Virus record (IMG/VR): IMGVR_UViG_3300023174_004685
Location: 1-35,337 of that record
Source: a virus
Strand: one strand, 5' to 3'
Length of the DNA: 35,337 nucleotides
How positions within the stretch are numbered: position 1 is the first letter of the stretch; every line of letters starts with the position of its first letter. Below are positions 1-35,337 of this stretch, piece after piece. Made by a program: the position numbers and the translations under genes. The notes under the pieces were generated by a model. The model ran no database searches, was not told the DNA's origin, and worked only from the letters and a program-made list of their open reading frames with translations.

Positions 1-328
1 CTATGGCTTTGGTTAGACTCTTACCACCCACAACAATATCGGCACCTTCCTGCATGACAAGACCATCGCCGTTGATATGAACTTTGGTGCTCGGCGAGAT
101 GGTAGTGTTATTCCAATTATATGTGCCAGCCCCACTAGTCCCGGTAGTAGTGTAGGTGTAGGGTGATGTTATTGACCCGCCGCTCCACAGAGTATTGTTA
201 AGTGTGATGGTATCAGTGCCCATGCTGCCGCCTATGTTGGTAGTATAAGGCACCGCACCATAGCTGCTATCTATGGTCACGGTGTCTGAGTTGTAGTTAG
301 GCTGCTGTTTTTGCTTCTTTGCGGGCAT
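1..328 (-). CDS. Phage structural-type protein, N-terminal part (runs off the window)
   Basis: The minus strand is open from an ATG at 326-328 to the window edge, giving 109 residues that begin MPAKKQKQQPNYNSD. The start lies inside the end of the Hc1-like gene (about 32 nt overlap), so the two genes are probably translationally coupled. The visible part is rich in Thr, Ser, Gly and Asn with a beta-strand-like pattern, and ends in a stretch containing QEGADIVVGGKSLTKAI. A 'GAD-I-GGKSL-K' segment is a recurring feature of small structural or baseplate-associated proteins in T4-like phages; this is recalled from the family, not searched. The C-terminus is missing, so the exact structural role is open. 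Confidence 0.6.
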   Translation of the reverse strand, partial: MPAKKQKQQPNYNSDTVTIDSSYGAVPYTTNIGGSMGTDTITLNNTLWSGGSITSPYTYTTTGTSGAGTYNWNNTTISPSTKVHINGDGLVMQEGADIVVGGKSLTKAI

Positions 329-494
329 TTTTTTCTTCGGTGATTTCATTGCGACGAGCTTTAACTGCCTTGCCTATTTCCTGAAGAGCTTTGCGAGCAC
401 GAGTACCTGCTGCGTTGTTGCCGGCTGCGAATTTAGCATCCTCTGCTAAGAATTCTTCCATTGCTGTTTTTAACTGTTCTACTGTATTTGACAT
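297..494 (-). CDS. Small Hc1-type histone H1-like DNA-binding protein
   Basis: A 65-residue, lysine/arginine/alanine-rich, all-helical-looking protein. Its core GNNAAGTRARKALQEIGKAV matches the GNKAA..R.R......K pattern of the chlamydial Hc1 / bacterial histone H1-like family, small homologues of which are common in T4-like marine phages. It would bind and compact DNA in the infected cell or virion. The start is well supported: the ATG at 492-494 is preceded on the minus strand by TAAGGA about 7 nt upstream. It overlaps the start of the next minus-strand gene, the structural-type protein. Confidence 0.75.
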   Translation of the reverse strand: MSNTVEQLKTAMEEFLAEDAKFAAGNNAAGTRARKALQEIGKAVKARRNEITEEKNARKEAKTAA

Positions 495-540
495 AATGTT
501 TTCCTTAAGTTATGTTCTACTACTTATGATAGTAATTGGT

Positions 541-643
541 GTGGTCGGTAGGATTCGAACCTACAAAGCGATGTCTAAGACGTTGCCCTTGCCCAAATGC
601 GTTTCACAACGGACCGGAGGTATGCCATTCCACTCACGACCAC
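541..643 (-). tRNA. Irregular tRNA-like gene, leucine-type arms, anticodon unresolved
   Basis: The ends form a perfect 7-bp acceptor stem (GTGGTCG/CGACCAC). The T arm is GTAGG-TTCGAAT-CCTAC and the D arm (GTGGAATGGCATAC) closely resembles that of the tRNA-Leu at 35044-35127. At 103 nt it is about 20 nt longer than a normal leucine tRNA. I could not find a 5-bp anticodon stem with a 7-nt loop. A CTTAGAC segment would read TAG (Leu), but the flanking stem pairs poorly. It may be a tRNA with an insertion, a decayed tRNA, or an unusual one. No CCA is encoded. Confidence 0.5.
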
Positions 644-688
644 TCATACAGTATATAACCGCAAATGCAAAAGGTCAAGTATTTTGTA

Positions 689-696
689 GTTAAATA
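689..696 (+). promoter_or_regulatory. Late-promoter-like octamer before the first radical SAM operon
   Basis: GTTAAATA matches 6 of 8 bases of the T4 late consensus TATAAATA. With T4 geometry (octamer at -13 to -6) transcription would start about 5 nt before the ATG at 707, which is one reason for choosing that start. There is no Shine-Dalgarno sequence. Confidence 0.4.
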
Positions 697-706
697 CTGT
701 CAGATT

Positions 707-1684
707 ATGACACAAGACTTCACAAAGATACCATTCGATAACATAATAAGATTTGGGCAACGCACCATGTTGCATCGGCCACTGTTTTCTACCAGTTGGA
801 TTTTGGGTCGCTTCTGTAATTATAACTGTAGCTACTGTTGGCCTTATGCCCGTAGTGACAGGATGGATTACCAACCATTTGAAGTCTATATCAATGCCAT
901 GGATGAAATCAAACGACAGGCTCGACAAAATGGATTTAATGAATTTCATTGGAGCTTCAGTGGTGGCGAACCCACTGCTTACAAACAGTTAACTGATTTG
1001 GTCAAACACCTAGACGAAACTCAAAGCACATATCAAAGCATACACATGACTACCAATCTAAGTCCCGGTAGCAAGTGGTGGAATACTTGGTGTAATAATA
1101 CTGCTCTATTACAACGCCGTAGTATCACGGCTAGTTATCACGATGAATTTGCCAAAGAACAAGAGTTTGGCGATAAGTGCTTACAGTTACAATATGAGTT
1201 GGTTCATGTTACAATTAATCAAGTAATGGTTCCTGAAAAGTTTTATGAACTGTATGCTCGCATGGAACGATTTCACAAGCGTGGAATCAATGTAACGCTC
1301 AAACCGCAAAGCGATCCAACAGCCAGTGGTATAGTAGATGGATACACTGAAGAAATGATTAATCTAATGCGGACAGGCTTCCCTCAAAAATCACAAGGTG
1401 AAGATATCTATCAAATAGGCCTGTATGATCACACAGGTCGAGAGTATCTATTTGATCAAGCAGAACGATTTAATGCATTTGGATTTAATAAATTTCAAGG
1501 TTGGACTTGCAATAGTGGATATCAAAGTGTTATAATAAGAGGTAATGAAGTTAAGCGGTCTTATAGTTGCCACGACCAACCACTTGGTACATTAGAAAAC
1601 TTTGACCTATTTAAGGAACCTACTCTTTGTATAACACCAAGCTGTGTTAGTTCGGCAGATAGCAAGATACCAAAATGCAGATAG
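707..1684 (+). CDS. Radical SAM protein with C-terminal auxiliary Cys cluster (FxxWxC family)
   Basis: A 325-residue radical SAM enzyme. The [4Fe-4S]/SAM motif is C37-NYN-C41-SY-C44 and the SAM-binding GGE is at about 86-88. The C-terminal third carries FQGWTC, then a Cys about 25 residues later (YSCHDQ), then LCITPSC and a terminal KC. This matches the auxiliary-cluster layout of three other proteins here (4511, 5469, 6532), so they are paralogues. It is the first gene of a plus-strand operon of five overlapping genes. An ATG at 665 is in frame and would add 14 residues; I prefer 707 because the extra residues have no family counterpart. Substrate unknown. Confidence 0.85.
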   Translation: MTQDFTKIPFDNIIRFGQRTMLHRPLFSTSWILGRFCNYNCSYCWPYARSDRMDYQPFEVYINAMDEIKRQARQNGFNEFHWSFSGGEPTAYKQLTDLVKHLDETQSTYQSIHMTTNLSPGSKWWNTWCNNTALLQRRSITASYHDEFAKEQEFGDKCLQLQYELVHVTINQVMVPEKFYELYARMERFHKRGINVTLKPQSDPTASGIVDGYTEEMINLMRTGFPQKSQGEDIYQIGLYDHTGREYLFDQAERFNAFGFNKFQGWTCNSGYQSVIIRGNEVKRSYSCHDQPLGTLENFDLFKEPTLCITPSCVSSADSKIPKCR

Positions 1685-2268
1685 ATACAGAACACTTACA
1701 CTATTGGATGCAGGCTATTAGGCAAAGTCCTGATCCAATGCGGACCATGGATGCCTTTTGGAGTGGTCAGCTAAAGAGTAAAGAATGGTTGATCTCTAAT
1801 CTACGTAAGAATGTAAAAAAAGTTGTTACTATAGATATTCATGGCGGTTGGGTTGGAGTCTTAGCTAGTATGCTATTTCAAAGTGACATATATGTTACAA
1901 AGATTCGAAGTGTTGATATTGATCCGGCATGCGAACCTATTGCAATAATGATGAATAAGAAAGAAGAGATGGCCGGCATGTTTAGAGCAGTTACTTCTGA
2001 TATGTGCGAGATACGAAGTGATGCAGATGTAGTTATTAATACTAGTTGCGAGCATATTACACAAGATCAATACGAGTTATGGTTAAGTGGAATGCCTTGT
2101 AATAGTTTGCTAGTTCTTCAAAGTAACAACTACGATATACCAGAACATGTTAGAACAGCACAAAGTCTAGAAGAGTTTAAATCTCAGTGCGGCATAAATG
2201 TTGTATGGGCCGGGGAATTGGTTTTACCGATGTATACACGTTGGATGGTCATGGGGTATAATGTATAA
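1675..2268 (+). CDS. Class I SAM-dependent methyltransferase-like protein
   Basis: A 197-residue protein with a Rossmann-like order. VVTIDIHGGWVGVLASML (about 50-67) fits motif I, with GGWVG in place of the usual GxGxG. RSVDIDPACEPIA supplies the acidic residue that would bind the SAM ribose. VVINTSCEHI is a plausible motif IV region. It starts inside the preceding radical SAM gene and ends overlapping the next one, so all three should be co-translated. The second half of the protein at 9359-10534 has a similar layout. The methyl acceptor is unknown, and a non-methylating role is possible because motif I is degenerate. Confidence 0.6.
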   Translation: MQIDTEHLHYWMQAIRQSPDPMRTMDAFWSGQLKSKEWLISNLRKNVKKVVTIDIHGGWVGVLASMLFQSDIYVTKIRSVDIDPACEPIAIMMNKKEEMAGMFRAVTSDMCEIRSDADVVINTSCEHITQDQYELWLSGMPCNSLLVLQSNNYDIPEHVRTAQSLEEFKSQCGINVVWAGELVLPMYTRWMVMGYNV

Positions 2269-3226
2269 TTTAAAAGACATTAAATTGCTTCATTTAGAAG
2301 TGACCAGCAAGTGTCAAGCTAGTTGTCCTATGTGTGCCAGGAATCTACAGGGCGGCATCGAAAATCCATTTATGACATTATCTGAAATAACCTTAGATCA
2401 ATTTAAAGAATGGTTTCCTATTGAATTTATACAACAGTTAGACCGTTTGTATATGTGCGGCAATTTAGGAGATCCAGTGGTTGCTAAAGATACGCTACCT
2501 ATATTTGAATACTTAAGAGAAGTCAACCCTAACATATCATTGGGTATGAATACAAACGGATCTGCTAAAAGTCTGCAATTTTGGAAGAAACTTGCAGAGC
2601 TAGATGTGCATGTTAGATTCGGTATTGATGGATTAGAAGATACACATAGTCTATATCGAATAGGCACAAACTTTGATAAAATTATAGATAATGCATATAG
2701 CTTTATCCAAGCAGGAGGTCAAGCCACTTGGGATATGTTAGTCTTTGAACACAATAAACACCAAGTTGATAAGTGTAAAGAATTAAGTGAGCACTTGGGA
2801 TTTAAAAAATTCGTATCAAAGAATACAGCACGTTTTAAAGATGATAGTTTAAATGTAATAGATAAGCAAGGTAAAACCACACATATACTGTATCCTACAG
2901 ATAGAAGTAAACAAATTGTTGTACCTAAACAGTCTACATCTATTAGTTGTAAAGTAGCGAAAGAAAAAAGTCTATATGTAAGTGCAATGGGAAACATTCT
3001 TCCCTGCTGTTGGTTAGATAACGAATGGTTTAACCCTAATCATCCACACAGGATTGACTATATGGATAAGATTGGACGGTATTCTAACTTAAATAAAAAT
3101 ACGTTAACTGAAATATTTGATAGTAATTATTTTAATAATATATCAAGCACATGGAAGGACACGCCCTTAAAAGAATGCACTAACCAATGCGGTCAAGTAG
3201 ATAGATTTAATGAACAATTCAAGTAA
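2261..3226 (+). CDS. Radical SAM protein with SPASM-like C-terminus
   Basis: A 321-residue protein starting MYNLKDIK at an ATG that overlaps the previous stop by 8 nt; a longer in-frame start at 2198 is unlikely because it would lie deep in the preceding gene. The SAM cluster motif is C18-QAS-C22-PM-C25. After the barrel come SISC, LPCCW and LKECTNQCG, a SPASM-type set of cysteines for one or two auxiliary clusters. SPASM enzymes often modify peptides or proteins, but their range is wide. It is the third gene of the plus-strand operon and overlaps the next gene by 17 nt. Confidence 0.85.
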   Translation: MYNLKDIKLLHLEVTSKCQASCPMCARNLQGGIENPFMTLSEITLDQFKEWFPIEFIQQLDRLYMCGNLGDPVVAKDTLPIFEYLREVNPNISLGMNTNGSAKSLQFWKKLAELDVHVRFGIDGLEDTHSLYRIGTNFDKIIDNAYSFIQAGGQATWDMLVFEHNKHQVDKCKELSEHLGFKKFVSKNTARFKDDSLNVIDKQGKTTHILYPTDRSKQIVVPKQSTSISCKVAKEKSLYVSAMGNILPCCWLDNEWFNPNHPHRIDYMDKIGRYSNLNKNTLTEIFDSNYFNNISSTWKDTPLKECTNQCGQVDRFNEQFK

Positions 3227-4517
3227 TACATTCTGTCCATTACCTTGGATACACATAGCGACTCGCCCTAACGGTGATGTACGTGTATGTTGTACTGCTA
3301 ATGCCAGTGGAGCAGGAGAAGATGATGTCAAGGATGCAGGCCTAGTAAAACAAAATGGGCAGATAATGAATTTGCAAACACATTCTATCGCCGATGTGTG
3401 GAATAGTAATTACATGAAAACTGTACGACTTCAAATGCTTGAAGGCAAAGTTCCACCTAGTTGTACTAAGTGCTTTGAAGAAGAATCAAAAGGCATTGTA
3501 AGTAAGCGCCAGTGGGAATCTGTAGTGTGGAATGAACGTTTGGACATGACGACCATTATAGATGCTACTGGTGAAGATGGTAGTTTACCTGTTGATATTC
3601 CTTATTTTGACTTGCGACTAGGTAATCTTTGCCAACTTAAATGTATCATGTGCAGCCCGCACGACAGCAGCAGTTGGATTAAAGAATGGAAGATACAGTA
3701 TCCTAAGTATAACACTATCGAACTAAAACAAGATCAACAATGGGATAGCGACTTTGATTATACCTGGTATAAGAAAGGAAGTTTCCTTAGCGACATGCGT
3801 AGTCAAGCATACAATATTCGAGAGCTGTACTTTGCAGGCGGAGAGCCGTTGCTGATACCCGAGCATTATAAGATTTTAGAGTTCATGGTGGAAAGTGGTG
3901 CAGCCAAATTATGCGTCTTGCGTTATAATTCTAACGGTTTAGAACTACCTGAAAAGTTATTTGAATTATGGAAACACTTTAAACAGGTTAAATTCAACTT
4001 CAGCATAGATGCTGTAGGGCCTAGAAACGATTATATACGATACCCTAGCAAGTGGGAGAATGTAGTTGATAACTTGCAGAGACTAGATAATACTCCTAAT
4101 AATATAACCGTTAACATTGCCTGTGCTGTACAATTATTAAATGTTTTAAATGTCTCGGAACTGGTGCATTGGAAAGAAAGCATGAACTTTAAAAAGATTA
4201 ACTTACCGCCATACGGTGCCGGCCTTATCGGTACGCACTTGGTGTACTTGCCTAGTTATCTAAATGTAAGAGTATTGCCTAAGCACTTAAAAGATAAGGT
4301 AAAAACACAAGTAGACTATCTTTGTTCTCAAAGAACCCTAGATCAAGAGTTTATGAATAATCCGTATGGCTTAAAACGTTGGCAAGGATTAGTACAATAT
4401 ATGATGGCCGAAGATTGGAGTCATAAAATTCCTATGTTATTAGATTATCTTAATACGTGTGATCAAACACGTGGCACAAATTTTAGAAACATATTTCCAG
4501 AGATTGACATATGCTAA
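3210..4517 (+). CDS. Radical SAM protein with N-terminal twitch/SPASM-like Cys domain
   Basis: A 435-residue protein of the twitch-domain radical SAM type seen in phage genomes. The N-terminal module has C9 in FCPLPWIHIATRPNGD, C27-C28 (VRVCC) and C85/C88 (SCTKC), which would hold an auxiliary Fe-S cluster placed before the barrel. The catalytic motif is C141-QLK-C145-IM-C148, followed by YFAGGEPLL. Two paralogues with the same unusual order lie at 7430-8686 and 13796-15058. It overlaps its neighbours on both sides in the operon. Substrate unknown. Confidence 0.85.
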   Translation: MNNSSNTFCPLPWIHIATRPNGDVRVCCTANASGAGEDDVKDAGLVKQNGQIMNLQTHSIADVWNSNYMKTVRLQMLEGKVPPSCTKCFEEESKGIVSKRQWESVVWNERLDMTTIIDATGEDGSLPVDIPYFDLRLGNLCQLKCIMCSPHDSSSWIKEWKIQYPKYNTIELKQDQQWDSDFDYTWYKKGSFLSDMRSQAYNIRELYFAGGEPLLIPEHYKILEFMVESGAAKLCVLRYNSNGLELPEKLFELWKHFKQVKFNFSIDAVGPRNDYIRYPSKWENVVDNLQRLDNTPNNITVNIACAVQLLNVLNVSELVHWKESMNFKKINLPPYGAGLIGTHLVYLPSYLNVRVLPKHLKDKVKTQVDYLCSQRTLDQEFMNNPYGLKRWQGLVQYMMAEDWSHKIPMLLDYLNTCDQTRGTNFRNIFPEIDIC

Positions 4518-5488
4518 CAGAAATTATAAATGTTAGAGATCCTAAAATACTATCATTAGAATTTACTCTTGGAAATACCTGCAACTACAAATGTTCATAT
4601 TGTTTTCCAGGAAGTAACGAAGGAGATGCGCCGTGGCCTGACGTTGATGTATTAATTGCAAATGTCGATCACTTAATAAGACAATATAAGTTAACCGGTA
4701 AAGAAAAATTTGAATTTTATTTGTTAGGTGGAGAGGCAACGTTATGGAATGATTTACCAACATTCTGTAATCACCTAAAACAAAATCATAATGTTAAACT
4801 TAGAATATCTACCAATGCATCAAGGGGAGTGAGATGGTGGGATGTTAATGCTCAACTGTTTGACGAAATAGAAATATCAGTACACCACGAATACGCAAAA
4901 ATATCTCACATCATAGAAGTTGCGGATTTAATTTATAAAAAGAAAATAAATTTGAGTGCAAATGTATTAATGGATCCTGAACATTTTAAAAAATGCAAAG
5001 ATATAATAGATCAACTCAAAACAAGTAAGTGCAAGTGGCCAATTATTGCATCGAGTGTCCAGTATAGCGGTGAGACTAGATATAGCCCTGAACAAAAAGA
5101 ATATGTAAAATCTCCAGTTAAACGATATCCTAATTTATTTTGGTGGTGGAGCATCAAACACAATAAAACTGAAAAAATACAGGCAGTAATTAATAACAAA
5201 TTAGTTAAAGTTAAAGGTAACTGGTTTTTATTGAATGATCTTAATAAGTTTAAAGGTTGGGAATGCAACCTTGGAATAGATCATGTTGAGGTCGCCCCCT
5301 CCGGAAGTGTTAGAGGTACTTGCGAGCAGCCGATTTATAATGGAAATCAATACAATATACGAGATAAAGATTTTATTTCAAAATTTAATCCTACATTTTC
5401 TCCAGTCATTTGCGGAAAGGACCGTTGCTTTTGTGGGCATGAAATAACTATAAGTAAAAAAGTAATTCCTATTTTACCAATAAATTAG
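4511..5488 (+). CDS. Radical SAM protein, FxxWxC family
   Basis: A 325-residue protein with C24-NYK-C28-SY-C31, the GGE-type LLGGEAT, and a C-terminal auxiliary region FKGWEC...RGTC...VICGKDRCFCGHE. The last motif (ICxxDxCxC) is shared with the proteins at 5469 and 6532, and the whole layout with that at 707. It is the last gene of the plus-strand operon. Its 3' end overlaps the convergent minus-strand radical SAM gene by 20 nt with no terminator between. Confidence 0.85.
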   Translation: MLTEIINVRDPKILSLEFTLGNTCNYKCSYCFPGSNEGDAPWPDVDVLIANVDHLIRQYKLTGKEKFEFYLLGGEATLWNDLPTFCNHLKQNHNVKLRISTNASRGVRWWDVNAQLFDEIEISVHHEYAKISHIIEVADLIYKKKINLSANVLMDPEHFKKCKDIIDQLKTSKCKWPIIASSVQYSGETRYSPEQKEYVKSPVKRYPNLFWWWSIKHNKTEKIQAVINNKLVKVKGNWFLLNDLNKFKGWECNLGIDHVEVAPSGSVRGTCEQPIYNGNQYNIRDKDFISKFNPTFSPVICGKDRCFCGHEITISKKVIPILPIN

Positions 5489-6554
5489 ATTTAAGTTCGT
5501 TAAAAATATCAAAGTCTTTTGCTTTAGGTACACACATACCACATCCGCATCGATCATTCGGGCAAACAATATGATTACCCGATGCTAATCTTATTTCTAA
5601 GTCTGCAATTAATTGATCTGCATCTTTTATAAATCCAATAGGGCCGCGTTTGTTATCATACAATGCCTGACATGTTTGATGATGATATACAGTATCTGTT
5701 TCTTGATCGATGTGTAAGAAATAATGATCTACCATACAACCCCAACCCTTGAAATGAGTGTCTACTAATTTAACAGGTTGCCACTCTCCGTCTACTCTTC
5801 CTGTTGTGCATCGCCTTCCGCAACAAGTCCTACCTACTTCGGTTCCCTGTTTACTGTCGTTGGGTTTAGATGTAATTCCCATTTTATCGTAAAACCATTC
5901 TATTTGTGTTGGAGTATAATCGTGACTTGTTCTACGATTGGTGCCGTCGACATCGATAAACCAACCTTTTCTAGTAATAGTACCATCTCCTATGGGCCGC
6001 GGATTGTATTTGATCCCAAGCTCATCTAATTGATCACACACTCCAACAACTTCGTCCCAGTACTCGGCATGCAACATTACATTTACCTGTAACCAAATCC
6101 CCGATTGATGAAGTGTTTTTATATTTTCCAATACTTGTTTTTTAAGATTGGGGTGAGCTTCTGCGTGATAACTTACTGTAACTCCGAAGAAATTGTTTAC
6201 AATTTTTTCTGTAAATTTTGGATTCCAGGCACCGTTGGTAGTTAAACTTAGATTACAGTTTCCCTGCTGCTTAACATATTCTACAAAATCAAAAAAGTTT
6301 GGATTATTTGTAGGCTCGCCGCCGGTGAAATTAATATTGGTAACAGTTATTCCTCGTTGGGCATTATATAACCCAGTCCAACGCTGTATAAAATTAAATG
6401 TGATTTTAAGTTCTTCTATAGTTCTGTGTTGGCTGGTGTTGTTATGATGTGCTGCCTCACAGTACGTGCAGTCGTAATTACAACGACGGCCGATGTCCCA
6501 AGTTACCATCATCGGTTCCGGCAATGCTAAATTAATTGCTGTTGTGGTTATCAT
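5469..6554 (-). CDS. Radical SAM protein, FxxWxC family
   Basis: A 361-residue protein with C25-NYD-C29-TY-C32, NFTGGEPTNN as the GGE motif, and C-terminal FKGWGC...HHQTC...IVCPNDRCGCGMC, a Cys-rich auxiliary cluster region. It also has an extra CC/C patch (RTCCGRRC) in the middle that its paralogues lack, which could hold another metal site. It is the last of five minus-strand genes starting at 10534 and overlaps the upstream gene by 23 nt. Confidence 0.85.
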   Translation of the reverse strand: MITTTAINLALPEPMMVTWDIGRRCNYDCTYCEAAHHNNTSQHRTIEELKITFNFIQRWTGLYNAQRGITVTNINFTGGEPTNNPNFFDFVEYVKQQGNCNLSLTTNGAWNPKFTEKIVNNFFGVTVSYHAEAHPNLKKQVLENIKTLHQSGIWLQVNVMLHAEYWDEVVGVCDQLDELGIKYNPRPIGDGTITRKGWFIDVDGTNRRTSHDYTPTQIEWFYDKMGITSKPNDSKQGTEVGRTCCGRRCTTGRVDGEWQPVKLVDTHFKGWGCMVDHYFLHIDQETDTVYHHQTCQALYDNKRGPIGFIKDADQLIADLEIRLASGNHIVCPNDRCGCGMCVPKAKDFDIFNELKSNLLVK

Positions 6555-7437
6555 ATTTTGTTAGAGGAATATCAGCAGCACAGGTACACCAATCTCGTGT
6601 ACAAATAACTGGATCAGCAGGAGCAACAAATGTATCTTGATATATATTGCCTAGACTACCGCCGACCCTACAAGTAGCACGATGGACTTCACCGTCCCAG
6701 TTGATCATAAGGCTTTCTAATCCAGCACTACATGTCCAGTCTTTAAATTGATTTCGATGTGTTTTAATAATGTCATTTGCATGTATGATCTGACTATCAT
6801 CGATTCTACAGTTAGGTTTAGCTGTGGCATCTTGTTCTAATATCCATTGCAAGTCGTTGCCGTTGTATCGAAGATCGTCAAATACATTGTGGTCACCTTC
6901 GGTCCACCGTATTCTACGAATAGCATATTTGATTCCAACCTCATCAAACTTTTTAGCAACGGATCTTACATTATCCATCTTATCGTGATGTGCCATTATG
7001 TTAACAAAAAACTCTCGTTCAGTTTCATCATAATATTTTAAAATAGTGTCAAGTATACGTGTCCATTCGTGTTCAAAGTGTAAACTAAAAACAAGATGAT
7101 TAAAATATAGTTCATTGTCTAAATACCAACGATAGCCTCTAGTACCATTAGTTGTTAAATTTACCCAGAAAATATTTTTGCGTTTAAAATAATCAAACAG
7201 ATCTTCTATGTCTGGGTGAACGCATGGTTCTCCACCAGTTAAACTAATGCGTAATGGTTTACCTAATTCGCATAATTTATCTACAGTCTTTTCAAGAATG
7301 TTGATGTCAGTATGCGGGCTAAAGTTGTCATGTATAGATGAAGGACAATAGGTACAGTCGTAGTTACATCGTTTACCAAGGTTCCATTCTACTTTGAGTT
7401 GATCCTGGTGAGGCCATGCACTAGTTACTTTATACAT
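6532..7437 (-). CDS. Radical SAM protein, FxxWxC family
   Basis: A 301-residue protein, the shortest of the four-member family. It has C24-NYD-C28-TY-C31, SLTGGEPCVHPD, and C-terminal FKDWTC...HRATC...VICTRDWCTCAAD. The N-terminal half is very like that of the neighbour at 5469 (both have RCNYDCTYC), suggesting tandem duplication and divergence. The start overlaps the upstream gene's stop by 8 nt. Confidence 0.85.
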   Translation of the reverse strand: MYKVTSAWPHQDQLKVEWNLGKRCNYDCTYCPSSIHDNFSPHTDINILEKTVDKLCELGKPLRISLTGGEPCVHPDIEDLFDYFKRKNIFWVNLTTNGTRGYRWYLDNELYFNHLVFSLHFEHEWTRILDTILKYYDETEREFFVNIMAHHDKMDNVRSVAKKFDEVGIKYAIRRIRWTEGDHNVFDDLRYNGNDLQWILEQDATAKPNCRIDDSQIIHANDIIKTHRNQFKDWTCSAGLESLMINWDGEVHRATCRVGGSLGNIYQDTFVAPADPVICTRDWCTCAADIPLTKYDNHNSN

Positions 7438-8686
7438 AAGAAATAAACTCTGGAGTTATTTTCTCAAAACATTGATCTCGAGTAGCATCTAATTTGTGAT
7501 TAAATTCTATACACTCTTGCCATTTATCGCTTTGATCGGTGGCATTAAGATAATTAATGACTCCGGAGATTTGTCCTTTAGTTAGATCAAGTAGCATAGG
7601 ATATTGTTGTACTAATTTAAAATCAGGCAACCTATCTTGCACATCAAACAAACGCTTGATTGCAATATCTTTTAAAGATGTCGGCAACACCTGTGCTGAC
7701 AATACATTGGGATAGTTGACCATATTAGTGTAAAATATAATGCCAAGCTCATCTAAAAATAATTCTATCATCTTATCAAGTATGAGAACATTGCTAACCT
7801 GCACAGCAACGGCTCCTACAATACGACTTACATTAGGAATGGTTTGTATTTGTTTAATGTTATTAACTAGTTCTGACCAACTAGCATTGCCACGAATATA
7901 CTCGTAACTATTACCAATACCATCAATACTAACATTAACAGCAACACTCTTAAACTTAGGCCAATACTGCCATACAGTTCGATTGCTCTTACCTAGCATA
8001 GTTAAGTTAGTGGCATACTTAATTTCAATATTGTCGCCGTATGGTGCAAGCATGTCTAAAATTTTATAATGTGTGGGATCCATTAATGGTTCTCCACCGG
8101 CAAATTCAACTCGTCTAAAATAGGGCAATAGTTTCTCAAAAGATTCCCACCAGTTAGGGGTATCCACAAAGCTGTCAAGGAACGGTTTATTTTTAAGATT
8201 AAGATCTATAATCTTTTGCACTAAAAAATTATCTTCTTTCTTATAATGTGTTTCAATAGTATCCCAATCGTTCCAACTGGTACTATCCATAGGATTACAC
8301 ATCCGACATTTAAGATTACACAAATTATTCATCTTAATTTCTATTGTGGGAATTTCAAAAGGCATTGTAAAATCGTGTCGCATGTTACTAATAGCATTAG
8401 GATATAATGTAATACGTGATTCTGGAATAACTCCTGCAATATGGCGCTGTCGTAAACTTTCAACTCCTTGATCTTCTAATGCAAAACACGGAGCACATTC
8501 TGGAGGACGTTCTCCTATCAATACCTGTCTACGGATACGAGTCATTGCCTCGCTGTTCCAGTGATATTCTAATGGGGCATCTTGTATAAAGCCAATGGGG
8601 TGGCTACGACAACATACTTTAATAGCACCGTCTTCTCGAGTAGCAAGTCCTGTAAAAGGATGCATACAGAATGTTTTACTTTGCAT
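7430..8686 (-). CDS. Radical SAM protein with N-terminal twitch-like Cys domain
   Basis: A 418-residue paralogue of the protein at 3210. The N-terminal module has FC7MHPFTGLATREDG, C25-C26 and C64/C67. The radical SAM motif is C123-NLK-C127-RM-C130 and the GGE is in EFAGGEPLMD. It starts inside the end of the QueC-like gene (11 nt overlap) and is followed by two FxxWxC-type radical SAM genes, so one operon carries both families, as the plus-strand operon at 707-5488 does. Confidence 0.85.
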   Translation of the reverse strand: MQSKTFCMHPFTGLATREDGAIKVCCRSHPIGFIQDAPLEYHWNSEAMTRIRRQVLIGERPPECAPCFALEDQGVESLRQRHIAGVIPESRITLYPNAISNMRHDFTMPFEIPTIEIKMNNLCNLKCRMCNPMDSTSWNDWDTIETHYKKEDNFLVQKIIDLNLKNKPFLDSFVDTPNWWESFEKLLPYFRRVEFAGGEPLMDPTHYKILDMLAPYGDNIEIKYATNLTMLGKSNRTVWQYWPKFKSVAVNVSIDGIGNSYEYIRGNASWSELVNNIKQIQTIPNVSRIVGAVAVQVSNVLILDKMIELFLDELGIIFYTNMVNYPNVLSAQVLPTSLKDIAIKRLFDVQDRLPDFKLVQQYPMLLDLTKGQISGVINYLNATDQSDKWQECIEFNHKLDATRDQCFEKITPEFISYV

Positions 8687-9386
8687 TGTCTATGCCCCAT
8701 TGGCGTTCCCTACACCAAAAACATTTACCGCATATTGGAACTGGTTGCCACGGTTTGTAATTACTATAATCTAAATTTTCAAATTCACCCTCGCAGCTAC
8801 GGGTAATATCAAACAATTCCCATAGATTAAATTTTTTGTATTGTGATACCACATAATCTTTATGGACTGTTGAATAAGGCTGGCAGGCAAATCCCCCCAA
8901 GTGTTCTTTTATAGATTGCATCGTACTGGTACCTATATTTCGGTCAACAGGCCCGCCAGTTACATCTGCCGGATTTAACGTGTCACCTGCATAGAATGCC
9001 GAGACTCCTTCTTTAATACAGATATACTCTGCATAACTGCGTGTGGTAATTTGATTACCGGTTTTAGGTCCTAATTGCAATCCTTCGAATTCGGGAGGAA
9101 TAAAACCTTCATGCCTAACAAATTTTATGTTAGGGAATTTTTTTACAAAATAGTCGAACACACTTAAACTATTATACTTTTGCCACGGTCTTGTTTTCCA
9201 CATTCTTACATTAGATATTATATGGATAGTTGTATCTTTGACCAGGGTACATAATTGATATGTCAACAACGCACTGTCTGCACCGCCACTTACACTTATA
9301 GCAATGTGTTTCCACGCAGGGTCGAACATGATATCTACTTCGTCAAAATTATGCAATATCACTTCCAATCTCCATTCATATGCCAT
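8676..9386 (-). CDS. QueC-like PP-loop ATPase (ATP-pyrophosphatase family)
   Basis: A 236-residue protein with the N-type PP-loop motif SGGADS at 33-38, which binds ATP and activates a carboxylate or amide by adenylation. The C-terminal C198, C219, C222 and C225 (CGKCFWC) match the zinc site of QueC, the 7-cyano-7-deazaguanine synthase. QueC is about this size. No other queuosine or archaeosine gene (folE, queD, queE, tgt) is recognisable in the window, so either the host supplies the pathway or the enzyme has another substrate. It overlaps the genes before and after it. Confidence is high for the fold and low for the exact substrate. Confidence 0.75.
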   Translation of the reverse strand: MAYEWRLEVILHNFDEVDIMFDPAWKHIAISVSGGADSALLTYQLCTLVKDTTIHIISNVRMWKTRPWQKYNSLSVFDYFVKKFPNIKFVRHEGFIPPEFEGLQLGPKTGNQITTRSYAEYICIKEGVSAFYAGDTLNPADVTGGPVDRNIGTSTMQSIKEHLGGFACQPYSTVHKDYVVSQYKKFNLWELFDITRSCEGEFENLDYSNYKPWQPVPICGKCFWCRERQWGIDNAK

Positions 9387-10534
9387 GTTGGAGTTTTTAA
9401 TTTAGTAATAGGAATTACCCCGGTGTGTATATCGGTAAATCCATAACAGCTACGCTGACTAATTAAAACGGTCCACTCTGTTGGCAGCTTAGATAACAAC
9501 ATATTTTCCATGTGTAGTCTATATTTTAAACTACAAAACATCGCTGTTCCTTCATAGCAAAATATATTACTGAGATTGATTAATGTTTTCTTTTCCTGAA
9601 ATTTTATAAAGACATCAGCATTCGGGATCCCCATTAAATCGATTTTAACAAATTCAATATTTTTCCAGTTAATAATATCTTTATAGTAATCTAATGCTTT
9701 TTGATTGTAATCGTACATGATTACATTTGCATCTGGATTTGCATACTTTAGTAATTCTACTCCGCTTGCTGTAATTATAAGCTGGTCATAGGTGTTGTTA
9801 ATATTGAAACTTTCAGTATGAGATGTATGCACAAATTCAGTCATACAATAATTGTACCTAGCGTGTGACCAAGACAGTTGGTTTAAGAACTCTATTGGAT
9901 TTTCGGGATAGTAATATTTTTTATATTGACGAATTTTTTCAGTAAACGCTATAATTTGATATCCATGAAGTAATCCTATACTAATAAGATTCCAACCGTG
10001 CATTTTATGTTTGTACACTATTTGAGAATTTCCAGGTGTTACAGATAATGGTGTGTAATCGTCGTGCAAATTCTCAGATGTTCTAACAGGTTCTATTTGT
10101 GTGTGCAACGATCCTAACTGTTGTGATCCTACAGTGGGACGCCCTAATGTATTGTATTTCTCTAAATTTATTAAGTAGCATTGATGATGTAATTCATAGT
10201 ATGCTTCTTGTCTATCTAGAATATGTCCGTAAATGAAAAAATCAGACTCGCATAATTTATCAATTTCCTTAAAGAAATTGTTCCCAGAAATAAATTCTGT
10301 GCCTGTGCTGAACACAACTGCATGTTCAAAGTCTAAATTTGCCACATGTGATAACAGAGTATCTTCGTCTACAGAAACAAAGATATCGTATCCTTCTCCG
10401 TGCAGTTTTGAAATGGTATAATCGCTTATGTTTTTCATCAACTCCTTGGTATAGCCGTCTTTGTATTCTGCTATATTATCTATAATGCAGTAGGCTATAT
10501 TTTTTGAGTTACTTCTATATTCGATTACGTTCAT
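9359..10534 (-). CDS. Two-part protein: unknown N-terminal half plus methyltransferase-like C-terminal half
   Basis: I place the start at the ATG of MNVIEYRSN (391 residues). A perfect late octamer sits 5 nt upstream of this ATG, and longer in-frame ATGs would run through the promoter. Residues 1-200 look like a glycosyltransferase-A-type Rossmann region (FVSVDEDTLLSH, VVFSTGTEFIS) but no certain DxD can be named. The C-terminal part (LIITASGVELLKYANPD, NVIMYDYNQKALDYY, EFVKIDLMG, TLINLSNIFCYEG) follows a SAM-methyltransferase order resembling the protein at 1675. It leads the minus-strand operon down to 5469. Function uncertain. Confidence 0.6.
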   Translation of the reverse strand: MNVIEYRSNSKNIAYCIIDNIAEYKDGYTKELMKNISDYTISKLHGEGYDIFVSVDEDTLLSHVANLDFEHAVVFSTGTEFISGNNFFKEIDKLCESDFFIYGHILDRQEAYYELHHQCYLINLEKYNTLGRPTVGSQQLGSLHTQIEPVRTSENLHDDYTPLSVTPGNSQIVYKHKMHGWNLISIGLLHGYQIIAFTEKIRQYKKYYYPENPIEFLNQLSWSHARYNYCMTEFVHTSHTESFNINNTYDQLIITASGVELLKYANPDANVIMYDYNQKALDYYKDIINWKNIEFVKIDLMGIPNADVFIKFQEKKTLINLSNIFCYEGTAMFCSLKYRLHMENMLLSKLPTEWTVLISQRSCYGFTDIHTGVIPITKLKTPTWHMNGDWK

Positions 10535-10539
10535 ATTGA

Positions 10540-10547
10540 TATTTATA
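10540..10547 (-). promoter_or_regulatory. T4-type late promoter octamer, perfect match
   Basis: TATAAATA on the minus strand, with exactly 5 nt between it and the ATG at 10534. With T4 geometry the start point falls on the A of the ATG. Confidence 0.75.
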
Positions 10548-10561
10548 GGTGCTATACTGCC

Positions 10562-10569
10562 GCTAAATA
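10562..10569 (+). promoter_or_regulatory. Late octamer GCTAAATA, 5 nt before the ATG
   Basis: Six of eight bases match TATAAATA, at the same 5-nt distance from the plus-strand ATG at 10575. It is back to back with the minus-strand octamer in a 40-bp divergent spacer. Confidence 0.6.
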
Positions 10570-10574
10570 TTTTC

Positions 10575-11240
10575 ATGATCACCCAAACTAAATTTACAGT
10601 CGACACTACTCTTTTCGCCGATGCCTGTAATCATTTACCAAAAGACGAGATGAAAACACCTATCAATTACCCAACAGGTAATTTCTTTTATGATCCGTGG
10701 GTACTAAAGGATGAGTACAAAGGTACAGTCTGGGAAATATTATATAACTCGTTGCCTGTAACTAAAGGTGAAGCAAGAATAATAATTTTAGATCCAGGAC
10801 AGGCATATCAAAGTCATGCAGATATAGATGACAGATACCATTTGAACATACTGGGCAGTAAAAGTTATCTTATCGATTTGGAAAACAACCAAATGTATTT
10901 TTTAGATGCTAATGGTATTTGGTACGATATGGATGCTGGTCAAATTCATACAGCAACTAACTTCGGAAGAACTGCAAGAATACAGTTAGTTATTAGAAAA
11001 TTGTTGTTAAACAATGTGCTCAAAGATCCCTTGCCAGTTACCATACAAACCACTTTGAAAAATCTTGATCAGGCTAGGTTTATTTTTGATAATACTATCA
11101 GTCCATGGCTTAATTTTGCCAACAAAAGAAAATACATAAACAACTTTTCCTATACTAACAATCAAGCATCATTTAATATCGAAGAATCTGTATTGTATAT
11201 TTTAAAAAATATATTGCCTGAAGAGTTTGTATTAGTCTAA
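10575..11240 (+). CDS. Aspartyl/asparaginyl beta-hydroxylase-type 2OG-Fe(II) oxygenase
   Basis: A 221-residue protein with a double-stranded beta-helix signature: H81-A-D83 in the sequence QAYQSHADIDDRYHL, the distal H125 in GQIHTATNFG, and R135 in GRTARIQLVI for the 2-oxoglutarate carboxylate. The DIDDRYHLNI stretch is typical of the Asp/Asn beta-hydroxylase branch. The start chosen is MITQTK, 5 nt after a late octamer, rather than an ATG 39 nt upstream that would lie inside the promoter. It is a single-gene unit whose end overlaps the convergent oxygenase gene by 9 nt. Confidence 0.8.
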   Translation: MITQTKFTVDTTLFADACNHLPKDEMKTPINYPTGNFFYDPWVLKDEYKGTVWEILYNSLPVTKGEARIIILDPGQAYQSHADIDDRYHLNILGSKSYLIDLENNQMYFLDANGIWYDMDAGQIHTATNFGRTARIQLVIRKLLLNNVLKDPLPVTIQTTLKNLDQARFIFDNTISPWLNFANKRKYINNFSYTNNQASFNIEESVLYILKNILPEEFVLV

Positions 11241-11879
11241 TCCTTGTTGCTTATTATAACTCCTAACGATTAATTCTGAAAATTCTTTCTTTCGATTTCC
11301 GACAATGCAATGTGCTATCATATGCATACGGTGAACCGACCCTGGATTGACCACAGAGTGAGTATCTGTTATGTTAATTGTAAATGCTTTGCCTTCGGCC
11401 CAAGGAACTATTCCATACTGCTCTAACTTCATATAACATTCGGTTGGGTGTGTTATGGCGATATTAATTGGGATCATATGATCCATCATATCGAACTCTG
11501 TATTTTTAACACCGTTAGGAGCATCACAATGCGGTGCTATAGAACCACCAGCGGCAAGTTCCATGAACCTTAATCTAGCAAATCGTTCTGTCGGAAATGA
11601 TTTCCAGAATTTAGTAATAGACGGGCACAATTCAGTCAGACTAGTCCAGTGATAATTCGCGATTGGTTCTAACGGATATGTCCCAGTGATGTCAACACCT
11701 AGCCCATGTAAGCAACAACTTCGCCATCCGTTGTGGCCACCACCTTCTCTGTGATTTACTAGATAGTTTGTTATATTAGTTGATTCTTTTTTCCATTCAG
11801 TTAAATCGAAATCTATATCTAATTCAATCCATCCGATGGGCTTTCTTAGAATTTCAGTAGCTTGTGCAATTATATCCAT
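11232..11879 (-). CDS. Aspartyl/asparaginyl beta-hydroxylase-like 2OG-Fe(II) oxygenase
   Basis: A 215-residue protein. The iron-binding triad reads H117-C-D119 (GGSIAPHCDAPNG) and H174 (TDTHSVVNPG), and HRMHMIAH supplies the basic residue. GGS.APH.D is typical of this hydroxylase branch. It is a single-gene unit convergent with the gene at 10575 and divergent from that at 11920. A late-type octamer lies 6 nt upstream of the ATG. Confidence 0.8.
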   Translation of the reverse strand: MDIIAQATEILRKPIGWIELDIDFDLTEWKKESTNITNYLVNHREGGGHNGWRSCCLHGLGVDITGTYPLEPIANYHWTSLTELCPSITKFWKSFPTERFARLRFMELAAGGSIAPHCDAPNGVKNTEFDMMDHMIPINIAITHPTECYMKLEQYGIVPWAEGKAFTINITDTHSVVNPGSVHRMHMIAHCIVGNRKKEFSELIVRSYNKQQGLD

Positions 11880-11885
11880 ATTGCA

Positions 11886-11893
11886 TATTTAAC
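11886..11893 (-). promoter_or_regulatory. Late octamer GTTAAATA
   Basis: Six of eight match to TATAAATA, 6 nt before the minus-strand ATG at 11879. It shares a 40-bp divergent spacer with the plus-strand octamer at 11907. Confidence 0.5.
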
Positions 11894-11906
11894 GATTAAC
11901 TACACA

Positions 11907-11914
11907 CATAAATA
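11907..11914 (+). promoter_or_regulatory. Late octamer CATAAATA, 5 nt before the ATG
   Basis: Seven of eight match to TATAAATA, followed by ATTTC and the ATG at 11920. This predicts transcription starting at the start codon. Confidence 0.7.
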
Positions 11915-11919
11915 ATTTC

Positions 11920-12465
11920 ATGAAATTGTATATTGGAAACTTGCCCACCACACTTTGCGAAAGTTTGTTAGCAGAAATAAAGGAACATACTGTTGAGGCA
12001 ATTCACGGCTTTATGTCTTTACCGAAAGATAATCCGTTCTATAATGATATTGCTAATCAAACGGAGATGTTGTTAGAAGCAGGGTATAACGATCATACAG
12101 TTGAATATAGACATTATCAATCTGGTACACATTTTCATAAAAAATATGTCGAAGCAATAGGAACTATTATCAATGCCACTCCTATTATGTGTTGGGTCAG
12201 TGAAATACGTCCGGGGAAATGTACTCCAAAACATTGGGATGTTAACCCGTGGAAGGAGAAGCATGATAAACTTGGAACATTGGTAAGATATTTTTGTTTT
12301 TTAAGTAAACCAGAATTTGGTCACATATTTGTTACTGACTCTGATGCATATTACAATGAAACGCAAGGAAGCATATATCAATACCCAGATTTAAAAACAT
12401 GGCATGCTGGCAGCAATGTTGGGGTAACTACAAAATATTTGTTGACGGTTACTGCTTATCAATAA
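11920..12465 (+). CDS. 2OG-Fe(II) oxygenase-like protein
   Basis: A 181-residue protein with a cupin-like layout: H105-W-D107 (CTPKHWDVNPWK), the distal H162 (KTWHAGSNVG), then TKYLLTVTAY. The family's usual 2OG-binding Arg is replaced by Lys172 or shifted, so cosubstrate binding is less certain than for its neighbours. It is a single-gene unit that overlaps the convergent SGNH-hydrolase gene by 17 nt. Confidence 0.7.
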   Translation: MKLYIGNLPTTLCESLLAEIKEHTVEAIHGFMSLPKDNPFYNDIANQTEMLLEAGYNDHTVEYRHYQSGTHFHKKYVEAIGTIINATPIMCWVSEIRPGKCTPKHWDVNPWKEKHDKLGTLVRYFCFLSKPEFGHIFVTDSDAYYNETQGSIYQYPDLKTWHAGSNVGVTTKYLLTVTAYQ

Positions 12466-13009
12466 TTGATATCAGCATATTTGCTAGGGTGCTGTTTTTT
12501 TTGCCTTCTATATGATTAGGGGCATCAAGAGTATTAAATTTATCAAGAATAAAATCTAGTTCTACACCGTTTTTAAAATTATGGTATTTTTCAAAACACC
12601 ATAAATGTATAATTTTATTGTTGTTAGTGCTTAGTATATTATCAAAATACATAAGAGCACCTATAGTTTCAATTTTTGATTTTTCTTCGTCGTACAAATA
12701 CTCATAATACTTTTTACCGGCATCATATATTTTACGATTTTTTATTCTAATTAATCTATTGAAACTATTAGATTTCATACCTCGTACAGTTCTGTGGAAT
12801 AGTCTAGTATGTGACGTCCAACAAAACACAGAAATATCTGGCGGATTATTTATAAATGGTTTGTATTGTAATAAAATAGTGTCGAAGATATTTCCGCCGG
12901 GTATTCCAACATTAACTACTTCAGCAGTATAATGACTAGAGAGTAATTGTAAATAGCTTCCCTCAACGTTGTCGGCACAAAAACTATCGCCAAAAAATCC
13001 AATTCTCAT
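12449..13009 (-). CDS. SGNH/GDSL-type hydrolase
   Basis: A 186-residue protein beginning MRIGFFGDSFCAD. GDSF is block I with the nucleophile S9, VNVGIPGGN gives the oxyanion Gly/Asn (block II/III region), and DAPNH (162-166) is the likely Asp-His pair. SGNH enzymes remove acyl or acetyl groups from sugars, lipids or peptides. It has no signal peptide, so it should act in the cytoplasm. It is the last gene of the six-gene minus-strand operon from 17556, and its ATG overlaps the preceding stop (TAATG). Confidence 0.75.
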   Translation of the reverse strand: MRIGFFGDSFCADNVEGSYLQLLSSHYTAEVVNVGIPGGNIFDTILLQYKPFINNPPDISVFCWTSHTRLFHRTVRGMKSNSFNRLIRIKNRKIYDAGKKYYEYLYDEEKSKIETIGALMYFDNILSTNNNKIIHLWCFEKYHNFKNGVELDFILDKFNTLDAPNHIEGKKNSTLANMLISIIDKQ

Positions 13010-13812
13010 TAGTAGCTCTCTAAATGAGAAACACCTAAACTCTTTCGAAACTCTTCGGTGAACTTCCCGTCAATTCTTAATCCCCAACTTTGTTGCATCA
13101 GTCGGTCACCACCGTGCCAGTCTTGATCATTCCACCAAGCTGCACGACAGTTGATATAGGTACGACATTGTGTTGTTGGATCCCACAAATAGAAAGGTGC
13201 TTTTAAATTAGGACGGATATGTATAAATTCGTTACGATGAGGAGTGTATCCCTCCTGAAGTCCTTTATTACCATCTAGATCCCTATGTTCAAATGCTACT
13301 CCGTCTGCTTCTCTGTGGAAGAATATAACTCGACCGATATCTTCAAACACCGTGCCAATCATGCTTTCAATCCACTTGACAGTATTAGGAAAATGTACAG
13401 CTTCTTCAGTTAATTTTCTAGGAGCTGTTCTATCATCCCATGAGCCCTGTTCCCAAAGGAAATAATAGATATAAGGATCGTATGCACCCATGGCCATTTT
13501 AATGTATCGAGTAAAACGATTGCGTACCCGGAAATCTTGAAAATCTCTGTATAAATCAATTCCGCCTTGCTTAATAGGATCGTCATCTGGAAGTGCTAAA
13601 AATTCTTCAATGGCTTTATATATAGGTTTCCAGTTAGGAATATAACTCATATCTTCTATTCTAAAAGCAGGCTTCATCCAAGTGCCTTCCTTAGCAAATT
13701 CTCGTGCATCTGCAAATCCTCTATAGATCTCAGGTAATAGAGAATCAAATGTTTCTATATCGATATGTGGAGTTATATCGATATATGGAGTATTATTAAT
13801 ACCTTTTATCAC
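13009..13812 (-). CDS. 2OG-Fe(II) oxygenase-like protein
   Basis: A 267-residue protein with the triad H176-R-D178 (GVAFEHRDLDGNKG) and H233 (DWHGGD), and R246 (SWGLRIDGKF) for 2-oxoglutarate. The N-terminal 150 residues are longer than in the other oxygenases here and have no recognisable motif. The start overlaps the stop of the twitch-type radical SAM gene by 17 nt, and its own stop overlaps the SGNH gene by 1 nt. Confidence 0.75.
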   Translation of the reverse strand: MIKGINNTPYIDITPHIDIETFDSLLPEIYRGFADAREFAKEGTWMKPAFRIEDMSYIPNWKPIYKAIEEFLALPDDDPIKQGGIDLYRDFQDFRVRNRFTRYIKMAMGAYDPYIYYFLWEQGSWDDRTAPRKLTEEAVHFPNTVKWIESMIGTVFEDIGRVIFFHREADGVAFEHRDLDGNKGLQEGYTPHRNEFIHIRPNLKAPFYLWDPTTQCRTYINCRAAWWNDQDWHGGDRLMQQSWGLRIDGKFTEEFRKSLGVSHLESY

Positions 13813-15058
13813 ATTGTTCCTTTAAATCAATTAATTCTGGAAATGTTTTAAACATATCTTCATTGCGTATAACATCACGCTCTTCCATTGTTTTAAAAAA
13901 TTCGCTTAAATTCTCAGAGGTATCGTCGGCATACATCATCTGTAAAAAATCATCAATATCTTTGGTATTGTCTATTGTTAATTTATAATTATCCCAATGT
14001 TCCTTTACACGATTTTTATAATCAACAGTTAATGCATTTAATCCCATATTTGTAGGGTGACGTAAAAATACAAAACTTTGTTTTAGTTTATTATCTATAC
14101 ACCATTTATGTAATTTGGTGCATGCGAAACTATTTAAAATTTGTATTGTCGTGTATATTGTTAAGTCTACGTGAGGGCATTCTGTTTGAATCTTACGTAT
14201 GTTAGTAACAATGTCACTCCAGTTAGCAGGATTTCTAATATAGTAATTTTGTTCATCGTATGCGTCTAAACTTACATTCACGTAGACATGTTTAAAATGT
14301 TTCCATAATTTTAAAATATCATAATTTTTAAGAGTTAATCGAGTCATATTTGTGCAATAACGCAACACTATGTCTGTTCTATTATGTTCGATAAGCAACT
14401 CGAGCAATTTGTAATTTTCCTCCATCATCATAGGTTCTCCACCTTCGAACTTTATGTCCTCAGTAGTATCGATGTGCTGAATAAAAAAATCATATAATTT
14501 ATTAATATCATCAAATGACGAAATAAGAATAGCTGTAGGGTTTAGCTTGTCTTTAAATTTTTCAAATTGTATTTTATGTTCCGGAGAAATTTGCTTCATT
14601 GGCAAACTATATTTTACTTCTTCTTCTCTGTTAGTTGTGCTTAAAAAACTGTGACACATCCGGCATTTAAGATTGCATAAATTATTGTACCCGATGCCGT
14701 CCCATAATCTTATTTTAAATTCTTTTAGATTACCTTCTCGATCGAAATCAATATCATCGATGATATGTTTCCAGTTGTCATTGGCATGTGTCCTATGGCT
14801 TTCGGCTCCGGTTTGTTCATTAAACGAACATCGGTTACAGCTTGCTGGCAATTCAGGACCGTTGATCAATTGTTTACGAAAATCTCTTAATACGGTATTG
14901 GAGTTTGAATATATATCGTTAAGAGATTCTTTATCACTATTGCCAAATGCAATCTCGTGATTAATACAACATGGAACCACAGCACCGTGCCATATACGAG
15001 AACTTATGAATGGAAGAATACAAAAATGTCTTGATTCTATTAATTTATTCTTGTTCAT
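13796..15058 (-). CDS. Radical SAM protein with N-terminal twitch-like Cys domain
   Basis: A 420-residue protein, third paralogue of the 3210/7430 family. It has C13 in HFCILPFIS, C30-C31, C74/C77, the catalytic motif C128-NLK-C132-RM-C135, and FEGGEPMMM as the GGE. It lies between the degenerate kinase gene and an oxygenase gene, with overlaps on both sides. Confidence 0.85.
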   Translation of the reverse strand: MNKNKLIESRHFCILPFISSRIWHGAVVPCCINHEIAFGNSDKESLNDIYSNSNTVLRDFRKQLINGPELPASCNRCSFNEQTGAESHRTHANDNWKHIIDDIDFDREGNLKEFKIRLWDGIGYNNLCNLKCRMCHSFLSTTNREEEVKYSLPMKQISPEHKIQFEKFKDKLNPTAILISSFDDINKLYDFFIQHIDTTEDIKFEGGEPMMMEENYKLLELLIEHNRTDIVLRYCTNMTRLTLKNYDILKLWKHFKHVYVNVSLDAYDEQNYYIRNPANWSDIVTNIRKIQTECPHVDLTIYTTIQILNSFACTKLHKWCIDNKLKQSFVFLRHPTNMGLNALTVDYKNRVKEHWDNYKLTIDNTKDIDDFLQMMYADDTSENLSEFFKTMEERDVIRNEDMFKTFPELIDLKEQCDKRY

Positions 15059-15746
15059 AAATTCTTTTTGCTTTCTCTATAAAACTAGCCGGATAGTTAG
15101 TACGAAAACTTTCAAAACACAATTCTTGGAGTTTGTCTAGCGGCTGCGGTTTGTACCAGTCTAGACCCATTGCTTCTACCTGTTCGCGCATAATTTCTTG
15201 TCTTGTACTGTATATGTGGCTAGCATGATCTGCGATACTAATAGGACCTTCATTCTTATTGTATGTAAAAAAGTAATTGATACTTTTTAGTTTGCCGTCA
15301 ACAACAAAATAGCTGCTTGGATGCATACTAAATTTATAAAATCCTAAATTCTTGTGTATCTGTATAATGTTTAACATTTGTTCTTGCCAGTCTGGAAGAA
15401 CTTTATCATAGTTAGCAACATCGCACTGTGCAAGATTCCAAAAATCTGGACCATCTACTTCTAAGAAAATTTTCTTGTTATCTAACTCTATTTTTATAAT
15501 TTTAGGAACAAGTTCCGGAAATCTATTACGCATCTGTGTCAAGTAGTTTACTTCGCGTAACCATTTTTCTTCCATTTTATTAGGATCGACAACTTCATTT
15601 TTACCTTGATGATATTCGGTGTCGTTAAAGTACCACTGGACAAATGTTTTTTGATCATCCGACATTAAACTTGTGTAGATGAGATTGTTGCGACTTGGCT
15701 CTTGTCCGGGAACATTGTTGTAATAATAATTATATTGCGTATTCAT
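15045..15746 (-). CDS. Degenerate protein-kinase-fold protein (probable pseudokinase)
   Basis: A 233-residue protein that aligns with small bacterial kinases of the LPS-kinase/RIO type. An N-lobe part (KWLREVNYLTQMRNRFPELV, then KIFLEVDG) is followed by a catalytic-loop-like SMHPSSYFVVDGKLKSINYF. Against the usual DLHPGNILVDGGKLKLIDFG, the catalytic Asp is Ser140, the metal-binding Asn is Ser145 and the DFG Asp is Asn157. All three key residues are lost, so phosphotransfer is unlikely and a binding role is more probable. It overlaps the upstream radical SAM gene by 4 nt (ATGA). Confidence 0.55.
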   Translation of the reverse strand: MNTQYNYYYNNVPGQEPSRNNLIYTSLMSDDQKTFVQWYFNDTEYHQGKNEVVDPNKMEEKWLREVNYLTQMRNRFPELVPKIIKIELDNKKIFLEVDGPDFWNLAQCDVANYDKVLPDWQEQMLNIIQIHKNLGFYKFSMHPSSYFVVDGKLKSINYFFTYNKNEGPISIADHASHIYSTRQEIMREQVEAMGLDWYKPQPLDKLQELCFESFRTNYPASFIEKAKRIYEQE

Positions 15747-16939
15747 TTATAAAGTGTTAGTAAGTCTAATGGGCTCTTATCTGGATTACGATTGAACTTA
15801 TATCTCTCAGGTGGAGAATCTGGTAACATCAATCCTTTGTTCTTCCACACATCTCTTCGAATAATCTGATGCAAAAAATTTGTAATACCGTCAGGCACGA
15901 AATCACACCAAGGCCCTGATCTCAATTCCTCCATATCGATATCTGTTTCATCGCACCACTGAATAATACGTATATCTTTGCCTTCTACAGTAGCCATAAC
16001 GTGATAAATGTTGTTGTCGGCTTCTTTGATACGATTAAATGATTTGTCATTTTTCTCACACCAAGATGCTATAGCTTTGTAAACATCGCTAACAAAGATT
16101 CGTTCCTGTCCAGGATTACGGCCGATGTCGCTCCCGTAGCGAATTCTAAAGTTTTTACTTAACCATTCATTACTGCATATTTCTTTCATTATAAAATCAA
16201 CTTCGTCTAGCGACATCATAGTATAACTTATGTAACTGATACCCAAACTTTCTGAATGAATATTATTAATTGCAGATAATTGCTTTCTTCTAATAATTGC
16301 ATGATCGTTATAACTAGGATGATTTAACCCTACGTTAACACTGCTTAACCCGCTAGACTTTGCTTGCTTTACATAATCTAAATCAGAAAAGCATATTCCG
16401 TTGGTCATTACGGAAACGGTAATATTATGATCTAGTCTTTTGATTGATTCTACTAACTGATTAAAATCTTTTCGCAATGTAGGTTCTGCCCCACTAAGTA
16501 CGACTCTACATATAGCATCTTCTCCTAGCGGCCAATTCTTAATTTGTGACAAAATAGTTTCGATTGGTTGGTCTGTTAGACTGTTATCAGGTTCGTGATA
16601 GCAATGCGGGCATGTTAGATTGCATCGATCGGTTACTTCTATCAATACGCCGCCGTTGAAATTGTACTGCGGAATATCTTGTGTATAATAAATGCTAGAA
16701 TAAAATTCATAATCGCTTTCGATCATATGATGGCTTGTACCGTGTAACTTACAATGTTTAACCATGTAAACCTTTCCGTCTTTATGATACCGCCAAGCTG
16801 GTACATGACTGTGGCAGTGATGGCATAAACTTACGGTAGGTAATAAGATGTTACCTTCAATAGATACAATCTCGGCCCGTATTAAATCAATGGCAGATTG
16901 TGTAAACTGATTAAGTCCTTCAAAAGTAACACGCTTCAT
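15743..16939 (-). CDS. Radical SAM protein of the MJ0619/tetraether-synthase-like class
   Basis: A 398-residue protein. The N-terminus has a zinc/rubredoxin-like module, C39-HH-C42...DGKVYMVKHC63KLHG, characteristic of the MJ0619/Tes class. Then come the radical SAM motif C106-NLT-C110-PH-C113 and SGAEPTLR, where the family's GGE is GAE. Known members of the class do unusual C-methylation or C-C bond chemistry on lipids or cofactors. It overlaps both neighbours by 4 nt (ATGA), the upstream one being an oxygenase and the downstream one the degenerate kinase. Class membership is from memory of the N-terminal motif. Confidence 0.75.
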   Translation of the reverse strand: MKRVTFEGLNQFTQSAIDLIRAEIVSIEGNILLPTVSLCHHCHSHVPAWRYHKDGKVYMVKHCKLHGTSHHMIESDYEFYSSIYYTQDIPQYNFNGGVLIEVTDRCNLTCPHCYHEPDNSLTDQPIETILSQIKNWPLGEDAICRVVLSGAEPTLRKDFNQLVESIKRLDHNITVSVMTNGICFSDLDYVKQAKSSGLSSVNVGLNHPSYNDHAIIRRKQLSAINNIHSESLGISYISYTMMSLDEVDFIMKEICSNEWLSKNFRIRYGSDIGRNPGQERIFVSDVYKAIASWCEKNDKSFNRIKEADNNIYHVMATVEGKDIRIIQWCDETDIDMEELRSGPWCDFVPDGITNFLHQIIRRDVWKNKGLMLPDSPPERYKFNRNPDKSPLDLLTLYK

Positions 16940-17556
16940 ATAACTCCGTTTGTAGCTAACAATCTATTAACATATTTTTTATTCAATCTAAAAATAATTG
17001 TAACACGATCTTGTTTAGAACTGTTATAGGTATAATGCGGAACAGTAGTATCTAGCAAATAACTACTGCCGTCACTTTCTAAACAATATCCTGTATCCTT
17101 TTCTGAACTAACAAATGTAATTGCAACTCCTTCGGTATATATAGGAATCCACACAGTAATTTCATCTTCTTGATCACTATGCAGGCTGACCTTGCCACCC
17201 GGCATTTGAACACTTACTGCCCATCTGTAAGCATACGGTATTGCTGCCTGTAACCGTTCTATAATACCGAATGCTAATTCTGTGTTTCTATATTCAACGG
17301 TTTCTAATGTGCTGATATTCCAGGGAGGACACGGCAATGTTATATCTTTTAAATTGCTCTGTATAGCCCATCCGTGTGTTAATAGATTAGCAGAATCTGC
17401 ATAGGCAGCATCACGCCATTGTTTTACAACACTATTCCCACATTTGTCCCAGCTCCAATCTAAATGTTGAAATTTGGTATTGAGTATGTTATAATATTCA
17501 TGCAGTTCTTTAATGTCAACATTAAAATTTAATTTGGTTAGAATATTTTCCGTCAT
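16936..17556 (-). CDS. Aspartyl/asparaginyl beta-hydroxylase-type 2OG-Fe(II) oxygenase
   Basis: A 206-residue protein with H126-S-D128 (GGKVSLHSDQEDE), H174 (TTVPHYTYNSS) and R184 (DRVTIIFRL). This is a complete set of iron and 2-oxoglutarate ligands, and PGG..LH.D is typical of the branch. It leads the minus-strand operon 17556 to 12449 (oxygenase, radical SAM, pseudokinase, radical SAM, oxygenase, SGNH hydrolase). A late-type octamer precedes it. Confidence 0.8.
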   Translation of the reverse strand: MTENILTKLNFNVDIKELHEYYNILNTKFQHLDWSWDKCGNSVVKQWRDAAYADSANLLTHGWAIQSNLKDITLPCPPWNISTLETVEYRNTELAFGIIERLQAAIPYAYRWAVSVQMPGGKVSLHSDQEDEITVWIPIYTEGVAITFVSSEKDTGYCLESDGSSYLLDTTVPHYTYNSSKQDRVTIIFRLNKKYVNRLLATNGVI

Positions 17557-17560
17557 GCTA

Positions 17561-17568
17561 TATTTAAG
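17561..17568 (-). promoter_or_regulatory. Late octamer CTTAAATA
   Basis: Six of eight match to TATAAATA, 4 nt before the ATG at 17556, in a 36-bp divergent spacer. On the other strand the spacer has only CTATAAAA directly before the ATG at 17593, a weaker candidate. Confidence 0.45.
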
Positions 17569-17592
17569 TAAATAAACTGCTGCTATAAAAAA

Positions 17593-18204
17593 ATGTACAG
17601 ATACGACCTATCCAATACTGAAATTAAAATATACTACGAGACATGCCCGGAGTTCGAGGCCATACGAGAGATATGTTTACAAGAAGATAATTGGCTGCGT
17701 AAAAATTATATTAAAGAAAACTTAATAGTAGAACAACACACAGGCTACGGAGTAGTCTACCAAAAGTCCTCGGGCAAACCTATGGTAATGGGCGGAGTAT
17801 TCAATGACGGGCGTTATCCAAAAAATGTAGCTAAACAGATTAATCGACTTTATACATTTCCCGAGTTTAGGATGAAGCACACTGATATGACAGATGGCTT
17901 TAGGGTTACCTGTAGTTTGATTGACGCACTAGAAACAGTTAACGACTTTGACGTTTATTTGATCACTATGCAGAATAGACCACGTGGCGGCAAGCATTGG
18001 TGGGACACCTGGGTACATCATATGGATACCGCCAGTAACGGTAAATGGACATTAGGTACAGGCTATATTCAAACCTGCAATGCACAGGTACAAAAATGTT
18101 GGCAGAATTATGTTTACTACGAAACAAAACAGGGTGCATTCGATAAATGGGCTCCTATAATTATTAATGATGAAGGATGGGCAGCGATGCCTGAAGGTGC
18201 ATGA
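17593..18204 (+). CDS. Unidentified protein, possibly a GNAT-like acyltransferase
   Basis: A 203-residue protein. The central part (GYGVVYQKSSGKPMVMGGVF, then RLYTFPEFR) looks like the beta-strand pair and following strand of a GNAT or acyl-homoserine-lactone-synthase-like fold, but the R-x-x-G-x-G/A acetyl-CoA loop is not evident. It is the first gene of a plus-strand operon with a desaturase, a sulfotransferase and a radical SAM protein, which would fit a role in making or loading an acyl chain. That is inference only. Confidence 0.45.
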   Translation: MYRYDLSNTEIKIYYETCPEFEAIREICLQEDNWLRKNYIKENLIVEQHTGYGVVYQKSSGKPMVMGGVFNDGRYPKNVAKQINRLYTFPEFRMKHTDMTDGFRVTCSLIDALETVNDFDVYLITMQNRPRGGKHWWDTWVHHMDTASNGKWTLGTGYIQTCNAQVQKCWQNYVYYETKQGAFDKWAPIIINDEGWAAMPEGA

Positions 18205-18968
18205 ATTTAAATACCAAAGTTAGATTACTACAGACATTTAATCATATAGCAACAATTCCTGCTATTGCTTATGCGGTCTATACACAACAATATTATCTAT
18301 TCGCGATTGCGTTTGTATCTTGGTTGATAATTGGTCCTATTAGCAGTGTTATTACCCTACATAGATTATTAACTCATCGCAGTTTTAAAACTTATGATTG
18401 GCTAGAAACTGCACTAAGTTACATTAGCGTTATATCTACACTAGGCCCTACTATTAGTTGGGTGGCACTACATCGACAACATCATGCTGCATCGGATAGG
18501 GTAGGTGATCCTCACAGTCCGTATGTTGATAGTAAATTTAATATTAAACAGGCAATCAAAGTATGGCTAGGATATGAATGGCAGATTCCAAATATACCAG
18601 TTGCCTATGTTAAAGATTTGATGCGTAGCCCAACCCATAAGTTTATTTTTAATAATTACTTTAAAATTATTTTTGCATTTTCATTAGTTTTATTTTTACT
18701 CGATCCTATGCTATGGCTGTTTGTTTATGTAGTGCCTGCTAGTATGACTGTACACCTCATAGGTGTTGTTAACGTGTTGGGTCACGGACACGGATACCGG
18801 AATCACGAAACTGCCGATAAGAGCACCAATAGCTGGATTGCTAATATTGTTAGTCTAGGTGATGGGTGGCATAACAACCATCATGCCAATGCTGGAAACT
18901 TTCATACAGGAGAGAAGTGGTGGGAGTGGGATTTAATGGGCGGCATTATTCAGATCATTAAAAAGTAA
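18201..18968 (+). CDS. Membrane fatty-acid desaturase (delta-9 type)
   Basis: A 255-residue integral membrane di-iron desaturase. The three histidine boxes are H54RLLTH59, H91RQHH95 and H224NNHH228. Hydrophobic stretches lie at about 17-50, 72-90 and 150-190. The arrangement and short length match bacterial DesC/delta-9 acyl-CoA or acyl-lipid desaturases. It would introduce a double bond into membrane or carrier-bound acyl chains. It is coupled to the upstream gene by a 4-nt ATGA overlap and to the sulfotransferase by TAATG. Confidence 0.9.
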   Translation: MNLNTKVRLLQTFNHIATIPAIAYAVYTQQYYLFAIAFVSWLIIGPISSVITLHRLLTHRSFKTYDWLETALSYISVISTLGPTISWVALHRQHHAASDRVGDPHSPYVDSKFNIKQAIKVWLGYEWQIPNIPVAYVKDLMRSPTHKFIFNNYFKIIFAFSLVLFLLDPMLWLFVYVVPASMTVHLIGVVNVLGHGHGYRNHETADKSTNSWIANIVSLGDGWHNNHHANAGNFHTGEKWWEWDLMGGIIQIIKK

Positions 18969-19573
18969 TGGGTACATTTTATATTCCTAAACCAGAACTT
19001 AGTTACATACATGTACCTCGAACCGGTATGGCTATGAAGAAGATAATCAGTGATTGGCTTAAGCCTAACTTCAATGTAATTGATGAAGACCCGTGGATGA
19101 TTAATCATCCTAATTTGCAAATGGTTCGAGAGCACATACCTACAGGAAAAACATTGAGTATTGTTCGCAACCCTTGGCAACGTGTCTATAGTTTTTATCG
19201 TAAAATAAGTACAGAAGGTTATTGGTTAGATTGGAATGGAAAAACTTTATTAGATTTAAAACCGATAAACGAGTGGGTAGCAGATTATTGCGATCCGACA
19301 GTACCGTTTGAATTTCCTAGATGGTTTAATAAATCAACGAATCAAATAGAGTTTTTAAACTATAACGGTAAATGGGTTGATTTTATTATCAAAGCAGAAG
19401 ATCTTGAAATAGGATTTAAACCAGTACAAGAATACTTAGAATGTAAAATTCCATTGCCCGATATCTCCGGATACGATCATTGGGAGTTTAAAAAGTATTT
19501 CAATGATGCTAGTATCCGGGCTATAGCAACAGTTCATGAACGGGATATAGACTTTTTTAAATACAGTATATGA
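18968..19573 (+). CDS. Sulfotransferase-family protein (PAPS-dependent)
   Basis: A 201-residue protein with the two PAPS loops of family 2 (carbohydrate-type) sulfotransferases. The 5'-phosphosulfate loop is YIHVPRTGMAMKK (13-25), with Arg18 where Lys is usual. The 3'-phosphate loop is SIVRNPWQRVYSFY, with R67 and S75. It would transfer sulfate to a hydroxyl or amine, typically on a sugar or lipid, using host PAPS. It overlaps the following radical SAM gene by 4 nt. Confidence 0.8.
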   Translation: MGTFYIPKPELSYIHVPRTGMAMKKIISDWLKPNFNVIDEDPWMINHPNLQMVREHIPTGKTLSIVRNPWQRVYSFYRKISTEGYWLDWNGKTLLDLKPINEWVADYCDPTVPFEFPRWFNKSTNQIEFLNYNGKWVDFIIKAEDLEIGFKPVQEYLECKIPLPDISGYDHWEFKKYFNDASIRAIATVHERDIDFFKYSI

Positions 19574-20532
19574 AATCTCGATTAAAGTATACAGAAGTAT
19601 ATATTACCAATGTATGTAACTATAGTTGCACCAACTGTCAAAGTCTAAATAATTTTGCTTTCAAGGGGCATCAACTATGGGACGATTACTGTAGCGAGTA
19701 TACGGCTCTAAGTAATCTTATTGATTTTGATACTATTCAAATTATAGGCGGAGAGCCAACACTGAATCCAGAGTTTGAAAAATGGGTCAGCGGTATTTCT
19801 AAATTGTGGCCTAATGCTAAATTGCAAATTGCTACCAACGGAACACGCCTTGATAAACTAACAAAAAGCATTTATCAAATATTATCAAAAAACAACGGAA
19901 CACTTTGGATAACGTGTCACGATATACAGCTATATGACAGGTTCTTAGATTTTTCTAAAGCATTTCTTAACAATATCGTATCGGACACAGTTGATAACGA
20001 GTGCGATTTTAAGAGTGAATATGAACAATCTAAAATTGATTCAACAGTAAAATTAAAAACAGTATCTAGAAAGTTAATTGATAACCGAGGAGTTGAAGTA
20101 ATACTTGATTGGTCTCAGTCATTTGTGCCAAGTTCAATAACTGTGCTAGACAATCAACGCCTAGCAATGAAATATAATAGCGATCCGTCTCAAGCCCATG
20201 ATATCTGTTATTTTAAAACATGTCATCAAATAAACAAAGGAAAGCTATACAAATGTCCGTTAGTTAGTGTGTTACCGGATTTCTTAGATCAATTTGATAT
20301 TGATATGTCCGACGATGATAGAGCATTAGCATATTCTTATAAACCGCTAACTGCTGACAGAGATGTTGCTGAATTTGTTAATGGCATACACGATGCTATA
20401 CCTCAATGTAAGTTTTGTCCTAGCAAATATATCAAACATAATTTTGTAGGGACAGAAAAAAAGATTAAAATTGTTTCACGTGATCAGGTGATCCAGTCAC
20501 CGAGTGTTAATGCTTCTTCAAGATCTTTGTAG
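19570..20532 (+). CDS. Radical SAM protein
   Basis: A 320-residue protein with C16-NYS-C20-TN-C23, QIIGGEPTLNP, and a C-terminal Cys set (HDICYFKTC, LYKCPL, PQCKFCPSKY) consistent with a SPASM-like auxiliary cluster. It does not belong to either paralogue family in the window. It ends the plus-strand operon, and its last 49 nt overlap the convergent halogenase gene, the longest such overlap here. Confidence 0.85.
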   Translation: MKSRLKYTEVYITNVCNYSCTNCQSLNNFAFKGHQLWDDYCSEYTALSNLIDFDTIQIIGGEPTLNPEFEKWVSGISKLWPNAKLQIATNGTRLDKLTKSIYQILSKNNGTLWITCHDIQLYDRFLDFSKAFLNNIVSDTVDNECDFKSEYEQSKIDSTVKLKTVSRKLIDNRGVEVILDWSQSFVPSSITVLDNQRLAMKYNSDPSQAHDICYFKTCHQINKGKLYKCPLVSVLPDFLDQFDIDMSDDDRALAYSYKPLTADRDVAEFVNGIHDAIPQCKFCPSKYIKHNFVGTEKKIKIVSRDQVIQSPSVNASSRSL

Positions 20533-21908
20533 TCTTTGAGTTTTGCCCGAGTTCTGTTTTTCCATAGCTCGTATCTTTCGGCCATGCCATCGGTTATTGA
20601 TTTTTCTGCTACTTCTTTACTAAACTTTCCAAGACCTGCTAGGACGTGATTCCATGCTCTATAACTTAGATTGTTATACGGATTTGGAATGTCTTCCTCA
20701 GTTAACAACCTAGTCTTAGCAATTTCTAAAATCTCATCCACACGAGGAGTTGAAACAGTACTAACATATTTCCAAAATTCTGTATCGTCTCTACCACCTT
20801 TATAGTGCAATACAATAAAATCTTTTATGTCATCATATAACTTAGACATGTCTGTATTATAAAGATCCTTAGATGATTGATTTTTTAAAGATTCTCCTAA
20901 AGAATCTATTTGAATTTTTGTAGCATGAATACTTGTGGCTTCTAGAGGTTCCACAAACGCACCTGCTAACCCCAATGCTACACAATTTTTATGCCATAAA
21001 TTTTCTAATCTACCAGCTTCGAAATTTATATGCTTGGCTGGATTAATATCAACTTCTGGATAACGATTTTCTAATTCTGTAATTGCTTCGTCATAGTTGA
21101 TAAATTTATCACAGTAAACATACCCGACTCCTACTTTATCAAATAATGGTATGTTCCAAGTCCAGCCAGCTATACGTGCTTCTGCGCCAGTGAATATTCC
21201 TATAGGTCTTTTATAGGGAATTCTAAAAGGAACTGCGCTATTCATAACAAGACAATCGCTGTATGAAATCCATTTATTATCTAACTTATTCATTAGCAAT
21301 TTTTTAAAACCAGTGCAGTCAACATACAAGTCGCCGTCGACTGAAATACCATCTTCTAATATTAAACTCGTTATACCGCTTTCATTTATATTAACTTCGG
21401 TGACTACACTGTCTATTACTTGAACATTTTCACATTTACCCTTTAACCATTTGCCGACTAGATGTCCGTCGAAGTGATAACTCCATTCTGTTTCGGTCCA
21501 TACTCCAGTTTCGTCTTTTCTTATAGGTACTTTATCTTCGCTTATGAATAATCCTAATGGGGATACTTCGTGTATGTTTTTATTTTGCGAAATTAACAAG
21601 GGTAAGAAGTCCTCCCTATCTGTGTTCGGGAGTATATCAAGAGGTAGGTAATAGGTATTTGGCCATCCTCGATGCTGAACCGCAATTTTCATACTACCCT
21701 GCGTTTCCTCCATGAATTCTCTAGGACTGAAACCAATATCGCTGTTGCTGTTAATTAATGAGCCTATGACATGGGTGCCACCTTCACCTACACCGATAAT
21801 ACCTATTTTACTAGATTCTATTACTGTAACTGAATGTTTGTAAAATTTACTTAATATTAATGCAGCTAACCAACCTGCAGTACCACCGCCAACTATTACT
21901 ATCTTCAT
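20484..21908 (-). CDS. Flavin-dependent tryptophan-halogenase-family protein
   Basis: A 474-residue protein with the FAD-binding GGGTAGWLAA (7-16), the VGEGG segment, and Lys74 (QGSMKIAVQ) at the position of the catalytic lysine of PrnA. It also has the halogenase signature GWTWNIP and a late ENLWHKNCVALGLAGAFVEP segment leading into PLEATSIH. Length is near that of PrnA (about 540) or slightly short. It would chlorinate or brominate an indole or phenol using reduced FAD from a host reductase. Similar prnA-like genes are known in T4-like cyanophages. The substrate could be tryptophan, a peptidyl Trp or something else. Confidence 0.85.
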   Translation of the reverse strand: MKIVIVGGGTAGWLAALILSKFYKHSVTVIESSKIGIIGVGEGGTHVIGSLINSNSDIGFSPREFMEETQGSMKIAVQHRGWPNTYYLPLDILPNTDREDFLPLLISQNKNIHEVSPLGLFISEDKVPIRKDETGVWTETEWSYHFDGHLVGKWLKGKCENVQVIDSVVTEVNINESGITSLILEDGISVDGDLYVDCTGFKKLLMNKLDNKWISYSDCLVMNSAVPFRIPYKRPIGIFTGAEARIAGWTWNIPLFDKVGVGYVYCDKFINYDEAITELENRYPEVDINPAKHINFEAGRLENLWHKNCVALGLAGAFVEPLEATSIHATKIQIDSLGESLKNQSSKDLYNTDMSKLYDDIKDFIVLHYKGGRDDTEFWKYVSTVSTPRVDEILEIAKTRLLTEEDIPNPYNNLSYRAWNHVLAGLGKFSKEVAEKSITDGMAERYELWKNRTRAKLKDYKDLEEALTLGDWIT

Positions 21909-21930
21909 AAGTGTTTACCTGTTATAAAAA

Positions 21931-21938
21931 TATTTAGT
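21931..21938 (-). promoter_or_regulatory. Late octamer ACTAAATA before the halogenase gene
   Basis: Six of eight match to TATAAATA. The predicted start leaves a leader of about 17 nt containing CAGG before the ATG at 21908, so this gene differs from the leaderless ones. Confidence 0.45.
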
Positions 21939-21953
21939 ACGCTCAAAAACACC

Positions 21954-21961
21954 AATAAATA
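21954..21961 (+). promoter_or_regulatory. Late octamer AATAAATA, 5 nt before the ATG
   Basis: Seven of eight match to TATAAATA, with TCATA between it and the ATG at 21967. Predicted start on the A of the ATG. Confidence 0.65.
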
Positions 21962-21966
21962 TCATA

Positions 21967-22200
21967 ATGACACTAGAACAAGCATGGAATTTATTAGAAT
22001 TTCTTAACGAAGAGGCCAACCGACAGTCTAAAAATCTCTGGTTATCTTACGATACTAATAAGGCAATTCGTTATCAGTCTGCTTGTTTTAGGAAAAATCT
22101 CTTAGAATTGGATAACGATAAGCAGCAAATGGTTCAATACTGGATTGAAAACGACGATGAATTTCAAGATTATTTTAAGTGTTTGTCCAGCCATGAATAA
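21967..22200 (+). CDS. Small hypothetical protein (77 aa)
   Basis: A 77-residue acidic, mostly helical protein with three tryptophans and a C-terminal CLSSHE. It matches no family I recognise. It has its own late promoter, lies back to back with the halogenase gene, and its end overlaps the convergent SGNH gene by 26 nt. It is the only small single-gene unit in the enzyme block, so it could be a substrate or adaptor, but it has no double-glycine or other leader-peptide mark. Confidence 0.7.
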   Translation: MTLEQAWNLLEFLNEEANRQSKNLWLSYDTNKAIRYQSACFRKNLLELDNDKQQMVQYWIENDDEFQDYFKCLSSHE

Positions 22201-22768
22201 TTTTATACATGCTATCTGAAAATGTAGCATGAGAAATTACTCCTGGGTGACAGTCATCTGCAGCTTTATCTAGCATTTCAAATTTTCCCAGAACTTTGGT
22301 TTGGCTCCATGATGGTATTTCAATGTCCGGATATTCTATTACAAAATTATAATTTCTTATGCCTATGTTATTGAGATAGGAACCGACATGATTTAGTCGG
22401 CCGTAAAAATCCAGCACCATGTCATGTCGATTGCTGTAGTTCATGTAAAAAACTTTTTCTTCTTCTTTCCACGGATTTATTCGTCTTATACTATCGGATT
22501 TAATAATACAGAATCTACTGAAGTAGGTCCAGACAATAACAGCGATATCATTTTCTTGAAATTTGAAATTCAGAATATCATTCCATATTTCTTTATTACT
22601 ATTACCAGACTTTCCGATATTAATAGATTCACAGTTTAGTTTTTTTGCTAGTAGCGATGGAAAGGCAAATTTGCTAGGCGTAGGTCCCTGGGTCGTTTTA
22701 TCATCTTCTAAGCAATCCGATAATCCATGACCGTATGTATAGCTGCAACCAAATGCGATGATTCTCAT
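22175..22768 (-). CDS. SGNH/GDSL-type hydrolase
   Basis: A 197-residue protein starting MRIIAFGCSYTYGHGL, with G-C-S9-Y as block I, NIGKSGNSN as the oxyanion part and DDCHPG as the Asp-His pair near the C-terminus. I use the ATG at 22766-22768, one base after the stop of the upstream oxygenase gene, rather than a TTG 9 nt earlier. This is a second SGNH enzyme, distant from that at 12449. Cytoplasmic deacylase or esterase, substrate unknown. Confidence 0.75.
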   Translation of the reverse strand: MRIIAFGCSYTYGHGLSDCLEDDKTTQGPTPSKFAFPSLLAKKLNCESINIGKSGNSNKEIWNDILNFKFQENDIAVIVWTYFSRFCIIKSDSIRRINPWKEEEKVFYMNYSNRHDMVLDFYGRLNHVGSYLNNIGIRNYNFVIEYPDIEIPSWSQTKVLGKFEMLDKAADDCHPGVISHATFSDSMYKIIHGWTNT

Positions 22769-22769
22769 A

Positions 22770-23381
22770 TTAGTCAATATCTAACTTAAATTCAGCAGCT
22801 ATACACATTCTAGGTTCCGACACTGTGTGAATGTCAACTGAGTGTAATATAGAATTATTAAAGATAACAATATGCCCTTCTTCTATTGCAATTTTGATCA
22901 TATCTGTTTCTAAACACTCACTGGCCCATTGCCCGTATTTGCTATTATGTATAAAAACTAGATTAGATCCCCCCGTCGATGCTTTGGGATAAAATAAAGT
23001 TATTAACGATGTAAAGTCGGTATCTTCAAATTTATCATAATGATTTTTAATTTCACAACCTTCAAAGGTTAGATTCATCCAGGTATTATCAAATTTTAAA
23101 TCTTTAACTATCTTATCAGTGAATAGATGAGAATATTTTAAAGCTGTGTCTTTTAAAAAAACCAACAGCGGGTGTAACCGATCGATTTTATCTTTGTTTA
23201 TTGTAAGATTAAGATCAGTCGTGCAAATTTTTCCACCTCTGGCATACGGGTGTTCGACGAATTTATTTCCTGGTTCCATGAGATAATCAAACATATCATT
23301 ATACAAGTTGTTTGAAAATAGAGTTTCTACATCGTTAGATTTGAGAATCACGATCGGAGAACCAAATATTGTCTGTATCAT
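22770..23381 (-). CDS. 2OG-Fe(II) oxygenase
   Basis: A 203-residue protein with H114-Y-D116 (EIKNHYDKFED), H180 (NSILHSVDIH) and R191 (EPRMCIAAEF). This gives a full ligand set in the order seen in phage and marine 2OG-Fe(II) oxygenases of the prolyl-hydroxylase-like group. It has its own late promoter 5 nt before the ATG and is followed at 1 nt by the SGNH gene. Confidence 0.8.
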   Translation of the reverse strand: MIQTIFGSPIVILKSNDVETLFSNNLYNDMFDYLMEPGNKFVEHPYARGGKICTTDLNLTINKDKIDRLHPLLVFLKDTALKYSHLFTDKIVKDLKFDNTWMNLTFEGCEIKNHYDKFEDTDFTSLITLFYPKASTGGSNLVFIHNSKYGQWASECLETDMIKIAIEEGHIVIFNNSILHSVDIHTVSEPRMCIAAEFKLDID

Positions 23382-23386
23382 AACGA

Positions 23387-23394
23387 TATTTATT
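23387..23394 (-). promoter_or_regulatory. Late octamer AATAAATA, 5 nt before the ATG
   Basis: Seven of eight match to TATAAATA, at the leaderless distance from the minus-strand ATG at 23381, in a 39-bp divergent spacer. Confidence 0.65.
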
Positions 23395-23407
23395 GTGTAA
23401 TTTTTCT

Positions 23408-23415
23408 GATAAGTA
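23408..23415 (+). promoter_or_regulatory. Late-type octamer GATAAGTA, 5 nt before the ATG
   Basis: Six of eight match to TATAAATA, at the same 5-nt spacing before the ATG at 23421. Back to back with the octamer at 23387. Confidence 0.5.
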
Positions 23416-23420
23416 GTGTT

Positions 23421-24020
23421 ATGAAAACGTACAAAGATTACATCATTACTGTCAAATTGAACCTAGACCTGGTCGCAATGCAAAATAGTTGTTACAAAAT
23501 GAAAAGTATAATTGATGAGAATTTTAAAGAAAAGATACTTGCAGTCGAATATACCGAAGACGAAGGAAAATTAAGTCCCCTAACAACTCAAGGGTTTGAA
23601 CACTACAATTTATTGATGTATCCATTTGATGGATTTCATTCTTTGTATTTTGAAATTCAAAAATTGTTTCGACAGTGTAACCAGAATGATGAAACTTATT
23701 ATATTCGTTGTTGGCTCAACATATACGAAAAAGGTAATTTTGTCGATTGGCACGACCATTTCCCCCCTAAGTGTGAATCCTGGCATGGTTTCTTCTGTGT
23801 AGATTGTGAGCCTAGTGTAACAACATATCAACTGCCCAATATTTCAGAATCTGTTGATGTTGTGAGTGAAAACAATTTATTAGTAATAAGTCAGAGCAAT
23901 GGAGATCGACATCGTACTTGGCCTTGGGAATACTCCGATAGAGATAGAATTACGATAGCATTTGATATTGTCTCAGCAAAGTGTACCGGTGAATTCTTGA
24001 ATCACTGGATTCCAATATAA
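23421..24020 (+). CDS. 2OG-Fe(II) oxygenase-like protein, HxH variant
   Basis: A 199-residue protein. LNIYEKGNFVDWHDHFPP followed by GFF.. matches the phage 2OG-Fe(II) family in which the first iron site reads H-x-H (H111, H113) rather than H-x-D. The distal His is H164 (GDRHRTWPWE) and the likely 2OG Arg is R176 (DRITIAFDI). The protein at 31425 has the same HxH layout. It is followed after 3 nt by the SpeD-like gene. Confidence 0.7.
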   Translation: MKTYKDYIITVKLNLDLVAMQNSCYKMKSIIDENFKEKILAVEYTEDEGKLSPLTTQGFEHYNLLMYPFDGFHSLYFEIQKLFRQCNQNDETYYIRCWLNIYEKGNFVDWHDHFPPKCESWHGFFCVDCEPSVTTYQLPNISESVDVVSENNLLVISQSNGDRHRTWPWEYSDRDRITIAFDIVSAKCTGEFLNHWIPI

Positions 24021-24023
24021 TAT

Positions 24024-24821
24024 ATGCTTCCACATAAACATCTTTTAGTTAGGGCAGAAATTGCCAACCATATATCAGACACTGATGAGATATCAAGTTG
24101 GATTTCAAAGTTAGTAGAAACAATCCAAATGAAAATTTTGCACGGACCTGTTTCGGTATACTGTGATAAGTCCGGAAATCGAGGTATGACATCGTTCGTT
24201 ATAATCGAAACCAGTCATATTGTTCTGCACACTTGGGATGAAACCACTCCGGCAACGCTGCAACTAGACGTTTACACCTGTTCGGAATTAGAAATAGATT
24301 CTGTGTTTAAAGCTCTTTCTATTTTTCAACCCATAACAATAGACTACAAGTTTTTAGACAGGGAGCAAGGATTTTCAGAAATTACAGACTTGCCGACTCG
24401 AGTAGTAGAAAAGTGGGTGAATAAAATATCTAAGAAACATACAGACCTTGGAGGTAATCGTATCTGTCCGTTTGCTAAAATGCCACGTGTTGTGTCTGTA
24501 GAAAAATTATGTCTGTCTGAGTTTGCAGGTATTGATGATCAACTTACTGTTTATATGGAAAACGGAGTTCGTAGTAGCTATGATGAATTGGAAGAAATTT
24601 GTAGAATTCTTAAAAGCCTTAATCCTAATTTTGTATTCCTACCCGACCACCCACATAAGCCAAATTATATTAAAGGATACGAAACTGGCAACGGAGTATT
24701 TCCTTGTATTATTGTACAGACCGCACAAGAGTTAACGTCAGCTAGATCTGCGTTGGAAAAAACTGATTATTATCAGTACTGGGACCAAGACTATCTAGCT
24801 GAGATACGAAGCTTTGATTAA
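24024..24821 (+). CDS. SpeD-like (S-adenosylmethionine decarboxylase-type) domain fused to an unknown domain
   Basis: A 265-residue protein. Residues 4-115 match bacterial SpeD: Ser64-His65 followed by H69TW, and LQLDVYTC86, at the spacing of the pyruvoyl Ser, catalytic His and Cys of class 1b AdoMetDC. The Glu that precedes the self-cleaved Ser in SpeD is Thr63 here, so self-processing may be changed. Residues 125-265 form a second domain with NRIC148PFAK, recalling CPFA-type domains of unknown function (DUF1415-like), and DHPHKPNYIKGYETG. SpeD makes the aminopropyl donor for polyamines; here it could supply an aminopropyl group to another product. It overlaps the amidinotransferase gene by 4 nt. 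Confidence 0.65.
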   Translation: MLPHKHLLVRAEIANHISDTDEISSWISKLVETIQMKILHGPVSVYCDKSGNRGMTSFVIIETSHIVLHTWDETTPATLQLDVYTCSELEIDSVFKALSIFQPITIDYKFLDREQGFSEITDLPTRVVEKWVNKISKKHTDLGGNRICPFAKMPRVVSVEKLCLSEFAGIDDQLTVYMENGVRSSYDELEEICRILKSLNPNFVFLPDHPHKPNYIKGYETGNGVFPCIIVQTAQELTSARSALEKTDYYQYWDQDYLAEIRSFD

Positions 24822-25894
24822 ATTATAGATCTACGATCGCCACGACGTTTTGTGTCGAGAGTAGAACAATGTATTCCTCCTTCCCAAAACAACATATGGC
24901 GTTGCTCGCATGTATGGCATTCAATTCCGAATGTTTTTAAATATTGAAATAGTTCAGGAAGTTCCCGTCCAAATACTATGTTGTTTCGATCAATAATTAA
25001 CACATTAAGATCGAAACATACATCTTGATTATACCCTCTCCAATTGTCTAGGTATTGATCAATCCATGCTAGATTATACCTTCCACCTGCGCTAATGTAA
25101 TCTTGTTTATACTGGGCAGTGTTTGGCTTAGGGACATATTGCTCGACGTCAATAAGTTTGAGATGGCGAAGAGCCTGAGGTACCCAATTTATTCCTGCGT
25201 GTATAACTGTTTCATCGTCGATCATAATAAACCCGTGATCAATGTGACCGTAGTTATTGGCATGACAATTAGTGTTTTCTATAAAATCAAATTCCGGAAG
25301 ATTTCTTTTAATCCATTCGTAGCCTAGTGCATTTCCCGGGCCTTTGGCATTTATAATAATTTTGTCTCCTACAGGAAACATAGTAGCTGTGTGAAACAAC
25401 ACTCGATCTTTTAATTTTGTATCATATATAGATCCGTTTTCATTCCAGACATACCATAGGTCTGCCGGAGTCACAGGTACCAAGGGAGGAGCTGGTTGAC
25501 TTACCCAGTTATATCCTTGTAGGAACATATCTGCAAATATTTTGTAATAACTCAACCCATCAAAATATCTATCAGTAAGACTTGTGTATGTCTGAAGAAT
25601 AGTGTTGCCTTGCACTTTATACTGATCTCTAGGCACTGTCGGCCCCATAGGAAATTTAACATCGAACCCGCTCATGTGGATATGATCAGGATATTTCATA
25701 ACTTCAGGTCTGCAAACTCTTATGCCGCCTTTAATTAAGAAGTCGGACAGATTGTCAAAATCTTGTTTGGTTTCCTCTAATATTCGATTAAACGATGATA
25801 ACGATTTGTCGGGAAACAAATGATCTAAATCACCAGGCAGATACGAGTCTGCTACAATAACCTCTTCTAGCGGATCGTACTCTGTGAAAACCAT
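24818..25894 (-). CDS. Amidinotransferase (glycine/inosamine amidinotransferase-like)
   Basis: A 358-residue protein of the arginine:glycine amidinotransferase fold. It begins with YDPLEEVIVAD, has the central GHIDHGF His region, and ends with WEGGIHC343STLDTKRRG, where Cys343 is the nucleophile that carries the amidino group. It would move an amidino group from arginine to an amine, making a guanidino compound. It overlaps the aminotransferase gene upstream by 28 nt, which suggests that the aminotransferase makes the acceptor amine. Confidence 0.8.
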   Translation of the reverse strand: MVFTEYDPLEEVIVADSYLPGDLDHLFPDKSLSSFNRILEETKQDFDNLSDFLIKGGIRVCRPEVMKYPDHIHMSGFDVKFPMGPTVPRDQYKVQGNTILQTYTSLTDRYFDGLSYYKIFADMFLQGYNWVSQPAPPLVPVTPADLWYVWNENGSIYDTKLKDRVLFHTATMFPVGDKIIINAKGPGNALGYEWIKRNLPEFDFIENTNCHANNYGHIDHGFIMIDDETVIHAGINWVPQALRHLKLIDVEQYVPKPNTAQYKQDYISAGGRYNLAWIDQYLDNWRGYNQDVCFDLNVLIIDRNNIVFGRELPELFQYLKTFGIECHTCEQRHMLFWEGGIHCSTLDTKRRGDRRSII

Positions 25895-26997
25895 CTTAAA
25901 TTATCCTTTAATACATCAAAATATTCTTCAGTAGCATTTACTGGAATTATATAAAAAATCTTTTCGTGGCCGTTGGAAACTTTAAAGTGTAGGCCAAAGT
26001 TACTCTTAATTTTGTAGTCGCTGTTTTCAAATACTGCTGTGGCTTTTTTTACTAGTTCGTCGTGATTGACTAATAGATTGTCTCTCTCTAAAATATCTAA
26101 ATATTTCATAGCACTAGCAATACCTGCTAGACTAAAGCAGTAGGTAAATCCGTGTTCCCATCTAAAATCTTTTGGAAGAGAATCCTCGATTCGTTTGTTG
26201 TATAATAACATGCTCAATGGAAAAAATCCTGCAGTTATTGCTTTGCCCATCGTAGAAATATCGGGTTCTATATTAAAATTCTTCCAACCAACATAATTTC
26301 CAGTTTTACCACCGCCCATAAATATGTCATCAATAATTATTAACACATCGTATTGTTGTCGTATTCGATCTAACCTTTCCCAAAACTCAGGACTTGGCGG
26401 AATCATATCTGCACCGTAGGCACAGGTTTCGATCATTATAGCGGCTACAGAATTCCAATCAACGCAATCATCGGTAAAATCTCTAGGTATACGTTTTACT
26501 GATTGATACGGGTCCATGGTATAAAAAGGTTTATCCATAAAGTTATCATGACCCACACTCATGGTTAACCAAGTACTGCCGTGATAGCTTTTTTCAAAAC
26601 CTACAATAATTTTTTTGTGATGATTGCCTTTTTGATAGTGATAAGCACTTGCTAATTTAATTGCACCTTCGTTGGCATCAGAACCACTGAGTGAGAAAAA
26701 TTGTTTCATTCCAGTTAATTTATAAATTCTTTCAGAGAACTCAAAACTAATATGATTTAATCTAATATCGTAAGTTCTTGGCATGAAAGGTTCTGCTATC
26801 TCTGGCTTATTATTTTTAACAACTTCTGTGACAAAATCTATAATTTCTTCATTTTCATAACCCAGTACAAAACATCCATAATGCAATATAGGATCAATCA
26901 TTTTCATGCCATTTCTTACATCACCGTATTTCCATCGAGGCAAGGGCAGTTCAACTTGCTGTTGTTGTATGTTTGGTATCAGTCCTTGATATTTCAT
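25867..26997 (-). CDS. Class III PLP-dependent aminotransferase
   Basis: A 376-residue protein with SGSDANEGAIKLA (104-116, phosphate site), SYHGSTW (137-143), IIIDDI (221-225, with the Asp that pairs with the pyridine nitrogen) and MGK252AITAGFFP with the Schiff-base lysine. Family length is about 420, so it is slightly short but complete. It is of the glutamate-1-semialdehyde aminomutase / omega-aminotransferase type. It is coupled to the oxygenase upstream (4-nt overlap) and the amidinotransferase downstream. Confidence 0.85.
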   Translation of the reverse strand: MKYQGLIPNIQQQQVELPLPRWKYGDVRNGMKMIDPILHYGCFVLGYENEEIIDFVTEVVKNNKPEIAEPFMPRTYDIRLNHISFEFSERIYKLTGMKQFFSLSGSDANEGAIKLASAYHYQKGNHHKKIIVGFEKSYHGSTWLTMSVGHDNFMDKPFYTMDPYQSVKRIPRDFTDDCVDWNSVAAIMIETCAYGADMIPPSPEFWERLDRIRQQYDVLIIIDDIFMGGGKTGNYVGWKNFNIEPDISTMGKAITAGFFPLSMLLYNKRIEDSLPKDFRWEHGFTYCFSLAGIASAMKYLDILERDNLLVNHDELVKKATAVFENSDYKIKSNFGLHFKVSNGHEKIFYIIPVNATEEYFDVLKDNLRWFSQSTIR

Positions 26998-27620
26998 TTT
27001 AATTCCAAATCTATATAATCTTTAAATATTTCAAGGGCTCTTTGAAAAGTTATCATTTGTCTATTTTCCAATAATGTAAAACATAAAGTCCACCGATGTT
27101 CGGTCGGTGACGGATTCCATGTAGTGTGTAATTGACTAATATTAAGTAGACTAGGTCGGTCTATTACCGCTTCATAAACTAAATCACCATCATCCCAATC
27201 AGCAAACAGAACATAATCAATATCTATATCAGGTATGATGCCTGCATCATAGAATTTTTTATTAGATTCGCCTGTACCAAAATGATGTTTTTTTAATTTA
27301 GATTCGTCTTTGATCTTATACCATCTGGTCGTGCTATCTAATGGTCCCCACGTAAAATTTAATTTAGCAATATCATGAGTGCCGGGCATGTAACTGGTAT
27401 CAGAATGAAGAGGAACTCGACCACCGTTGGGTTTAGTATAAAAAGCCTCTAATACATTAGAGATTGTTAGTCCGTGACTTTCGACCCATGTTTTAAAAGG
27501 TTTATAAATATCTTCCTTGTTCATTAAAACATTATAGTTATCTGCAGGAAAATTGAATCTTTCTGGTTTGGGGTATGTAAAAGGAAGTTTTAAATATCTA
27601 TGATAAACATTGTTACGCAT
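26994..27620 (-). CDS. 2OG-Fe(II) oxygenase-like protein
   Basis: A 208-residue protein with GGRVPLH72SD74TSYMPG, distal H165 (SQLHTTWNPS) and R176 (HRWTLCFTLL). This is a full iron and 2-oxoglutarate ligand set. It leads the three-gene minus-strand operon oxygenase - aminotransferase - amidinotransferase, and has a perfect late octamer 7 nt before its ATG. Confidence 0.75.
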   Translation of the reverse strand: MRNNVYHRYLKLPFTYPKPERFNFPADNYNVLMNKEDIYKPFKTWVESHGLTISNVLEAFYTKPNGGRVPLHSDTSYMPGTHDIAKLNFTWGPLDSTTRWYKIKDESKLKKHHFGTGESNKKFYDAGIIPDIDIDYVLFADWDDGDLVYEAVIDRPSLLNISQLHTTWNPSPTEHRWTLCFTLLENRQMITFQRALEIFKDYIDLELK

Positions 27621-27627
27621 TGTGGAA

Positions 27628-27635
27628 TATTTATA
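27628..27635 (-). promoter_or_regulatory. T4-type late promoter octamer, perfect match
   Basis: TATAAATA on the minus strand, 7 nt before the ATG at 27620, so the predicted transcript has a leader of about 2 nt. Confidence 0.7.
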
Positions 27636-27668
27636 GCATTCATCTTAGCCGATGAGTTTTTTTGAATC

Positions 27669-27696
27669 AAAAAAAATCCACAAACAAGTTGTGGAC
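27669..27696 (-). terminator. Rho-independent terminator after the tail-fibre gene
   Basis: A perfect 7-bp hairpin (TCCACAA/TTGTGGA, 5-nt loop, 27677-27695) is followed on the minus strand by a run of eight T. It lies about 20 nt past the tail-fibre stop and separates that gene from the enzyme block. Confidence 0.8.
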
Positions 27697-27715
27697 TTTT
27701 TGAATATTAGGTATC

Positions 27716-28861
27716 TTAGTGTAGTGCTACCCAGCTAGTGCCGTCATATACTACAGCCTTGTTAGTTACAGCTGGACTAGTGCCAGCAGTCATGAATACC
27801 ATCATTCCTTTTACAGGGGCAGCAATAGCTGATGTGCGAGCGGCATCGTTAGCATAAACTGCGAGCTGTGTATACTTACTAGCAACAAACGCATTTGCGG
27901 TTACAACACCTGCAGAATTGAGAATTAATGCATCTGCCTCAGCAGCGCCTGAGTCAGTAGAAGCAGAGATAATTGCTTTGGATTTAATAAAACTTCCGCC
28001 GGCGATAACCGCAGTTGGGTCAACTAAAAATCCAAACGTTCCGGCAAGGGCTGTGGTTGTAGTATTAGAATATGCGTTAATTATCACTCCGCCTAGTTCG
28101 TCGCCTGCCTGTACTGCTGCTGGAGAACTCAGGGTTCCTCTGCCCATCACTAAACTAATAAACTTTCCATTTACCCCAGTTATTGGCTGTTGAATTTGTA
28201 AATTACTACTTAAATTTAAATTTAAAGCTAAAGGGTCTGCTGATGTACCCATGCTAAATGTTGTCAACGAAGTAAGACTAGTTGAATTTATAGTTGTATT
28301 ACCAGTGTCGATCGTACCGTAAAAAATTCTGTCAATTGCGTCAACTAACAGACTTGAATCATCAGCAAATACTGAACCTTTGATATCACCAGTATGGAAC
28401 CCTGCTGTACTACCCGTAACGTTGCCGGTTAAATTACCCGTAACATTACCTGTTAAATTACCTGTAACGTTACCTGTTAATGTACCTATATGCTGGCCTC
28501 TGAGTACTCCGTCTACAGCATCTACTAACAGCGTGGAATCGTCAGCAAAAATAGAACCCTTGAAAGATGTTGCCCCAATAGTTCCTTGATAATTAGCTAG
28601 ATCAACCACAGCATTTAAACTAGCAGATGCATCATTGTATGTGAAGGTTATCCCAGTGTGTGTGCCGTTGCTAAAAAGTTGAGCGGTGGCATCTTGTGCA
28701 TCTTCATTGGTATACCCTGTGATTTGAACACCGCCTAATGTAGAGCCGTTTCCTACATATAATCTCTGTGCGTTGGTCACATACAGCAGCTCACCTTGAG
28801 CCAGCGGCTGTGTCATCGCTAATCTTTCAGCATCTGTGCCCCTGCGAATCTGTAATGGCAT
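27716..28861 (-). CDS. Phage tail-fibre / receptor-binding type protein
   Basis: A 381-residue protein. The N-terminus MPLQIRRGTDAERLAM, then GELLYVTNAQRLYVGNGST, is the phage tail-fibre N-terminal domain common in T4-like marine phages. Residues about 128-148 are a TGN(V/L) repeat, and two near-identical segments (GSIFADDSTLLVDAVD and GSVFADDSSLLVDAID) flank it, so part of the shaft arose by duplication. The C-terminus is Thr/Ala/Gly-rich. It has a good leader with CCAGGAG 9 nt before the ATG and its own late promoter. Confidence 0.8.
   Translation of the reverse strand: MPLQIRRGTDAERLAMTQPLAQGELLYVTNAQRLYVGNGSTLGGVQITGYTNEDAQDATAQLFSNGTHTGITFTYNDASASLNAVVDLANYQGTIGATSFKGSIFADDSTLLVDAVDGVLRGQHIGTLTGNVTGNLTGNVTGNLTGNVTGSTAGFHTGDIKGSVFADDSSLLVDAIDRIFYGTIDTGNTTINSTSLTSLTTFSMGTSADPLALNLNLSSNLQIQQPITGVNGKFISLVMGRGTLSSPAAVQAGDELGGVIINAYSNTTTTALAGTFGFLVDPTAVIAGGSFIKSKAIISASTDSGAAEADALILNSAGVVTANAFVASKYTQLAVYANDAARTSAIAAPVKGMMVFMTAGTSPAVTNKAVVYDGTSWVALH
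28331..28560. repeat. Internal repeats of the tail-fibre gene
   Basis: Three tandem 24-nt units occupy 28416-28439, 28440-28463 and 28464-28487, encoding the TGNV-TGNL repeat. On either side lie two imperfect 50-nt direct copies (28331-28380 and 28511-28560), encoding the duplicated FADDS-LLVDA segments. Such repeats allow length change by recombination. Confidence 0.8.
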
Positions 28862-28895
28862 ATTTTTCTACTCCTGGAATTTTTCCTACCACAAG

Positions 28896-28903
28896 TATTT
28901 ATG
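28896..28903 (-). promoter_or_regulatory. Late octamer CATAAATA before the tail-fibre gene
   Basis: Seven of eight match to TATAAATA. Here the predicted leader is about 29 nt and holds a clear Shine-Dalgarno sequence, the normal T4-like arrangement. Confidence 0.7.
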
Positions 28904-28930
28904 CCGCAGATATAAGAACATAGAGTCAAA

Positions 28931-28956
28931 AAAATAGCACCCTAAGGTGCTATTTT
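28931..28956 (-). terminator. Strong rho-independent terminator
   Basis: A perfect 11-bp stem (AAAATAGCACC/GGTGCTATTTT, loop CTAA) followed on the minus strand by seven T. A second GC-rich hairpin (AGCGCC/GGCGCT, 28970-28989) lies just before it. It ends the transcript of the metallophosphoesterase gene. Confidence 0.85.
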
Positions 28957-29005
28957 ACCCTCATTTATAAGCGCCTTAGGGCTGGCGCTAACATAGGACT
29001 ATGTC

Positions 29006-29596
29006 CTAATCTGCTGTAGGCCCGTTACCGTTTTTAAACCCTATGCTGCCGCCTTCTGCTTCAATACGTGCAATAACGTCTTCAAACAAAATAGGAGCAA
29101 AATCAGGGGTCTGTTCCACGCAAACACAGTGATAACGAGTATCTACAATGTCAGTGATCTTACCACCAAACCCTGGTAACATAACACGGTTGGCATGTGT
29201 ATGCCCGTGTATGTTAACTCCAAAACGACCCAACGATTCCGGGTGTAAAGGAATATGGCTTAAAATCATTCCGTTCATAACGTGATATGCCCGTAATTCC
29301 CTAAAGTGTTCGCGGTAGTCGTCATCACGGAAGATATCGTGGTTACCACGGATCAACACCTTGTCACCGTTTAACCTACGCATGATGCCCAAGGCTTTGC
29401 GGTTGATAACAACGTCACCCAAGTGGTAGACCTTGTCAGTGGGCTTTACCCGTTCGTTCCAGGCCTTGACCATGGCTTCGTCCATTTCTTCAGCAGAGTC
29501 CCATGGGCGAAGTTTTGTAACTCCGTCGTTGCGTGTGAAGCGGCAAACACCGGTGTGTCCAAAGTGCGTATCGCTTACTAAAAATACACTAGGCAT
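29006..29596 (-). CDS. Calcineurin-like metallophosphoesterase
   Basis: A 196-residue protein with the metal-binding motifs SD9TH11, HLGDVV, RGNHD, and GHTH near the C-terminus. This is a complete two-metal site of small bacterial and phage phosphoesterases that cleave phosphodiesters or phosphomonoesters. The start is marked by AAAGGAG 7 nt before the ATG. It follows the 66-residue gene by 15 nt in the same transcript. Confidence 0.88.
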   Translation of the reverse strand: MPSVFLVSDTHFGHTGVCRFTRNDGVTKLRPWDSAEEMDEAMVKAWNERVKPTDKVYHLGDVVINRKALGIMRRLNGDKVLIRGNHDIFRDDDYREHFRELRAYHVMNGMILSHIPLHPESLGRFGVNIHGHTHANRVMLPGFGGKITDIVDTRYHCVCVEQTPDFAPILFEDVIARIEAEGGSIGFKNGNGPTAD

Positions 29597-29611
29597 AATG
29601 CTCTCCTTTCT

Positions 29612-29812
29612 TTAAATTCTACGTTTTTTCCAGGTGTAGTCAACACCGTCTGGGCATTTTCCCTCAACAATGCTGTCTGCTCCAAATAGTCCTACTATTT
29701 CCATTCCGTTAACTGTGATAGTAACGAACTCATTTACATGCTTGGCCCAAGTCATTGCTAGGTCTAGGGTTTCAAATTCTTTTGTTTTTGTTTTGCTTTT
29801 TACTTGTATCAT
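29612..29812 (-). CDS. Small hypothetical protein (66 aa)
   Basis: MIQVKSKTKTKEFETLDLA..., a short alpha/beta protein with a Lys/Arg end, not recognised. A longer in-frame ATG at 29857 would start inside the upstream terminator, so I use 29812. A consensus sigma70 promoter puts the transcription start within a base or two of this ATG, and there is no Shine-Dalgarno sequence, so translation is probably leaderless. Confidence 0.65.
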   Translation of the reverse strand: MIQVKSKTKTKEFETLDLAMTWAKHVNEFVTITVNGMEIVGLFGADSIVEGKCPDGVDYTWKKRRI

Positions 29813-29818
29813 ACCATT

Positions 29819-29847
29819 ATTATAACGCCAAAAAGAAACCCCGTCAA
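29819..29847 (-). promoter_or_regulatory. Sigma70 promoter TTGACG-17-TATAAT
   Basis: The -35 is at 29842-29847 and the -10 at 29819-29824 with a 17-nt spacer. The predicted start is at about 29812, on the ATG. The -35 lies in the 3' arm of the terminator hairpin at 29838-29863. Confidence 0.75.
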
Positions 29848-29863
29848 CCAAAATCAACGGGGT
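29838..29863 (-). terminator. Rho-independent terminator overlapping a promoter
   Basis: A 7-bp stem ACCCCGT/ACGGGGT with a 12-nt loop, followed on the minus strand by TTTCTTTTT. It ends the SprT-infA-phosphatase operon 19 nt after the last stop. Confidence 0.75.
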
Positions 29864-29881
29864 GTTGTAGAAATGCCACAG

Positions 29882-30073
29882 TTACCAATTATCTACACCA
29901 CGCACTTCGATTGATATTGTAGCAGGATGATCTGCTATTTCTGTTTCGTAGGTGAATGTAAGAACACTGCCAATACCAGAAGCATTTGTCTGTTCCAGTG
30001 TAAAGTACTCTGTGCCCACTTCTTCACAGATTTTTTTAATTTTGTTCAATTCAAATATATTTAAGTTAATCAT
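29882..30073 (-). CDS. Small hypothetical protein (63 aa)
   Basis: A 63-residue acidic protein (MINLNIFELNKIKKICEEVG...), not recognised. Its ATG overlaps the stop of the phosphatase gene by 4 nt, so it is translationally coupled, and a terminator follows it. The overlap and operon place support a real gene. Confidence 0.65.
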   Translation of the reverse strand: MINLNIFELNKIKKICEEVGTEYFTLEQTNASGIGSVLTFTYETEIADHPATISIEVRGVDNW

Positions 30074-30633
30074 ACATCACCTTCTTTGATTCTACGAGCT
30101 CTACGCTCGGCAGCTAGAGTAAAGACCTTTTCGTTGTCGTTGGTCCAATCTATGGTCTTAGCAGGAATAACTATACCAGAAGGCAAAGTAACTCCGTTGA
30201 TACTGTGAGGTTCTTGCTCATCGTAGGTCCAACCCAGGGCCTTCATCATGCGATGCTTGACTAATAGGTTAGGACTGCGGAATGCTTCAGTATCGTCAAA
30301 GCCCAGCATGACGCCAATTTCGCAGACCGCCCCGCTGCGACAAACGCCAGCATGACAATGCACAACAACGTTCATGCGATTTTCTAATGCGTGTTGCAAT
30401 AGTCGAACTAGCTCATTGGCCTGCTCCTGGCTACAGCGCATGGCTTCGTCTAAGCATTCGTCTTTGGCTTCTATGTCCAAGAACTGAAATTGGTGAACTT
30501 CTTTGAATGTGTGCAAAGGAATGGGGAAATCACCAGGCGGATCACAGATTTGGATCAGCATGGAATTTGGACCTGCATCGATGTGAAACCCTTTGCGGAT
30601 ATCACTGAGTGCTACGTTTTGAATCCATGGCAT
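30070..30633 (-). CDS. Protein tyrosine / dual-specificity phosphatase
   Basis: A 187-residue protein with the signature HC93HAGVCR99S of Cys-dependent phosphatases (HCxxGxxRS/T). The preceding D58 region may hold the general acid. The C-terminal tail is basic. It could remove phosphate from host or phage proteins, or from a small molecule. An AAGGA sequence lies 9 nt before the ATG. It is 11 nt downstream of infA. Confidence 0.85.
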   Translation of the reverse strand: MPWIQNVALSDIRKGFHIDAGPNSMLIQICDPPGDFPIPLHTFKEVHQFQFLDIEAKDECLDEAMRCSQEQANELVRLLQHALENRMNVVVHCHAGVCRSGAVCEIGVMLGFDDTEAFRSPNLLVKHRMMKALGWTYDEQEPHSINGVTLPSGIVIPAKTIDWTNDNEKVFTLAAERRARRIKEGDV

Positions 30634-30644
30634 GATATTTTTCC

Positions 30645-30863
30645 TTACAATCTATATGTTACACGACCTTTGGTAAGATCGTATGGGCTTACTTCAATTT
30701 TAACACGATCGCCTAAGATAATTTTTATCTTATGCTGTTTTAACTTGCCGCTGGTGTAGCAGGTAAGAATATTAGGTAGATTATCTACCTTGACCCTGAA
30801 CATATTGCCAGGCAGTACTTCTTCAATAGCACCAGTTAATTCTATAAGATCACTTTTTGACAT
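30645..30863 (-). CDS. infA: Translation initiation factor IF-1
   Basis: A 72-residue protein, exactly the length of E. coli IF-1, with the OB-fold landmarks [26 protein letters not shown] and [15 protein letters not shown]-1 binds the 30S A site during initiation and helps select initiator tRNA. The start MSKSDLIEL overlaps the end of the SprT-like gene by 14 nt; a start 24 nt upstream is possible but exceeds family length. A phage copy is unusual and fits with the fMet-type tRNA 1.6 kb away. Confidence 0.92.
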
Positions 30864-31311
30864 GTTTCTTTGATTTCTTTTGGGCATCTGCCTTGTCTAT
30901 GATTTGGAACACTTTATTGGCCAATACTCGTTCTTTACTAAATGCTTCTACTTCCCAGGGAAGATCGTAGTAGTGTCCGCGGAATTTCTTTCCCATCCAA
31001 AATCTACTGTTGAGATTCTTTCCATGTGTAATCTGTCCACGAGCATACTGCTTGACATGCACCATTTCGTGTGCCAGAGCAATGATCAGTCTTTCTATGT
31101 CAAGAGCAGTATCTATGCTCATACCTATCACAGTTGGCCCTAATTTAAATACACTGCCTCGGATACCGTCTCTAACACTCATTCCTCTTTCAGGAACCAC
31201 TATCAGTGAATACCGACTATTCTGTAATTTCAATTCATTTCGAAAAACTTGTAGACAGGTTTCAACCAACAATTTGCTGGCGCTTTTCCTTGCCATAACT
31301 TGAATATCCAT
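30850..31311 (-). CDS. SprT-like zinc metalloprotease-type protein
   Basis: A 153-residue protein with the zinc motif H81EMVH85 in [12 protein letters not shown], a possible third ligand at H96, and a basic tail. SprT/Spartan-like domains cleave DNA-bound proteins; phage homologues are common but their targets are not known. The start is strongly marked: AAGGAG 6 nt before the ATG, with a perfect sigma70 promoter upstream. It is the first gene of the operon SprT - infA - phosphatase - 63-aa protein. Confidence 0.8.
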
Positions 31312-31334
31312 AAGAGCTCCTTGTGTATTGCTTA

Positions 31335-31363
31335 ATTATACAGTCTTATTTGAATATTGTCAA
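31335..31363 (-). promoter_or_regulatory. Perfect sigma70 promoter TTGACA-17-TATAAT
   Basis: The -35 is at 31358-31363 and the -10 at 31335-31340 with a 17-nt spacer. The predicted start at about 31328 gives a 17-nt leader with AAGGAG. It lies just after the 3' end of tRNA-Thr. Confidence 0.85.
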
Positions 31364-31364
31364 G

Positions 31365-31438
31365 TGGTGCTCCAATCAAGAATCGAACTTGAAATACATC
31401 CTTACCAAGGATGCGTTATGCCATTTAACTATAGGAGC
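31365..31438 (-). tRNA. tRNA-Thr (anticodon GGT), CCA encoded
   Basis: Acceptor GCTCCTA/TTGGAGC with one T-T mismatch, anticodon stem CATCC/GGATG with loop TTGGTAA, and T arm TCAAG-TTCGATT-CTTGA. CCA is encoded. The first 14 nt overlap the end of the oxygenase gene upstream. Confidence 0.85.
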
Positions 31439-32003
31439 ATTCTATATCTGCTGCCAATACGAATCGATATTGGTTACTCTGCACGATGCCTGGACGATGC
31501 CATGTGTCACTAGGGTAAATGATCCAATGCCCTACTGTAGGCGTAATGAAATACTTGCCATCCTGCTCTGCACCATTAGGTGCTATCTCTGTACCGCAGT
31601 AGTCTCGATCCTTGACATCATTGGGAATATGCAGATAGTATATTCCGCTGAACATTTTACTATTGGGATTTTTCGGATGCCAGTGATGGTGCCACAGCGT
31701 TTCGCGATCTTCGGCACTCTGGAGATTGGTCATAAAACTCCAAGCCATCATTTCAGAGACCTTTACTTCACGGCCTAGATACATGAATAGGCTGAACATA
31801 AAGCTCATGCGATATTTCAACCATACAGGTTCCGGTCTAGAAAAAATATTTTCTTTGGTTTGAAACTTGGGACTGTTTGTAAAGTAATTACCGTCGGCAA
31901 TGATGCTTTTGATAATATGGCAGGCAGCTGCATCATCTTGTTCAGTGATAACACTTCTGAAATTGAATTTACGTACAAGTTCTGTTTGATCTACTGCTTG
32001 CAT
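31425..32003 (-). CDS. 2OG-Fe(II) oxygenase-like protein, HxH variant
   Basis: A 192-residue protein of the phage oxygenase family with TLWHHH107WH109PKN, SGIYYLHIP, the distal H169 (SDTWHRPG) and R180 (NQYRFVLAADIE). The first site reads H-x-H, as in the protein at 23421. It stands alone between tRNA-Gly and tRNA-Thr, outside the main enzyme block. Its last codons run into the tRNA-Thr gene. Confidence 0.75.
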   Translation of the reverse strand: MQAVDQTELVRKFNFRSVITEQDDAAACHIIKSIIADGNYFTNSPKFQTKENIFSRPEPVWLKYRMSFMFSLFMYLGREVKVSEMMAWSFMTNLQSAEDRETLWHHHWHPKNPNSKMFSGIYYLHIPNDVKDRDYCGTEIAPNGAEQDGKYFITPTVGHWIIYPSDTWHRPGIVQSNQYRFVLAADIECSYS

Positions 32004-32011
32004 GGTATCCT

Positions 32012-32085
32012 TGGAGCGGGATAAGAGAATCGAACTCTTGACCGAAGATTGGAAATCTGCTGTTTTACCATTAAACTAATCCCGC
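32012..32085 (-). tRNA. tRNA-Gly (anticodon TCC), CCA encoded
   Basis: Acceptor GCGGGAT/ATCCCGC, anticodon loop TTTCCAA, T arm AGAG-TTCGATT-CTCT, discriminator T then CCA. One C-T mismatch in the anticodon stem. Confidence 0.9.
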
Positions 32086-32110
32086 ATTGTCTTTACTTAT
32101 CAACTAGCCT

Positions 32111-32187
32111 TGGTCGGAGTACAAGGATTCGAACCTTGGACCCCCTGGTCCCAAACCAGGTGCGCTACCAGACTGCGCTACACTCCG
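32111..32187 (-). tRNA. tRNA-Pro (anticodon TGG), CCA encoded
   Basis: Acceptor CGGAGTG/TACTCCG, anticodon stem CCTGG/CCAGG with loop TTTGGGA, T arm CAAGG-TTCGAAT-CCTTG. It begins 3 nt after the stop of the omega-like gene. Confidence 0.93.
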
Positions 32188-32190
32188 AAT

Positions 32191-32418
32191 TTATTCTACT
32201 TTTTTAAGATACTCTTTGCCTATCTTTTCTGCCTGAATGTCTAGCAAAGCACCCACAGGAGCATTGATCTGGGTGGTAGCACCTGATGCTTTGTGTCTGC
32301 GACTGAGTTCTCTAGCTCTCACAGATGCAATCAGCACAAGATCAAACCTGTTGCCTCCCGCCTGTACTACACATTTTTCTGTATCTACTTCGGGACCACG
32401 GCTATCAGATAATTTCAT
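32191..32418 (-). CDS. rpoZ: RNA polymerase omega subunit homologue
   Basis: A 75-residue protein with the omega signature NRFDLVLIASVRARELSRR (23-41), followed by NAPVGALLDIQAEKIG, which corresponds to the helix that clamps the beta' C-terminus. Omega helps assemble the host RNA polymerase core, so a phage copy could replace the host subunit. I use MKLSDSRG, with AAAGG 7 nt upstream; the longer frame to 32571 would cover the whole fMet tRNA gene. tRNA-fMet precedes it and tRNA-Pro follows. Confidence 0.82.
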   Translation of the reverse strand: MKLSDSRGPEVDTEKCVVQAGGNRFDLVLIASVRARELSRRHKASGATTQINAPVGALLDIQAEKIGKEYLKKVE

Positions 32419-32438
32419 TTTTTGCCTTTGTAAAAAAC

Positions 32439-32513
32439 TGGTTGCGGGAGACGGAATTGAACCGCCGATCTGAAGCTTATGAGACTTCCGAGATACCACT
32501 TCTCCACCCCGCG
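32439..32513 (-). tRNA. Initiator-like tRNA-fMet (anticodon CAT), CCA encoded
   Basis: Starts CGCGGGGTGGAG as in bacterial initiator tRNA, with an unpaired C1-A72 end (3' ...CCCGCA-A-CCA), D stem GAG/CTC with A11-T24, and loop CTCATAA. The three G-C pairs of the initiator anticodon stem are absent (GAAGT/GCTTC), so it is a hybrid: initiator at the acceptor end, altered in the anticodon stem. Confidence 0.85.
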
Positions 32514-32519
32514 ATAAAC

Positions 32520-32549
32520 TTAATAAAACACACTTCGCACTTTTGTCAA
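32520..32549 (-). promoter_or_regulatory. Possible sigma70 promoter for tRNA-fMet and rpoZ
   Basis: TTGACA (32544-32549), an 18-nt spacer and TATTAA (32520-32525). The predicted start is at the tRNA 5' end. The -10 is weak and overlaps an arm of the inverted repeat. Confidence 0.35.
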
Positions 32550-32910
32550 CGCTGGTGTGCAGTCCTTCCAACCTAAACTATGTTTAGGCAAAATGTGTTT
32601 TATTAAACTAACCTTATAGGTGCTCTCTGCGGCGCTTGAATCCACGATAGCCCAACTCTTCATGGCCGGTCCTTGTACATGGTCGACATTGACAAGTATT
32701 TCGGTGTTCCATTGTAGCTACTCAAAGAGCACGTATAAAGTGTCTAGCTACTCCCACCACAGGAGCCCTAGACTGAGCTGTTACTCTGTCCATAACATTT
32801 ATTCTTATGGGAAAGGCGTTATACCAAACCCTAGGCAGTTTCCAGTATCCCTTAAATGGGGACTGTGAGGTCAGGTCCTAGTGTACCCCCTGTTCTATCG
32901 TTTCAGGGAC
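32520..32910 (-). ncRNA. Candidate structured RNA, about 390 nt, unidentified
   Basis: No gene fits this 434-nt gap (32514-32947). On the minus strand several helices form. There is a 13-bp inverted repeat (32520-32532 with 32594-32606) enclosing a 7-bp hairpin (32572-32588). A 10-bp long-range helix (32620-32629 with 32723-32732) contains a G-U pair only on the minus strand. Local stems lie at 32742-32773, 32790-32810 and 32843-32865. A TATAAT at 32917-32922 lies just upstream. It resembles no RNA family I can name; large phage RNAs such as GOLLD also sit beside tRNA genes. Transcription and function are inferred. Confidence 0.5.
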
Positions 32911-32947
32911 GCTCTTATTATAACGTAAAAGAGTAAACCGGGGTCTG

Positions 32948-33523
32948 TTAGATCAGGCCTTCTGCTTGTAGTGAAGCCACTACATCATCACTCAGAGGAA
33001 TCTCTGTCTTGATGTTCAACTCAAGCACTTCATCGTTGAGCTGTTGTTTTTGCTTTTTCAGGTTAAGCACTTCTGCTTTGGCCTGTGCAATTTGTTCTTT
33101 GCCAAGAACACTGGTACTTACAGTATCACTGTAGCCATAGATACTACGACGAGTATTTTCACCCTTGTCGTTCTTGATTTTTTCCAACTTGCCTTTAATT
33201 ACTTCCAAAGAAGTGATCTCCGTGGCCTTGGCTAGTTCTTCTAACTGACCGATGCGTTTATCGATAAACGCTGCCTTGGCCAATGCTGTGTTAATGCCAC
33301 TGGCTGCGTTGGCTGTGCCAACCAATGCACGGATGTTGTACAGAGCCATGGTTAGTTTTTGTCTGCGACCATCGTTGGTGACCAAGTCAGAGTTGGCCTT
33401 GGTGATGGCAGCTTCTACATCTTGAAACTCATTGAGTTCAATTGTGAAATCGATTTTGATACTTTTGATAGTATCGTTGATGCTGTTCTGCACAGCATTT
33501 GCTTTTCTCAGTGTGATATTCAT
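32948..33523 (-). CDS. Conserved-type phage protein, coiled coil, function unknown
   Basis: A 191-residue, mainly helical protein. Its charged heptad-like stretches (IGQLEELAKATEITSLEVI, then AEVLNLKKQKQQLNDEVLEL) suggest coiled coil. No enzyme motif is visible. The start has AAAGGAAG 6 nt before the ATG. It is preceded by a leader of about 285 nt from a consensus promoter, much longer than other leaders here. The name cannot be given. Confidence 0.75.
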   Translation of the reverse strand: MNITLRKANAVQNSINDTIKSIKIDFTIELNEFQDVEAAITKANSDLVTNDGRRQKLTMALYNIRALVGTANAASGINTALAKAAFIDKRIGQLEELAKATEITSLEVIKGKLEKIKNDKGENTRRSIYGYSDTVSTSVLGKEQIAQAKAEVLNLKKQKQQLNDEVLELNIKTEIPLSDDVVASLQAEGLI

Positions 33524-33808
33524 TTTCTTCCTTTATTCAAACAACAATGACGGGTCCATGAAAGGTCAAGTAATAGACCGGACAATATGCAACGGAAGGT
33601 TTGTAATCTTCCTTTGACAATGTGCAATATACAATACACAGAGGTCCATATATTTCCGATTAACAAATGACATTCTATTAGGGATCGGATCACATAAACA
33701 CGGCCATTGTTCAAATGGTTGTAGGTTTGGAGTAAGCATGAAGCTCACACCTTTGTGTCTATTCTCATCTACCCTTCACTTCACCGGTTGAAACATTTCT
33801 GTCCCAAC
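33524..33808 (-). ncRNA. Long structured leader or independent RNA
   Basis: This gene-free stretch lies between a perfect sigma70 promoter and the 191-aa gene. It holds several clean hairpins: 33564-33579 (GGTC/GACC), 33594-33612 (GGAAG/CTTCC), 33655-33689 (TCCGAT/ATCGGA) and 33704-33718 (CCATT/AATGG). It may be a regulatory leader or a separate small RNA. No terminator is seen before the gene. Confidence 0.45.
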
Positions 33809-33814
33809 AAAACT

Positions 33815-33843
33815 ATTATAACATATGACAACATGTCTGTCAA
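33815..33843 (-). promoter_or_regulatory. Perfect sigma70 promoter TTGACA-17-TATAAT
   Basis: The -35 is at 33838-33843 and the -10 at 33815-33820. The predicted start is at about 33808. Confidence 0.88.
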
Positions 33844-33849
33844 CATGTT
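33830..33849. promoter_or_regulatory. Operator-like inverted repeat over the -35 element
   Basis: AACATGT-6-ACATGTT, a perfect 7-bp dyad covering the -35 hexamer of the promoter at 33815-33843. Its position suits a repressor site. Confidence 0.55.
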
Positions 33850-33859
33850 TTGGCTAACT

Positions 33860-33933
33860 TGGTGCCCCTTGACAGAATCGAACTGCCAATTGATGATTAC
33901 AAATCAACTGTTATACCATTTAACTAAAAGGGC
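33860..33933 (-). tRNA. tRNA-Thr (anticodon TGT), CCA encoded
   Basis: Acceptor GCCCTTT/AAGGGGC, anticodon loop TTTGTAA, T arm GGCAG-TTCGATT-CTGTC. One mismatch in the anticodon stem. Confidence 0.85.
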
Positions 33934-33949
33934 CTACTATTACTTATCT

Positions 33950-34024
33950 TGGTGGAGGATGGGAGGATCGAACTCCCGACTGAAGCTTGCAAAGCTACCG
34001 TGTTCCCAGCTATACCAATCCCCC
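33950..34024 (-). tRNA. tRNA-Ala (anticodon TGC), CCA encoded
   Basis: Acceptor GGGGGAT/ATCCTCC, anticodon loop TTTGCAA, T arm GGGAG-TTCGATC-CTCCC. One mismatch in the anticodon stem. Confidence 0.88.
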
Positions 34025-34026
34025 GA

Positions 34027-34233
34027 TTAATTACTAGTTGATGCTGTGCCAGTTGGATTCTTAGTGTATCCACCTGGACCAGCAGGTCTCTTTTCTCTCT
34101 TAGGCTGAACAGCCGCACACAGTTCAGCATCAATCATCATGCGTTTCCAACCGTTGCGTAGCTCTGGATCTTTGATCCCAGACAACATTAATTTTGTCAG
34201 TGAACTCATTCTATAATTTGGACCTGATTTCAT
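34027..34233 (-). CDS. Small hypothetical protein (68 aa)
   Basis: A 68-residue protein with a helical N-terminal part (MSSLTKLMLSGIKD) and a basic, Pro/Gly/Lys-rich tail (KREKRPAGPGGYTKNPTG). Function unknown. GAGGAAAT lies 7 nt before the ATG, which supports the start. It sits between the tRNA-Ser/tRNA remnant and tRNA-Ala. Confidence 0.7.
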   Translation of the reverse strand: MKSGPNYRMSSLTKLMLSGIKDPELRNGWKRMMIDAELCAAVQPKREKRPAGPGGYTKNPTGTASTSN

Positions 34234-34255
34234 ATATTTCCTCTTTTAAAAAACA

Positions 34256-34289
34256 TGGTGGAAGGTGAGGGATTCGAACCTACCTTCTA
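34256..34289 (-). pseudogene. tRNA remnant (T loop, acceptor 3' strand and CCA)
   Basis: AGGTTCGAATCCC, then ACCTTCC-A-CCA, is a complete tRNA 3' end, but no D arm or anticodon arm precedes it; the tRNA-Ser CCA ends 4 nt upstream. GAAGGT just upstream can pair with ACCTTC, so a short tRNA-like hairpin remains. Confidence 0.6.
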
Positions 34290-34292
34290 TAC

Positions 34293-34381
34293 TGGCGGAG
34301 GGACCGAGACTCGAACTCGGAAGCCGTGTTAAACGACCGACAGATTAGCAATCTGCTCCAATACCATTATGGGACCCCTCC
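34293..34381 (-). tRNA. tRNA-Ser (anticodon GCT), CCA encoded
   Basis: Acceptor GGAGGGG/TCCCTCC, anticodon stem GCAGA/TCTGT with loop TTGCTAA, a long class II variable arm, and T arm CCGAG-TTCGAGT-CTCGG. The first 15 nt overlap the 3' end of the endonuclease-like gene. Confidence 0.88.
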
Positions 34382-34741
34382 GTATTCTTCAAATGTACCT
34401 GGCTTAATATAATGAACTCCTTTGCCTTCCATAACATTAAGTGACAGGTATATTACTTTATCTTCATCTGCCAAGTATATAGCCCATCCATCGATTAGAT
34501 TTCTATCAATAGGAATAGATTTACCGTTTACAACAGACTTAGCCGATAATTCGTAATGTTTTCTTTTCTCACTAACGGATCTATACTTTACTTGCAATCT
34601 TCGAACATCTCCTGTGCTGTCTAAGGTTATTAGATCAACAGGACTATGATCGTCGAAGGGCGTAAAACAATGATATCCTTTACTGTATAAATCTCCCATT
34701 ACCTTTATCAGGCCTATGTTTCCTTTTTCGTTTACATTCAT
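34367..34741 (-). CDS. PD-(D/E)XK endonuclease-like protein
   Basis: A 124-residue protein with an N-terminal NEKGNIGLIKVMGDL helix, D36 in SPVDLITLD and Q50-V-K52 in RRLQVKYRS. This is the D...(Q/E)xK order of PD-(D/E)XK nucleases, similar in length to the small family that includes the group I intron endonuclease I-Ssp6803I. It could be a homing-type enzyme. TAGGAG precedes the ATG by about 9 nt. The end runs 15 nt into tRNA-Ser. Confidence 0.65.
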   Translation of the reverse strand: MNVNEKGNIGLIKVMGDLYSKGYHCFTPFDDHSPVDLITLDSTGDVRRLQVKYRSVSEKRKHYELSAKSVVNGKSIPIDRNLIDGWAIYLADEDKVIYLSLNVMEGKGVHYIKPGTFEEYGGVP

Positions 34742-34798
34742 AATAGTAGTCTCCTACTGTTATTTAGCAGTTGAGTCAACTGTTTTATCTTGTAACCT

Positions 34799-34874
34799 TG
34801 GTGGGTCGTGACAGTCTCGAACTGCCGACATTCTGCGTGTAAGGCAGACGCTCTACCAACTGAGCTAACGACCC
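34799..34874 (-). tRNA. tRNA-Val (anticodon TAC), CCA encoded
   Basis: Acceptor GGGTCGT/ACGACCC, D arm GCTCAGTTGGTAGAGC, anticodon stem CTGC/GCAG with loop CTTACAC, and a T arm with TTCGAGA. Confidence 0.92.
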
Positions 34875-34879
34875 AATTA

Positions 34880-35046
34880 CCATTAAAAAATAACATTAGA
34901 CCCTATGGGATCAAGCAGATTTCTGAGTGGAGTTCGATTCTCCTCATAAGCCATTGCTCACGGTTATGTCAGAGGAGTAAGATGGCCCTATTCCTCATGA
35001 GTCTAAGCGTCCCTAGACGATTCCCGCTAATGCTATTTTTTAATGG
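34880..35046 (-). ncRNA. Candidate structured RNA between tRNA-Val and tRNA-Leu
   Basis: The two ends form a 20-bp helix (34880-34899 with 35027-35046). Its single non-Watson-Crick position is G-U on the minus strand and A-C on the plus strand, pointing to a minus-strand RNA. Inside are a CTCCTC/GAGGAG stem, CGTC/GACG, CAGA/TCTG and CCC/GGG hairpins. A plus-strand tRNA T-arm-like GGAG-TTCGATT-CTCC is also present. No gene fits. The outer helix includes the CCA of tRNA-Leu. Confidence 0.5.
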
Positions 35047-35127
35047 TGCCCCAGGAGAGACTCGAACTCTCACGCCTTGCGACACTGGCTTCTAAGACCA
35101 GCGTGTCTACCATTCCACCACCGGGGC
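35044..35127 (-). tRNA. tRNA-Leu (anticodon TAG), CCA encoded
   Basis: Acceptor GCCCCGG/CTGGGGC, D arm GGTGGAATGGTAGAC, anticodon stem CTGGT/GCCAG with loop CTTAGAA, class II variable arm, T arm GAGAG-TTCGAGT-CTCTC. Confidence 0.92.
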
Positions 35128-35182
35128 AAAATTTTTACATTTAATTTTTAAAGAACGTTTAACTAATTTCTCAGTATGTTGT

Positions 35183-35211
35183 ATTGTAACATCGTTGTTA
35201 GATGTTGTCAA
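35183..35211 (-). promoter_or_regulatory. Sigma70 promoter TTGACA-17-TACAAT before the tRNA-Leu group
   Basis: The -35 is at 35206-35211 and the -10 at 35183-35188 with a 17-nt spacer. An inverted repeat AACATC-7-GATGTT (35188-35206) fills the spacer, an operator-like arrangement comparable to that at 33830-33849. The predicted start is about 49 nt before tRNA-Leu. Confidence 0.8.
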
Positions 35212-35219
35212 CCTTTATC

Positions 35220-35294
35220 TGGTACCGCCTACAGGAATCGAACCCATATTCAAGAGGTAGAAGCTCTTTGTATTATCCATTATACTAAAGCGGT
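35220..35294 (-). tRNA. tRNA-Arg (anticodon TCT), CCA encoded
   Basis: Acceptor ACCGCTT/AGGCGGT, anticodon stem AAGAG/CTCTT with loop CTTCTAC, T loop TTCGATT. Confidence 0.9.
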
Positions 35295-35295
35295 A

Positions 35296-35337
35296 TGGTG
35301 CCCGAAGCCGGACTCGAACCGGCATGTCCTTTCGAAC
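35296..35337 (-). tRNA. tRNA, 3' half only (cut by the window edge)
   Basis: T arm GCCGG-TTCGAGT-CCGGC, acceptor 3' strand TTCGGGC, then A and CCA. The anticodon cannot be fixed because the 5' half lies outside the window. Confidence 0.8.

Follow-up and report, generated by a model that had tools for sequence, protein, structure and literature searches.

Fatty acid desaturases encoded by phages were reportedly described by Roitman et al. in 2018. In the accessible parts of two reports, single phage desaturases are read as membrane-fluidity or lipid-metabolism genes (PMC7300359, PMC7678222), and a pelagiphage scaffold carries a desaturase next to tetrapyrrole genes (accessible part of PMC11480375). 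These enzymes belong to the same superfamily as the desaturase treated here, but neither a GNAT-fold or sulfotransferase partner nor tandem arrays are mentioned in the available sections of the three papers (PMC7300359, PMC7678222, PMC11480375). Sulfotransferase-family genes have been reported among viral auxiliary genes, with no desaturase or GNAT link mentioned in the portion of the source at hand (PMC12285232). Pelagimyophages possess “host recognition cluster” islands comparable to the island of phage Mosig discussed below, and freshwater pelagimyophages with a desaturase were reported to be without radical SAM genes (excerpts of PMC7029224). In the Campylobacter phages CP220 and CPt10, many radical SAM genes are gathered in one exchangeable module, for which the available text mentions no desaturase, GNAT or sulfotransferase link (PMC2853527). 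In the ornithine-lipid pathway, as outlined in the accessible part of PMC3972451, the N-acyltransferase OlsB is followed by separate hydroxylases, OlsC/OlsD and OlsE, which modify either the chain or the head group. Both phage desaturases and islands of radical SAM genes have been published before, and the three-gene module described in the following was not found in the literature searched, including the available parts of PMC8228385 and PMC7892664 and with Roitman et al. 2018 lying outside its scope.

In the window, i.e., the whole analyzed stretch of 35,337 nucleotides (IMG/VR virus record IMGVR_UViG_3300023174_004685), a first-pass annotation had pointed to four coupled genes for a GNAT-like protein (P1), a desaturase (DES), a sulfotransferase (ST) and a radical SAM protein. 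The four overlapping ORFs were recovered exactly as claimed, encoding proteins of 203, 255, 201 and 320 aa, all on the plus strand, with 4, 1 and 4 bases shared between consecutive frames (Table 1). Median dN/dS values are low, with 0.062 for P1 (range 0.026–0.453; 28 usable sequence pairs), 0.057 for DES (24 usable pairs) and 0.065 for ST (35 usable pairs); hence, all three behave like real genes.

Table 1. Position and assignment of the module genes and their neighbors in the window.
Feature	Position	Strand	Assignment
P1	17593..18204	+	203-aa GNAT-fold protein; putative N-acyl/acyl transferase with degenerate motif A
DES	18201..18968	+	Predicted membrane di-iron fatty-acyl desaturase, PF00487, acyl-CoA desaturase 1 type
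ST	18968..19573	+	Predicted small PAPS-type sulfotransferase; Sulfotransfer_2 in 23/26 members
Radical SAM protein	19570..20532	+	PF04055, E 7e-9; lineage-specific operon addition, outside the conserved module
AspHc	16936..17556	-	Asp/Asn beta-hydroxylase-like (2OG/Fe); PF05118, E 9.5e-4, below cut-off
Divergent spacer	17557..17592	.	36 bases, containing TATTTAAGTAAATA (back-to-back NTAAATA late-promoter-like boxes)
Radical SAM protein with HMPTM-type zinc ribbon	15743..16939	-	PF04055 and PF23545 above cut-off; overlaps AspHc
“kin”	15045..15746	-	Conserved island protein, pseudokinase-like by eye

The proposed desaturase identity holds, as DES matches PF00487 well above the cut-off (E 3e-19, 70.1 versus 29.7 bits) and has its nearest solved relative in acyl-CoA desaturase 1 (PDB 4ymk, E 1e-11). 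The di-iron ligand set of SCD1-type enzymes comprises nine histidines and one asparagine. All nine histidines are intact in DES and invariant in 52/52 members, with the asparagine being kept in 45/52, and hydropathy reveals hydrophobic membrane stretches at residues 26–57, 72–90 and 147–195. By these sequence features, DES is a di-iron membrane protein of the acyl-desaturase family, with desaturation of an acyl substrate being predicted. Among the best 80 phage desaturase loci (not dereplicated), 19 bear two to five desaturase paralogues, which favors an iterative tailoring of acyl chains; one of these loci, a distant relative, shows five desaturases in a row. The bacterial desaturase loci kept (n = 80) are merely 30–37% identical.

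The sulfotransferase assignment was borne out at the fold level. As a single sequence, ST matches Sulfotransfer_2 weakly and below the cut-off (E 0.035, 14.7 versus 22 bits), and this model is found at E ≤ 1 in the aligned members counted in Table 1 (best E 7e-6). Foldseek ranks 1–33 are all sulfotransferase chains, with a best E of 5e-3 and none reaching 0.001, and VIA matched heparan sulfate 6-O-sulfotransferase (Z 10.0, 178 residues, 3.6 Å). Invariant in 36/36 members are P17, R18, T19, G20 and K24 (P-R-T-G) as well as R67, P69, R72 and S75 (R-x-P-x-x-R-x-x-S), which we take to be the 5'-PSB and 3'-PB motifs for PAPS. ST is a small sulfotransferase by its modeled P-loop-like fold and is predicted to use PAPS.

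For P1, the structure prediction suggested by the first-pass annotation resulted in a GNAT fold, the canonical order of which is b1-a1-a2-b2-b3-b4-a3-b5-a4-b6/7. The AF2 model (pLDDT 84.8) retrieves GNATs on top in Foldseek (best E 1e-5) at modest TM-scores of 0.34–0.51 and reaches a Z of 11.1 in VIA (GNAT matches about 10–11), so that GNAT-superfamily membership is confirmed at the fold level of the model. Typically, GNAT motif A, Q/R-x-x-G-x-G/A, serves the pyrophosphate of acyl-CoA. In P1, Arg93 of this motif is present in 58/58 members, whereas glycine at +3 is found in 0/58 and glycine or alanine at +5 in 5/58 (positions per one alignment). As the motif A glycines are mostly absent, acyl-CoA use by P1 stays putative; the supposed relation to acyl transfer is thus upheld by the fold but not by the motif. 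The core residues R85, R93, R129, V166, Q167, C169, Q171 and N172 are invariant in 58/58. Searching Pfam, PHROGs, NCBIfam and PDB with the single P1 sequence gave no credible match, and 16 members searched against Pfam matched no acyltransferase family. Hits to ColA_N, APOBEC_C, SoxD or DesK (E 0.04–0.7) were dismissed as chance, and the GNAT-annotated gene of Mosig proved unrelated (hhalign probability 0.2). The P1 family comprises 58 loci in viral contigs, with no match in INPHARED at E ≤ 0.01 and none of 77 pattern stretches from bacterial genomes confirmed as a relative in a scan using short peptide patterns, which distant relatives can escape. So far, P1 has been seen only in phages.

P1, DES and ST form a conserved three-gene module, being neighbors across close relatives. 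When querying with DES only, P1 is located within 60 bases in 23/24 loci and at 683 bases in the remaining one; when querying with ST only, DES is located within 60 bases in 26/35 loci, at 0.8–2.9 kb on the same strand in six of the other nine, while the contig ends in three. In the profile search, desaturases of at least 50% identity have P1 within 120 bp upstream in 33 of 34 cases and 683 bp away in one, whereas 31 of the 46 phage desaturases below 50% identity are without P1 in the stretch examined. Separation of the genes in related phages, raised by the first-pass annotation as an argument against its own reading, thus applies to many distant relatives but not to close ones. Four of the 58 P1 loci show no recognizable desaturase, with 1.0–6.5 kb beyond P1 covered; three of them carry the same P1 stretch and the longest such contig is T4-like. 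Of the 39 non-redundant P1 loci, 22 contain ST, and many loci with P1 and DES lack it. The tightly linked gene set seems to be carried by many uncultured aquatic phages, and the notion that a desaturase beside a sulfotransferase is uncommon in phages is valid for annotated phage records but less so among uncultured phages.

The radical SAM protein encoded downstream of ST was assigned correctly (PF04055, 36.6 versus 29.5 bits; CNYSCTNC corresponding to CxxxCxxC). Scanning with it found one other locus, hence the gene is not a stable fourth module member; on contig 3300017917_000554, a 58% relative is located downstream of ST at a distance of about 6.8 kb, past the tail-fibre-like gene. Accordingly, the claimed coupling of four genes is reduced to three, accompanied by the divergent hydroxylase-like gene. 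The product of the latter, AspHc, attains 19.5 bits with PF05118 (cut-off 22.6), has no NCBIfam match and is encoded within 9 kb of P1 in 22/39 non-redundant P1 loci. P1 and AspHc are divergent partners having the 36-base spacer in common. The 14-mer TATTTAAGTAAATA of this spacer precedes P1 in 13 of the 58 contigs, and TATTTA-N1-3-TAAATA variants do so in 18 further ones. NTAAATA occurs within 60 bases upstream of 129/174 distinct divergent starts, compared to 19.5 on average in shuffles, and of 16/549 operon-internal starts. Transcription of the module probably takes place late in infection, starting from a divergent promoter of late type that is shared with the AspHc gene, a timing deduced from these boxes. 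As T4-type capsid and portal families matched one of 15 relative contigs (all possible fragments), the late-box reading does not depend on capsids of the T4 type. The late-regulator family phrog_254 gave no match anywhere, controls included, and is uninformative.

A comparable island is present in Pelagibacter phage Mosig EXVC030M (MT647606, about 54–71 kb), which encodes a homologous desaturase (hhalign E 6e-25) as well as hydroxylase-, methyltransferase-, SGNH-like and radical SAM homologues at 20–31% identity, the weakest match having an E of 2.5e-4 in a small comparison. Its AspH-like and desaturase genes are arranged in tandem behind TATAAATA boxes and adjoin radical SAM-type genes and tail fibres. 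The boxes and the proximity to tail fibres are shared with the island here, whereas the gene order differs and matches to P1 or ST were found neither among 26 Mosig ORFs nor in INPHARED. At the limits used, no INPHARED match was obtained for the methyltransferase-like protein or for AspHc, nor, at E ≤ 0.001, for “kin”, which is present in 22/39 non-redundant P1 loci. Since the weak Mosig homologues emerged by direct comparison, these null results do not exclude distant relatives. In a 265-kb relative, of which ten large ORFs were scanned, the terminase is 52% identical to that of PA5oct/MIJ3/Phosso-type jumbo phages, while matches of a phosphoesterase and a 124-aa protein indicated no single phage group. 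In the window, the island adjoins a tail-fibre-like gene (label by eye). The radical SAM protein next to AspHc matches the NCBIfam Tes model (E 5e-21), yet far below its cut-off, and the 665–1684 protein finds 22% matches in phage CP21 of Campylobacter. Like the island here, the Campylobacter phage module is rich in radical SAM genes, according to the accessible part of PMC2853527.

What is established here comprises the genes and their linkage, the folds as predicted, the conservation of the metal ligands and the enrichment of promoter boxes; every catalytic step, the order, substrate, timing and use are what we infer. P1 would attach an acyl chain to, or shift it between, amine-bearing acceptors and DES would then put a double bond (or hydroxyl) into that chain, whereupon AspHc may hydroxylate acyl chain or head group and ST would sulfate a hydroxyl with PAPS supplied by the host. 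The outcome would be an acyl conjugate, both unsaturated and sulfated, that sits in the envelope of the host or on the virion. Of the ornithine-lipid enzymes, OlsB is GNAT-like, OlsC/D are AspH-like and OlsE is desaturase-like. Unlike in that pathway, however, P1 matches no acyltransferase family, including the OlsB type, no OlsA-like gene was noticed here and a sulfotransferase is added. The acylated, desaturated and sulfated operon product suggested by the first-pass annotation is plausible but unproven, and we estimate a probability of roughly 45% that P1-DES-ST serves large aquatic phages as a module for acyl-chain tailoring. This reading is favored by the tight linkage of the three genes, the desaturase family with its nine histidines, the desaturase arrays, the fold and conserved residues of ST, the GNAT fold of P1, the NTAAATA boxes and the Mosig parallel. 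It is weakened by the missing motif A glycines and acyltransferase model for P1, by P1 loci without desaturase (4/58), distant desaturases without P1 and the frequent absence of ST, as well as by hydroxylases acting on non-lipid substrates among the DES relatives. The freshwater pelagimyophage desaturases without radical SAM genes, in the accessible part of PMC7029224, also speak against it, as does an unsystematic look that identified no gene for a PAPS or acyl donor. Unlikely is the more far-reaching scheme of a whole late pathway for an own acyl product, in which P1, as a new phage-only family of GNAT-fold transferases without the classical CoA motif, would share one operon with one to several desaturases, the hydroxylase and ST and together with them provide a polyunsaturated, hydroxylated and sulfated lipid or lipopeptide decorating virion or host envelope. 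In such a pathway, P1 might use acyl-ACP, and the product could, for example, block competing phages.

The radical SAM- and 2OG-rich island, which also weakens the acyl-module reading, fits peptide or cofactor chemistry equally. It might mainly serve peptide, tail-fibre or cofactor maturation by radical SAM, twitch/SPASM, 2OG hydroxylase and halogenase enzymes, with DES and P1 working on an intermediate that is prenyl-like or held in the membrane, and ST sulfating peptide or glycan. Such a combination is possible, albeit doubtful: about 27 kb hold ten radical SAM proteins above the Pfam cut-off, several hydroxylase-like proteins and one member of the tryptophan-halogenase family, the 7430–8686 protein passes the cut-off of NF033640, a twitch radical SAM subfamily, and 7/35 ST loci have a tail-fibre-like gene no more than 60 bp from ST (farther in others). 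On the other side, the membrane enzyme present belongs to a family of fatty-acyl desaturases, which sometimes form tandem arrays, and no precursor peptide was identified in an unsystematic look.

Published phage desaturases have been interpreted, in the accessible parts of PMC7300359 and PMC7678222, as auxiliary genes for host membrane fluidity, and many phage desaturases occur without P1 or ST. That DES is an ordinary gene of this kind with P1 and ST as unrelated passengers fixed by operon structure is nevertheless distinctly improbable, because passengers are unlikely to stay within 120 bp of DES in 33/34 loci at 54–87% identity and purifying selection on P1 is about as strong as on DES. Finally, P1 could be a Mom-like or tRNA-like GNAT modifying nucleic acid, its linkage to DES being incidental. 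Phage Mom is among the viral fold matches of P1 (rank 4, E 6e-5), and the T4-like contig has P1 without DES near helicase-like and carbamoyltransferase-like genes (labels by eye); however, Mom is no closer to P1 than many other GNATs and P1 is often paired with an integral membrane enzyme, making this explanation highly improbable.

With the acyl-module reading, phages may produce a tailored lipid-like molecule of their own, its chemistry being predicted here. DES is part of a conserved multi-gene module, in contrast to the single-gene reading in the accessible parts of PMC7300359 and PMC7678222. The P1 family represents a concrete unknown, a GNAT fold keeping an invariant core but not the CoA-binding glycines, and Mosig on Pelagibacter, a cultured distant relative, gives a laboratory entry. 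Were the product a lipid made by the phage itself, phages would count as producers of dedicated natural products.

The first-pass annotation had read 17593-20532 as an acyl-chain operon of four coupled genes, and its four ORFs are exactly placed, running in one direction with overlaps of 4, 1 and 4 bases. From the second ORF, a PF00487 desaturase (DES) with acyl-CoA desaturases as nearest solved relatives (PDB 4ymk, E 1e-11) can be deduced. Nine histidines aligned with the presumed di-iron ligands are invariant in 52/52 sequences, and the asparagine ligand is kept in 45/52. Identity to bacterial relatives is just 30-37% among 80 of at least 584 confirmed, hence no close bacterial source is found in this set. 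The sulfotransferase (ST) alone gives a Pfam match below threshold and, by sequence, no relevant PDB match; at E ≤ 1, 23 of the 26 family members match Sulfotransfer_2 and 16 Sulfotransfer_3. With the ST model (pLDDT 88.2), Foldseek ranks 1-33 are all sulfotransferase chains, at a best E of just 5e-3, and VIA alignment with heparan sulfate 6-O-sulfotransferase reaches Z 10.0 over 178 residues. Residues at the positions which we take to be the PAPS-binding motif are invariant (36/36).

The 203-aa product of the first ORF (P1) has no credible family in Pfam, PHROG or NCBIfam, and one viral protein shares 46% identity with it. Its AlphaFold2 model, built from 16 sequences (pLDDT 84.8, pTM 0.81), shows the GNAT strand/helix order. 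GNAT-type acetyl- or acyltransferases head the Foldseek list against PDB, with a best E of 1e-5 and TM-scores of 0.34-0.51 by query length. In VIA-align, 145 residues align at 3.7 Å with Z 11.1, and 556/997 chains reach a Z of at least 8. Judged from the model, a GNAT fold is firmly predicted. A strand-4 segment resembles what is presumably the canonical start of GNAT motif A, and Arg93 is kept in 58/58 sequences. The annotated GNAT likeness is firm for the predicted fold but not for acyl-CoA chemistry, as the motif A glycines are mostly missing (first position 0/58, second 5/58). P1 may use a donor other than the usual one or bind CoA in a different mode.

Linkage was counted from three queries. 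With DES alone, 23 of 24 loci have P1 no more than 60 bases away; the remaining locus carries an inserted SGNH-like gene, at a distance of 683 bases between P1 and DES. With ST alone (35 loci), DES is found within 60 bases in 26 and at 0.8-2.9 kb on the same strand in six, while three are cut off on the DES side within 126 bases. With the P1 profile (58 loci), DES comes next on the same strand at no more than 22 bases in 50, with 45 of these overlapping or abutting, and after 674 bases in one; the sole desaturase is upstream on the opposite strand in two, and five loci, one at a contig end, have none. Many contigs being near-duplicates, P1 sequences at least 95% identical were removed, leaving 39 loci including the window. 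Here, DES is present within 9 kb in at least 35, and ST, the divergent hydroxylase-like AspHc, the conserved island protein 'kin', the further gene AspHa and the 13009-13812 gene are each present in at least 22, contig ends making these lower bounds. P1, DES and ST are thus linked. The three genes are also under selection. The radical SAM gene at 19570 has the same placement in only one other locus.

A DES profile search gave 160 phage relatives. Among the best 80 of these, 34 have at least 50% identity; 33 of them carry P1 upstream at no more than 120 bases, and the other has it near. Below 50%, P1 is so placed in 12/46, elsewhere in one and absent from the examined stretch in 31, two being too short to judge. 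Hence, among these 80, phage desaturases extend wider than the P1 module, and separation of the genes, which would speak against the first-pass reading, is seen in many distant phages but not in close relatives. Conversely, four P1 loci have no recognisable desaturase despite ample sequence; three share one and the same P1 stretch and upstream sequence, and capsid and portal mark the longest of their contigs as T4-like. On L098, P1 has a 2OG-type protein, a carbamoyltransferase-like gene and a second GNAT-like gene as neighbours (labels by eye).

Features of the window and of related phage loci
Feature	Contig	Position	Strand	Remark
P1	window	17593-18204	+	203 aa
DES	window	18201-18968	+	
ST	window	18968-19573	+	
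Radical SAM, fourth ORF	window	19570-20532	+	
AspHc	window	16936-17556	-	Asp/Asn beta-hydroxylase-like
'kin'	window	15045-15746	-	APH-type kinase look, by eye
Ten radical SAM proteins	window	665-8686 and 13796-20532		within 20 kb
Twitch radical SAM protein	window	7430-8686		passes NF033640 cut-off (323 vs 170 bits)
PP-loop protein, CGxCxxC tail	window	8676-9386	-	weak PP-loop and TilS matches alone
Tryptophan-halogenase-family protein	window	20484-21908	-	E 8e-96; convergent with operon
AdoMet decarboxylase, amidinotransferase-like protein, class III aminotransferase	window	24024-26997		adjoining
Tail-fibre-like gene	window	27716-28861		label by eye; PHROGs, weak match to unknown family alone
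Five different desaturase-family genes	L294	2439-6178		consecutive; each with HxxxxH and HxxHH
Four different, consecutive desaturase-family genes each	L297, L280, L281			L280/L281 close pair
Three different, consecutive desaturase-family genes each	L287, L288			close pair
P1 without recognised desaturase	L098	3480-9082		T4-like contig (Gp23, Portal_T4)

An enzyme island of about 27 kb surrounds the four ORFs in the 35,337-base record, possibly a fragment. It includes ten radical SAM proteins above their Pfam cut-off and several proteins of Asp/Asn-hydroxylase-like or 2OG type, of which one exceeds its cut-off, together with a tryptophan-halogenase-family protein, an AdoMet decarboxylase and a class III aminotransferase; beyond the island lie a tail-fibre-like gene, a phosphoesterase and ten tRNAs. 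Among the 62 related contigs, one has a close halogenase relative (88%) and two more have 29% matches. The decarboxylase cluster suggests polyamine or guanidino chemistry; its amidinotransferase-like member, so labelled by eye, has no family match. The tail of the PP-loop protein recalls, by eye, what we take to be that of QueC, and weak relatives occur near desaturases at 4 of 19 distant phage loci examined (L282, L291, L301, L302). In 'kin', the presumed APH-type catalytic His-x-Asp and DFG, read by eye, are replaced (KFSMHPSSYF...INYFF), and a pseudokinase is possible.

The main rival explanation is an island for peptide or tail-fibre maturation with the acyl step secondary. Bearing on this, 19 loci among the best 80 of 160 DES relatives (not dereplicated, several near-identical) carry 2-5 desaturase-family paralogues, mostly in tandem; outside L294, a few are without one His box by a simple pattern. 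Such arrays are hard to explain other than by repeated modification of one chain and, of the new evidence, most favour acyl-chain tailoring rather than peptide chemistry, albeit the arrayed genes possibly encode desaturase-family hydroxylases acting on other substrates. Acyl-chain tailoring is partly supported. The observations extend to the genes, their predicted folds, the active-site residues of DES and ST, linkage, selection and promoter boxes, while the catalytic steps are those we infer: P1 would attach or transfer an acyl chain, DES would desaturate it, a hydroxylase may add a hydroxyl and ST would sulfate.

The 36-base spacer between P1 and AspHc contains TATTTAAGTAAATA, a near-palindrome presenting an NTAAATA box each way. 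The exact 14-mer is found upstream of P1 in 13/58 contigs; a further 18 have a TATTTA-N1-3-TAAATA variant there. Within 60 bases upstream, NTAAATA occurs at 129 of 174 distinct divergent starts (62 contigs plus window), compared with a mononucleotide-shuffle mean of 19.5 (maximum 33), these starts being drawn from related contigs and not independent. In the 62 contigs alone, it precedes 154/208 divergent (redundant) versus 16/549 operon-internal starts, and in the window 6/8 versus 1/19. In Pelagibacter phage Mosig EXVC030M, TATAAATATTTATATAAATA precedes the hydroxylase-desaturase pair. T4-type late promoters are TATAAATA; from this resemblance, late expression of the island is probable.

In 50,697 phage records, P1, ST, AspHc, 'kin' and the methyltransferase-like protein had no match at the limits used, and DES had one, in Mosig. 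The Mosig island shares with the window distant homologues of DES and of the hydroxylase-like, methyltransferase-like, radical SAM and SGNH-like proteins, adjoins genes annotated as tail fibres and resembles the pelagimyophage 'host recognition cluster' as outlined in PMC7029224. According to the same paper, freshwater pelagimyophages possess stearoyl-CoA desaturase, with radical SAM genes absent, and an Asp/Asn hydroxylase is named among the core proteins of pelagimyophages. In a 265-kb relative of the module's contigs, the terminase is 52% identical to that of PA5oct-type jumbo phages, hence the window may derive from such a phage. Ornithine-lipid synthesis (PMC3972451) is an aminolipid pathway working in a way like that proposed; P1, however, did not match the ornithine-lipid acyltransferase family, and the module is therefore not classed as such a pathway. 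Phage auxiliary-gene islands with a desaturase are a known kind, of which the P1-DES-ST module is a variant, and its most unusual part is the GNAT-fold P1 family, seen here in phages only.
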